Assembly (NCBI GenBank): GCA_948567375.1
Contig: OX419760.1
Location: 14,818,001-14,882,000, forward strand
DNA from: Lunularia cruciata
Lineage: Eukaryota; Streptophyta; Marchantiopsida; Lunulariales; Lunulariaceae
Length of the DNA stretch: 64,000 nucleotides
Direction of reading: 5' to 3'
Position numbers and translations under genes: made by a program. The notes under the pieces are model-generated. The model was given only the letters and a program-made list of their open reading frames with translations. It had not been told where the DNA came from and did no database searches. Numbering within the stretch: the first letter of the stretch is position 1; every line of letters begins with the position of its first letter. This document shows, piece by piece, positions 1 to 64,000 of this stretch.

Positions 1-352
1 CCAATTGCATCAAAAATATCCTTTGGTGTAGGCATGGCATACCAATCAGCCTTGGTCTATTTGTTGATAGGATGGTAATCTCCACGCATCCGCCTATCTA
101 TGTAGTTACTATGCATATCCTTCTTGGTTGGCATCATTGTCACTGATGCATACTCTCCATGTGAGATCTCTACCAAAGTAGCCTCAAAAAGGTCACTACT
201 TTGGCTTTGATCAATGTCCTCTCCATATCACTATATCGATAAGGACGTTGGAAAATTGGTGTATTGCTAGTCAGCTCAATCCATATACCAAGTCCCTTCA
301 AAGCACCCAAGTCCTTCAGATTGAAGGCAAAACAACTTGCATGGCTCCTCAA
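1..352 (-). pseudogene. Reverse transcriptase, N-terminal part, of the methyltransferase-bearing gypsy element
   Basis: The reading frame starting near 352 shows the entry to a Ty3/gypsy RT: a segment with 'FAFNLKDLGALKG', then 'PIFQRPYRYSDMER', which matches the usual 'PI..RPYR.S..ER' block before the first palm strand. Downstream, in a different frame, come 'EYASVTMMPTKK' (cf. 'WASPVVMVPKK'), 'RRMRGDYHPINK' (cf. 'RMCVDYRALN') and 'PTPKDIFDAIG'. At least one frameshift (between about 170 and 190) therefore breaks it. The enzyme would copy the element RNA into DNA. The catalytic YxDD motif lies beyond base 1 and cannot be judged. Confidence 0.75.
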
Positions 353-789
353 GAACCTCCAAGCCCTCCGTCTTTCCTCTCCAGTAAGCTTGGGTCCAAG
401 ATTTGGCTCCTAAGTATCCTCTGTAACTATTGTACGAGTAGAAGACGTATTGACTATCTGCTACACTAGGTCCTTGGGAGCAATAATGGCATGCCCTTGA
501 CCACTAGAGGTCCCAACCTCTATGTGAAAAACTCCCTCCACTCTGGCTTCAAGCTCCACACGTCCTCTAGTTGCATCCCAAGTGGACCAAGGGTATAGTC
601 CAAGTAGCCCACGCTCACCTGGATGGACTCCAAGTAGACCACTCTCCCTAGTAGCTACTAGTTTTGTCCCTAGAATACCATGTCCACTCGGTCTATCACC
701 CCCAACATGTGCTTGAATTGTCCCTATCTGCACATGGCTCACAAGTGTACGTGTGGTGATGCCTATCAAGCGCATCCTATGCTGCTCTG
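353..789 (-). other. Linker between methyltransferase and reverse transcriptase
   Basis: An open stretch of about 120 codons (832-461) begins in the last methyltransferase motif and continues as a Gly/His/Arg-rich segment with no domain I recognise. It contains a short internal repeat ('LLGVHPG' / 'LLGLYPW'). It probably served as the polyprotein hinge between methyltransferase and RT; that role is inferred only from position. Confidence 0.4.
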
Positions 790-1830
790 CCAAGCCAAGG
801 CTCATAATCCAAGTCAAACAATTTAGGTCCATAGCCTAACCTAACACCTAATGCTTGGATGCCTTTGACACTACTGGAATAGCAATAATACCAATGCAAA
901 AACCCATCACCTACTGTCTCTTATCAGCATTGGGCTCCACCAACTACTATAATTGTGAGTCCCAAACAAGTCTAGGTCCTCCTTCTCAAAAAGCATGAGA
1001 GCTTGGGAAACTCATGAGTGTGGGAAATGCGGCTCTAGGCTATCCAACTAGGTTCACCATTGCCATAAGTGACCTATCAGCCACTACCACTATTTGAGAT
1101 TGACGCCCAATATCCAAGATATCATCAACAAGGATATGGTCAAGTTGTTGAATCCCATCATAAGCATGCTATAAAACCTCTCTAGGTAAGAGGTTTGTCC
1201 ACCAAAGATGAAGACAATGAGCTTGTGATCCCACTCTAGCTGCATCTAACAATACAGCAGGTCCCATTCAAGAATGGACCTAATGTGTACTTGCCACCAC
1301 TCTGGTGCAAGAATCACCCATCAAAGGAACATTATCCAAAAGGTAAGCTAGAGAAATGGACTAATGAACTTGGAGATGTTGTAGTATCCGTAACATCTTC
1401 CGAAACACACTAGAACAAGGATCTTGAAGACCCAAACCTTGGCCAACACCTGTATGTCCCTGACATGGCCATCCAAAAATCACCAAGTGAATAGGCCCAT
1501 GTCTCTCTAGATCATGCGCCCCCAATAAGGAAATGATTATTGGTAGGGCCTTCTAGTAACCTTTGGCTGTTGACATTGGTAATAACTCAGGATACCGATA
1601 GGCCAAGTGTGTCACATGATGTAGAGAGACTTGCCTAGCAGTCTCATCTCTCTCTACATTAAAGTAGCTTTGTACTCGTATACTTGCTTGTATTACCACA
1701 GCTAGTTCTGTGCTAATCCCACCAAACAACTCCAATAGACATATCCACTCTATTGGATACTGCCATGCAATGAGTGTGATATCCAAAGGTGTCAAAGTAA
1801 TTGACTCTAGAGGCTCATCCTCACACTCAT
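790..1830 (-). pseudogene. Cytosine-5 DNA methyltransferase domain (DNMT-like), retrotransposon-borne, inactivated
   Basis: One minus-strand frame from about 1830 to 850 reads through the ordered motifs of a C5 cytosine methyltransferase. Motif I 'LELFGGIST' (1732-1706) binds S-adenosylmethionine and resembles the DNMT3 form 'LFDGI.TG'. 'VERDETARQ' matches motif II/III. 'GWPCQG' (about 1474-1457) is motif IV, with the catalytic Cys of PCQ at 1465-1463. 'LLDNVP' (about 1342-1325) is motif VI (usual ENV; here Asp for Glu). 'DAARVGSQAH..LWWTNL' (about 1246-1190) fits motif VIII. 'LVEPNADKRQ' and 'AMDLN' near 930-825 fit motifs IX and X. About a dozen stops, all TAG or TGA, interrupt it, yet I met no frameshift, so it decayed mainly by point mutation. 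It would methylate cytosine at carbon 5. It follows the protease and precedes the RT of the same element, so it is part of the pol polyprotein rather than a host gene. Substrate context cannot be read from the sequence. Confidence 0.8.
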
Positions 1831-1980
1831 CTCTTGATGGTATGAAGGCTCCACTCCAAGCCTATTGCACCAATTGATCTGCATGTTGATGCAATGCCTC
1901 CTCTGAACTCCACAATAGAATATCCAAGGTGGATGGAACAATCCCACTCGTACTCCAAGTCCAAGTGATCTCCTCTGGTA

Positions 1981-2510
1981 CTCAAGTATCCTCTGCATGG
2001 GCGTTCCTCTCCAACAAGTCACCAGGCCAAGTAACTGCACCACTGAAAGCCAACACTGATGTTCCCATGGTTTTGGACTGTAGTGAGCCAAGATTGCCAC
2101 TACTGAAACATACTAGTAGTCGACATACCCATCTCTCACTAGACTGCCAACCTGATCTATAGGAGGTTGTCTCCTCCCAATAGTCAATACTAAAACCCAT
2201 GGGGTATAACACTTCTCCCCCAACTAGCACATCATATGACTCAACTATTGTCGCAATAGCTTGAGCTCTCACCACCAAGCTATCAATCAGGTGACCAGGC
2301 TAACCTAGACAACAAGCTCCTCACGTGTGATGTACTGTGTCAAACAACCACCTAGAGGTGTTTGGATCTGAAATGGACACCTCTCTACATCAGTCTTCCG
2401 TAACTCCAGACCAACTATTGCAGCTTTCCCCAACATAAGAGGCTACGCACCAGAGTCTAACAAGACTCTCTATGGTGTGTAGACCTTCTCTTAAGGTCCC
2501 ACCAAGCAGA
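1981..2510 (-). pseudogene. Retroviral-type aspartic protease of the methyltransferase-bearing element
   Basis: Around 2470-2440 the minus strand encodes 'RVLLDSGA', the D-[ST]-G active site of a retropepsin, followed by 'LMLGK'. Further on, at 2230-2150, 'YDVLVGGEVLYPMGFSIDY' matches the C-terminal half ('YDVLLG..VL') of gypsy proteases. A stop follows 'DSGA' directly and the two halves lie in different frames. The enzyme would cut the Gag-Pol polyprotein. Bases 1831-1980 encode the decayed joint leading into the methyltransferase, including 'AFIPSRDECEDEPLES'. Confidence 0.7.
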
Positions 2511-4457
2511 AAATCCCCCTTTGGTTATCCAATAGGATAACACCAAGTGTGAACCACACTCTCTCAAAGGCCAGTCTAGCTGGCAACTCCTCCAGTCTAG
2601 TCGCTGCTGCCTGCCATAAGCCATTAGTCATTGAACGGATCCCATGCTCCTCAACCAAGTCAGCTCCACTATCAACCACCTCTGCTCTAGTAGTAAGAAC
2701 CGCATCATCCCTACTCTCATAAAGCATGGCAACCAACCGGAACACTAGGGTTGGGTCAACTCCCAATGTAAACATGTCACTAGCTGAAAGCAAAGGGCAC
2801 CACATAATTAGTTGAGCCGCTCCTAACATCGTGCTAGACTCAATCTGTGTAGTAACAGGTGGCTGACTAGCAGGTAGTCGATCATGCACTCCATCACCAC
2901 CTATCACACTTGCATTGGGACGTTTAGGAGCCATGGATGTCATCTGCAATGCCTCAAATAGTGTGAAAGACTAGGGAAGTCCGACTTGTCTCCCAACCTC
3001 TCTTCTTTGTGGATCCAACTCCATTGATGCTCCTCTAGGCTCTAGAGCACATATTGCACTCCTAGTCATTGCTGCAGATGCATCCACTTGTGCCACATGA
3101 AGTCCAAAGCATCTCTATCACCAACATATGAGGTGGAAGCCTTAGCACCCGAATCTAATCTCCTCTAAGCAATGGCCATACTAGCCAATCTCTACTCCAA
3201 CTGCTCAATCCGAGTAGCCATAGCTGTATCAAAAGTAAGGGTAGGTACCGCACACCTACTATGTGTAGATCCTCTACCACCTTGTCCTCCATGAACTGGA
3301 GCTCCTCTACTACCTGCCATAGCAGCCCTACCATTCCGTAACTCCGGATGTAGGTCAAAGCCCCGGTCACTAGTTTGACCAAATCTATGGCAATGCTCAC
3401 ACTGCCTCTGTGCTGGTTGTGATGCACCCAAGGTATTAGGTCCACTACCTTGAGTACACTTTCTCCGATGGTGAGGTCCACCACAAGTCCAACAAACAAC
3501 ATCACTACTCATTGGCTGCTATTGACCCAAAAATGAAGGTAAGGGTCCAACTCCACTAGGCCCTCCACTTGCCCCATAAGATCTGGGCTGTCCACCTTGT
3601 TCTCAAAAACCAATTGGGCGTGGTGCACTCTACTACACTCTAGAAGAAGTAACAATTGTGGATGAGGTCTCCCTACCAAATCTAGATGTCATCACTCTCT
3701 CCTCCACCATGTTGAGCTCAATATGCTCAGCCAAACCAAAGACCACTGCCAAAGTAGGCAAAGTAGCCTATAATAACATAGCATCACAAACTCTACATTG
3801 CAACTCCCTATCTGGTAACCCATACTAAAACTTGATTGCTTAGGCCTCAGTAACTCCTTGAGTGAAATTAATCAGCCGCCTCATGAGAGTGTATACCTTG
3901 CATAGGCTCACTCCAACCTTCTGTTGGAACTCTTACAAGCTCCTTAGCTTGTTAGTCCGCACTCCTTGGTAGTTCTACCTCAAACACAAGAAGAACTCCA
4001 CCATGGGGTTAAACCCTGGTACCACACCACCTCCTGTAGCGGTACCTCCACTCATAGTAGCACTATCTCCAACTAGTGCACCTCCACTAGCTTCATTAAC
4101 ACTACTCAAGCTAGAACTTGTAGGTACAGCCAATCTACTCCTAGCCACCAAACCTAAAGTGATCGAGACATAGTTTGGAGACCAATACTATCTCCATAAC
4201 TCAATCTCCTCCAAATGATCTCTCTTGAACTCATGGTAGTCATCCATTGGTGGACCTTCTAAATATTGAAACAACCCCTTCTTTGCCATGAAGAGCGTAA
4301 ACAAAGTTGTGTTCCGCATTTGCTGTAGGTCATACCAACTATCAAACTCCTGGATCAAGTCATCCAACTCAATGGTACCCATTGTACGAGAGTAACGTCT
4401 AGGGCCTTTAGAGGCCCCATAAATCTTGTCCATGTCCCACAACAACGGTGCGGACAC
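2511..4457 (-). pseudogene. gag polyprotein of the methyltransferase-bearing element
   Basis: The N-terminal part (4457-4188, 89 codons open) ends 'KRDHLEEIELW'. Between about 4000 and 3750 lies a capsid segment of the Retrotrans_gag type: 'VEFFLCLR', 'LRSL.EFQQKVGVSLCKVYTLMRRLI' and 'GLPDRELQCRV', broken by stops. The nucleocapsid part (3512-3192) has a zinc knuckle 'CWTCGGPHHRRKC' (CX2CX3HX4C, one residue short of the usual spacing) and a second, 'CEHCHRFG', whose His and last Cys are replaced by Gln and Gly. A further open stretch (2949-2491, 152 codons) joins gag to the protease. Gag would form the particle and bind element RNA. Confidence 0.7.
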
Positions 4458-5042
4458 ACCAAGTGCACTCTAACTAAATCAGCTCTTGTGTCAGACTCCA
4501 ACTCAGATTTAATCTCCTCCCTCATTGGGACTTGAGATTCAGGCTGATACAGAGTGCCACTTCAAGTTAACCCATTGTGTACTGCAGAGCTAACTCCTTT
4601 GGAATCCCAATAAACTTTGTTGTGATAAAGTAACCATAATTGCAACCACAAACCGGAACCACAAATTGCAACTGCAAGTACCCCACCAAGTGCCAACATC
4701 AACTAAACACCACCAAGTGCCAATAACCATGGAACACCACTCACTAATGTAACTCTAACAAAGATAACTACACTAGGGGAAAAGACAACATGTAACCTGC
4801 CATCACAACGTGCACTCTCATGGTCTGTAGGTTATCACTTCTTGCCTCACTAGAGAGAAACAAAGATAGTTTGATTGGTCACCACTTTAGCGTCACTACC
4901 GAGAGCACACCAGAACACCTACACTCAAAAGTCAGGGCACCTCACACAAACATGGTGCACAAACAAGAAGCCAAGAATGGGTGGGGTCCAATCACAAGAA
5001 ATCTAAATGAAAATGCTCCATCTCATAAAGCAACACGGGACT
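4458..5042 (-). other. 5' leader of the methyltransferase-bearing element
   Basis: Non-coding leader between the primer binding site and gag. I see no separate gene or clear RNA structure in it. Confidence 0.5.
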
Positions 5043-5055
5043 GACTCTGCCACCA
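5043..5055 (-). promoter_or_regulatory. Primer binding site (initiator tRNA-Met-like)
   Basis: On the minus strand TGGTGGCAGAGTC lies two bases inside the LTR end. It resembles the plant consensus TGGTATCAGAGC complementary to the 3' end of initiator tRNA-Met, with two or three changes. It fixes the inner LTR boundary at 5058. Confidence 0.6.
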
Positions 5056-5057
5056 TT

Positions 5058-6300
5058 TGGCATTTGACAAAAAAGAAGTTTATATCTAAGTTCTAAGCTA
5101 CCAGGATCACCAAGAATGGGATCAAATTGCCTCTCCTAGCCAAAGCTACAAGTGTATTGATAATATTTGCATAGTCACTAGGACAACAAGTGAAGTGGAC
5201 GAGTTGGCTATGGCACCAGTCTAGGAATAAGAGATCTAGAGATCAAACCTTGTTGCACACAATCTAGCAATATGGGTAGATTTTGCAAACCAATGACCAA
5301 GATCTACTCTAAACTAGCTAGCCTCACGCCAACAAGCTCATAGCCCTATACCTTGAAGCCTCCAAATACCAAAATTTAGCCAAATAAGGCCTTTCTTCTT
5401 GCCACTTTGAACCTCCTCCAAAATTTAGCAGAACTCCTCCAAACTTGCAAAACTCCTCCAAACTTGCAAAAGTCCTCCAAATTTGGCCAACCAGCAAAAC
5501 TCCTCAAATCTGACCGACCGCCAAATCCCCCGCTACCCCTTCACTTGAGCCAAATTGAAAACACAGGTTTCTCCAAATCATGAATTCATGAGAATAGCTT
5601 CCCAACTCCACCTTCAATTTTACTTTTTGAGCCCAACTTGCAACAAATTGGTCCTGCCTTCATCTCTTGAGCTCAAAATCACAACCACTGCTCAAAAATT
5701 GCTTCTTCTTTGCTCAAAAATTGGCCAGTACTTCTTCACACCATCCGCCTTACTGCCAAATTTGCATCAAACAATGAGCTTTTGCACACCAAGGAAAAAC
5801 TGAACTTCAATTGAGCTACCAACAATCCACTGAGCTTGGAGAAACTACCAACACTTAAAGTTCTTGCACCCAATTTCCCCTTGATTTCACTTCTTTGATG
5901 TAATTAGATTGTTTACAACTCTCAAATACACTCAACTCAGATCAATACTTGACCTGTCATTCTATAAATTGCCAACAACATGGTATTAATTATAGTCAAG
6001 CCACACCCACTCTAGCTAAGAGAATCCAGGTGACACTTGCCGACCTTTGTCCACCATAGCCAAGAACTCAAAGGCTCAACATCAGAGAAGTGAGCTCTTT
6101 GGAGCTCCACTTCAGAAGTATACCCCTGGACTTGAGCTAGGTCTGAACCCTAATGGTCCCACTGACGGCACACTCAATGGTGCAAATGATGCAAAGTGAT
6201 GGTGGGCCCCATTGTGAAGTCAATACCCCAAACATAAAATCTGACCGTCAGAAATTAATCTCTGAGAAACACTGAAATAACTCTAACTACTATCACTAGA
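5058..6300 (-). repeat. 5' LTR of the methyltransferase-bearing element (outer end approximate)
   Basis: The inner end is clear: on the minus strand the LTR ends ..AAATGCCA, then two bases, then the primer binding site. A TATA-like AATTTATAGAAT (minus) lies at about 5963-5974, placing the transcription start near 5935. No second copy is in the window, so the outer end (somewhere around 6150-6320, where relic D begins) could not be set by comparison. Confidence 0.55.
5408..5515. repeat. Short tandem repeats inside the LTR
   Basis: A unit of about 20 bases, close to AACTCCTCCAAACTTGCAAA, recurs four to five times with drift (CTCCTCCAAAATTTAGCA, CTCCTCCAAACTTGC twice, GTCCTCCAAATTTGG, CTCCTCAAATCTGACC). 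It lies in the transcribed (R/U5) part of the LTR. Confidence 0.7.
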
Positions 6301-6319
6301 ACTCCAATGTCCGAGCAAT

Positions 6320-6843
6320 CTAGATGCGACTCTACAAATGGCGTGACAAAAGTGATCTTGGGCTTCCTCCTCCAATTGCTTCATTGCCTTCCACTTCTCT
6401 TCCTCTATCATTCAAAGTAGATCATATTGTTGCTCTTTTATTTTTGTCTTCAATTTCTTTGCTAGATGCTCTAGTTGGATCAACCTTGCATTTGATACTC
6501 AAACATCATTGGATTTTGGCAGTTTTTGCTCATCCCAAATACTTACCACTTCTTTGTTTAAGGCCTTAAGTTGGTCTTCATACTTTAGTTGCTTTTGCTT
6601 CTATTCTAACCAAAGTGCTCTAGATTCTCCGTGTAGCTTCTTGATGTCATCTTTGTATTAGCTATGATCTGATTCAAGTGAAGTGTTTTGTCCTTTACCT
6701 CATGAATTTTAGGTACAAGGTCATTCACCTTCCTTGCCTCTTCCTTGTACAAGTTCCATACCTTTGCTATTTCTTCTTTTGATCAGTCTTCCTTTGCATT
6801 TGAGTGTAGATTACCTTGTGAAGTCTTTGAATCAAGGTCATGT
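6320..6843 (-). pseudogene. Relic 'D', C-terminal coiled-coil part (continues at 35725 beyond the nested elements)
   Basis: Minus-strand frames encode Lys/Glu-rich, heptad-like protein: 'KEEIAKVWNLYKEEARKVN', then 'KVKDKTLHLNQIIANTKM'-like text and, after a frameshift, 'KYEDQLKALNKEVVSI'. It stops abruptly at the AATAC target duplication of element A3 (6844-6848). The rest of the gene lies at 35725-38050. Its partner family member is the coiled-coil half of the C-element protein (21548-23992). Function unknown; transposon origin inferred from that relation. Confidence 0.5.
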
Positions 6844-6848
6844 AATAC

Positions 6849-7244
6849 TGTAAAAGACCAAGACCAAGGAGAGAAAATGGAAGCTCACATTGGGACGCTT
6901 GAATGAGGGAAAACTCCAAATGCCTAGCATGAGCTTTGGCTTTGGTATTTATAGGTAGTATACAAAGCCCTTAAGAAGCTTCTCAAGAAGTTTCTTTGAG
7001 CTGCTTTCTTAGAGTGCAGGCCAAGTTAACTAGGAAGCTTCTCAAGAAGCTTCCTTCTAGAAGCCGCCTACTTGGCCTGCAAGCTAAGCTAGTTAGAAGC
7101 TTCTAGAAGCTACCTGTTTGGTCGCAAGTTAACTAGTTGGTCAACTAGTTTAACTAGATGCGTCTAGAATATTCTAGGCTAATTTGGCTTAGTCTCTACT
7201 TTGTTAGCCTTACTAACTACGTCGCTAAACTCCATATTGTTACA
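6849..7244 (-). repeat. 3' LTR of A3
   Basis: 396 bases, reading TGTAAAAGACC..TATTGTTACA on the plus strand (TG..CA ends). It contains the A-family TATA box (TATTTATAGG) and GAA/TTC heat-shock-element-like blocks, for example AGAAGCTTCTAGAAG at 7095-7109. It is shorter than its partner at 35295. Confidence 0.88.
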
Positions 7245-8081
7245 TATTCCTCCACCGCTAGTTGGTGATGTCCTTGTTGCCATTGAAGCTTTAAACTCCT
7301 AGATGGCCATCTGTGCATTTTGGAGGTGAGGAAGAGGTTCCCATGTGGCATCATGAAGGAGATACCCTTTCCAAAGGACCTTGTACTCCGTATGTTATCA
7401 GCGTCCATGTTGGATGTGGCGACACGCAAGGATACGATCAACTTTGTACTCCTCATGATCATTGATATGGATAGGGGAAGGAGGAGGTTGGACGCAAGAG
7501 GAAAAAGAAGAGGGGTTAGGAACAAAAAGTTTCAACTTGGAAACATGAAAGACATGATGGATCCGCACAGGACAAGGCAAGGCAAGTTGGTAAGCAACAA
7601 GAGAGACAATTTGGGTGACATCAAAAGGTCCTATCCAATTTGGGGTAAGTTTACAAACTTGGGTATCAAGTGGGAGGGATAGATTACTAGAGGATAGCAT
7701 AACTTTGTCATTGACTTCAAAGGTGAGATCACGATGATGGTGGTCTGTATATTGTTTTTGATGATTCTGAGCAACAAGGAGGTGAGATTTGGCTTGTTGG
7801 AGAGATTTGGATATGGTGGTCAAGAAGGTTGAAGTATGAGGGACCTAAGATGGGAGAGGAGCAAGAAGAGAATCTGGGACAAGCGGATCTTGGCCAAAAT
7901 TGAGAAGAAAAGGAGAGAATCCGGTGCTTGCCTATTTAGATTGTTGTATGCAAACTCCGTAGTTGCAAGACATTCATCCCAATTAGTATGGTGAATGTTG
8001 ACAAAGGCTCCAAGCATATCTTCCGAGGTGCAATTTGCAAGTTTGGTTTGTCCATCAGTTTGAGGATGATAGGTTATGGAC
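7245..8081 (-). pseudogene. A3 integrase C-terminal half with chromodomain
   Basis: Minus-strand order: 'YHPQTDGQT' of the integrase core (near 8070), 'NWDECLATTEFAYNN', then an open stretch 7823-7398 with the GPY/F-type module 'DKVMLSSSNL..NWIGPFDV', 'VFHVSKLK' and the start of a chromodomain 'EEYKVDRIL', which continues in another frame as far as about 7290. The chromodomain would steer integration to marked chromatin. The core is cut at 8081 by the B element. Confidence 0.8.
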
Positions 8082-8772
8082 TGTAACACCCATTTGTGCA
8101 TGTGTGTGGTATTGTGATATTTAGCTTGGTATTACAAGTACTTAAGAGATATTATTTATATAGAGATAAATGATGGTTCTATATTAGTCATGGTTAGCTA
8201 AAGTTAGTCATAGCTAAGATAGAGGGGACCTTACTTTAGAGGAAGTAGAAAAGATGAGCACCACTATTTTGGACTTTAGTGTGTTGACTTGGTATTATTC
8301 CTAGGTGTTTGGCTTTGAGGAAAGAGTTGAGAACTCTTGGGCCCGCAAGCCTTTTTGTTTTGGATTCTTCTTTAGTCCAAGGATAGCCCATGTGAAGGAA
8401 TCCTTGACTTAGTGGTTGGGTCAAGATAAGACCACATGCTTAGGGGAATATGCCCATGTGAATGGATATTCCTTTCTACTTTTGACTTTACTTGACTTTT
8501 AGTCTAGTAACTTGAGTTACTACGGTAATTAGTAACTTTGGTATGTAACTATTTCACAAGTATATAAACAAGGGGTGAGGAGGTATTGATCATCCTTTCA
8601 TTTGCAACTATCTCTCTCTCATTGAGTTCTCTAGTGAGCAATGTCTTGAGTCTTGGAGTGTTCGCCTTGGTGGAGTATGATGGAGTTCGGGTTCCTTGCC
8701 TTCTTAGTCCATGGTGCGCTACCATAATAGCCATCAGAGGTTCATCCTGAGTGAGAGACAGGCCGGCTCACA
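8082..8772 (+). repeat. 5' LTR of element B
   Basis: 691 bases, TGTAACACCC..GGCTCACA. The boundary is confirmed by the PBS four bases later and by the solo copy at 28598-29289 (692 bases). Confidence 0.93.
8561..8568 (+). promoter_or_regulatory. TATA box in B 5' LTR
   Basis: TATATAAA, repeated at 15692-15699 in the 3' LTR and at about 28801-28808 (minus) in the solo LTR. Transcription would start roughly 30 bases downstream. Confidence 0.6.
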
Positions 8773-8776
8773 TTTT

Positions 8777-8795
8777 TGGTTCCGTTGCCGAGACC
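8777..8795 (+). promoter_or_regulatory. Primer binding site of element B (tRNA-Asp-like)
   Basis: TGGTTCCGTTGCCGAGACC follows the LTR after four T bases. It resembles the TGGCGCCGTTGCCGGGGA site of Athila/Tat elements, complementary to tRNA-Asp. Confidence 0.75.
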
Positions 8796-10338
8796 TCTCT
8801 AGAAGGCAAGATAATGTTCCGCATTCAATTCTACATTAGGCAGAAGGAGGCTATGAGAGCTCACTTGGAGAGAACATTAGGAGAAGAGAGGGCTGAACTT
8901 ATGTTAGAGAACCAAGATCCATTTGTATACCCTGTAGTTCATTATGATGTCTTTGAGGTGATTTTATACATCTTGTACACATGAGAAGAATTGGAGAGAT
9001 TGTGTGAGGTGGATTGCAGATTTTGGGGATTAAGGTGATTTTGGGCAAAATCTCAAGTTTGAGATCTGGACTTGAGATTTCTACACATGATAGTTTGGGT
9101 TATCTTTCAGTTATCACACTTGAAATTATTGTGAGAGCTTCTATGGGCACTGGGCTAGAATTTTTGAAAGTTGATAGGGTAAAGTGCTCCCGCAACTGCA
9201 TGCTCTCTGGAAAATTGTACATAGTCTACCATTTCTTCAATTTTCAGTGAATTGTCCTGAAAATTTCCAAGAAAATTCAGTGCATTGTATCCTACCTGCT
9301 GCCACAAAAATTAGAGAGAGATCGTTCTTGCGCAGGGAGAAATGAGTTTTTGAAGTGAAGGGGGTGGTTTTGAGACCAAATCTGAAATATGGGTGTTGAA
9401 TAGAAAGATGTCTAGGCCAAATGGCTTGATTAAAAGATCTGAAATTTTGCAGGAAGGAACACCCTAGAGTTTTGATCAAGTGAGAAAAATTTCAGAGGAC
9501 CATGATATAGTGGTTGGGAGATTTGAGTGACATTGTGAGGAAGGGTCAATTCTACAGAGTGTAGATCTCATGCATGAGGAGTTTGAGATCAACAAAAAGC
9601 ATGTTTGAGTGTTTAGATTCATCTTGGGAACATGGAGGGTCATCAAGAGTGGAAATTGAGATTATGCAAGGTTCCTCAAGGGTTTGAGGTGATTTTAGGG
9701 GTGGATTTGAGGAAAAGAGAGTTTACAATAGAATTTGAAGAGAGTGTTGAGAGGATTCAAAAACCTACACCACTTGGAGGAAAGAGTGAGTCTAAGTGCT
9801 TTCTATTTGGAGAGAAGGGACATAAGGTAAGTTCATGTACATTGACCTTTGAGAGCAAGAGATTGAGGGAAAGTAGAGGCTTACTTGACTTGGGTTTGCA
9901 TGTTGGACCTTCTTCACCAAGATTAGGAGGGAGAAGATCTAAGACCAAGGAGTTGTGTGAGGTTTGTGGAGTGGAAGGACTTCCAAAAGGACATGAGTGT
10001 AGTGGAGTAAAAACACTTTTGGAGACTTTGATGAAGGATCTTGGAGAGAGCCTTAGTATAGCTACAGAAATACTACCACCTTCATCAGCTAGTTCTCAAG
10101 ATTAGTGATGGAGATAATCTTTCAACTTATGGATAAACTATCCATGAGAGTTAGATTAATATGCACTCTAGGATTTGATGTTGCTATGGAAATCTTGGAG
10201 CAACCTGAACCTTTTGTGTTCCCTAGAGTGGATTATTCTCAGATGGTATAAGTCATGTATATACTTTATTAGTAATAGAGTGAGAGAAAAAAAAAGATTA
10301 AAAAAAATTGAGAGAAAGAAAGATAGTGAGAGGTTAAG
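8796..10338 (+). other. Long leader of element B with an extra ORF (9632-10105)
   Basis: About 1.5 kb separates the PBS from gag. It holds an open frame of 157 codons (9632-10105) with two Cys/His clusters: 'CFLFGEKGHKVSSC', which is a CCHC knuckle with its second Cys replaced by Phe, and 'CEVCGVEGLPKGHEC'. Two short segments resemble each other, 'NQDPFVYPVVHYDVFEV' near 8900 and 'EQPEPFVFPRVDYSQMV' near 10200, hinting at a duplicated module. Whether it is translated is unknown. A nucleic-acid-binding accessory protein is a guess from the Cys/His pattern only. Confidence 0.45.
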
Positions 10339-12201
10339 ATGGGGAAACTTCCGGTTTTCTTTGGCAAGGATGGAGAAGATTTGGAGGCCTTTGTGAGAGA
10401 CTTCAAGAGAGCTTGCATAGGAAACAATGAGAGGAGGAAGAATGAGTGGGCCTCATTATTACCAGATTTCTTTGAGGATGCAGCACTTACATGGTATGAG
10501 TCAGAATACCAAAAGAGAGAGAGGAGAGATGAGGAAGAGGAGTCTTGGGAGACTTTGACTTCAGCACTCATTGAGAACTTTCTTCCTGATGAGAGTTATG
10601 AGAGATTGATGAGTGAGGTTACATTTCTCAAGCAAGGAGAAGGAGAGAAAGTGAGAGTCTATGTGGAAAGAGTGGAAAAGTTAGAGTCCAGATTTCGCAT
10701 AATGTTGAGGAAGGGTGGAGATGATGTGGAGAATACAATGATTGGCATAGGGGCCATGCTCAGCAAGAATTTTGTGGGAGGGTTGAGACCACAAATTAGA
10801 AGCAAGGTGAGATATGAGAAACCTTCTTCCAAGGTTGAAGCTATCAAGATCGCAATTTGTATGGAGGAGAGTTTGGAAGGGGATGAGAGTGATTTGGTGG
10901 TGAAGGAGGTTGTGCATCCTCCTCAAGGCTACAAGTATGGTGGAACTTTTGATACTTTGGTGGCAAGGGTTGCACCACAAGTAGTGGTTGCTCCAGTTCT
11001 TGCACCTCCACCAAAAGATCCACTTCAAACCATCACACAACAACTTGCAGATCTCAAGATCAATGTGGTGCAACTATGGGAGAAGAGAGAGGTGGATCAG
11101 AATGTAGGGAGAGGGCCTAGGAGTTATGGAAACTATCCATATAGAGGAGGCCAACCAGCCAACAATTTCAATGATAGAAATTGTTTTGGTTGTGGAGGAA
11201 GAGGCCATATCCAAAGGAATTGCCCAAATTCCACTTACCATGGAGAAAGGAGTTATGAGGGAGCCAATAGAGGGAAAGAGGGAGGTAGTGAAACCCAAGT
11301 GGCTCCTAATCCCAACAAAGGTAAGGGGATAGCATCCATAGATGTGGTTGAGAGCAAGTATGAAAAGGGAGAGTGCTCAAACTCCAAGGGTCTTAATTTG
11401 GAGCTTTTGGCACAAGAGAAGAAGAGAGCTCATTTTGCAGAGGATGTTCACTCTTCTCAAGGATTTACTCCAAGCAAGGATACTCCTATGTCTACTAGGA
11501 GCTCTTGCACCTCAACACCATCAACAACAAAGACTCCAAGGAAGAAGTTGGGGATGGAGGATTTCTTGATTTCAAAGCAACAATGGAACTACAATGTGTT
11601 GGAGGATGTTGGTAGTCACAAGGCTAACATCACAGTGGGCCAATTGATTGCTTTGAACCCTACCTTGAGAAAGGAGCTTAGAGGTGGTTTGAGTTCTAGA
11701 AGGAGCAAGAAGAAGAAGAAGGCAAAAGTTCCAATATCAATGGGGGTGGTGGATACCAAGCCAGCACCATGGGAGGCTTGTGAATATGCCTCCAAGATTG
11801 ATGTGAGAGTGAATGGTCACAACATCAAGGATGCATTGGTTGATGGAGGATCAGCAGTGAATGCCATGTCAGAAAGGTTGATGAAGAAGTTGGGTATGAT
11901 ACCCTCAAGACCTTCAACATTTGTGGTGAGCATGGCAAACAAGCAACAAGTTTGACCAGTAGGAGTGATAGATAAGGTGGTAGTTTCAGTTATGGGAGTT
12001 CAAAATCTCATGACTTTCCAAGTCTTGAAATATTCAAGCTATGACTTACTTCTTGGGAGGCCATGGTTGAGAGCAGCACGCACAACTGATCAATGGCACA
12101 AAGGGTACTTGAGGATTGGGCCATCAAACCATAGAGTCACAGTTCTTGTGACTAACACCACCAACACTTCACATTCAGATACACCATCTTCTGATTATTA
12201 G
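10339..12201 (+). pseudogene. Element B gag and protease
   Basis: The frame opens with 'MGKLPVFFGKDGEDLEAFVR' and reads 538 codons. First comes the Retrotrans_gag capsid domain (residues about 5-180, 'AALTWYESEY', 'ALIENFLPDESYERLMSE'), then a basic nucleocapsid with a perfect CCHC knuckle 'CFGCGGRGHIQRNC' (near residue 285), a Lys-rich stretch, and the protease active site 'ALVDGGSAVNAM' near residue 510. The plant-type D-G-G-S replaces D-S-G. A TGA at 11953-11955 breaks the frame. It resumes in phase with 'YDLLLGRPWL', the second half of the protease, and meets a TAG at 12199-12201. The host-style layout would be one gag-pol frame. Confidence 0.88.
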
Positions 12202-13941
12202 GAATCAGATTCTGAAGAAGGAGCTTCAGGTGTGGACACAAGCATGGAGGAGGAGACTTCCACGGAGGAGGATGAATCCGAATCTGATTCAGATGTGTAT
12301 CCCTTGTGTGCTATGGATTTTGCACCTAAGCTAGAGGTTTTGAAGGACCCAAACAAATCACCATTGACACTTGAGGAGGTAGAGAGAAGGTTAGCTACCC
12401 TCAAGTATGGTCCAAATGTTACCAAGGAGGAGAAGGTGAGATTTGAGGAGATTTTCTGCAAGTTCATCCATGTGTTTGCTTTTAGTTACAGGGATTTGAA
12501 GGAAGTCACCTTGGAGGAGCACAAGATAGAGGTGGAGTCACATGCACGACCAATCCGCCAAAAGCAACATCGCATTAGCCCACCAATATCTTTGGTTGTG
12601 AAGGAGGAGATTGAAAAGCTCAAGGAGGCTGGATTTATCTTTGAGGTGGAGAATTTAGAATGGGTGTCTCCAATTGTCATTGTGAAGAAAAAGAATGGTA
12701 AGCTTTGGGTATGTGTGGATTACAAGAAGCTTAATGTTGTTACCAAGAAGGACTACTACCCATTGTCATTCATTGATGAGATCTTGGAGGAGGTTGCAGG
12801 TCATGAGAGGTACAATTTTGGAGATGGTTATAGTGGATACAACCAAATCAAGATTACACCAGAGCATCAACAACTCACCACGTTCACCACACCTTGGGGA
12901 ACTTACACTTTCAAGGTCATGCCTTTTGGGCTTTGCAATGCTCTAGCCACATTCCAACGGTTCATGAATAAGGTATTTGAACCTTTCATTGGGAAATTTG
13001 TCAGAGACTTCATTGATGACTTTTGTGTCTATGGAAGCAAGGAGGAGCACTTTGAGCACCTAATAAAAGTCTTGCAACGCTTGGATGAGGCAAATGCATC
13101 ACTCAACCCAGAGAAGTGCATTTTTGGATGTGAAGAAGGTCTACTTTTGGGGCACATCATCTCCAAGGATGGAAAAGCAGTTGATCCTAAGAAGGTGAGG
13201 AAAATCTCAGACCTTCCATTCCCTTCAAGCTTGACAAAGTTACGCCAATTATTGGGGATGGTTGGATACTATATGAGGTTCATCTTCTCATTTTCCAACA
13301 AGGCTTATGCATTGACCATCTACATGAAGGAGGGTGTAGATTACAAAGTGATTTTGGAGGACAAGGAGGCTCTCAAAGCTTTTGAGGAGCTCATGCAATC
13401 CCTTGTTGTAGCTCCAATTCTTGCTAAACCTGATTGGAGTAAGCCTTTCATCCTCTACACTAATGCTTCTAATGTAGCTATAGGATGCACTCTTAGTCAA
13501 TTAGACCAAGATGGGCATGATCATCCAATAGCTTATGCTAGTAGGCAGATGGTTTCAACAGAGAAGAACTACTCTGTCATGGAGAGAGAAGGGTTGGCAG
13601 TGATCTTTGGTCTCAAGAAGTTTAGACACTACTTGATTGGAGGGAAAGCCACCATTGTCACGGATCACAAGGCTTTGAAGTACATCTTCAACAAGCCTGA
13701 TGTTGAAGGGAGACTAGCAAGATGGATGATACTCTTATTTGAGTATGACTACACCATTGAGGATAGGCCAAGAAAGAAACATGCAAATGTTGATTTGTTA
13801 TCTAGAACCTATGATCATGATGGAGATGAGCCAGAGGATGATTCCTTCCCGGATGAGGAGCTCATGACAATCTCAGTCACTCAAGAGGTTCCAATGGAGT
13901 ACAAGGAGATTTTGGATTTTGTGACAAGAGTAACTATCTAG
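12202..13941 (+). pseudogene. Element B reverse transcriptase and RNase H
   Basis: In phase with gag-protease, 569 codons are open from 12232. RT motifs: 'WVSPIVIVKKKNGKLWVCVD', 'FGDGYSGYNQI' (usually LDxxSGYxQ), 'TPWGTYTFKVMPFGLCNA', and 'FIDDFCVYG' at the YxDD site (both Asp kept). The connection 'LLGHIISKDG' leads to RNase H with 'LYTNASNVAIGCTLSQ', where the first catalytic Asp (TDAS) is Asn, then 'SVMEREGLAVIFGLKKFRHY' (Glu kept) and 'IVTDHKALKYI' (Asp kept). A TAG ends the frame at 13939. The RNase H change would be expected to abolish activity. Confidence 0.9.
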
Positions 13942-13946
13942 AAGGG

Positions 13947-15164
13947 ATGCATGCTAGGGAGAGGAAGGCCCTTGCAGCAAGATCTAGACCTTACACAATG
14001 GTGGAGGATATTCTTTTTCACCAAGGAGCAGATGGTCTACTTCAAAGAGCAATGGGTAAGGAAGAGTCTATCCTACTCATAAAGGAGTTTCATGAAGGTT
14101 TAGTATGTGGAGGACACTTTGCAGGAAAGGTGACTGCTTTCAAGATTCTAGATGCAAGTTACCATTGGAGAGGGATTTTCAAGGATTGTCTTGATTATTG
14201 CAAAACTTGTCATGTTTGTCAAGCTTTTGCTAGAAAATCTACATCCACTCCACCACTTAGATCAATTCCATTGCTAGGACCTTTTGAAAAGTGGGGAATT
14301 GATTTTGTAGGTCCTCTCAATAGAACCCCAAGGAACAATTGGTACATTGTGGTAGTTACTGATTATCTTACCAAGTGGGTTGATGCTAGACCATTGAGGG
14401 ACAAGAATGAAGATGAAGTGGGTAGATTTCTTTATGAACGCATTATCACTAGGTTTGGATGCACTTTGGAGTTGGTTTCTGATAGAGGAGGAGAGTTTAT
14501 AGGAAGCATTACTACAGCCATGTTATGACATTTCTCTATCACACATAGAGTAACTACATCCTATAAGCCAAATTCCAATGGCTTGGCAGAGAGAACCAAT
14601 CAGACCTTGTGCATGATGTTGGCCAAAGATGCAGAAATGGAGGGAGCTAAACATCATTGGGACAAGAGGATTCATGCAGTTTTGTGGGAGTATAGGACAA
14701 CCATGAAGACTTCCACCGGATATTCTCCATTTCAATTGGTGTATGGTATTGAGTCTACCTTACCTATTCACTTTGATCTTCCTACCTTCCAAAGCATTCA
14801 TAGGAGATTGAAGAAAGCACAAGGAGGTGATGTAGAGAAGTCAAGGAAGGAACAACTCATGGAGTTGGAAGAGGCAAGAGCAGTTGCTATGGTTTGAGTG
14901 GAGCAAGCCCAAAGGAAACAAAAGGAGAGCTATGACAAGCGAGAAGGCAAGAAGAAGGTGGGGCCTTTCAAAGAAGGTGATAAGGTAATGTTGTTTGATT
15001 CCATTCAATTCAAGAGAGTGCAAAAGAAGTTTTTGCCTAAGTACTTTGGACCTTTCATAGTGGAGAAGGTGTGGGGCAATTACACCTATGATCTCAAGGA
15101 GTTGGGAGGAAGACACTTTGATAGGATTAACCATGATAAGTTGAAGATGTACCATAGAAGGTAG
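13947..15164 (+). pseudogene. Element B integrase (no chromodomain)
   Basis: It lies in a different frame from RT, so a frameshift lies near 13941. The N-terminal HHCC zinc module is 'EFHEGLVCGGHFAGK..DYCKTCHVC'. The catalytic core has 'WGIDFVGPL' (first Asp), 'LVSDRGGEF' (second Asp) and 'NGLAERTNQTL' (Glu), so D,D,E is complete. TGA stops at 14526 and 14895 interrupt the frame. The C-terminal part (14898-15164) has 'GDKVMLFDSIQF' and 'FLPKYFGPFIVEKV', a GPY/F-like module, and ends 'NHDKLKMYHRR' with no chromodomain. The polypurine side of the 3' LTR ('CCGAGGGTAAA') follows within 50 bases. Confidence 0.9.
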
Positions 15165-15213
15165 AGAGACCTTCACTTTGAAGACAAAGTGAAAACTTAG
15201 TCCGAGGGTAAAT

Positions 15214-15804
15214 GTAACACCCATTTGTGCATGTGTGTGGTACTGTGATATTTAGCTTGGTATTACAAGTACTTAAGAGATATTATTTATATAGAGATAA
15301 ATGATGGTTCTATATTAGTCATGGTTAGCTAAAGTTAGTCATAGCTAAGATAGAGGGGACCTTACTTTAGAGGAAGTAGAAAAGATGAGCACCACTATTT
15401 TGGACTTTAGTGTGTTGACTTGGTATTATTCCTAGGTGTTTGGCTTTGAGGAAAGAGTTGAGAACTCTTGGGCCCGCAAGCCTTTTTGTTTTGGATTCTT
15501 CTTTAGTCCAAGGACAGCCCATGTGAAGGTATCCTTGATTTAGTGGTTGGGTCAAGATAAGACCACATGCTTAGGGGAATATGCCCATGTGAATGGATAT
15601 TCCTTTCTACTTTTGACTTTACTTGACTTTTAGTCTAGTAACTTGAGTTACTGCGGTAATTAGTAACTTTGGTACGTAACTATTTCACAAGTATATAAAC
15701 AAGGGGTGAGGAGGTATTGATCATCCTTTCATTTGCAACTATCTCTCTCTCATTGAGTTCTCTAGTGAGCAATGTCTTGAGTCTTGGAGTGTTCGCCTTG
15801 GTGG
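15214..15804 (+). repeat. 3' LTR of element B, truncated
   Basis: Matches 8082-8673 of the 5' LTR at about 99 %. The last 99 bases are missing. At 15797-15804 the sequence switches within CCTTGGTGG to the RNase H region of A3. Confidence 0.92.
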
Positions 15805-16104
15805 CATAATGCCTCCATTCCTTGGTGGCATATACCATTGCAAGTTGTTCTCAATCTTGAGCAAAGTTATTTCTTGCAATTGTATTTAGTTGGTGAGACA
15901 CAAAGGCAATGGGATGTAGTCCATTTGGGAATTCTTGTTGCAAAACAACTCCAATTGCAAAGTTAGAAGCATCAAAATCAACCACACAAGGTAGTTGAGG
16001 ATCATATGATTGAAGAATGGGTCTTGAAGACACCATATGCTTCACTTTTGGGAATGCTTCTTCATACTTGGTGGTCTACTAGAAGTTTGAGTTCTTTCCC
16101 AAGA
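15805..16104 (-). pseudogene. A3 RNase H fragment
   Basis: The minus strand encodes 'HMVSSRPILQSYDPQL', 'CVVDFDASNFAIGVVLQQE', with the RNase H Asp in DFDAS, and 'HPIAFVSHQLN'. It is bounded by the B junction and by the A2 LTR with its CAAGA duplication (16100-16104). It continues as RT at 26956. Confidence 0.85.
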
Positions 16105-16530
16105 TGTAAAAGACCAAACCCAAGGAGAGAAATAGGAGAATAGAAACTCACATTGGGACACTTGAATGAGGGAAAACTCCAAATGCCTAGCATGAGCTTT
16201 GGCTTTGGTATTTATAGGTAGCATACAAGGCACTTGAGAAGCTTCTCCAAAATTTTCCTCAAGCCACTTTCTTAGAGTGCAAGCCAAGTTAACTAGGAAG
16301 CTTCTCAAGAAGCTTCCTTCTAGAAGCCGCCTACTTGGTGTGCAAGCTAAGCTAGTTGGAAGCTTCTAGAAGCTTCCTTCTAGAAGCTACTTACTTAAGG
16401 TGCAAGCTAAGCTAACCATGAAGCTTCCCAAGAAGCTTCCTAGATACTTCCGGAATATTCTAGGCTAATTTGTCTTATGTGCTACTTCGTGAGCCCGACT
16501 GACTTTGTCGTTAAACTCCATATTGTTACA
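16105..16530 (-). repeat. 3' LTR of A2
   Basis: TGTAAAAGACC..TTGTTACA on the plus strand. TATA (TATTTATAGG) lies at 16209-16218. A perfect four-unit heat-shock-element-like block GGAAGCTTCTAGAAGCTTCC sits at 16358-16377, upstream of it in the element's orientation. Confidence 0.93.
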
Positions 16531-17770
16531 TATTCCCCCGCTGCTAGTTGGTGATGTCCTTGTCGCCAATGAAGCTTCAAATTCCTGGATGGCCGTCTAT
16601 GCATTGTGGAGGTGAGAAAGAGGTTCCCAGATGGCATCATGAAGGGGATACCCTTTCCAAAGGACCTTGTACTCCATATGTTGGCGACGGCCTCGTTGAA
16701 TGTGGCGATGCGCAAGGATACAATAAACTTTGTACTCCTCATGATCATTGATAGGGATAGGAAGAGGGGGAGGTTGGACTCAAGAGGAAAAGGAAGAGGG
16801 GTTAGGAAGAGGGGTTAGGAACAAAGGGTTTCAACTTGGAAACATGAAAGATAGGATGGATACGCATGTGACAAGGCAAGGCAAGACGATAAGCAACAGG
16901 AGAGACAATTTGGGTGATATCAAAGGGTCATATCCAATTAGGGGCAAGTTTACAAACTTGGGTATCAAGTGGGAGAGGGAGGTTACTAGAGGATAGCATG
17001 ACTTTATCACCAACTTCGAAGGTGAGATTTTGACGATGGTGGTCCGCATATTGTTTTTGGCAATTCTGAGCAACATGGAGGTGAGACTTGGCTTGTTGGA
17101 GAGATTGGCATATAGTGGTCAAGAATGTGGAAGTATGAGGAACCTGAGATGGAGGGGGAGCAAGAAGAGAATCTGGAACAAGCGGATCTTGGCCGAAATT
17201 GAGAAAGAAAGGGGAGAATCCTATACTTTCCTGTTTGGAATTGTTGTAGGCCAATTCGGCAGTGGCAAGACATTCATCCCAATTGGTATGGTGGACATTG
17301 ACAAAGGCACACAACATATCCTCCAATGTACGATTTGTACGTTTGGTTTGTCTAGCAGTTTAAGGATGATAGGCCATGAACAAAGCAAGCTTGGTGCCGA
17401 GTAGCTAAAAGAGTGCTTGCCAAAACTTCTTGGTAAAGCGAGGATCACGGTTGGAGATGAGTACGTGTGGCATTCCATGATGCTTGAAGACATTGTCGAA
17501 GTAGATTTTTGCTAAGGTTGGAGCATCCACGGTATCACAGGTTGGTGCCAAGTGGATTTTCTTACTAAGCTTATCCACAAACACCACAATGGCGGTGTGT
17601 CCTTGTTTTGTCTTTGGCAAGGATGTGATGAGATCCAAGCTCACATGCTCCCAACGAGCTGATGGAACGGCAAGCGGTTGAAGGAGTCCACCCGGCTTCT
17701 GGTTGCTGGCCTTGTTATGTTGGCAGCTCTCACACGATCGAACAAATTCTCGAACATCCCATGTCATGTT
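16531..17770 (-). pseudogene. A2 integrase with chromodomain
   Basis: Zinc-module end 'SCESCQHNK' and core 'WEHVSLDLITSLPKTKQGH' (first Asp) lie in the open stretch 17767-17405. The second catalytic Asp of 'ISDRDPRF' reads Asn ('LISNRDPRF'). After a stop, 'TLEDMLCAFVNVHHTNWDE' carries the core Glu region. The GPY/F-like module and a decayed chromodomain in other frames run down to about 16560. The polypurine side before the LTR reads on the minus strand GCGGGGGAATA. Confidence 0.85.
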
Positions 17771-19222
17771 GGGCCACCATCATTGACGTTGGAGGGTACC
17801 CGAGGTCTTGTCCACACCCATGTGACCAGCGATGGGTAAATCATGGGCTTCTTGAAGGCGCACAAGTCAAAGATCACCTTTGGCTGGAACATAGATCCGG
17901 TCCGCATGGAATAGAAGGCCTTCCTTGAAGGAGAAGGTGTTGTACTCCTTGTCACCTATTGTTAGCCAACCATGTACCACTTGGAAGAAGGGATCTTGCT
18001 GTAGGGCTAACCAAAACTCGTTATGAATCTTGGGATCAATTGACACTGTCGTGATTGTTGCCGCGATGAGAGGAAGAGACTTCAAATCAAGTCGTCGTGA
18101 TAGAACATCAGGGATGACATGGAACCGACCTGGTTTGTACTCAAGTTTGATGTCGAAAAATTGGAGTTGCTCTTCCCATCGATGATGTCGACTCTTCATG
18201 TGCTCTAGGTGTAAGGTCTGCAACAATGGCTTGTGATCAGTTTGCATGATCATTTGTTTCCCCAAGAGATAATGCCTCCATACCTTGGTGGCATATACCA
18301 TTGCAAGTTGTTCCCAATCTCAAGCAGAGTAATTTCTTTCAGCTGTATTTATTTGGCGAGACACAAAGGCAATAGGATGCAGTCCATCTAGAAATTCTTG
18401 TTGCAACACAACTCCAATTGCAAAGTTAGAAGCATCAAAATCAACCACACAAGGTAGTTGAGGATCATATGGTTGAAGAATGGGTCTTGAAGACACCATA
18501 TGCTTTAACTCTGGAATGCTTCTTCATGCTTGGTGGTCCATTGGAAGCTTGAGTTCTTTCCCAAGAGGTCAGTCAATGGTGCAGCCACGTGAGCATAATA
18601 ATGGATGAACCGTTGGTAAAAACTGGCCAATCCATTGAATGCTCGTACTTCGGTAGCATGCTTTGGGGTAGGCCAATCAGTAATGGTCTAGATCTTCTCT
18701 TCTTCCATCTTGATCCCCTCTGATGAGATCTTATGACCCAATAAGGTAACCTCTTTCTGCCAAAAAGCACACTTTGACTTCTTGCAGTAAAATTTCCACT
18801 CTCGTAGTCGTCTTAGGAATTCTCATACATGATTCATGTGTTCTGCCTTTGTCCTACTATAGATTAAGATATCATCTAAGAACACTACCACGGACTGATC
18901 CAATAGTCCCTCCAACAGCCGATGCATCTAATCCATGAAGACTACTGGAGCATTAGTGACTCCGAAAGGTAGAAGTCTCCACTCAAAATGTCCATACCTT
19001 GTGCGAAAGGTAGTCTTTTGCACGTCTTCTCCTTCAATAGGAATTTGCCAATAGCCGCTACAAAGATCTAGCTTGGAAAAGTAGCGTGCTCCACTTAATT
19101 GATCAAGCAAGTCATCTATCCGAGGCAAGGGATATGCATTCTTCATGGTTTGCTTATTGAGCCCACGGTAATCAATACAAAAATGAAGTCCTCCATCCTT
19201 CTTTGGAACAAATAGTACCGAT
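17771..19222 (-). pseudogene. A2 reverse transcriptase (C-terminal part) and RNase H
   Basis: The RT piece 19222-18500 contains '[20 protein letters not shown]', '[14 protein letters not shown]', '[15 protein letters not shown]' and 'VFLDDILIYS' (FxDD form). RNase H follows with 'MQTDHKPLLQTL', then the tether 'KPGRFHVIPDVLSRR'. An open stretch 18301-17867 covers the RNase H end and integrase start. The first half of the RT lies beyond element C, at 24412-24561. Confidence 0.85.
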
Positions 19223-19227
19223 GCTCC

Positions 19228-19245
19228 TGTGGTACCCACATTTTT
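19228..19245 (+). repeat. Left terminal inverted repeat of element C
   Basis: TGTGGTACCCACATTTTT. It pairs with 24389-24406 with one mismatch. Confidence 0.8.
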
Positions 19246-19318
19246 CATTTTGGACGAGTTTAGAAGAAGAAATGCCTTGCTGAAACCAAATAGAGAAGAA
19301 ATGAGTGCAAACTTGTGT

Positions 19319-19735
19319 TTTGATCAGACCCGAGGAAGTCAATTTCGTGTAAGAGGAAGAAGGGCTCGGTTTGGATCAGACCCTAAGAAGCTTACTTTGT
19401 GTCAGAGGAGGGAAAAACTCGGATCAGACGTTAAGGAGTGCAGACGCCAAAAGAGAAATAGAAGTTGCAAGTCAGGATTCTTGCGGGGGCCATATCTTAG
19501 TGACCACAACTCCAAATCAAGCATGTTATATCTTGTTGGAAGCGTCTCGTTCAGGGCTTTCCATTGCCACCAAAATCACAAAGTTTAGAGATCTATAGAA
19601 GAAGTTAGAAGCATTTGAAGTTTCTGGAGTAGATGTACTTTGGGTCAAAGTGTCTTCGGGTCAATGTGATTTCGGATTTTGTACTTCGGACTTCGGGTTT
19701 ACATGACTTCGGGTCTAAAGACTTTACCTCAAGAT
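19319..19735. repeat. Subterminal repeats of element C
   Basis: A 'GGATCAGACCC'-type motif recurs at about 50-base spacing (near 19323, 19373, 19421). Then CTTCGGGT-type motifs recur between 19650 and 19725. The right end has the same CTTCGGG and ACTTTGGGTC words in inverted orientation (24265-24312), as expected for binding sites near both ends of a mobile element. Confidence 0.5.
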
Positions 19736-20094
19736 GAAGATGACTAAATCAGAGGTAGTAGGACCTCAGAGTGCAATGAATGTGACTTAGGGAGTTTTGC
19801 CAGAGAGATCAGAGGAAGTTAGAGTAGTGAAAGAAGATAGTTAGGATACCTATGACTTCAATTTTAGTTCTGATTGAAGATGGAACAGGAATTGAAGGAG
19901 AAATAGCAGTAATGAATAAACCCAAAGTGCAGAATCCAATAGTAAGTGTCTTTGGGTTAGTAACATGAGTGATTAGGGGAAAGTGGGTTACAAATTGAAG
20001 GTGTAGATAGTGTATTTATGCTTTCAATTACAATTCTTGACAATGACACAATAGAATTAGTAAAAGAATTGATATTAGTTAGACCTGATGTAAG

Positions 20095-20640
20095 AGAGAT
20101 AGGAGTGCATGTGTCTTTGGATTTGACATTTGACACTTTAGAGAAGAGTGGGTCGGGAGATAGAGATTTAGAAGGCTTAACTATGATAGGAATTTCATAT
20201 AAGGAAAGAGAAATGTTAGAATTAGTGGAGGAATTAGGAGTTGTGAAACTCGAGGATAGAGTAGTAGGAAGTAAAATTACTTTGGTTTGGGTTTGAAAGC
20301 CAAGGAAGAAGTAGACATTGGATCGGAGTAGTAACCAATTTGAGATTTGAATAGACAGGTATGAAAGGTTGCATTGTCATTTCGCATCTGCAGGTTAGAA
20401 GAGTTGTTGTAGAACGGTATAGTTATTAGAATTGTCAATTTGTTCACTATTTAAGAGTGGCATTTGCTGGAAATTGTTATTCAGTGCTCATTATTTTTGA
20501 GAATAGATAAAGTGAAGTGTTGTGAAGCAGTGCTCGTTGCTTGAGCTTGATTTTGAGTATCAACTTTGCAATTGTGTTTGTGAGTGTTTGGAGAAATTTG
20601 AAGTGCGAGTCAGTGCTTGTTACTCTCTTCTGGGTGTGGT
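20095..20640 (+). repeat. Left arm of a large inverted repeat in element C
   Basis: The plus strand encodes 'GVHVSLDLTFDTLEKSGSGD', then non-coding sequence with CTATTTAAGAGTGGCA. The right arm (21135-21620, minus) reads 'GVQMSLKLPSETLEKSGSRD' and the same non-coding block. The arms have drifted and enclose about 490 bases. The left arm is thus an inverted, truncated copy of the 3' end of the C gene. Confidence 0.8.
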
Positions 20641-21134
20641 TTCTACCTGAGAGATTAAAGACGCAACCAAGAAGAACTACATGTTACTGTTTGACTTTGT
20701 ATTTGACCAATTCTAACTTGTATCTCTACGGGAACGAACTTTACTTACCCAATTACCACAAAAGTGATATTTGCCGAGTTGTCACATGATTTTTGTAACA
20801 AGCATTGACTCGCAGTCTTGTCACACTCCTTAATCACAACTCCATCAAATCTTTCCAAACAATCTTGATTGTGATGATTCAAGTTCTCCCAAAAACGGCA
20901 CTTCACTGCAAAACGACTTCGCCTCAGAATTGTGTTCCACCCCTCCACTGAAGGCACAACTTCCTTGATCGAAATTGCTTCACATCAACTTCGCACTGTA
21001 CTCACAAATGCAGAATACTACCAACACTACAATTCCTTGCAGATCTGTCAAAGCATTGCTTCGATTGCACTTCACTCAAGATCAAACACACAGAATGAAG
21101 ATCAAGGCTGTGGAATCCAACATCCAACAAGCAC

Positions 21135-21620
21135 ACTGACTTGCACTTTGAATTTCTCCACACACTCATAAACATAGACACAAAGTTGATACTCAGAATC
21201 AAGCTCAAGCGACGAGCACTGCTTCACAGCACTTTGCTTTATCTATTCTCAGAAATAATGAGCACTGAACAACAATTTCATGCGAATGCCACTCTTAAAT
21301 AGTGAAGCAAATTGACAGTTCTAACAACTATACCGTTCTACAACAACTCTTCTAACCTGCAGATGCAAAATGACAATGCACCTCTTCATATTTTCTCCTT
21401 CAAATCTCAAATCGGTTACTAATCCTATCCAATGTCTACTTCTTCTTTGGCTTTCAAACCCGAACCCAAACCCTTCTTACTTCCTACTACTTTTTCCTCG
21501 GGTTTCAGATCTTCTACTTCTTCTACCAGATCTAGCAATTCTCTTTCCTAATCTGAAATTTCACTAGTGGGTAATCTATCTAACTCCTTATCTCTTGACC
21601 CACTTTTCTCTAATGTCTCT
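21135..21620 (-). repeat. Right arm of the large inverted repeat in element C
   Basis: Partner of 20095-20640. It overlaps the C-terminal codons and 3' region of the C gene. Confidence 0.8.
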
Positions 21621-23992
21621 GATGGTAACTTCAAAGACATTTGGACTCCTATATTATCTACTTTGAGTTTTGCTTTAACAGCTTTTCGAAGCTTTTCTAG
21701 CTCTACTTTCACTAAGTCTAATCTAATTGAAATGTTATCCTCTACCTCCAAAACCTTCCTATCTACATGAGTTCTTAATTTTATTAACAAGGCATTCATC
21801 TCCGTGTCCTTTGCTTGTCTTTGCCTCGTCTCCTGCACCAACAACTTCAACTCGTGCAGTCGCGCTTCTTCAATTTGAACGCTGGCTTCTGTACTTAACA
21901 TTGCGTTCACCCTGAGGACTATCTCCTTCAATGGGTCCAATCTTGTCTTCCATTCTCGTTCACGATCTGCAAGCCATTCCTCTCGGTACATTGCCAACTC
22001 TTCTTCGTACTTGGCTTTCACCGCTTCCTTCTCTTTCTCCTTCTGTACAACTTTCTCTTCCTGATTACGAAGTAACTCTTGTAATCTCTCTTCTTCTCTA
22101 TATTGCACAGCCAACTCTCTTTGCCAGAGTTGCTTCTTCTCCTCCATACTCTCCATCACTTGATTGAGCTCTTGATCCTTTGATGCTACCCTTGCCATAG
22201 CATGGATAAGCTCTACTCTTGAATCAGCAAACTGCTACTTCAAGATTCCGTGCTCCGCTACATGTCTCTCCCTTGCGATGTCACTCTTCCTTGCAAGATC
22301 CTCTCGATAGCTCACCTCTCTCTTCAGGTCTTCGATTACTTGACTTCTCTCTACTGCTTCCGCTTGTAGTACTTCTCTCTCCTCCTCACCTCGGGTTATA
22401 CTCCTCTTCAACTTCGAGTTCTCCTCTTCTAATCTTGCTACTACCTGCAATATAGTCTTTACCTCTGGACAAGTCGATTGCATCTCTTTCTTCTTCTGCT
22501 CCAACTTCACCAACAGCGTGCACACTACCTCTCGCAGGTACTCCACTCCATCACTGGCAACTTCTTCCTCCCACGGAGTGGTCTCTCTCTTCTCCTCGTG
22601 TTCTCCTGATATGCGCCTTCTTCTCTGAAGTCTTCGTATTGGGATTGATGCCTCACTGCCTGAGCTTCCTTTGACCTCTTCCTTCACTCTACTCGGCCCC
22701 GCCTCACACTTCACCTTACGTCTCGAGCAAACTCCTCGCTGTACTGCAATCTTCTTCTCCTCGGGCACCGGTACTTCGTCTTCCAGCGCCGCATTGTCTT
22801 CAGCTTCTACTTTGGCTTGCACTTCTTCTTTGTATTCTTCAGCCGCTGGCGCCAAGGTCATTTCTCCACCGTCTTCACTGTCATTGCTCGTATCTCCGCT
22901 TTGCAGTGTCAATTCAGGTTCCTCCTCATGTTTTGAGTCCTCCGTCTTGAGCTCGGCCTTGCCTTTTGAGTCTTCATCTTCCGACTCAATCACCACCATT
23001 CCTCGCCTTGGGTTATTTTTTTGCATCTTTTGAGGTTTCTTGTTTTCTTTGGCTTCTGCTTGCCGAGTTCTCTTCTTCGTCGGGTTACTTACTACGACCT
23101 CCACATTTTTCCCTATCTTTGCGTAGTAGTCATCCGTGGTCCGGATTTGGAGAATGTATTGCTGCTCCTCGACATTGACTTCCTTTCGCACATCCAGATG
23201 GAAGTGCGACACCATCTGATTTTGCTCTGCCAAGGTCAGCAAATTGAGCCCAAGGTAGAAATGCGCCTCAAATGGCACAATGTAATGTGGAGGTGACTTA
23301 TCCCACAGATTCCACACCTTTTGCCTTGTTCTCCCATGAAAACACCTCGCCCAATTAATTGGTTCTCCTGCAAACAATTTGTGAAAGAACACCGCTTGGT
23401 GTTTCATCACATATGTTGTTCTCTCCGGCTTCAGGATTCCCATCAAAGCATTCACAATTCCTCTCTTGACAGGGTCTTTGTAACTTTCTACCTTGTACCC
23501 ATTCTTCGTTCTCTTCGACGAGAAGGCATCTCTCACCTCCTTCGTTTCTTGGGCTATCTCTCCCTTCCCCAAGAACGTGGCTCCCTACTCCAAGCCCGCC
23601 TCCTTCCCGAGTACAAGTCTCCAATCCGACTCTGTCCAGCAAGCCGGATTTCCTCTCTTCCCTTCTTCCTTGGGACCATCGAGACACTTACTCTCGATGA
23701 TTTCTGTCATGAATCCTGGAAAACTTACGTTCCAATTCCATGCCAAAAAGGTGATCCGAAGTCGGCTCAAGACTTCAATCCTCGCTACTACATCTAATCT
23801 CCAAATTGCATGATTTCTCACTGCGAATTTGGAGTTCTTCTTCCCTCCTCCCATCTCTTTGGCTTTCTCACTGTCTCTCAATTTCTCTCTCACGACTTCT
23901 CCCTTGCGCACTAACACGAGTCCAACTCTATTTCCCTTTCCCCGATCACCTGCAAGACGACTCCTCAACGGTGAAGGAAAATTGCTCGACAT
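21548..23992 (-). pseudogene. Element C protein: long acidic/coiled-coil protein, two stops
   Basis: One frame runs from ATG 23992 to a stop at 21548, about 814 codons, broken only by TAG at 23585-23587 and 22235-22237. In order: a basic N-terminus; a conserved block near residues 190-260 with 'AVFFHKLFAGEPINWARCF' and 'PFEAHFYLGLNLLTLAE'; a basic nuclear-signal-like stretch 'PTKKRTRQAEAKENKK'; an acidic region 'VIESEDEDSKGKAEL' onward; then from about residue 450 long heptad-rich coiled coil ('ARLEEENSKLKRSI', 'MESMEEKKQLWQRELAV'). I do not recognise a catalytic domain. The same block occurs in relic D. A gag-like or DNA-binding role is possible; none is shown. Confidence 0.7.
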
Positions 23993-24013
23993 TTTGTCGT
24001 TGCAGTTTCAATT

Positions 24014-24020
24014 TTTTATA
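24014..24020 (-). promoter_or_regulatory. TATA-like box upstream of the element C gene
   Basis: TATAAAA on the minus strand, only about 22 bases before the ATG at 23992. That is very short for a TATA-driven leader, so either transcription starts at the ATG and a later start is used, or the match is chance. Confidence 0.3.
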
Positions 24021-24388
24021 GAGTTGCACTTCTTTGTCTTCCGCACTTTGAGTTTCTACCGAGAAATCACACCTCCGGCATGCACCTGTCACTGTCAATC
24101 AACCTTTGCGCGTATGAGCCGCCAGTTTTGAAACGGCCCTTTCTTGAATTTCTCGCCCCAACGAAAGGTTGTTAGACTGTCTTTGCCTCGGGTTGAGCTC
24201 CCCCCGATCCGAAGACAATTTACCTTGTATTGTATGCTGACATGGCATTTCCGAGTACTTTGCCTTATGACCCAAAGTCACTTTACTTTGGGTTTCATCC
24301 CGAAGACTTTTTTCTTTGCCTTCTTTGGCCATACAAGCACAATCCGACTTCTTTATACACTTCTTCTCCTTTACTTTTGAAAAAAACA

Positions 24389-24406
24389 AAAAATGTGGGC
24401 ACCACA
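24389..24406 (-). repeat. Right terminal inverted repeat of element C
   Basis: Reads TGTGGTGCCCACATTTTT on the minus strand; partner of 19228-19245. Confidence 0.8.
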
Positions 24407-24411
24407 GCTCC

Positions 24412-25326
24412 TCACGAAGAGGTACTATGTCATATGAAATCCTTCTCCAACAACTTTGTAAGTGTTGTTCGCAATTCCTCCAACTCCTTTGGTGAGAGCC
24501 AATAGATTGGTCTACTCACTGGAGTACTCCCTGGCAATAACTCAATCTTGAAAGGCATACCTCAATCAAAGGGTAATCCCTTTTGCAGATCATCCGGAAA
24601 CACATCTGCAAACTCCTGAACTATCCAATCAACCGTTGCTTGATGCGGCACCTGGCCCTCCTCAAATTGTTCTTGTGCAATTGACTTGATCCACACCGCG
24701 AATATAGACTTATCTTCCTCCAAAGCTTGCTCTATGGCTGCCTCGTTAACAAACTTCTTTTCTAGGGACTCATCTCTCTTCCAAGCTTGCTCCATGGTTG
24801 CCTTCTTGGCAAACTTCCCATCTTGGGACTCATCTCCCCTCCACATTTGCTCTATGGCTACCTTCTCAACAAACTTCCCATCTTGGGACTGACTATTCTT
24901 AGGTGTCTCACTCAGAGGTGCCAGACAACCTAATCGGAAATTCCTACCTTGGTGTTGTACTTGAATTTGACGTCGGGTCCAATCAAATTGAACCTTATGA
25001 CGTTCAAGCCAAGGTAGACCCAGAATGATGTCATAGTGTAGAGGTGCCACCACAAACCTCATACACTCCAAATACTCCTTCCCAATCTTGAAGGTAACAG
25101 GATGCGAGGTGCATAATGCAGAACCTTTTCTACCATCCGCCATCGTCAAACTACTTCCAATCACTAGCTTGATAGGAATACCCAATTCCTTTGCTATTTG
25201 CATAGATATGCAATTCTCTGAACTTCTAGAATCAACCAAAATCCTACAACCCCAATTAGATATCGTACCTTGCAAGTGAAGCAAACTTGCATAGGTCAAG
25301 CCTTCAATCCCATTGGAACTAATCAA
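24412..25326 (-). pseudogene. A2 protease, tandem-repeat linker and RT N-terminus
   Basis: An open stretch of 254 codons (25326-24562). The protease has 'ILVDSRSSENCIS' (D-S-R instead of D-S-G at the active site), 'MADGRKGS', and 'YDIILGLPWLERHKVQFDW' (ILG motif). It is followed by three roughly 20-residue tandem repeats: 'SQDGKFVEKVAIEQMWRGDE', 'SQDGKFAKKATMEQAWKRDE', 'SLEKKFVNEAAIEQALEEDK'. The text then leads into RT ('FADVFPDDL..GLPFD'), and the RT start reaches the C insertion at 24412. Confidence 0.87.
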
Positions 25327-25355
25327 GCTCGCAATAGGCGGCTCAAAATCTCCTA

Positions 25356-26300
25356 CTAGGATTCTTCGTTTCCCTGATCATTCTGTTCCACAAACTCCAT
25401 CTGGGCAACTTGTTGAGGTCGCTCATTCCTAAGTGGACATTCAGCAATGCGATGGCCAACTTGGCGACAATAAAAGCAACTTCCATTTTGTCGTAATCTT
25501 TTTCTATCTGCTGTGCCAAGTGGTCTTTGTTGGATAGCATCAACCTCCATTGGTACCGGTTCTTCCACTCGTGGTACTGGTAGGTTTTGTGTAAGTCAAG
25601 GTCAAGACCAAGTTGTTGTAACTAAGGAATCAAAATGCTCAGCCAATTGCATGGCTTCTTCTACGTTCTATGGCTCTTGCACGGTCACCTCCAATCTGGT
25701 TCGTGACTTCAATCCTTGCACAAATTGATCCAGAACTTCACCTTCTTGGATATGGAGAATTTGCATGATGATATTTTGAAATTGTGTGATGTAGCTTCTC
25801 ACTAAGCCAATCTACCTCAACTCTGCCAATTTATCTTGTGTAGCTCGAGTGGCATTTATAGTCTGAAATCGACCAAGTATTGCATCCTTGAATTCTGTCC
25901 ATGTCAAAATTGGTGTAACAATTTGTCGTTCAGCTCTTTCTACTCGAAATTGCCACCAAAGTTTTGCCACGCCATCCAACTGGCTAGAAGCCAAGAGAAT
26001 TTGTTTCCGCTCATCTTGAAGATTGGTGGCTCCAAAGTAACGTTCATAGTCAAACACAAAATTCTCCACTGTGCTTGGAAGATTCTTGCCTTCAAACACC
26101 TTGGGTTTTGGAAATCAAGTGCGATCTTCTCCATCTCAAACTGGCGCTCTGTCTATCTATTCTTGTCGTTGCTGGTCTTGTTCATCCAACAATCGAGTAA
26201 GATGCTCGATTTGTTGTTGCATTGCAAGGATAACATCCAGTATTGCCGCCAACGCTACTACTCTATTCCACTACCCTCAATTTATCTAGTTGATTAACAC
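25356..26300 (-). pseudogene. A2 gag
   Basis: The capsid part (26099-25812) has 'VAKLWWQFRVE..WTEFKDAILGRF', typical of Retrotrans_gag. Further on, near 25800-25690, come 'YITQFQNIIMQI' and 'LDQFVQGLK'. The nucleocapsid has a perfect CCHC knuckle 'CFYCRQVGHRIAEC' near 25480-25440. Stops separate the parts. Bases 26301-26508 are leader. Confidence 0.85.
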
Positions 26301-26508
26301 ATAGATACAACACGTCCACCGTTCTCCATAAGTTACAATTGGAAGTATCAAGGGTTCCTCTGACACAGTTGATCATATGTAGAAAATCCTACCCAAAGCG
26401 TGAGGTGATGAATTGTGTGAAATGATGCTTTGGTAATATCTGGACATGAAAGTTCCAATGGTTTGGCGGAAGAGGATTTGGTGGTCCATAAATTCCATCC
26501 ATCCCATT

Positions 26509-26523
26509 CCTGCTCTAATACCA
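26509..26523 (-). promoter_or_regulatory. Primer binding site of A2 (initiator tRNA-Met)
   Basis: Minus strand TGGTATTAGAGCAGG, one base inside the LTR, close to TGGTATCAGAGC. A3 (35279-35293) and A4 (28516-28530) have decayed versions. Confidence 0.8.
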
Positions 26524-26628
26524 ATGTAAAAGACCAAACCCAAGGAGAGAAATAGGAGAATGGAAACTCACATTGGGACACTTGAATGAGGGAAAACTCC
26601 AAATGCCTAGCATGAGCTTTAGCTTTGG

Positions 26629-26638
26629 TATTTATAGG
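26629..26638 (-). promoter_or_regulatory. TATA box of the A2 5' LTR
   Basis: CCTATAAATA on the minus strand, conserved in every A LTR in the window. Confidence 0.7.
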
Positions 26639-26651
26639 TAGCATACAAGGC

Positions 26652-26870
26652 CCTTGAGAAGCTTCTCAAGAAGCTTCCTCAAGCCGCTTTCTTAGAGTGC
26701 AAGCCAAGTTAACTAGGAAGCTTCTCAAGAAGCTTCCTTCTAGAAGCCGCCTACTTGGCATGCAAGCTAAGCTAGTTGGAAGCTTCTAGAAGCTTCCTTC
26801 TAGAAGCTACTTACTTAAGGTGCAAGCTAAGCTAACTAGGAAGCTTCCCAAGAAGCTTCCTAGATACTTC
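26652..26870 (-). promoter_or_regulatory. Heat-shock-element-like array in the A LTR
   Basis: Upstream of the TATA box in the transcribed direction lie repeated inverted GAA/TTC units. A perfect four-unit block GGAAGCTTCTAGAAGCTTCC (nGAAnnTTCnnGAAnnTTCn) sits at 26778-26797. Several two- and three-unit blocks (GAAGCTTC, TTCTAGAA) lie at about 26658-26680, 26718-26753 and 26850-26868. This is the binding pattern of trimeric heat shock factors. Heat induction is inferred, not shown. Confidence 0.6.
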
Positions 26871-26955
26871 TGGAATATTCTAGGCTAATTTGTCTTATGT
26901 GCTACTTCGTGAGACTGACTGACTTCGTCGCTAAACTCCATATTGTTACACAAGA

Positions 26956-27889
26956 GGTCAGTCAATGGTTCAGCCACATGACCATAATAGTGGATGAACC
27001 GTCAGTAAAAACTGGCCAATCCATTGAACGCCCATACTTCTATAGCATCCTTTGGGGTAGGCCAATCAGTAATGGCTTTGAATTTCTCTTCTTCCATCTT
27101 GATCCCCTCTGATAAAATCTTATGACCCAAGAAGGTAACCTCCTTCTACCAAAAGGCACACTTCAACTTCTTGCAGTAAAATTTCCATTGCCATAGTTAT
27201 ATTAGGACTTCTCGCACCTGATTCACATGTTATACCTTGTCTTATTATAGATTAAGATATCATCCAAGAACACCACCACGGACCAATTCAATAGTCTATC
27301 CAACACCTTATGCAGCTGATCCAAGAAGACAGCTGGAGCATTAGTGAGTCCAAAGGTAGAACTCTCCACTCAAAATGGCCATACCTTGTGCAAAAGGCAG
27401 TCTTTTGCACATCCTCTCTATCAATAGGAATTTGCCAATAGTTGCTACAAACATCCAACATGGAAAAGTAACGTGCTCCACTTAGTTGATCAAGAAAGTC
27501 ATCAATCTGAGGCAAGGGATATGCATTCTTCACGATTAGCTTATTGAGCCCATGATAATAATAAAAAAACAAAGTCCTCCATCCTTCTTTGGAACAAATA
27601 GTATTGGTGCTCCCCAAAGAGAGGTACTATGCTGTATGAAGTCCTTCTCCAACAACTCTATAAGTGTTATTTTCAACTCCTCCAACTCCTTTGGTGAGAG
27701 CCGATAGATTGGTCTACTCACTGGAGAACTCCCTAGAAATTACTTGATCTTGAAGGGCATACCTCGATCGGAGGGTAATCCCTTTGGTAGATCATCCAGA
27801 AACACGTCCGCAAACTCCTAAACTATCCAATCAACCATTGCTTGATGAGGCCCTTGGTCTCCTTTAGATTGTTCTTGTGAAATTGGTTT
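26956..27889 (-). pseudogene. A3 reverse transcriptase
   Basis: Minus-strand pieces: 'MSRPIYRLSPKELEELK' (27721), '[17 protein letters not shown]', '[21 protein letters not shown]', 'VCSNYWQIPI', 'GHFEWRVLPL'. A decayed YxDD region follows near 27260, then 'LGHKIL' text near 27110. Stops and frame shifts are frequent. It continues across A2 into RNase H at 16104. Confidence 0.8.
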
Positions 27890-28089
27890 GATCCACACCG
27901 CAAATACAGACTTATCTTCCTCCAAAGCTTGTTCTATGGCTACTTTACTAACCAACTTCCCTTCCAGGGACTCATCTCTCTTCCAAGCTTGCTCCATGGT
28001 TGCCTTCTTGGCAAACTTCCCATCTTGGGACTCATCTGACTTCAAGGTTTTCTCTATGGCTACCTTCTCTACAAACTTTCCATCTTAGG
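27890..28089 (-). pseudogene. A3 protease-RT linker with tandem repeats
   Basis: Minus-strand 'SQDGKFAKKATMEQAWKRDE' and 'SLEGKLVSKVAIEQALEEDK', the same repeat series as in A2. It is cut at 28089 by A4. Confidence 0.8.
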
Positions 28090-28514
28090 TGGAACAATAT
28101 GGAGTTTAGCAATGAAGTTAGTTGGGCTTACAAAGTAGCACATAAGACAAATTAGCCTAGAATATTCCAAAAGTATCTAAGAAGCTTCTTGGGAAGCTCC
28201 CGGCCAACTTAGCTTGCACCTCAAGTAAGTAACTTCTAGAAGGAAACTTCTAGAAGCTTCCAACTAGCTTAGCTTGCATGCCAAGTAGGCGGCTTCTAGA
28301 AGAAAGCTTCTTGAGAAGCTTCCTAGTTAACTTGGCTTGCACTCTAAGAAAGCGGTTTGAGGAAGCTTCTTGAGAAGCTTCTCAAGGGCTTTGTATGCTA
28401 CCTATAAATACCAAAGCTAAAGCTCATGCTAGGCATTTGGAGTTTTCCCTCATTCAAGTGTCCCAATGTGAGTTTCCATTCTCCTATTTCTCTCCTTGGA
28501 TTTGATCTTTTACA
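28090..28514 (+). repeat. 5' LTR of A4
   Basis: 425 bases, TGGAACAATATGG..CTTTTACA (canonical start TGTAAC mutated). Heat-shock-element-like CTTCTAGAAGCTTCC at 28247-28261 and TATA near 28402-28411. The PBS at 28516-28530 reads TAGTATCAAAGCAGG. Confidence 0.9.
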
Positions 28515-29610
28515 TTAGTATCAAAGCAGGAATGGGATGGATGGAATTTATGGACCACCAAATCTACTTCCACCAAACCATTGGGATTTTTACGTCCTGT
28601 GAGCCGGCCTATCTCTCACTCAAGATGAACCTCTGATGGTTATTATAGTAGCGCCCCATGGACTAAGAAGGCAAGGAACCCCAACTCCATCATACTCCTC
28701 CAAGGCTAACACTCCAAGACTCAAGACATTGCTCACTAGAGAACTCAATGAGAGAGAGATAGTTGCAAATGAAAGGATGATCAATACCTCCTCACCCCTT
28801 GTTTATATACTTGTCAAATAGTTACATACCAAAGTTACTAATTACTGGAGTAACTCAAGTTACTAGGCTAAAAGTCAAGTAAAGTCAAAAAGTAGAAAGG
28901 AATATCCATTCACATGGGCATATTCCACTAAGCATGTGATCTTATCTTGACGCAACCACTAAGTCAAGGATTCCTTCACATGGGCTATCCTTGGACTATA
29001 GAAGAATCCAAAACAAAAAGGCTTGCATGCCCAAGAGTTCTCAACTCTTTTCTCAAAGCCAAACACCTAGGAATAATACCAAGTCAACACACTAGAATCC
29101 AAAATAGTGGTGCTCATCTTTTCCACTTCCTCTTAAGTAAGGTCCCCTCTATCTTAGCTATGACTAACTTTAGCTAATCATGACTAATGTAGAACCATCC
29201 TTTATCTCTATATAAATAATATCTTTCAAGTACTTGTAATACCAAGCTAAATATCAAAATACCAAGCACATGCACAAATGGGTGTTACAGTCCAAATACT
29301 ACCCAAGTATTGTTTCACACAATTCATCAACTCACACTTTAGACAAGATTTTCTGCATATGATCACCATATTCGAGGAACCCTTGGTGCTACAACAACCA
29401 ACAACAAAGCCACAACAAAGCCTACCAATACACTACACAAAAGTGGAGGAGCCAGCACCCATGGAGATTGATACCATTCAACAAAGACCACTTGGCATAG
29501 CAGATAGAGAGAAATTGCGACAAAATGATGGTTGTTTCTATTGTCGCCAATTGGGGCATTGCATTGTTGAATGTCCACTCAAGAATGGACGACCTCGATA
29601 AGTTGCCCAA
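28515..29610 (+). pseudogene. A4 leader and remnant gag (zinc knuckle)
   Basis: The leader is interrupted by the solo B LTR. After it, 'MEIDTIQQRPLGIADREKL' and the CCHC knuckle 'CFYCRQLGHCIVEC' (about 29533-29575) remain. Compared with A2, roughly 0.7 kb encoding the capsid domain is absent, with a join near 29390. Confidence 0.8.
28598..29289 (-). repeat. Solo LTR of family B
   Basis: 692 bases, TGTGAGCCGGCC..GGGTGTTACA, the reverse complement of the B LTR. It lies in the A4 leader with GTCC on both sides (28594-28597, 29290-29293). No B internal sequence is present, so it is the product of LTR-LTR recombination. Confidence 0.92.
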
Positions 29611-29689
29611 GTAGAGGTTGTGGAGTAGAATGATCAAGGAAACGAGGAATCCTAGTATGAGATTTTGAGCTGTCTATTGGGAGCTTGAT

Positions 29690-30300
29690 TAGTTCCAATG
29701 GGATTGAAGGCTTGACCTATGCAAGTTTGCTTCACTTGCAAGGTATGATATCTAATTAGGGTTGTAAGATTTGGGTTGATTCTAGAAGTTCAAAGAATTG
29801 CATGTCTATGCAAGTAGCAAAGGAATTGGGTATTCCTATCAAGCCAATGATTGGAAGTAGTTTGAAGATGGCAGATGGTAGAAAGGGAACCTCACATCCT
29901 GTTACCTTCAAGATTGGGAAGGAATATTTGGAGTATATGAGGTTTGTAGTGGCACCTCTACACTATGATATCATTCTAGTTCTACCTTGGCTTGAACGTC
30001 ATAAGGTTCAATTTGATTGGACCCGATGCCAAACTCAAGCACAACACCAAGGTAGGAATTTCTGATTAGGCTATCAGGCACCTCTGAATACAACACCTAA
30101 GAATAGTCAATCCTAAGATGGGAAGTTCTTCTAGAAGGTAGCTATAGAGCAAACCTTGAAGGAAGTGGAGTCCCAAGATGGGAAGTTTGCCAAGAAGGCA
30201 ACCATAGAGCAAGCTTGGAAGAGAGATGAGTCTCTAGAAGGGAAGTTTGTTAATAAAGCAGCCATAGAGTAAACTTTGGATTAAGATAAGTCTGTATTCG
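29690..30300 (+). pseudogene. A4 protease and tandem-repeat linker
   Basis: 'VDSRSSKNCMSMQVAKELGI' again has D-S-R at the active site. 'YDIILVLPWLERHKVQFDW' has Val for Gly in ILG. The linker repeats ('DGKFAKKATIEQAWKRDES' type) follow to about 30290, with stops. Confidence 0.82.
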
Positions 30301-30302
30301 CG

Positions 30303-31730
30303 ATGCGGATCAAGCCAATTGCACAAGAACAATCTATGGAAGACCAAGAGCCTCATCAAGTAATGGTTGATTGGAAAGTGAAGGAATTTGTGTACGTGTT
30401 TCTGGATGATCTGCCAAAGGGATTACCCTCCAATCAAGGTATGCCCTTCAAGATTAAGTTATTGTCAAGGAGTACTCTAGTGAGTAGACCAATCTATCGG
30501 CTTTCACCAAAGGAGTTGGAGGAGTTGCGAACAACACTTACTAAGTTGTTGGATAAGGACTTCATACAACATAGTACCTCTCCTTGGGGAGCACCAATAT
30601 TATTTGTTCCAAAGAAGGATAGAGGACTTTGTTTCTGTATTGATTATCGTGGGCTCAATAAGCAAACCATGAAGAATGCATATCCCTTGCCTTGGATTGA
30701 TAACTTGCTTGATCAACTAAGTGGAGCCCTCTACTTTTCCAAGTTGGATCTTTGCAACGGCTTTTGGCAAATTCCCATTGAGAGAGAGGATGTGCAAAAG
30801 ACTGCCTTTCATATAAGGTATGGGCATTTTGAGTGGAGAGTTCTACCTTTTGGACTCACTAATGCTCCTACAGTCTTCATAGATCAGATGCATCGGGTGT
30901 TGGGTAGACTATTGGATTGGTCCATGGTGATGTTCTTGCATGATATCTTAATTTATAGTAAGACAGAGGCAAAACACATGAATCATGTGCGAGAAGTCCT
31001 AAGACAACTACGACAATGGAAATTTTACTGTAAGAAGTCAAAGTGTACCTTTTGGTAGAAGGAGGTTACCTTCTTGGGTCATAAGATCTCATTAGAGGGG
31101 ATCAAGATGGAAGAAGAGAAGATCAAGGCCATTATTGATTGGCCTACCCCAAAGGATGCTACAAAAGTACAGGCATTCAATGGATTGGCCAATTTTTACC
31201 GACGGTGCATCCATTATTATGCTCATGTGGCTGCACCATTGACTGACCTCTTGGGAAAGAACTCTAGCTTCTAGTGGACCACCAAGCATGAAGAAGCATT
31301 CCTGAAGTTAAAGCATATGGTGTCTTCAAGACCCATTCTTCAACCATATGATCCTCAACTACCCTGTATGGTTGATTTTGATGCTTCTAACTTTGCAATT
31401 GGAATCATGCTGCAACAAGAATTCCCAGATGGACTCCATCCCATTGCCTTTTTGTCTCATTGACTCAATACAGCTGAACAAAACTACTTTGCTCAAGATT
31501 GGGAACAACTTGCAATGGTATACGCCACCAAGGTATGGAGGCATTAATTCTTGGGGAAACAAGTGATCATGCGAACTGATCACAAACCATTGTTCAAGAC
31601 CTAACACTTGGAACACATGAAGAGTCTACATCATTGATGGGAGGAACAAATCCAACTATATGACATCAAACTTGAGTACAAACTAGGTCGGTTCCATGTC
31701 ATCCCTAATGCTTTATCATGACGACCTGAT
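30303..31730 (+). pseudogene. A4 reverse transcriptase and RNase H
   Basis: 251 codons open: 'RPIYRLSPKELEELRTTLTK', 'WGAPILFVPKKDRGLCFCID', 'FSKLDLCNGFWQIP', 'HFEWRVLPFGLTNAP', and 'VMFLHDILIYSK', where the first Asp of YxDD is His. A TAG near 31057 follows. Then come 'FLGHKISLEGIKMEEEKIK', 'FNGLANFYRRCIHYYAHVAA' (31074-31274), and a decayed RNase H to about 31700. Inactive by the catalytic-site change alone. Confidence 0.87.
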
Positions 31731-33242
31731 TTGAAGTCTCTTCCTCTCATCACAATGGCCATTTCAACTGTATCAGTTGACTCCAAGGTCCAAAACAAGT
31801 TTCAATCAGCTCTACACCAAGATCCCTTCTTCCAAATGGTACATGGTTACCTTACGGCATGTGATAAGGAGTATAACACCTTCTCTATCAAGGAAGGCCT
31901 TTTATTCCATGAGGACCGGATCTATATTCCAGCTAAAGGTGATCTTTGACTTGTGTGCCTTCAAGAAGCCCATGATTTACCCATCATGGGTCACATGGGT
32001 GTGGACAAGACCTTGAGTACCCTCCAATGTCAATGGTGGTGACCCAACATGACACAAGATGTTTGAGAATTTGTCAGATTGTGTGAGAGCTGCCAACGTA
32101 ACAAGGCCAGCAACCAAAAGCCGAGTAGACTCCTTCAACCACTCACCGTTCTATTTACTCATTGGTAGCATGTGAGCTTGGATCTCATTACATCCTTACC
32201 AAAGACAAAACAAGGACACACCGCAATTGTAGTGTTTGTGGATAAGCTTAGTAAGCAAATCCACTTGGCACCAACCTGTGATATCATGGATGCTCCAACC
32301 TTAGCACAAATCTACTTCAACAATATCTTCAAGCATCATGGGATGCCACGTGTACTCATCTCCGACCATGATCCTTGATTTACCAAGAAGTTTTGGCAAG
32401 CACTCTTCTAGATACTTGGCACCAAGCTTGCTTTGTGCACAGCCTAGCATCCTCAAACTGATAGACAAACCAAACGTGCAAATCGTACATTGGAGGATAT
32501 GTTGCATGCCTTTGTCAATGTCCACCATACCAATTGGGATGAATGTCTTGCAGCTGCAAAATTTGCCTACAAGAATTCCAAACAAGCAAGCACCGAATTT
32601 TCTCCTTTCTTTCTTAATTTTGGCCAAGATCCGCTTGTTCCCAATTCTCTTCTTGCTCCCCCTCCATCTTAGGTTCCTCATACTTCCACATTCTTGACCA
32701 CTATATCCCAATCTCTCCAACAAGCTAAGTCTCACCTCCTTGTTGCTCAGAACTGCCAAAAATAATATGCAGACCACCATCATCCTGATCTCACCTTTGA
32801 AATTGGTGATAAAGTCATGTTATCCTCTAGTACCCTCCCTTTCCCAATTGATACCCAAGTTCGTAAACTTGCCCTTAATTGGATAGGACCCTTTTATATC
32901 ACCCGAATTGTCTTTCCTATTGCTTATCAACTTGCCTTGCCTTGTCACATGCGTATCCACCTTGCCTTTCATGTTTCCAAGTTGAAACACTTTGTTCCTA
33001 ACCCCTCTTCCTTTTCCTCTCAATTCCAACCTGAGGAGTACAAAGTTGATCGTATACTCGTGCATTGCCATATTCAACAAGGCCGTCGCCAACATACAGA
33101 GTACAAGGTCCTTTGGAAAGGGTATTCCCTTCATGATGCCACATGGGAATCTCTTTCTCACCTCCACAATGCACAAACGGCCATCCAAGAATTTGAAGCT
33201 TCACTGGCAACGAGGACGTCACCAACTAGCGGCGGAGGAATA
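31731..33242 (+). pseudogene. A4 integrase with chromodomain
   Basis: N-terminal zinc-module text near 31960-32110, core 'SLDLITSLPKTKQGHTAIVV' (32172 onward), 'VLISDHDP' (second Asp kept), 'NRTLEDMLHAFVNVHHTNWD'. The open stretch 32817-33308 has the GPY/F-like 'LNWIGPFYITRIV' and the chromodomain 'EEYKVDRILVHCHIQQGR..EYKVLWKGYSLHDATWES', with the usual aromatic residues. A purine tract CGGCGGAGGAATA precedes the 3' LTR. Confidence 0.88.
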
Positions 33243-33672
33243 TGTAACAATATGGAGTTTAACAATGAAGTTAGTCGGGCTTACAAAGTAGCACATAAGA
33301 CAAATTAGCCTAGAATATTCCAAAAGTATCTAAGAAGCTTCTTAGGAAGCTTCTCGGCTAGCTTAGCTTGCACCTCAAGTAAGTAGCTTCTAGAAGGAAA
33401 CTTCTAGAAGCTTCCAACTAGCTTAGCTTGCACGCCAAGTAGGCGGCTTCTAGAAGGAAGCTTCTTGAGAAGCTTCCTAGTTAACTTGGCTTGCACTCTA
33501 AGAAAGCGGCTTGAGGAAGCTTCTTGAGAAGCTTCTCAAGGGCCTTCCTTGTATGCTACCTATAAATACCAAAGCCAAAGCTCATGCAAGGCATTCGACC
33601 TTTTCCCTCATTCAAGTGTTTCAATGTGAGTTTCCATTCTCCTATTTCTCTCCTCAGATTTGGTCTTTTACA
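33243..33672 (+). repeat. 3' LTR of A4
   Basis: 430 bases, TGTAACAATATGG..CTTTTACA. It has the same TATA and GAA/TTC blocks. Confidence 0.92.
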
Positions 33673-34116
33673 TTGGGATTGACTATTCTTATGTGTCTTA
33701 CTTAGAGGTGCCAGAAAACCTAATCAGAAATTCTCACCTTGGTGTTGTACTTGAATTTGTTATTGGGTCCAATCAAATTGAACCTTATGAAATTCAAGCC
33801 AAGGTAGACCCAGAATGATATCATAGTGTAGAGGTGCCACTACAAACCTCATACACTCCAAATACTCCTTCCCAATCTTGAAGGTAACAAGATGCAAGAT
33901 GTAGAATGTAGAACCCTTTCTACCATCCGCCATCATCAAACTATTTCCAATCACTGGCTTGATAGGAATACTCAATTCATTTACTACTTGCATACACATG
34001 CAATTATATGAACTTCTAGAATCAACCAAAATCCTACAACAACACTTGAATATTGTACCTTGCAAGTGAAGCAAACTTGCATAGGTCGAGCCTTCAATCC
34101 CATTGGAACTAATCAA
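33673..34116 (-). pseudogene. A3 protease
   Basis: 118 codons open (34116-33760): 'ILVDSRSSYNCM' (D-S-R), 'MADGRKGST', 'YDIILGLPWLEFHKVQFDW'. It is cut by A4 just downstream. Confidence 0.85.
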
Positions 34117-34142
34117 GCTCCTAGTAGGCAGCTCAAAATCTC

Positions 34143-35278
34143 CTACAAGGATTCCTCATTTCCTTGATCATTCTGTTCCACAAACTCCATTTGGGCAACT
34201 TGTCTAGATCGCCCATTCCTAAGTGGGCATTCAACAATGCAATGTCCAACTTGGCGACAATAAAAACAACCTCCATTTTGTTGCAATTTTTTCCTTGTAC
34301 CAAGTGGTCTCCATTGGATAGCATCAATCTCCATTGGTGCCGGTTCTTTTACCCGTGCATCGTGTACTGGTAGACCTTGTGTAGGTCAAGGTCAAGACCA
34401 AGTTGTCACCGCCAAAGAATCAAAGCGCTCACCCAATTGCATGGCTTCTTCTATGTTTTGTGGTTCCCACATGGTCATTTCTAATTTGGTTTGAGACTTC
34501 AATCCCCACACAAATCAATCTAGAACTTCACCTTCAAGAATCTACATGATGATGTTTTGAAATTGTGTGATGTAACTTCTTACTAAGCTAACTTGCTTCA
34601 ACTCCGCCAATTTATCTCGTGCGGCTTGGATGGCATTTATAGTTTGAAACCAATCCAATATCGTATCTTCTAAATTCTACTCATGCAACAATCTATCATT
34701 TTGCTCACTTCACTTGGAATCACCACCAAAGTTTTGCCACACCATCTAATTGGCTAGAGGCCAAGAGAATATGTTTTTGTTCATCTTGAAGATTGGTGGC
34801 TTCAAAGTAATGCTCAAAGTCAAAAATAGAATTCTCCATTGTGCCCAAAAGATTCTTGCCTTTAAACACCTTGGGTTTTGGAAATCAAATGCAATCTTCT
34901 CCATCTCGAATTGGCGCTCTCTCTATATGTTCTCGTTGTTGCTGATCTTGTTTATCTAGCAATCGAGTAAGGTGTTCATTTTTTTGCTACATTGCAAGGA
35001 TAATGTCCGATATTTCTGCCATAGCTACTACTCTATCCCACTACTCCCAATTTATCTAATTGATTAGCACATAGATGCAGCACGTCCACCGTTCTCCACA
35101 AGTTACAATTGGAAGTATCAAGGGTTCCTCAGACATGGGTGATCATATGTAGAAAATCCTGCCCAAAGTGCAAGGTGATGAATTGTGTGAAACAATGCTT
35201 GGGTAATATCTGGACATGAAAATCCCAATGGTTTGGCGGAAGTAAATTTGGTGGTCCATAAATTCCATCCATCCCATT
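34143..35278 (-). pseudogene. A3 gag
   Basis: CCHC knuckle 'CFYCRQVGHCIVEC' (34334-34143 frame), preceded by heavily mutated capsid sequence up to about 35030 that aligns with A2 gag. Bases 35030-35278 are leader. Confidence 0.8.
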
Positions 35279-35294
35279 CCTTCTTTGATACCAA

Positions 35295-35719
35295 TGTAAA
35301 AGACCAAGACCAAGGAGAGAAATAGGAGAATGGAAGCTCATATTGGGACGCTTGAATGAGAGAAAACTCCGAATGCCTAGCATGAGCTTTGGCTTTGGTG
35401 TTTATAGGTAACACACAAAGCCCTTGAGAAGCTTCTCAAGAAGCTTCCTTGAGCGCTTCTTAGAGTGCAAGCCAAGTTAACTAGGAAGCTTCTCAATAAG
35501 TTTCCTTCTAGAAGCCGCCTACTTTGTGTGCAAGCTAAGCTAGTTAGAAGCTTCAAGAAGCTTCCTTCTAGAAGCTACCTGCTTGGAGCGCAAGTTAACT
35601 AGTTAGGAAACTTCCTTCAATAAGCTTCCTAGATGCTTCTAGAATATTCTAGGCTAATTTGGCTTAGTCTCTACTTTGTTAGCCTTACTAATTACGTCTC
35701 TAAACTCCATATTGTTACA
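35295..35719 (-). repeat. 5' LTR of A3
   Basis: 425 bases. AGAAGCTTCAAGAAGCTTCC at 35546-35565 is a perfect four-unit GAA/TTC block. TATA lies near 35398-35407. AATAC follows at 35720-35724. Confidence 0.9.
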
Positions 35720-35724
35720 AATAC

Positions 35725-36365
35725 AATGCATTGGACTAGACTTTTTTGTACTTGGGCAAGAGTAGTTCCATTACTTGTAGAGGTGCTTTCACCAAATGAA
35801 CATTAAAATATGCCCCTTCTTATGCAAGCACTTGTGGTTCTTGGAATGATCCTGCTTCTTCTTTGGCTTGCATTTCACATAAAGTGTCTTTGCCTTCTTC
35901 CTCCACTTCTACTTCTACTCCTCATTTTGGCCTCTTGTTATCCTTCACTTGGATGTTCTTCTTCTTATCATTCTTTGGTGTGCAACTGCTCTTCTTTAGG
36001 GGCTTTTTACTTCTTGATTGGGTCTAGAGGTACTTTGGGTCAATGCAATATTTATCCTTGATCCTCTTCTTGGTCTTCTTGATTCTCACTCTACTCTAGA
36101 TTTGGAGCCAATCATGCATCTTCTTGTTGTTTCACTCTCTCTAATCTTGTTGCAAATTGCAAAGTAAAGGATCATTTTTCTTCTTTCCTTCTTCCTAATA
36201 CTTGTCTTTGGATCCCTTTTGCCTCCTCTTCTAAAAATACATCTATCACTTGAGTATTTTTCCTTGGTCTCTTTGTTGGTTTTGTAGACTTTGCTAGAGA
36301 CATCCTCTTCTTCTTTGCCTTCTTTATGGTAAATTTTTTTTTATGTTCCAAAGACATGAGAAACA
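35725..36365 (-). pseudogene. Relic 'D', middle part
   Basis: Minus-strand 'IKKAKKKRMSLAKSTKPTKR' followed by 'VIDVFLEEEAKG' parallels the basic-then-acidic segment of the C protein ('PTKKRTRQAEAKENKK', 'VIESEDEDSKG'). Stops follow further down. It connects across A3 to 6320-6843. Confidence 0.55.
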
Positions 36366-37413
36366 TGAGAAATACAAAGTTTCATTCTTTAAAACTCTGA
36401 TGTCCCAAAGGAGCACATTGTCTTGATTATATAGCAAAAAAATTCCTCCACAAAGGGAGTTACCTTGAAACAATATGGAGTTTACACACAAGTTAGTTGA
36501 GACTTACAAAGTAGCAAAATAGTCTAAATTAACCAATAATTATAAGAATAGTCTAAAAGCATTGAAGAAGATTCTTGGCACCTTCCAAATATAGGATAAC
36601 ATGTATGCCAAGTAGTAAATTATAGGAGGAAGCTTCTTGGGTAGCTTAGCTTGCATGCCAAGTAGTTGGCTTCTAGAAGAAATCTAATTGAGAAGTTTCC
36701 AGATTAGCTTAGCTTACACACCAAGTAGGCAGCTTCTTGAAGGAAAATTTTTAAGAAGCTTCTTAGTTAACTTAGTTTACAATGTAAGATGGTGGTTTTT
36801 AGGAAGCTTCTCAAGAGCCTTGTATGTTCCTTATAAGTAGCAAAGCTTGAGCTCATGCTAAGCATTTGGAGTTTCACTCATTCAAGAGTCCCAATGTGAT
36901 CTCTCACTTTGATCTTCCATTCTCTTATTTCTCTCTTCAATCTTTTATATAGACCATTGGATTAAATACATGGGTTAGTGATATATTGATCCTTGTCTTT
37001 TATGGGTGGTCAAACAAGTTTGACCAAATAGAATCTTTTGGGAATTTTTTTGTAGGAAGCTTAGAACAACATGGATGAGATAGCATTGGAAAGATCTTGA
37101 TGAGACAAACAAGGAGGAGGGACAAGAAGGTAGTTACTTTTTCCCCCTTTGGGCAAAAAGATGGAGGTGAAAAATGCAATTGCCTTCTCCCTTGGAGGCG
37201 GGAAAATTGTTTTTTTAGGCCTAATTTGTTTATTTAGGTCTCCAAAATTTGCTCTAAGGTTTTAAGGTGTTTTTTGCCTCTACTTCATGAGTGAAAGTAC
37301 TCCTTTTGTGACATCTATATCTAATCTACTTAGACCATCATATATACTATCCCTAAAGATATAACCAAGCTAATTTCCACTTCTATATAATTTGTTTAGC
37401 TAATGGTATTACA
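36366..37413 (-). repeat. Solo LTR of family F (minus) with a solo A LTR inside
   Basis: It ends ..TAATGGTATTACA at 37413 and carries F-LTR landmarks in reverse: CCCAAAGGAGCAC, TTATATAG and GGTCAAAC, then the 'AGTACTCCTTTTGTGACATC' region. The left end is approximate. It sits between two adjoining segments of relic D. Confidence 0.75.
36466..36949 (+). repeat. Decayed solo LTR of family A
   Basis: Starts TGAAACAATATGGAG and ends ..CTTTTATA. It includes AGAAGCTTCTTAG and GGAAGCTTCTCAAG blocks and a TATA region near 36828. It has diverged much further than the other A LTRs. Target duplication not clear. Confidence 0.75.
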
Positions 37414-38050
37414 CTTCTTTGGCCACCAGCACAAATTCTCCCATTATTGTATACTTTGCATCTACTTCTTTGTACTTCATGATAAATAATTTTCTTGAGT
37501 TGCAAGACAAAGTACCATATTTGATGGAAATAACTTGTAACTTCTTGCATTTCTCCTTTGCTAATAGGTTCAGCCACATGTACAAATGAATCTCAAATGA
37601 GGTTAGGTAATTTACTACACCATCTTCTTCAAACTCCTTCAACAAGCTCATTGCTTGAAAGTAGAACATATTTGCCCAATGGATAGGCTCTCCTTGGTAT
37701 ATATACTTTAAGAAGATGGTTTGATTGTTGGTGAGATAATTCATTCTCTTTGACTTTAGTAGCTTCATAATTGCCTATACTATCACTCTTTATGCTCAAT
37801 CCTTATAACTACTCATCATCTATCCATGTTCTTGATTATAGTATATGCAAAGGTCACCTTAATGACTTTAGTCAACAATTTTTCTACAAAATTTGTATCC
37901 AACTTCATTGATCCTATTGGTTCTACATTTGCTCCTAAAACATTTCTCTAATTTCCTTTGGTCTAGTTGAAGGTTTTCCTCTCATGCTCCAAATCAATCT
38001 CTCCTTCCTCTCCCTTGTTTTGTGGATTATTTCAACGTGACTAAACTCCA
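37414..38050 (-). pseudogene. Relic 'D', N-terminal conserved block
   Basis: The stretch 37768-37409 reads 'FLKYIYQGEPIHWANMF' and 'SFEIHLYMWLNLLAKEK', aligned with 'FFHKLFAGEPINWARCF' and 'PFEAHFYLGLNLLTLAE' of the C protein. Upstream sequence to about 38050 has no stop-free frame. It belongs with 35725-36365 and 6320-6843 as one split gene of the C family. Confidence 0.6.
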
Positions 38051-39156
38051 AATTCCAAAGCAAGAAGCCAAGATGCTTACTTAAGATTACCTCACTCATG
38101 TAATGCACAGCCTATTTGTTGATTTTTGGGCTATAGAGGTTGGCTTTGGTGATCTATCTCATTGAGTTTCTAGACAAACACTATATTTCCTATCAAAGTT
38201 GGGGTTGGGTACAAAGGTGAAGGATGGACATCTATAAAGGTAGTAAGAACTACAAAGGCTATGACATGAGATTTCTAAGCTCACTCAAATTTGAGATTTC
38301 TAAGCTCACTCAAATTTGAGATTGAAATTGATCTACAAAAAGGGAAATTGATTAGTGGATACTTGACTTTCCAAATAGATTTTTCAGTAATTATTCTTCG
38401 ATAATTGAGTATTTGGTACCAATCCTTTGCATATGCAAAACGTCCTTAAAAAATCATTCTGCACACATGCAAAGTCCTCATTGAAGGCAAATATAAACTA
38501 TCCTTGGTGGCAATTCTTTAACCAAGTGGTGATGCTTTCAAATTGATGGATTGTTTTTTAATCTAAATTCCTTTGAGTCTAAAGAGCATTTTTACTTGTG
38601 TTCTTTGGCACTACTTTGTCATTCTTTCTATAGATTGCCTTTGGCTTCATACTTATTCCCTTTGTATTATAACATGTACAAACACAACTCCAAATGAAAT
38701 GAAATTATGAAATTTTCCCTACTAAACAATAAATTATTCTATCATATCTTTACAAAAAAGAGTGAAATTGATGAATATGTGAATGAAAAAGGGAGATAAA
38801 TGTATTAAAGAAGACATGGTCATTCAAGCAATAAAAAACCCAAATAAAGAGTATTATCTTGATAATTATAGCTCTAACAACCATAGTCAACACCTAATTA
38901 TATAAGAAGCATGTTTCAAATTGGACACTTAAGCAAGTATAATAAGATACTCTTTACAACTAACAAGGTATAATCATCAATCTTAACCTTATTGACTATT
39001 TGTCCAAATTTGAGTCTTTCTCCAAACTTAGGTTCAAAATATGTTACATAGATAAGACTAGCAAAAGCTCTTGGTGAGATTGGGTACTTGAAAATAGTTT
39101 GAGCAAGCACTGAAGCTATATCATGATAGCTGAAAAGCCTAATTTAGGTTACTTAA
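38051..39156. other. AT-rich non-coding stretch
   Basis: No recognisable gene. A short direct duplication (about 27 bases around AGATTTCTAAGCTCACTCAA) lies at about 38266-38320. Confidence 0.5.
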
Positions 39157-39560
39157 TTGATAATAAGAAAGTCTATTCTAATGTATATTCTCATAAGAAT
39201 ACATATCAATATGGTAAAATAAATTACTAAGTATAATAAACTTATATAAATATCCTTTGACTACTGGTAGTGCTATTAGCTTTACTAAATCCATTAGCAC
39301 CTTCAATGGTTACTTGTTTGATACTGAAGGTAAAATGATGAGAAAGTATTTATAATTTCTTGATAATAAGAAAGTCTATTCTAATGTATATTCTCATAAG
39401 AATACATATCAATATGGTAAAATAAATTACTAACTGTAATAAATTTTCATAAATATCCTTTGACTATTGGTAGTGCTATTAGCTTTACTAAATCCATTAG
39501 CACATTCAATGGTTACTTGTTTGGTACTGAAGGTAAAATGATGAGAAAGTATTTATAATT
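39157..39560. repeat. 203-bp direct tandem duplication
   Basis: The unit starting TTGATAATAAGAAAGTC at 39157 repeats from 39360 with about 96 % identity. Both units end GAGAAAGTATTTATAATTTC. No coding potential. Confidence 0.9.
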
Positions 39561-41407
39561 TCACACAAAGTTTTATGAGAAAAATTTATGAAAAAAAAGA
39601 TGATTAAAATTTAATAATAAAAAAATAACTAAATTCAATGTTTATGAGAAGGACAACAAAGTCTCAGAACTCTTTATACTTTTTAATCTTTATTTCTAGT
39701 GTTATGTTATAAATAATCTCTTCTAAATATTGCTTTGAGATGGCAAGGATTTCTTAAATATAATTTTCATTTCTTAAAAATTGATGTAAAATTTGTCTTT
39801 ATTTATATCAATTTTAATAGGCTTAAAATGCAAGAAAGTGGAGCAATATGTAAGATTAACAAGGTATGTAAATATAAAGGTTGCATGTCTCTTAGGTTTG
39901 GTTCGGTGACAAATTTCCTTAGGAAGAGTAAAGGAATTCTTGCACCTCCTTCATAACTTAAGATTGTATTATTTTTAAACTATATTTTTATATCATCTTA
40001 TTTATTACTTGTCTTACACTCTTTTATGGTACTAATAGTCTATAAAATCAGTTGTAAGTGATAATATTGAGTGGTCTGGTGTTGGTCATTCTAACAAGAG
40101 TAGTGCTTTTAAGTTGCTTGTCAAGAAGTTCTTATGATTCTACCCTTCTTTATATATGATTAAATTGCTTTTTCTTACCTTCTTTTATAAGTTGCACTCC
40201 TTTGGTAGCTTTGTGTCGAATTATTAAACTCTATCCTGATGCATGACATGAATTGCCTAATCTTGCTCACATATATAATAAAGGTTGTCCTTCTCAAAAA
40301 TTTATAGATTATTGATATGTCTACCTTAAATTATGATTAAAGTTGCACTATTTAACTTAAATTCAAATGAATATTCACTTTTGAATGAACAAAGATGACC
40401 ACTCTTAAATTCACCACTTAGTTGCTAAAAGTGGAATAAATTGTGAAATTGGATGAAGAAGCAATCTAAGTTGAAGTTTATAGCCTCATATTCATAATCT
40501 AATGTTTAACAATCTAATAAAATAATGGCAAAAAAATAAATGATAGAATTTAAAAAGAGATATCATAACATTTTCATCAATAACACATAATAATATCATG
40601 ATAATGATCACTCTAATTTATGTATAATAATATTAAATAGTATGTTATTTAATATTTAATATTTATGGTATATATTATTATAACCCTAAGTTTAAAAATA
40701 GAATAAAAGAACATAATTAATTATAACTATATATATTATATATAACAAATTTAAGACTTTTTAGTCATATATTATTAATTTAAGCTAGTGGAATATATTT
40801 TCAAGTGTGTAAAAGTTGCTTATCATAATCATGTTATTTGAAAAGATAGTATGAAAGAAACAAGTCTAAAGAGCTAAGTAGTACTCAAAGTATTATTTTT
40901 ATGAATCCATTCATGCATTCTTGTTTATATATATTACTCCCCCACAAGAGCAACAAGAGAGAGAGAGAAAAGAAAATATTGATTTTTAGAGAGCTCACCG
41001 ATATATATCACATCACATGAGTGAATAGTTGATTTTGTTTTTTATTTTTTATTTTGGTTCCATTGGTGCCTAGATTGAAGGCTATGAAGAATTGAGTGGA
41101 AAGTTGTGAGTAATTTTAGGGTTTAGTGTGATTAATTCACATTGAGAGGGATGGGTCAAGAATTGTCATTTATAATTTTGTGGCATTCATGTTTGAGTTC
41201 CATACAAACTTAGTTTGAAATTTATTGAGATAGGAGTCAAAAGTTATTAGAGTTTATATGGGTTTTAGGGTTTGGAGAGATAATACTTACTCATGTGAGT
41301 TGGGATGTGAGGGGTTATAGTTTGAAGATATGAGGAGATCTGGAGAGGAGCATTAGGTGTTACAATTATTATTCTTGTGCTAGTCAGGCTACACTTCCCT
41401 ATGTGGA
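39561..41407. other. AT-rich non-coding stretch
   Basis: Contains a TA-rich run near 40725-40745 and a GA run near 40955-40975. 'TTTTGGTTCCATTGGTGCC' near 41057-41075 resembles the B-type primer binding site and may mark a very old LTR element, but no LTR could be matched. No gene seen. Confidence 0.45.
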
Positions 41408-41448
41408 GCCGCCTAGAGCGGCTTGAGATACACCATGCTCGGTGTATC
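41408..41448. other. Two adjacent short perfect hairpins
   Basis: GCCGC-CTAGA-GCGGC (41408-41422) and GATACACC-ATGCTC-GGTGTATC (41427-41448), in an otherwise AT-rich tract just upstream of relic E. Role unknown. Confidence 0.5.
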
Positions 41449-42553
41449 ACCAACACTTTACCTCACAAGGGGTAAAGACCCATGTAGGAAGGATGCACAA
41501 GGACTATGATTGGACCACTTGGGATGCTCAAATGTGGCAAGTAACCATATTGATAATGGTGACACTCTAGATCATGCATACTTCCTTGGAATGGTCAACA
41601 AAGGGATAGCACTTTGTGGAGCATTACAAGGATACCAATTGAATCATGGGAGTGATTAACATCTCAACATGTTGTACCTTGGAGTTGTTTTTGAGACTAG
41701 TTTTCCATGTCCATATCTACACCATAGGCTACTCCATACACTCCATGATGTGGCTAGACGTGCTTTTTCCTTAGCACTTGATCTCTTAGCATGTGATCCC
41801 TTGGACAAATTAGCATGATTTTTATTCCTCTTACACCCTTGATGGTGCATTTATTATGCTAGAGGGGGACATACAAGAGGAGGCATAGAGAGGTGGTTGT
41901 TAGATTTTGCAAATTTTGAGTGGAGGATTGGGATGCCCTACAAGACTAGTCGGTTAGGGCTACATGTTTTTGGAGACAAGTTTTGCTATAAAGTCCACTC
42001 AATTATAACGGTGTAGGACATTGGGTCAACATGAGATTTTAATAGAGGAAGAAAAATGTTACACTCACTTTATATGGCTAATCCCATTGATGAGATTATT
42101 TCTTCTCTATGCTTGATACATCTTATAATAGGAGAGGGAGTACAATTAGAGGTTTTAGATTATCAACCCAAGTATTTTTTATGTCTTGATAGGTCACTTT
42201 TTGCATAAGCATTGTGCATTACCCCTTGCTTCTCCTCAGCAGGCTTGTTAGGGATGGTATATGAGCATCTTAGAGATTACTTTCATGCAAATGATCCTTC
42301 TAGTGGACTTTTCAAGCTATTTTAGGTGGTTATAACAATAGTGAAGAGAGATATTCCTACGTCAATAAGTTGGGTGTTAGGTGCTAATCAACTTCTTGCA
42401 ATGGAGAAAGACACAAGAGACAGAAGACCTATTGTTATTGGAGAGATATTAATGGGCCTGGTTAGCCGCACCATTGTCCTTCAACATCATTCTCACTTTC
42501 TAGAGCACCTCAGTCTATATCAATTTGGAGTAGTTACACCTAGAGGTTGTGAG
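41449..42553 (+). pseudogene. Relic 'E', 5' part: reverse transcriptase N-terminus of an unclassified retroelement
   Basis: From about 42225 the plus strand reads 'SSAGLLGMVYEHLRDYF', 'PSSGLFKLF', a TAG, 'VVITIVKRDIPTSISWVLGA', 'DRRPIVIGEILMGLVSRTI' and 'LYQFGVVTPRGCE'. This is the fingers region of reverse transcriptases with an 'RPIaiGE..rRlv' motif, known from non-LTR-like elements of algae, protists and some plants. Sequence from 41449 to 42220 is probably the element's upstream part, but no domain is clear. It is interrupted at 42554 by an F LTR. Confidence 0.55.
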
Positions 42554-42799
42554 TGTAATACCAACAACTAGACATATTAGCTAGAGGTGAAAATTGGATT
42601 GGTAATATTTGGAAGGATTTTATGTATGATGGAATAGGTAGATCAGATAGAAGTGTCACCAAAAGAGTACTTCTACTAATAGGACAAAAATAAAAAATAA
42701 CCTAAAGTTGTAATACCAATAGCTAGACATATTAGCTAGAGGTGAAAATTGGCTCTGTAACATCTAGAAGGGTGTTATGTATGATGGGTTAGGTAGATA

Positions 42800-43023
42800 G
42801 AAGGTAGATAGAAGGTAGAAGGCTCTGAGTACTTTCTCTTTTTTGCGCTTGACCTGAAGCTGGGGGTTTCTTGCTCGTGAAGGCTTCTAACCTCTAGAAT
42901 GAACGATTGATCTATCGGGAGCTCCTCTTCTCTTTGGGTCGTTTGCTTTGATGTCAATCCTCTTGAGGTCCTCGAGGTGCTCCGTTCATTCAATGTCTCC
43001 TATAAGTGCATCCATCAAGGTAG
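42800..43023. other. GC-richer foreign segment within the F LTR
   Basis: About 220 bases with clearly higher GC than the surrounding LTR, bounded by GTAGATAGA(A/G)G words. An open frame of 72 codons (minus, 42993-42775) covers it: 'MNERSTSRTSRG', then 'PIDQSFILEV'. I do not recognise the protein. Filler DNA, perhaps organellar, is possible from composition alone. Confidence 0.4.
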
Positions 43024-43383
43024 ATAGAGGTAGAAGGATTTTATGTATGATGGAATAGGTAGATCAGATAGAGGTGTCACCAAAATAGGACTTCTACTAA
43101 TAAGGTAGGAGCCAAAAATAGCCTAGAAACTTTAGAGCCAATTTTGGAGGCTTAAACAAATGAATTTGGCATCAAAAATATGCATGTTTCTTGCCAAATA
43201 GAGGAAATGCTAACCTTATCTTCCCCTTCTCCCCCCCTTCAAAATTTGTCTTATCAAGTGCTTCCAATGGTACCTCACCCATGCGATTTGGATATTCCTA
43301 CAAGAAAATTCCTTCCGGTCAATTCCTTCAAGGTCCTTCCTTCTATTTAGTTTGACCAACCAAATAGGATCAAGATCAACATG

Positions 43384-44119
43384 TGCAATACTCCAAGGAC
43401 AAGAGAAGAGAGAGAAACACAAATTACACACTCAACATTTGGTGCCCCAAAGGAGCACCTTCTCTTTATTATATAAACAAAGAAGATCTCCTCCAAGGAA
43501 GCTCCACCATAGGATTAGGCACACAGATAGTTGACATGTCAACAAGCTCCACCCTTGGATTACTTACTTGGATGGGTGACATGTCGGTCTATGTCCTATC
43601 TGGTTGGTCAAACAAACTTTGACTAAAGGGAATCTTTTAGGGAATCTTCCTACAGGAGTCTCAGAATCATGTAAGGTACCATTGGAAAGCTCTCAATGAG
43701 ACAAAAAGGGGGGGAGGGGATGCCCGCATCTGCTGCCTTGGGGGAGGGCAATTTGCACATTTTTGAGGCCTAATTCATCCGTTTAGGCCGCCAAAATTGC
43801 CTTCAAAGATTTCAAGCATATTTTGGTTCCTACTTTATTAGTAAAAGTCCCCTTTTGGTGATATCTCTTTCTGATCTGTTTAGTCCATCATGTCTAACAT
43901 CCTTCCAAATGTTACCAAATCAATTCTCACCTTTAAATCATATGTCTAGCTATTGGTTCTAAGGTTCTCAAGTCTATTTTGGTTTTTACTCTATTAGTAG
44001 AAGTACTCTTCTAATGATACTTCTATCTGATCTATTTTGAACAGCATGTATAAAATCATTCTAGATGTTACCAAACCAAATTTCACATCTAGATCATATG
44101 GCTAGCTCTTGGTATTACA
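43384..44119 (-). repeat. Solo LTR of family F, inverted, inside the previous LTR
   Basis: 736 bases, TGCAATACTCC..TGGTATTACA on the plus strand, flanked by ACATG (43379-43383 and 44120-44124). Confidence 0.88.
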
Positions 44120-44335
44120 ACATGTCACCCATGCATGCAACTAATCTAAAGATAGAGATCATTGACATGTCATCCATCCATGTATCTGATCCAAGGGTGG
44201 AGCTTACTTTGGAGTAGCCTCTTTGTTATACAATACAATCAAGGTGCTCCTTTGGAGCATTGAAGGTTTGAGTGTGAAACTACGTGTTTCTTATTTTGTG
44301 TTTCTCTTTGGATCTCCTATCCTTGGAGTATTAAA

Positions 44336-45500
44336 ATGAGACTTTAGCATTAGGTCACTCATAGATATCCATTTAAAGTGGATGGATGTTGAGAACACGT
44401 TCAATAGTGTCTTTCAAGCATCCATCTTTGGAGAGCATAGGGATGGCAGTGGATTGTTGGCACACATTGGTCTCATTCCTCTCATGTGGTCATTCTATGG
44501 CTCTCCAACTTCTTGTTAATACAAACATGGTTTTTCACATGTATAGTATGGTCCCCTTTAGATATCCCTCCCTTCCTTGAGCTTCCAAAGGGGTGTGTCA
44601 TATTTACTAATAGACAACTTATTCTTGGAGTGCAAGTAGGATTTCTCTCCAATGTTATTGCAACAGACAAAAGATGGTCTTTCCCCATAGGCATGGGAGG
44701 ACCTTCCATTTATTGCTTCACAACCATCAAATTAGACTAGAGGTTTGCAATCATCCTTGATGAAGCAATAATGTCAATATATGCTACATTCTTTCTTAGT
44801 TGACTTGTCCATTCCTCAAGCCACTAGAGCATGTCTTTGCTCTTGCTCCGGCAAGAGTGCAAGCTCTTGGATCCTAGCTTGACAATGCATTATGATGTTT
44901 TGACTTGTACTAACTACCTTCTCTACAACACTAAGGTTCTATTTAGGTTTGATTTGCTTGTTTGTATCTTTGTTACTCACTTGTTAGTGTAGTTCTACAC
45001 TAGATGCAGCAATGGTCCATATGATACAATGCCCTTTTGGAGGACCAAGGATAGCTACCCATGATTCCATTAGGGATCTATTGTTTGCTATGGCACAAAA
45101 GAGTGGATACCTTGCTTGGAGGAAGTGTTTGTATGCTTTGTAGACAACATGTATCAAAGTATACTTATACTTGGTCCAAGATGATCAAGTGACAATGGCA
45201 GATGTTGTGGTTACAAACCCTACACATGATGCAACTTTGAAGGGAATAATTACTCGTCTCCTTAGATGAGCGGCAGGCAAAACAACAACATATGAGGTCT
45301 CCAAGTATAGGGATATGTAGTGAGGTCACTTCTTTTCTCATCTAGCCTTGGAGTTATATGAAGTAATAGACACTATTTTTTGACATATTTGTCAAGGAGT
45401 GTGTAAGGGCTTATCATATTAGACGTCATGGTGTATCACTCTCACTCTCATACTTTGTAGTATACTTTAGACAACATGTGTCCATTACTCTCTAGAGAGC
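44336..45500 (+). pseudogene. Relic 'E', 3' part: RT palm and C-terminal domain
   Basis: It resumes after the LTR with 'IRSLIDIHLK' and 'MDVENTFNSVFQASIFGEHR', then 'WSFYGSPTS'. These match the RT motif-A region 'VDV.NAFNSVSR..IF.ELR....FYGSPS' of the same RT class. Towards the end, 'MADVVVTNPTHDATLKGIIT', then 'EVSKYRDM' and 'HLALELYE' resemble the C-terminal, possibly endonuclease-like, domain of such elements. The parts in between are too mutated to read. Class and domain function are inferred. Confidence 0.5.
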
Positions 45501-45529
45501 ATTAGCTAGTGCAGCCCATAAGAGAGTAA

Positions 45530-46101
45530 AAATGTTCTAAGGACATCAGAACCCCCAAGAGAAACCCAAAAGAAACCTAAGGCTTCATCCTTCAGTACTC
45601 CAATGCTCCAAAGGATCACCTTGTCTTATTATATAGCAAAGGGGCTCCACCCTTGGATCAAATACATGGATTGTTGACATATTAGTGAGCTCCACACTTA
45701 GATTAGTTGCATGGATTGGTGACATGTTAATCCTTGTCCTATCTAGTTGGTCAAAAAAATTTGACATGAAGAAATCTTTGGGAAATCTTCCTATAGGAAA
45801 CTCAAAATAGCATGGGTGCTGTACCATAAGAAATCTCTCAATAAAAAAATAGGGGTTAGAGTGCAACGTATTTTTTCTTTGAGGGGGGAAATGTTTCAAT
45901 TTTCGAGGCCTAATTCATCTATTTAGGCCTCTAAATTGGCTTTGAAGTTTTCAAGGTGTTTTTGGCCTATTCTTTATTAGTGGAAGTACTCTTTTGGTGA
46001 CACCTCTATCTAATCTACTTAACCATCATATGTAATATCCTTCTAGATATTACCAAGCCAATTTCCACCTCTACATAATATGTCTAGCTAATGGTATTAC
46101 A
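45530..46101 (-). repeat. Solo LTR of family F
   Basis: Ends ..AATGGTATTACA at 46101. Carries CCAAAGGATCACC, TTATATAGC and AGTACTCTTTTGGTGACACC in order. The left end is approximate. Confidence 0.78.
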
Positions 46102-49100
46102 AAGAGCAATCACACTAGGTGATACTTCTTTTGATGCTCCAATACTTTGTAGACCTTATGATTTGCATAACTTGGATATTTTAGGTGCGGTAGGGCAGAT
46201 TTCTCACATCAATACTATTAGGGCCTAGCCCAATTTTATCTCTTTTGTCTCTCACTTGTGCAACTTGATAGGGTCTTGAAAGGTGGCCTTCCTTCAAAGT
46301 ACTATTTACTCTAGACTACATGTATTATTTACTTGGGACTCAAAAGCATACTTAGGGTAGAATTATTAAAAGAAATGAGTATTGACTTGAACTTGCTCTT
46401 GATTGATCAAAGTCTACATAAATCCCATCTATATAGTTAATATCAAATATTAACCATGTCATATAACCATGTCATATAATATCAAATATTAACCATGTCA
46501 TGTCATACAATTTATTCACAATATTTAATTCCCAAACCTTAAAAGGTTATCTAGAGTAATAAGAGTATCATTGGTGATAGTTAAAATGTAAAGTTTAACT
46601 TGTCAACTAATAGTGTTGGTGCATACTTTTCTTTCACAAATTAAAAGAGACATTTATAGAAAATAAGTTTGTAAACTATTGTTCTAGTAAAAAGAATACT
46701 GATTGATTAGCTTAAATTTATGCGTAATTATACTAAATTCTACCTCTTTAAAATCTAATAAAGATTGATATTATGTACTAGTAAGTATGTATACTTGAAG
46801 TAAAGTCAATAGAAGAAAAGAATAAATGTCAGGATTCCCAAATTCAAAGAAATGATATTCATGTTAGAGTATAATTTTATATTTCTTTATAATTTACTGT
46901 ATCTTATGAAAAAATGAAACTAATATAGTTTCATTTTTTCTTTAATAAAACATATTGAATCCAAAAATATATTAAATGATAGAAGGTCTTTGAATCTAAT
47001 TTATGCACAATTATTCAATAAATCTAAGAGAGTTGCAATATATATCTTTTCAGATATAAATTCACCACTATAATTAGCTAATAGAAAATATGATTTTATA
47101 CCTTTTCTTGAAATATGAAAGTGTAAGTTATTATAAATTTAAATGTATAATAAAATAGGAAGAGAAAATTAGTTGAATTTAGAATAATGGTCCAAAAAGT
47201 AAATCTATATATGTTCAACGAGAGTCTTATATTATACAATGGATAAATTGATCCAATAGACTGAAGATTTGCTATAAACATATATTTAAGACATGCTAAT
47301 TCAAATATCATAACATTATGCTCAAATACATCAGAGTTTTAAAATATATTTGATGTGGATGAGCTTATGTATTTCCAAAACCAACATAAAAACATATCAT
47401 CATTTTAATTAAAATAGGAGAATTTATTTGTTGTCTTTATATTGGACTATATTTGCATACAAACTAATTTATTTATTATTCTGTATAAAAGGCTTATTTA
47501 TTACTGCACACTCATAAGGTACTGTAAGCTTTTGCTCCAGAAAAATATAGAACTTCTATGAATCAATGATTAACCTAAGCAACCAATTGTTAGATCACAC
47601 AAGTACTTTTAATTTAATCAAAAGTATTCTGGATTTCATTGTGTATTGAGGTGTTTTGACTCTTATTATTTTGAGTAAAAATAATATTAAATTTTAGAAA
47701 TTTCACATTTTACTTACAAAAATGAATGAAATATTTAATAACAAGCTATTGTAAAATTTCAGCCTCCTTTGTTATTCATATGAAAAATCATTCTCTAGTA
47801 GATGAGAAATAAATATTTATAGATGTTTCTACTAGACATAATTTAGATAATTATAATGATTATAATAACACAATTAATTATTTTTAAAATATTTATAAGT
47901 TTCCAACTATCATTGAGTAGAGTGGTTTATTCTATTTTTCTTTAATTATTCTACTCAAAGATATATCAACATAAATATATAAAATACTTATGTTAATTCT
48001 ACCATATAAGCATATTCAATGTTCTATAAGATGAAATATTATGTCAAGAATTTAAAATATAATAGTCAAGCAATTAAAAAATTGAAAATTTATCATACCG
48101 GAATAAGTTGGAGAGAAATTCACACAGATAATTAGGAAGTAAAGTATTATTATACATATTTAATTTCTGGAAAAAGCTAACATACCTTTTTAGAACAAAA
48201 ATCAAACTAAACTAATTTTCAAAGTGTATAAATTATTCTTTATATGGGTAATTTAACATTTTTAGTGTACAAGCTTGCTAAATATATGTGAATCATAGGT
48301 CACACAAAATTGCAAGGATTTACAAAATCAAATTTTCAGCTATCTCTTATATACCAAGTCAATTTGACCATATATAGTCCAAGATGGATGTCTACTCCAG
48401 TATATTTTAATACAAAGTTCCTTAAAAGTTCCATCCAAATTCTATAAAGAGGTCCCATATTAATATAGTCTAATCTAAAATTCATCAAGTGATCAAATTG
48501 ATTCCAACAATAAATTATTAGATCCTTCCGTACTTAATCACACTAACTTAGAGGAAACTTACTTACTATAAAGTTAGCTAGTTATAATTATCTCAAAACT
48601 ACAAAAATACTATCAACATCAAATGTGCATACTAAGTTTCTCCAAATAATTGTATTAATAGTTTGTCCATGGTAATAATTACTTTCTTTTGTTGAGTTTA
48701 TAATCTTTTTGTGGTTAATGACAATGGCCAACTCAGTAATTGACATGGTTTCTCTAATTAAATTTGATTACTCAATTTGAGCTCAAATGCAATATAAGAC
48801 TAGAAACCAAATCAAGAATTTCACCATTTAAAATATATAAATGATAATCTACTTCTTTTTATATTTTAAAAGTTGGTTTTGATCTATTGATGTACAAACT
48901 AATCTTATTGCCAAGTTTGTTAATTGCTATCATATATTTGAGAGGTATTTGAAAGTACTCAAAATCTCCCTCTTGGATGTTTGTATTACATTGAGAAGTC
49001 GGAATCCATGTAATGGTTTCTATTATAATTTAGTTGATAAGCATTCTTCAAAGCTTTGAGGCTTCGACCTACCACTTTGAATCAAAACTATTTACTAGAA

Positions 49101-49326
49101 AAAAGATTTAAAAGCATAGATGGCTCAAGTGGTTGATACAAGCAGGTTTTTGTTAATATGATGTGTCTTTTGATCATTGAAAAGGATGGATGGCTAGGTA
49201 TTTGATCTAAATAGCATATTATTGTACCACTCTTTAACTTACAATAGTTGAAGTAGTTGTCAACTCTTGAACAAAGGGAGAAGAAGTATGAATTATTGTA
49301 TTTCAAATATAGCTTTTTTTCACTAT
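46102..49326. other. AT-rich non-coding stretch
   Basis: Very AT-rich with no recognisable gene. A short duplication around AATATCAAATATTAACCATG lies at about 46438-46505. Confidence 0.5.
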
Positions 49327-49765
49327 TGTAATACCATTAGCTAGACAAATTAGCTACACATGAAATTTTGTAAGCACACACCAAAAGCTTTAGAGCCACA
49401 CTACACACCCAAAAGCTTTAGAGCCAATTTTAGAGGCCTAAACAAAAGAATTAGGCTTCAAAAAATGGGATCTTAATCACCTCAAGGAAAAAGGGATAGC
49501 TTACTTCCCCTCTCTTTTGAGATCTTTCCAATGGTACGTCTTTCATGCTATTCTTAGCTTCTTACATAAATATTCCTCCTTTGGTCAAACTTGTTTTACC
49601 AACCAATTAGAACAAGGGAATATATCATCAATCCATGTATCTAATCTAAGAGTGTAGCTCCTTTGGAAAGGATACTCTTTGCTATATAATAAAGACAAAG
49701 TACTCCTTTGGCATATTGAAGTTCTAGGGAGTTCCAACCTTGTGTGCTTCTATCTTCAAGCTATT
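49327..49765 (+). repeat. Solo LTR of family F, internally shortened
   Basis: TGTAATACCATTAGCTAGAC start, the AGCTTTAGAGCCA words, GGTCAAAC, and TTTGCTATATAATAAAGACA near the end. The right end is approximate. Confidence 0.75.
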
Positions 49766-52700
49766 ATAATTGCACATAAAGATCCCATAAATACTTTCTA
49801 TGGTATCCTTAAAAAAAATTATGGGTAGAGTGTACGGTGTATTTTAACTTTTTACATGGAAGACTCTATAGCTAAAAAATATTCACGGTCGTGTATTTTG
49901 TGACCCGTAGTGTTTTATGGGCAACATAGTTCCCTCACAAGTCTTAATTAACCCATAGAGTTTAATTTGTGACATTGATCATAGTTTGAACTTGACTTTG
50001 AATATGGAGCAGAGGTGTCATCTTTGTATGAAGCATGAAGTGAGCCATTTTTCTCTTTTGAAATGTGTTAAAATTGAAACCCAAAGAATGAAAGAAACGA
50101 TTGTGGTGGGAGACAAGTTCTCCTTCTGTTGTGTTTTCATTTCTTATGAGAAATTTCAATTGTGTGAACTTATAAGATACAAAGTTATAGCACATAGCAA
50201 TTATTGATATTTTTTGTATGTTTTCATTTCTTTTGAGAATTTTCTAGTATTTTTTTATTTTTCATGAGAGTTTTCAAATCATTTGTGTAAAATATATCAC
50301 ATTAAACAACAAATACTAGTGAAGGAAATTAAGAAATGCATGTAAAAGCTAATATTTAATAAGGGTATGTTTTCATTTCCCAAGAGAAATTTTCAATTCA
50401 TTTGTGTGTAAGATGTTGCACAACAACACACATCAAATACTAATGAAGGAAATTAAGACATGCTTGTAAAAGTGGATTTTTGACAAGGATGGAGAAAGTG
50501 AAATTGAATTTCATCCATGGGAAGTGGACTAAGAAGAATTTGAGAAGTAAGGTTGGGAAAATAAAATGAAACATGAAGTGGTGACCATTTTCACTAAATT
50601 CTCACATGTTGAAGAAAACTAGACAAAGAAGGGATCAAAAGAAAAGAGGGGTTAAACTTGGTAAGAGTGCAATGAAGAGAAAAAAAGATTATTTTGGAAA
50701 AGAAAAAGCAAGAGTGAAGAGAGACAAAGCACGAGAAGGGAGAATATTTTGGAAACCCTTTACCCCTTTTCCAAACTCCCAACCTTCAGTTGAAAAAGTG
50801 GATTACCTCAACAATCCCTTCATTTGATAGTAGTGATCCTAGTCCAAAAGTAAAACCCCTTCCATAGGATATAGCAATCCCTACGAGGAAGGAAGTATTT
50901 AATGTACACATTCTTTGAGATTGAATATGCTTATTGAAAAGGAAAGAAATGGCTACTAACCTCATTGTGCAAAGTATTTACCACCCTTCTTGTTGCACTC
51001 CTTGGGTATTCAAAGTTTTGGAATGAACCAGGCCATTCATTCAATCATCTCTAACTTTTGGAGCAATATATCGTATAAAATGATCAACTCCTCTCAAAAT
51101 TTAACTATACATGGGAGGATTGAATGATTTAACTTTGAGTTAAAGGTGACTTGATCAAACATTCCATAAATTGGAGTGGAAAGATCACGCAAAGTAGGTC
51201 AATCAATTGCAAAAGCTCCATTGCGCATGTAACTAAAAACACTATTCTTGTTCAAGCAAGGAGAACAAGAAGCATGAGTAGCAAATTTGTAAGAAAGTTG
51301 ATCTCCATGGAGAATATGGTTGTTTTTTTAGTATTAAGTTTTTGAAAGCTCAAAAACTACATCAAATAATATGCTTGGAAATCTTCCCAATTATAGCTTC
51401 TAAAGGCTAGAAAGTTTACCCATGTTAACCTTATGAGACTAAAGGAGAAAACTAGGCTTGTATATGAGATCCATGTATCATATGTTGGCAAAAGGCTTAA
51501 CCCTATTTGTGCAAATAAGAAGCAAGAGAATTAGCTTAGTGAACAACTGACTCAAATAGATAAATTGCTATACAAATATTTTTAAATTATAGTCAACAAC
51601 ATTAAACTATTGATTCTATTAGCATCTTTTCATCTATCAATTGGATCTAGATTTGGCTGCAAAAATCCTATCAATAGAGATGTAGTGTAGTAGATTGTCA
51701 ATATTTCTTTGCCAAGAACTAAAGGAAAGCAAATTGCACCCACCACATGATATCATGATTATTAGTGTTGAATCAATTGTTACTTTTTGTAAACTCATGG
51801 CTTGTATCTTTTTCTTGCCACCTTAGGCAAACAAGAGGCAGATAATTCACTGTTATTAAATGTGCAACACATAAATCAGGGAAAATTAGGGATCCACTTC
51901 TCTTAGAATGGATTGAATATGATTGAAAGGTAGGTTATGTGATAACTTATTTATCTCATTAACTTGCAAGATTAAAATGAAGGTCTTGTTCATGCATGAA
52001 AACTCTATATGGTTGGTTATTCAAGAGACGCTTTCAAAGTCCATAGCAAATAAAAGCCCATCTCCTATGTATTTCTTGAAATTGATGACTTGAGAAATAG
52101 AGAGTTTTAGAGGTGTATCTAAAATTCGTTATGAAGGCATATAGTCCAAAAGCACCATTCTTGAGAGAAGGGAGAGGAGAAGAGTGTATACTTGAGAGAG
52201 AGATAAAGAAAGGAAAAGGAGGAGAAGTGAAGAATATAATGAAACCCCTAGTGAGACCTCAAGAAAATCCCCATGCTCCAAACGACATGCTTTTTAAATC
52301 ATAATCTTCAAGCCATACCTTGGATCATCTCCCTTTGTTTTAAAATTTAAAGGTAGATCAATTTTATTTAAAGGTGCTCAAATTTAAGCCTTGCTCAAAA
52401 TTTTTTTTTTAAACATCATATTCTCACTAGCTTATAGATTTTGTAGAAAGGAGAAAGCTTTTTATATAATTATCAATGATGTTACAGTTTTTTAATAATG
52501 AGATATAAAATCTATCTTTGATTTTTCTAATCTAGTCAATTTCTCTAGAGAAGGCACCACATAGGAATATGCATATTCATAATCTTCAAGCTTCCGTCTT
52601 TGCACATATTGACTCTATCTTCAAATTTTTATTTTTTTTAGTTTATATATTGATGATAGAAAAGATCAAATCTAATACTCATTATAGATTCAATTCCAAA

Positions 52701-55700
52701 GGCAAGGGCAAGGGAATTACATAAGTCAATTCATAGAAAATACACAACCACTATGGCAATTGTCATGCCCATCAGCTTCTCCTTGGACACAAATTTTTGG
52801 AAAGTTCAAATAACATTATGGTCTTTCTTTGATTACATATGTGAACTATTTGTCTTGTTTGTATGACGCATGATGAGTTTTACTTCATAACATGTTCCAT
52901 GCTAATTAATCTAGAATTCCATTGTCACTTAATTAGACCCATAACTCTTCCTTGCCTTGGAATCCTTGGCTCTCAATGAAGGTTTTTGAAATGCCCATAA
53001 ATTCTATACTATCCATAAAATATTTTACAAGTGTTTCACTTTTGGACCTTATTTGTCATAAAAGTACCTATATAAACCTTAACAAAATATTTAAGAACCC
53101 ATATAATGTTTAAATGAAGCTCATAATTATGCTCATTTTGAGACAATCAAAACTAAGCCTTGGAAAAACAACATTTTCTCAAATCATATATAAAGCATCT
53201 CTTTGAAACAAAATACTCCCACTAAATTTATAGGAATTAATTTTGTTCTCATTAAGATCGTTTGAAGCAATATGATAAATCTAACATAACTTTAAAGCAT
53301 TGTGAAAATTGAGATTCCTTTTTTTATTATTAGAATGATATTTCTTTCCTAGATATTGTACATGGCCAAGAGATCCAATATTGAATATCCCTTCCTCCCA
53401 TTTGAAATCAAAAGCAATTGAAGAACTTGAAAAGAACAACTCAAGGTAGAACTATGGTGACCTCTTGTTGCAAAAAAAGACTCTACCTAATGAAGGGAGC
53501 AATAGAAATTGGAAATTTCCTCATTTTATGGAGTTGAAATTAATAATAAAGAAGATTTGACTTTTTTTTTCTTGTCTTTGACAATAGAGGTAAAATGAGA
53601 GAGGAGGAATTCAAGCATTGTGGTGGTGGTGAAGGAGATAGATCACTTAGCATTGGAGGAGGAGAAGGCAAGTAACCTATTAAAATAGAAACCTATTGTA
53701 ACCTATTAAATACGTAACCAATACAAGCTAGTTCAAAAGAGCTACCTTATTCTTCATAAGAGCAAGAGGGAGGAGAAAGAGAAAATCAAGAATGAGGGTT
53801 GAGTGAATTATATCTTGCAATGATTGAATAAAAATACTATTTTGACTTTTACAACTACCATGTGCGACTTCTTCTAAATGGGTAACTTGTAAACACAAGT
53901 GTAAAGAAGACAGGTCTAGTTGTTCTATTTGCTTTAGGTTGAGCTATAGTTAAAACTCCTTAATTCTTGGTTGCTTGCAAACTTTCTTGTTATTGTATTT
54001 AGACATAGAGTATCCATGATTAATTGTCAACTTGTTTGTTTCTTACTGAATGATTATATGTTCTATTCACCATGTATTTTGTACCTCACTCTTGACATTT
54101 GCAGTTCTTTCAAAAGTAGATATCTTATAATATCCATGTTAAGCAACTCCTACAGTAAACCAAAATCTACAAACCAATTCAAAAACCATTTGAGCCCAAG
54201 AGTAGAGTGGAAATCTTCCATTTCTAATAGTAATACTTTGAATCTTTCTTGTAGTGTATTCAACATAACATTGAAATTGTATCTTGGAAAAGGAAATTTA
54301 TCATGTTCTTTTGCAATACTACTTGCATCTATTTGACCATTGTCATGAAGAAGTATCTTGTACATGGTTAGAAATTACTAGTCATGAATCATTGGTCCTA
54401 TAATTTGCCTTTCTATTACGACATTTCACCTTTAACTTTGCTATCAAACAATATTATAATCTCATATATTATTTGTTTTTTAGAATAAGCTACTTTTGAG
54501 GATTTAAAATTAGACATGACATCTTAATATCACAAATCTACAAATTCTCAAAATCATAAGGAATTGAAACACACACTAAACAGCAAAATACTACAATTGA
54601 ACTTGTAAAATGGAAGATTGACCTTGTATTTCCAATCCTAAAGACAAAGTTTGATCAATTCAATCTAATTTTGTTAACAATTAATAAATTAAAGTTAGTC
54701 AAGTTTAATTTCCTTTTCATCATTACATAAGAAAGAGCTAGACAAAATGATCAAGATTGGACAAATCAAAACTTTCTATGCAACCAAGCTTATAATAAGA
54801 AGTAATATTTTCATTATTTTATTCTCTTACAAATTTCCTTTTTATCACCAAACTTACAAAAATACCACTTTTATAAAATTATTGCTTTATCTTACCTTTT
54901 ATATATATTCTTTCACTGAAAGCTAATTTCCTCTTGGCATGTTTAGACTTCCTACCATCTTTGAGGTGCCAATGTTTCAAAGAGCATTGAAGGCCAAGAA
55001 TAAAATTTGGATAAAAATCTGTACAATTTTCCTTCCAATTTGGATCTACCAAAGGAAGTGAATCTTTGGTGTTGAGAATATTAATATTATACAAATTAAA
55101 AGAGAATTTTGAAATGGATTGATAATAAAAAATAGGTAAGCTATATTTTGACCTAATTTGGCATTAAAAAGACCCATATTTATTTTTACCAAAAGTACAT
55201 TGCATAGCCATCAAAGAGATGGAGTATGGGAAAATATAGAAAATATTTAGAGATGGAAATGGAGAATCAGAACTCCATCAAAGAAATAGATTTTACATGG
55301 AAAAATATTTAGATCATTTCATTATGCTTTGTAACATTCTCAGGTAGAAAAGGAGTGATCTTTATGAAGAAGGCAATTAATGTTAAAGTTCTTATTTGTG
55401 ATGTAATGAGCACCAAATTCCTACATGCCTCACTTAGAATGTGCCACTCAAATCTCAACATGGGCAATGGATACAAATTTTCATTAAGCCTTGCTCATGC
55501 TTAGAGAGTAAAAGAATAAGGAGGCAATTATCACAGATTTACAAAAGGCAAAGGTAATGGTTCTAAATTGGCACACCAAGAGTGTGAATATTAGTGAAGT
55601 AGTACATTATAAGGTAGATCATTAAGATTAGATCCAAACCTCAATCCCAATCAAGTTGATGGTAGCTATTGGAATTGAATGCTTTATCTACATGGAAATA

Positions 55701-57790
55701 ATCATTCATGCAACTTCTTGGTACATCTCTTTGTTTATTTGAAAATTTAGCATCCTATTCAAGAATAAGAAGAACAAGTTCCAAAAATATCAAGAACATC
55801 TAAACATTTGTGAAGTTCAAGGTCCTTAAGAATTAGATTACATATCAAATTTATCACATAGCAATATCTTTATGACTAAATAGATAGATTGGATTCAAAA
55901 CACAAATGTGTAATCAAATTTTTGAACTATATCCTTATTATTGACCAAGGAGACTTCCTAGAAAAGTAGTAATGGATTAGAATATCATCATAGTTCTACA
56001 AATTTCATATAATGTAAAAAATTCAAAACATCACACTATATGTTAAGAGTTCTTACAAGCACCATTTTGCACATCCAAGCACCATTTTGCACTTGGTATT
56101 TTTGTATTGCTTGGGTTTATTAAAAGTTGAGTTAGTTGAAAGCAAAGATTTTGCTCATAATAACAATGAAAATATGCAAGTTTAACATGACATATCTTTG
56201 TGCAAAAGATAAAAAATCATTGTGAAAATATTTGATCATATATTGGAAAGTTATAGGATGTATAAAAGCACATCTTCCAAATACAAAAGAAGACTTAAGG
56301 GGCAAAAGCAAATGATGATGTGGTGGAGATCACTATAGAGCATGAGTGACAACAACAAGCTAAGCATACTCTGGTGGATGGAGGTTGGAAACTAAGCATC
56401 AAGGGAATCTTTACTAAGTAAGAGGGTATACAAATCCACAACTTAACTCATCTTTCTATATCATAAAACAAATAGATCTGAATTTTTAATTTATTGCTCA
56501 AGAAACCCTTAAAAAACAATATCCAACCAAAAGTTGATGGAGTTGAATTTCCATTAGACTTTGTCTACTTAATGAGTAATTGTATTTAGGATATCTTTTA
56601 GATACATCTATACTAACATTTAGTTTTATTTTGTAGAAAAGATAGAAACAAGCATATATTTTACTAGGTGGTTGAAAGTGGTAGAGAAAGTAATTACCCA
56701 AGAAGAGATTTCAAGAAAAAGGAAGCACACAAAGCTGAATACTTCCTTGATATAGACATTAAGTACTTCCAATGCATCAAAAGAGTGAAAGTCATGATGT
56801 AAATAAAACCCAAGGGAGAAATAATACAACTGATTATAATCACAAGCAATATTCTTACACTAAGAGTGAAAACACTCCCAATTAGCATTTTAGAAATGGA
56901 GATATATGCACCTTGTCTAATCATTGCAAGAAATGCTTTATATTAATTATGATTGATATTCTTCAAGATATAATCTAATGTGTTATATGCATAATAACAA
57001 GCATTTATCAACTTGGGAGGATACCGACAAGATGATGGTGGCCTTCTTGGAAGAGATTTATTAACATTATTATTTGTTTGTGATTTTCCATAATTCCCAT
57101 CAATATAATGATATCTTTGTAACTTTCAAGGATTTGGAAGGATTTGTTACAAGTCTAGCTTCAAGACTGCAAAAGAACCTCACGTGACAATGCAAAAAGG
57201 GATATGTGCATTGATCTTTGGACAAGATGGTAGGATTGTTATGGAGTTGTTGAGCATATATAAAATAAAACAAAGAGGCATTAAGTCTCATAAACATGCT
57301 TAGTACATATAAAATATTGTCATGACAACCCAATGTTGTACAATTTAACATATAATAGCAAGAAATAGGTCATTCCTACAAGGATACGGGTAAAATTATT
57401 AGATTTGAAGAGAAATATGATTGTCTTAATTCTTTATTATGACATGTTTAACCACTTGATCAAGAAACAATCCCACAACAAGGTAGTGTCACCAATTGTA
57501 GCATACTATTGCAAATAGAAATCAAAATCACATTCACTTACATTGAGTTCCAACAATATCTTGAAAGTTGATGATTCAATCAACTACAAAGGAGCTACTT
57601 CTACTAAGGAGATCAAATTTGGATCAACTTTGATATGTCCTTCCCAAAAGGCATAACTCCAAAAGGATCTTGCATTGGTGCAAGTTCTTTGTCTTTTGAT
57701 TCCATGGTACTTTCAACACTACAACTCATGAAAGATCAATCAAGGCATTGCTTTGCTCTTACAAAAATACCAAGGATCCCCATGCCTTAG
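49766..57790. other. AT-rich non-coding stretch
   Basis: Eight kilobases with no recognisable gene or RNA; the short open frames show no known domain. A drifted direct duplication lies at 50259-50348 and 50368-50472 (words TTTTCAA.TCATTTGTGT and AAATACTA.TGAAGGAAATT). A small one, CAAGCACCATTTTGCAC, occurs twice at about 56057-56091. Confidence 0.5.
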
Positions 57791-58386
57791 TGTAATACCA
57801 ATAGTTAAACATATTATATGTGCATAAATTTGACCTAGTAACATTTGGAAGGATGCAAGGTATGATAGGCTAGGTAGACAAGATAGAGGTGTCACCAAAA
57901 GAGTACTTCTACTAATAGGGTAGAAGCCAAAAATAACCTTAAAACTTTAGAGCTAATTTTAGAGGCTTAATCAAATGAATTAGGCCTTGAAAATATAAAG
58001 ATCATCTCCTCAAGGAACTAGGACTTGCCTTCTCCCTTCCACTAGTTGTCTCATCAAGAGCTTTTCAACAATACCTCACCTATATGATTTGGAGCTTCAT
58101 ATAATAAGATTCTCTAAAGATTCTATCCGATCAAACCTATTTGAGCAACTAGATAGGACAAGGACCAACATGTCAACCATCCAAGCAACTAATCTAAGGG
58201 TGGAGCTTGCTAACATGTCACCAATCCATCTATCTAATCCAAGGACGGAGCTTCCTTTGAGAAGATCCTCTTTACTATATAATAAAGAGAAGGAACTCCT
58301 TTGGGGTACCGGAGTATTGAGTGTGAAGCTTGTATTTTCCCTCTTGTATCTCTCTTTGAGAGTTCTCTTGTACTCATAGTATTACA
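57791..58386 (+). repeat. 5' LTR of element F
   Basis: 596 bases, TGTAATACCAATAG..CATAGTATTACA. TATA-like TATATAATAAA at about 58276-58286. Confidence 0.9.
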
Positions 58387-58387
58387 A

Positions 58388-58402
58388 TGGTATTAGAGCA
58401 AG
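58388..58402 (+). promoter_or_regulatory. Primer binding site of element F (initiator tRNA-Met)
   Basis: TGGTATTAGAGCAAG, one base after the LTR; close to TGGTATCAGAGC. Confidence 0.8.
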
Positions 58403-60000
58403 TGTTTTAAATTAAGAGAAGTGTATCACCCCTCTTGAAAGAACACAAGGTACTAAAATTGAGTAAAATTGAGGGAGAGAAAATATAGTGTAATTATTTG
58501 ACTTGGAAGGTGTTTTAGAGAGAAGATGGGATGGAGGTGCTTGAAGGAAAATTTCTTGCACTCAACTCTCCATTCTTGAATCCATTCCAGATCAAGATTA
58601 TATATATCCAATGTGAGCAAATGAGAGTATCTCTTGTTTATCATTTTGGAGCAAAGTTCATGAACAAAGTGATGAATTAACCAAACTTGGTGATTCTACC
58701 TGTGGTCATATATGACAAAGAGTGAGATTTGACAATCCACATTATGTTATGATGATAGAGATCTAAATGTACCAAATCTTCTTCCTTTCAACATGCAAGT
58801 AGAAATCCATTATGTGGTTAGACTAAAAGTGATGTTTAGGGATTTGTTAGTCGACAATTTAGGTGAGGAATATTATCAAAAAGTAATGGCCTTTGAGGTC
58901 CTAATGGTAATCCCAATAGTTTTTTCTTTCTCATGAGTGATCATATTAACCCTCTACTGAATAGGAAGTAGCAATTGAACATTGGTCATGTGTAGGAATC
59001 ATAGATCAGTAGTTGTAGGAGTTGATATAAGGAATGTAAGGGATGTTGAATGAGTTTTGGGAGATCAAGACGACCATGGAGGAATTGAAAAATCAAGTAC
59101 ATACCTTAAAGAGTGATCAAGTAATGCAAGAAGGGGAACCATCCGAACAACCAACACCAACAATTGGAGTACCTAGAGAGTCACTCATGCCAATGACACC
59201 AATCCCATTCAACAACCAAACCACATTATTATTGCAAATGAAAAATACATAAAACATTTAGCCTTACAAGGGACAACACTACATGGGAGAAGTGGAAAAT
59301 TGGATTTTCAAAATGAATCAATACCTTGATTCTTTATAGCTAAGATCACTTATCATTTAACAAGCATATTTGCATGTGGGTACTCGACCAATAAAGCCCT
59401 CACATTATATGATGTTTGGGAACAATCATTGTTGGTAGAAGGAAGAGAGGTCACTTGGACAGCCATGCAAGAAGAGTTGCTCAAGAATTTCCAATCTATG
59501 GATTCCATGCAGATGGCTTAAACCAGACTCTAGGGATTGAAGCAGAAGAATAGTGCACAAGAGTATATGGAGGCATTTCTTGATCTATAGATTGTGATAA
59601 CCAATATGAGTCCAATCAAAGCTCTTGATAATTTCAAAAGGGGATTAAAAGAGCAAATTTGCCAAGAGGTAATGGTACAAAATCTAATATTGTTTTTGAA
59701 GCCATTGCTTGTGCTCAAAGAATAATGAGGGCACTCAGAGGAGGTAAAGGGTTAACCCCAATGCAAAACTATTGGGTTGAGGCACCATTTTGGTGGACTA
59801 ATTCCTAATAGAATTGGACAACATTCAGTTCCAAGACAAAGGAGCAAGACCTCTCCAAGAGGAATACGGACGGATCAAAGAAAGGAGAGAAGGAGTCCCG
59901 CAAGGAGAAGGGGCTCAAGCAAAATAATGATGTTGTTACAATTGTGGCCAAGTTGGGCATATAGCCATCAATTGTCATGCTAGTCATCCTAGAGGTCCTT
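58403..60000 (+). pseudogene. Element F leader and gag
   Basis: Leader to about 58700. Gag pieces: 'MLNEFWEIKTTMEELKNQVH' (59043, coiled-coil start), a capsid part 'WTAMQEELLKNFQSMDSMQM' and 'MSPIKALDNFKRGLKEQICQ' (59455-59680), and a CCHC knuckle 'CYNCGQVGHIAINC' near 59935-59977. The frame is broken several times. Confidence 0.78.
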
Positions 60001-60750
60001 AACCTTCATACATACAACCTTTGAACCACATGGAGAGACAAATCAAGAACAAGGATGCAGAAATCATATATGAAAACAAAGATCACCAATAAATGCACCT
60101 CATGGCCTTATTGGCTCATTGAAGAAGCATAAAAGTAGGAGGAAGAAGAGGATGAGTGTGAAAAGGTGTGGGAAGACAAACACACAATTGATTGTCATAA
60201 ATAGAGTCCTAAAAGGCAATCCATTGAGAGTATTGATGACCTTGGAGTAATAGAGAATTTCTTATCTTACTCTGTTGCAATAAGGTTGGAGATTGAACTA
60301 GAGAAGGATGTGAATGACAAAGTAGAGTTACCTTATGGTCAGATAAAGATGATTGAGTCATTACCTAGAAAGATAACACTTTATGTAAGAAAGTATCAAG
60401 ATGCAATTGAGTGGCAAGTGATACAATTAGCCCTTTATGATGCAATCTTAGGAATACCATGGATAGAGCACTACAAACCCATGATGGATTGGAGAAAAAA
60501 GTAGTGAGAATTAGTCAATGGAAGATCTTTGGGGTTAAAGAAAGATCACAAAGGCAAGAACTACCTCTCTATGTCTTAGGAACCACATTTATTGGTAATA
60601 AAGATAAATCTTTCATGGTTCTAATAAGAAAAGTCCATGGTGCCCAACACAATGGACAAATCCTTGAGACATTGAAAGATGTGGTCAATGAGTTTCAAGA
60701 TGTCTCTCCATATGAATTACCTTCAATTTTACCACCAAAAGGAGAATAAA
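60001..60750 (+). pseudogene. Element F protease region
   Basis: The C-terminal half is visible at 60286-60504: 'YDAILGIPWIEHYKPMMDW' (ILG motif and the W-L/I step). The D-S-G site is not readable. 'FQDVSPYELPSILPPKGE' at its end leads into RT. Confidence 0.7.
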
Positions 60751-62040
60751 TCATAAAATTGATATACTTCTTGGGAAGACACCTCATTGTAAGGCCCCAT
60801 ATCAACTATCACCTCATGAGTTAGAGAAATGTAAGGCTTAAATCAAGGATATGTTATAGAATGTGCTTCTCCAACCCAATATATCATCATATGGGGCTCT
60901 TGTATTGTTTGTGAGGAAGAAGGATGGAATAATACGCATGTACATTGAATATTGGGGACTAAATCAACAAATGGTGAAGAAAAAATACCCATTACCTTGC
61001 ATGAATGACTTGTTTGATCAACTCAAAAGAGCAAAGCACTTCACCAAATTTTATCTATGGAGCGGTTACAACAAAATTAGGATTTTGGAAGAAGACACAC
61101 AAAATGGCCTTTCAAACAGGGTATGGTCACTTTGAGTATCTGGCAATGCTAATCGGCCTCACCAATGCACTAGTTACTTTCATGAGTTTGATGAATGACA
61201 TATTTTGTCTATAATGGATAAATTTGTTATCATTTTCCTTGATGACATTTTAGTCTACATTAGGACAATGACAAAGTACATGCAACATCTACAAGAAGTC
61301 CTTCAAATTATATGAAAGAATCAATTGTATGCCAGAATCTTAAAGTGCAAGTTTGGCAAATCTAAAGTAGACTATTTAGGGCATAAAGTAAATGCAAAAG
61401 AATCCAAGTATCAATTAATAAAATATAGGTCATTAAGAAATAGAGTGCTCTAGAAGATTGGACTCAACTCAAAAGTTTCTTGGGATTGATGGGGTTTTAT
61501 TGTTGATTTGTCAAGGACTTCTCCAAGGTTACACAACCTCTAACAACACTATTGGGCAATGGGAAGAAGTGGATGTGGGAAACTGCATAAGAATTAGCTT
61601 TTTAGGAATTGAAAGACGTTTACAACTTGCACCAATCTTGAAATGGCATGACCTAAAAAATCCAATCAAGTTGGCTACATATGCATCAAGAACAATAATA
61701 GAAGCAATTCTACAAGAAGGTGGCATGATGGATGGCACCCAATTGCATATTTCTCTTGTAAACTATTATTGGCAAAACATAACTATTATACCATCAAAAG
61801 AAAAGAGATGATCATTTATCTTGCAACCAAGAATTGGAAGCACGATCTTGGTGAGAAGGCATTTGTAGTGGAGATAGGCCACAAACCTCTAGTCTACCTC
61901 AAGATGCAAAAAGATCTTTCTCATAGGCAGATTTGGTGGGTGGAGTGGAGACAACAATTCAACATGATAATCACATATATGGAAGGCAAGAAGCAACTTG
62001 CAAATGCATTCACCCAAATGCCAATGGCAAAAATCTTGTG
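60751..62040 (+). pseudogene. Element F reverse transcriptase and RNase H
   Basis: 'SSYGALVLFVRKKDGIIRMY', 'KYPLPCMNDLFDQLKRAKHF', 'FYLWSGYNKI', 'FLDDILVYI' (61238-61263, both Asp kept), 'DYLGHKVNAKE'. RNase H: 'LATYASRTIIEAILQE' (Tyr for the first Asp) and 'VEIGHKPLVYL' (Gly for the Asp of TDH). Inactive. Confidence 0.82.
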
Positions 62041-63523
62041 ATGGAGGTCAAGATGAATCCTGAATTTTGGCCAGGATTCTTGCATCTACAAAAAGTGATT
62101 CATGAATTGTAGGAGCTCAATTGTTTGAAGTTTTCACTAGCACTCAAAGACTCACCTTTCATGATAGCAAGTTATGGATCCCAGATGCCATGGATATAAG
62201 AACCACCATCCTAGCAAAATGTCATGATTTTGCCATTGTAGGTCACATTGGAGTGGACAAGACCTTGGATGCAGTCAATTGCCATTACTATTGGCCCAAG
62301 ATGAGCAATGATGTGATGAAATGTTTGGAGTTGCTTACTCTATAAACAAAATAAAGCTTCTGATCAAGTTCTCATTGAACTTCTTCAACCACTCTCTCGT
62401 CTTATGCAACATGTGACCAAGTAAGCATGGATTTGGTTTGTGAATTGCCCAAGACCACCTTAGAGTTTGATTCCATTGTAGTCTTTGTCAATCTACTTAG
62501 CAAAAGGATTCATGTTTGTCCAACCACCAAGGATGTGATTGCCCCGCAACTAGCTCAATTGTACTTAGATGCATTTTTCTCGGACTATGGCTTGTCTCAA
62601 GCCCTTATCATTGATAGAGGTATTTAATTCACTTGTTTGTTTTTGACAACACTCTTTGTCCAAAACAATTTGGTTTCTTCAAAACCAAATTTGCCATGTC
62701 CACACCTTATTATCCATAGACTAATAGACAAATAAAGGGGGCTAATCATACGATTGAGTACATGCTATGGGGCTTCATCTTAGATGAGCAAGAGAGGTGG
62801 AACACTTTACTCCTATTGGTGAAAAATCTACTTAAAACAATTCAATGAATGCATCCACACAAGTCACACCATTATTCATCATGTATGGAGAGCATTATTT
62901 CACACCTTTGAGCTTGATGAAGGTTTTTTTGATGGCTACTAAGGTTGACGTGGTCAACACTTTTGTTTCTAGAATCCAATAGGGTATGGAGAACGCCAAG
63001 CACAGATTACAAATTGCCCAAAATTGCCATAAGTAGTATGTAGATGCAAACCGCCAACACATGGAATTCAATGTTGGAGATCAAGTCTAGCTATCAACCA
63101 CCAACCTCACATTAGTTGGCCCTTGTAAGCTAAGACCTTGTTTTATTGGACCTTTCCCTATTCTTCATCAAATCAGCATAGTGGCCTACCACCTCAAGCT
63201 ACTATCACACATGAAGATCCATCTAGTATTCCATGTCTCCTTACTACATAGATATACCTCCTCCCAACCACCTCATTTTCCTTCCATACAAGACATTTGA
63301 CCTTGTCCAACACTCATTGATGGCTTGGAGGAATATGAAGTCCAATGCATTCTTCAAAATTGCATCCGGGGTACTCGCCATCTCCATATAAAATATCTTG
63401 TCCATTTGAAAGTGTACCCATTGTACGAGGCAACATGGGAGCCAACAACCAACTTGACTAATGCATTGGTGTTAGTAAAAATAGCTTCACAACAAGAATG
63501 TTGCATCATAAAAGGTGGAGGTT
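62041..63523 (+). pseudogene. Element F integrase with chromodomain
   Basis: Zinc-module 'CHDFAIVGHIGVDKTLDAVN'. Core 'VSMDLVCELPKTTLEFDSIV' (first Asp) and 'ALIIDRGI' (second Asp). A decayed core end and GPY/F-like region near 63040-63240. The chromodomain open stretch 63325-63528 has 'EEYEVQCILQNCIRG..IKYLVHLKVYPLYEATWEP'. A purine tract AAAGGTGGAGG (63511-63521) precedes the 3' LTR. Confidence 0.83.
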
Positions 63524-64000
63524 TGTAATATTGATAGCTAGACGTATTATCTATACATGAAAATTGGCTTGGTAATATCTAGAAGGATGTTAGGTATGAT
63601 GGGCTAGGTAGATCAGATAGAGGCATCACCAAAAGAATGTTTATAATAATAGTGCAAAAGCCAAAAATACTTTGAAAACTTTAGAGTTAATTTTAGAGAT
63701 CTAAATAGATGAATTAGCCCTCAAAAATAAGGAAAGTGAATCACTTTGAGCAGAAAAGGCTTTCCTTCTCCCCTCACCATTTTTCTCATTCAGAGCTTTT
63801 TAATAGTACCTCATCCATGCAATTTTGAGCTTCCTATAGTAATATTCCCTTTGGTCAAACATGTTTGACCAACTAGATAGGACAAAGACCAATAAGTCAC
63901 CCATCTATGCAGCTAGTCTAAAGGTGGAGCTTGTTGACATGTCACAAATCCATGTATTTGATGCAAGGATAGAGCTTCCCTTGAGGGGCTCCTCTTTGCT
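63524..64000 (+). repeat. 3' LTR of element F (partial)
   Basis: TGTAATATTGATAGC onward, aligned with the first three quarters of 57791-58386. Cut by the window end. Confidence 0.88.

What the first reader, a model, noticed from the sequence alone, without database searches (positions are those of the whole stretch)
790..1830. A plant Ty3/gypsy retrotransposon that carried its own cytosine-5 DNA methyltransferase
Between protease and RT on the minus strand, one frame holds the ordered C5-methyltransferase motifs: FGGIST (I), VERDETARQ (II/III), GWPCQG with the catalytic Cys (IV), LLDNVP (VI), DAARVGSQAH..WWTNL (VIII), and EPNAD and AMDLN (IX/X). Gypsy elements normally have nothing there. Published work reports methyltransferase-bearing retrotransposons in dinoflagellates and charophyte algae; here the same kind of element sits in what looks like a large plant genome. 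It could have let the element mark its own DNA or mimic host silencing. The domain is dead in this copy.
Basis: partly seen in the sequence, partly recalled or inferred. Interest (0 to 1): 0.92.

Follow-up and report, generated by a model that had tools for sequence, protein, structure and literature searches.

The report
Dead plant retrotransposon with DNA methyltransferase
This is the decayed copy of a jumping gene that carried its own DNA-methylating enzyme; relatives with an apparently intact enzyme sit in liverworts and peat mosses, although one published paper says that land plants have no such elements.

Summary
Confirmed. The minus strand of window 4433-1 holds a decayed Ty3/gypsy element: gag with two CCHC knuckles, protease, cytosine-5 methyltransferase (MTase), start of reverse transcriptase; the window edge cuts it there. 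The MTase (1747-797, one frame, 12 stops) matches proteins of the same layout at up to E 4.9e-133 and 60% identity. All 16 of those 34 hits that carry an organism name are bryophytes: Marchantia, Calypogeia, Sphagnum. The enzyme is DNMT3-type: profile 77.9 bits against 37.1 for the best non-DNMT3 chain, and the predicted fold of a relative is closest to DNMT3A/B. Of relatives with a residue there, 43 of 45 keep the catalytic cysteine, and the MTase is the best conserved part upstream of RT in 6 of 8 pairs, so the domain belongs to the element and was maintained. This copy is dead. The closest published case read is KnitGypsy-Dnmt3 of the alga Klebsormidium (PMC5890265). PMC6338049 states that transposons encoding DNA methylases are absent from land plants; the bryophyte relatives contradict that as worded. 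The host of the window, a full-length intact element and the in vivo role stay unresolved.

The parts
4434..6842 (-). 5' part of the element: untranslated leader and probably the 5' LTR (outer limit not determined); a PBS-like TGGTGGCAGAGTC at 5055-5043
   Evidence: Sequence read; the repeat at 6843-7000 belongs to another family with six more copies in the window. No second LTR inside the window, so the LTR is inferred; the PBS resemblance to the tRNA-Met type is recalled.
3117..4433 (-). gag, broken; two CCHC zinc knuckles at 3494-3456 and 3401-3348
   Evidence: tblastn with Marchantia P0037 residues 1-435, 50% identity; motif coordinates
2320..3099 (-). spacer and aspartic protease, active site LLDSGA 2463-2446
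   Evidence: tblastn with P0004 and P0007 in frame -1
1748..2299 (-). end of protease region (YDVLVG 2236-2219, YPMGF 2206-2192) and linker
   Evidence: tblastn with P0004 367-899 over 2299-698, 51% identity
797..1747 (-). DNMT3-type cytosine-5 methyltransferase domain, dead copy: 12 stops, ENV glutamate replaced by Asp, both arginines of motif VIII lost
410..796 (-). linker between methyltransferase and reverse transcriptase
   Evidence: matched in part by P0002, P0004 and P0037, down to 485, 698 and 500
1..409 (-). start of Ty3/gypsy reverse transcriptase, two frames, cut by the window edge
   Evidence: P0007 697-771 on 409-185 (57%) and 761-830 on 218-9 (64%)

Best explanation
The feature is a decayed copy of a Ty3/gypsy LTR retrotransposon family whose Gag-Pol is ordered gag - protease - DNMT3-type cytosine-5 methyltransferase - reverse transcriptase - RNase H, with integrase and in two relatives a PHD finger further on. 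The family lives in bryophytes, in copies whose methyltransferase reads open and keeps its catalytic residues. Shown here: the order, the homology, the DNMT3 type, the retained catalytic residues in relatives, and the death of this copy. Inferred: the enzyme is cut out of Gag-Pol by the element's own protease, is packaged in the particle, and puts methyl groups on CG sites of the element's double-stranded cDNA before or at integration (about 0.45 likely as the main role). That would let the cDNA enter the genome looking like host heterochromatin, or steer the new copy to a state the element can live with. This copy then decayed, probably under host methylation.
Against: PF00145 misses its cut-off in the window frame and in P0034, and is not found in P0027 and P0028, whose gene models lack parts of the domain. 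No full-length element was seen in any relative, and annotated gene models may hide breaks behind introns. The KnitGypsy-Dnmt3 domain showed no activity in the yeast assay, called inconclusive by its authors because human DNMT3B also failed. The element is no more CpG-depleted than its neighbours. No dN/dS could be computed: no DNA of relatives was obtained. RT onwards lies outside the window. PHD was seen in 2 of 133 proteins by pattern. Protease release and packaging are untested. The residues that relatives carry at the stops fit simple deamination only in part: 6 of 14 TAG sit at a mostly-Gln column and 1 of 3 TGA at a mostly-Arg column.
Confidence: 0.85

Rival explanations
1. The MTase was kept for a role against the host rather than on the element's own cDNA: it methylates host DNA or competes with host DNMT3 or RNA-directed silencing, weakening silencing of the element.
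For: The moss Physcomitrium has a true DNMT3 as de novo enzyme (PMC6453930, abstract and passages), so an element-borne DNMT3 could compete for its sites or partners.
Against: No data here bear on it directly; its place inside Gag-Pol, between protease and RT, favours action in the particle.
Confidence: 0.25
2. The domain acts on RNA or as a nucleic-acid binding platform in the particle, and methylation of DNA is not the selected function.
For: The authors of PMC5890265 raise RNA methylation for the LINE-borne enzyme (section 11); the Klebsormidium domain gave no signal in yeast.
Against: The tRNA enzymes (DNMT2 type) score 21-22 bits against 78 for DNMT3; catalytic and motif VIII residues are kept.
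Confidence: 0.1
3. The block is a later, independent insertion of a host DNMT3 gene or bacterial methylase into an old dead element.
For: One listed hit is labelled Candidatus Obscuribacterales MAG (P0062).
Against: Same order in relatives of three bryophyte genera; P0062 falls among the element sequences in the tree (root unsafe), which suggests a mis-binned contig; a scan of GTDB genome contigs with P0002 found no relative.
Confidence: 0.02

Closest known systems
KnitGypsy-Dnmt3 of Klebsormidium nitens (de Mendoza et al. 2018, PMC5890265; abstract, sections 9, 10, 11 and passages read)
   Same: DNMT3-type domain without rearrangement, inside the Pol ORF of a Gypsy LTR element, in a streptophyte; purifying selection reported there (Ka/Ks under 0.2), conservation of catalytic residues in both.
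   Different: Reported from an alga, with DIRS-like repeat structure. The words protease and PHD do not occur in the main text, so order and PHD could not be compared; the K. nitens sequence was not obtained, so common descent is untested.
SymbioDIRS-Dnmt3 of Symbiodinium (PMC5890265)
   Same: A DNMT3 domain in the Pol of a retroelement; that domain methylates CG de novo in yeast.
   Different: DIRS element with tyrosine recombinase, reported as an independent acquisition.
Plant DNMT3 genes such as PpDNMT3b (Yaari et al. 2019, PMC6453930; abstract and passages read)
   Same: DNMT3-type domain, not rearranged, in land plants.
   Different: Host genes with a C-terminal DUF3444; here the domain sits between protease and RT of a retroelement. 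Their sequences were not obtained, so descent from them is untested.
DRM2 (plant de novo methyltransferase)
   Same: Related catalytic domain; DRM2 chains score 28 bits with the family profile.
   Different: DRM motifs are rearranged (PMC5890265, PMC6453930); here the order I-IV-VI-VIII-X is linear.

Membership tests
Ty3/gypsy LTR retrotransposon | gag with CCHC, aspartic protease, then RT in this order | tested here: met
Ty3/gypsy LTR retrotransposon | integrase downstream of RT and RNase H | tested here: inconclusive
   Outside the window; in relatives RT and RNase H follow the MTase in P0007, and an integrase core follows in P0027
Ty3/gypsy LTR retrotransposon | paired LTRs and target site duplication | not testable with these tools
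   3' end lies beyond the window edge; no second LTR in the window; the search of the window's own genome did not complete
DNMT3-type cytosine-5 methyltransferase | closest to DNMT3 by sequence profile and fold | tested here: met
   77.9 bits against 37.1 for the best other chain (4onj, labelled 'DNA methyltransferase'; that it is a plant DRM is recalled) and 28.3 for DRM2; fold
DNMT3-type cytosine-5 methyltransferase | linear motif order I to X, not rearranged as in DRM | tested here: met
DNMT3-type cytosine-5 methyltransferase | motif IV Pro-Cys-Asn as in DNMT3A | tested here: not met
   Gln follows the catalytic Cys in the window and in 44 of 45 relatives with a residue there; Asn in DNMT3A. 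That PCN typifies animal DNMT3 is recalled; the claim is therefore 'DNMT3-type', nearest to DNMT3, not a canonical DNMT3
Active cytosine-5 methyltransferase (this copy) | open frame, catalytic Cys, ENV Glu, motif VIII R-x-R | tested here: not met
   Window copy: Cys kept, Glu to Asp, R-x-R lost, 12 stops in the domain. The residues are kept in 40 or more of the 43-46 relatives with a residue there
KnitGypsy-Dnmt3 lineage | common descent of the MTase-Gypsy fusion | not tested

The most novel reading that the evidence does not exclude
Land plants harbour a long-lived family of Gypsy elements that carry both a DNA methylation writer (DNMT3 between protease and RT) and a histone reader (PHD finger behind integrase): a self-contained epigenetic kit that pre-methylates its cDNA and chooses its chromatin, and that has moved between mosses and liverworts (start of RT 84.8% identical over 125 residues between a Marchantia and a Sphagnum copy).
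Probability: 0.3. Interest if true: 0.85.

Novelty: new member of a known kind. Interest (0 to 1): 0.62.

Why it matters
Methylation is a main weapon of plants against transposons, yet this family carried such an enzyme itself and kept it better conserved than gag and the linkers. A printed statement says that land plants lack transposon-encoded DNA methylases (PMC6338049, passages). The bryophyte relatives contradict it as worded, and Marchantia is (recalled) a genetic model in which the role of such an enzyme could be tested by removal.

Tried and rejected
Chance or artefact: rejected. DRM, DNMT2 or bacterial type: DNMT3 chains score far above DRM, HaeIII, HhaI and DNMT2 chains, and no chain labelled DNMT1 or CMT is among the 60 of 80 rows shown. 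Phage relatives: a scan of viral contigs gave 51 loci with at most 46% identity in the best segment; not followed further. A GTDB genome-contig scan with P0002 found no relative (12 pattern matches, none confirmed). Self-methylation footprint: CpG depletion is not higher in the element than around it. Host identification: ARAGORN and Rfam (gathering thresholds) gave nothing; a neighbouring gag-protease ORF has one hit at E 1e-10 or better, Marchantia P0133, 54% over 46% (only 7995 candidates were scored); suggestive of a bryophyte, not proof. Regex motif counts were low (18 of 48 domains with all five motifs), which I put down to truncated entries and a strict regex without checking each; the column-based count was used beside it. 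Tree: 49 domains at 85% coverage or more plus DNMT3A, 44 after dereplication, 4 partial gene models dropped (P0027, P0028, P0029, P0115), 40 used; the DNMT3A outgroup fills 49% of columns on a long branch, so the root is unsafe. Identity by segment: 8 proteins aligned, 8 pairs among 5 of them reported, so the pairs are not independent.

Full report
What is there. The minus strand of window 4433-1 carries a broken Ty3/gypsy element. tblastn with Marchantia P0037 covers gag (4433-3117, 50% identity); P0004 and P0007 cover spacer and protease (3099-2347 and 2856-2320); P0004 and P0037 cover the methyltransferase frame (2299-698 and 2293-500); P0007 covers the start of RT (409-185 and 218-9, two frames); the window edge then cuts it. 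Two CCHC knuckles (3494-3456, 3401-3348) and the protease signature LLDSGA (2463-2446) are readable. The 5' LTR probably lies between the gag start and a repeat of another family at 6843-7000; no partner LTR exists in the window.

The methyltransferase. Pfam alone would not have convinced: E 0.016 for a piece and 0.11 for the frame, both under the cut-off. A search of the large protein collection did: 34 proteins at E 0.01 or better, best 4.9e-133, 60% identity, 100% of the query region. Sixteen of the 34 carry an organism name, all bryophytes: Marchantia polymorpha 11, Sphagnum 3, Calypogeia fissa 2; 18 have none. An alignment search raised the number to 181, of which 120 were listed; one listed hit is labelled as an Obscuribacterales MAG (P0062) and falls among the element sequences in the tree, probably a mis-binned contig. 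Of 9 relatives scanned, PF00145 passes its cut-off in 6 (P0002, P0004, P0007, P0030, P0021, P0032), falls short in P0034 and is not found in P0027 and P0028, whose gene models lack parts of the domain.

Part of the element, and kept. Of 132 relatives scanned by motif, 16 show protease and MTase motifs together, and protease comes first in all 16, with one stray MTase-like motif upstream in P0119. RT and RNase H follow in P0007; the start of RT and an integrase core follow in P0027. P0004 and P0119, among others, hold CCHC, protease and MTase in one protein. Over 8 pairs drawn from 5 proteins the MTase is 69-77% identical, against 33-58% for the spacers, 48-56% for the linker behind it (6 pairs), 56-74% for protease and 59-63% for gag (3 pairs, two of them over 27 columns only); it is the highest of these segments in 6 of 8 pairs, protease being one point higher in the other two. 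The start of RT is higher still: 84.8% over 125 residues in the one pair measured, P0007 and P0027. Of 48 aligned relatives, the catalytic Cys is present in 43 of 45 with a residue there, the ENV Glu in 45 of 46, the two motif VIII Arg in 40 of 44 and 40 of 43. This is a proxy for purifying selection; dN/dS was not possible without DNA, and no full-length element of a relative was seen.

A second layout. In P0030, P0032 and P0034, a separate clade (100/100, though on long branches), the MTase is followed by the integrase zinc-binding domain with no RT domain found in the protein; an RT upstream in another frame is not excluded. P0034 and P0028 (Marchantia) end in a PHD finger (Pfam E 2.1e-09 and 4.4e-09), the only 2 of 133 proteins that show it by pattern. 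So the domain may sit at two places in such elements, and some carry a possible chromatin reader as well. Whether the window's element had a PHD finger cannot be seen.

This copy is dead: 17 stops in the frame 2299-170, 12 of them in the MTase, Glu to Asp in motif VI, both motif VIII arginines lost, frame changes between gag, protease, MTase and RT. Fourteen stops are TAG, 3 TGA, none TAA, while CAA outnumbers CAG 20 to 8 in the same frame. That leans towards loss of methylated C in CHG and CG contexts, but only 6 of 14 TAG lie at columns where relatives mostly have Gln, so it is partial evidence. The whole window is CpG-poor (observed/expected 0.02-0.75; 26 of 32 bins under 0.35), the element 0.21-0.24: nothing marks it as more methylated than its neighbours.

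Place in the literature. PMC5890265 (abstract, sections 9, 10, 11 and passages read) describes DNMT3 in Gypsy Pol of Klebsormidium and DNMTs in DIRS and LINE elements of Symbiodinium; the DIRS domains methylate CG in yeast, the Klebsormidium one gave no signal, inconclusively. In its main text 'gymnosperm', 'fern', 'Pinus' and 'conifer' do not occur, and 'bryophyte' occurs once, in the clustering of a host gene. [quoted passage not shown] Ten paper searches gave no listing that by title or start of abstract reports such elements in bryophytes, and the passages seen in PMC9033089, PMC8616336, PMC11244446, PMC10952607 and PMC6453930 do not either; PMC7385966, PMC4524691, PMC9487137, PMC7544125 and PMC8885841 were seen as listings only. 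The library holds only open-licence papers, and supplements were not read, so prior description elsewhere is possible.

How it most likely works: see best explanation. Identity and order are shown; particle packaging, cDNA methylation and its benefit are inferred. The host was not identified: the genome search did not complete (9 tries), and the only clues are Marchantia as single strong hit of a neighbouring element and the clade of the MTase with bryophyte rows. If the host proved to be a vascular plant, interest would rise.

Noticed in passing
window 1-64000: Whole window CpG-depleted (observed/expected 0.02-0.75 in 32 bins of 2 kb, 26 of them under 0.35), a sign of heavy CG methylation.
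   Followed up: partly
window 10330-14525 (+): A less decayed gypsy element with long open gag, protease, RT, RNase H and integrase frames; its gag-protease ORF has one strong hit, Marchantia P0133, 54% over 46%.
   Followed up: partly
window 6843-7000, 16105-16257, 26516-26677, 28362-28520, 33516-33672, 35295-35453, 36803-36910: A repeat in seven copies (82-89% identical to the first), perhaps LTR pieces of one family; six of the seven lie next to or overlap a tandem array of 60-63-base units.
   Followed up: no
window 32766-33305 (+): Integrase tail with SH3_Tf2-1 and Chromo domains: a chromovirus neighbour.
   Followed up: no
window 21548-24007 (-): Long open frames (449, 228 and 140 aa); the 449-aa frame has no Pfam match.
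   Followed up: no
P0030, P0032, P0034: Deep relatives with the methyltransferase directly before the integrase zinc-binding domain; P0034 also ends in a PHD finger.
   Followed up: partly
P0062: NCBI entry labelled Candidatus Obscuribacterales MAG carries this retroelement-type methyltransferase; probably a mis-binned eukaryotic contig.
   Followed up: partly
P0007 against P0027: Start of RT 84.8% identical over 125 residues between a Marchantia and a Sphagnum element, which seems high for lineages so old; possible horizontal transfer, no control run.
   Followed up: no
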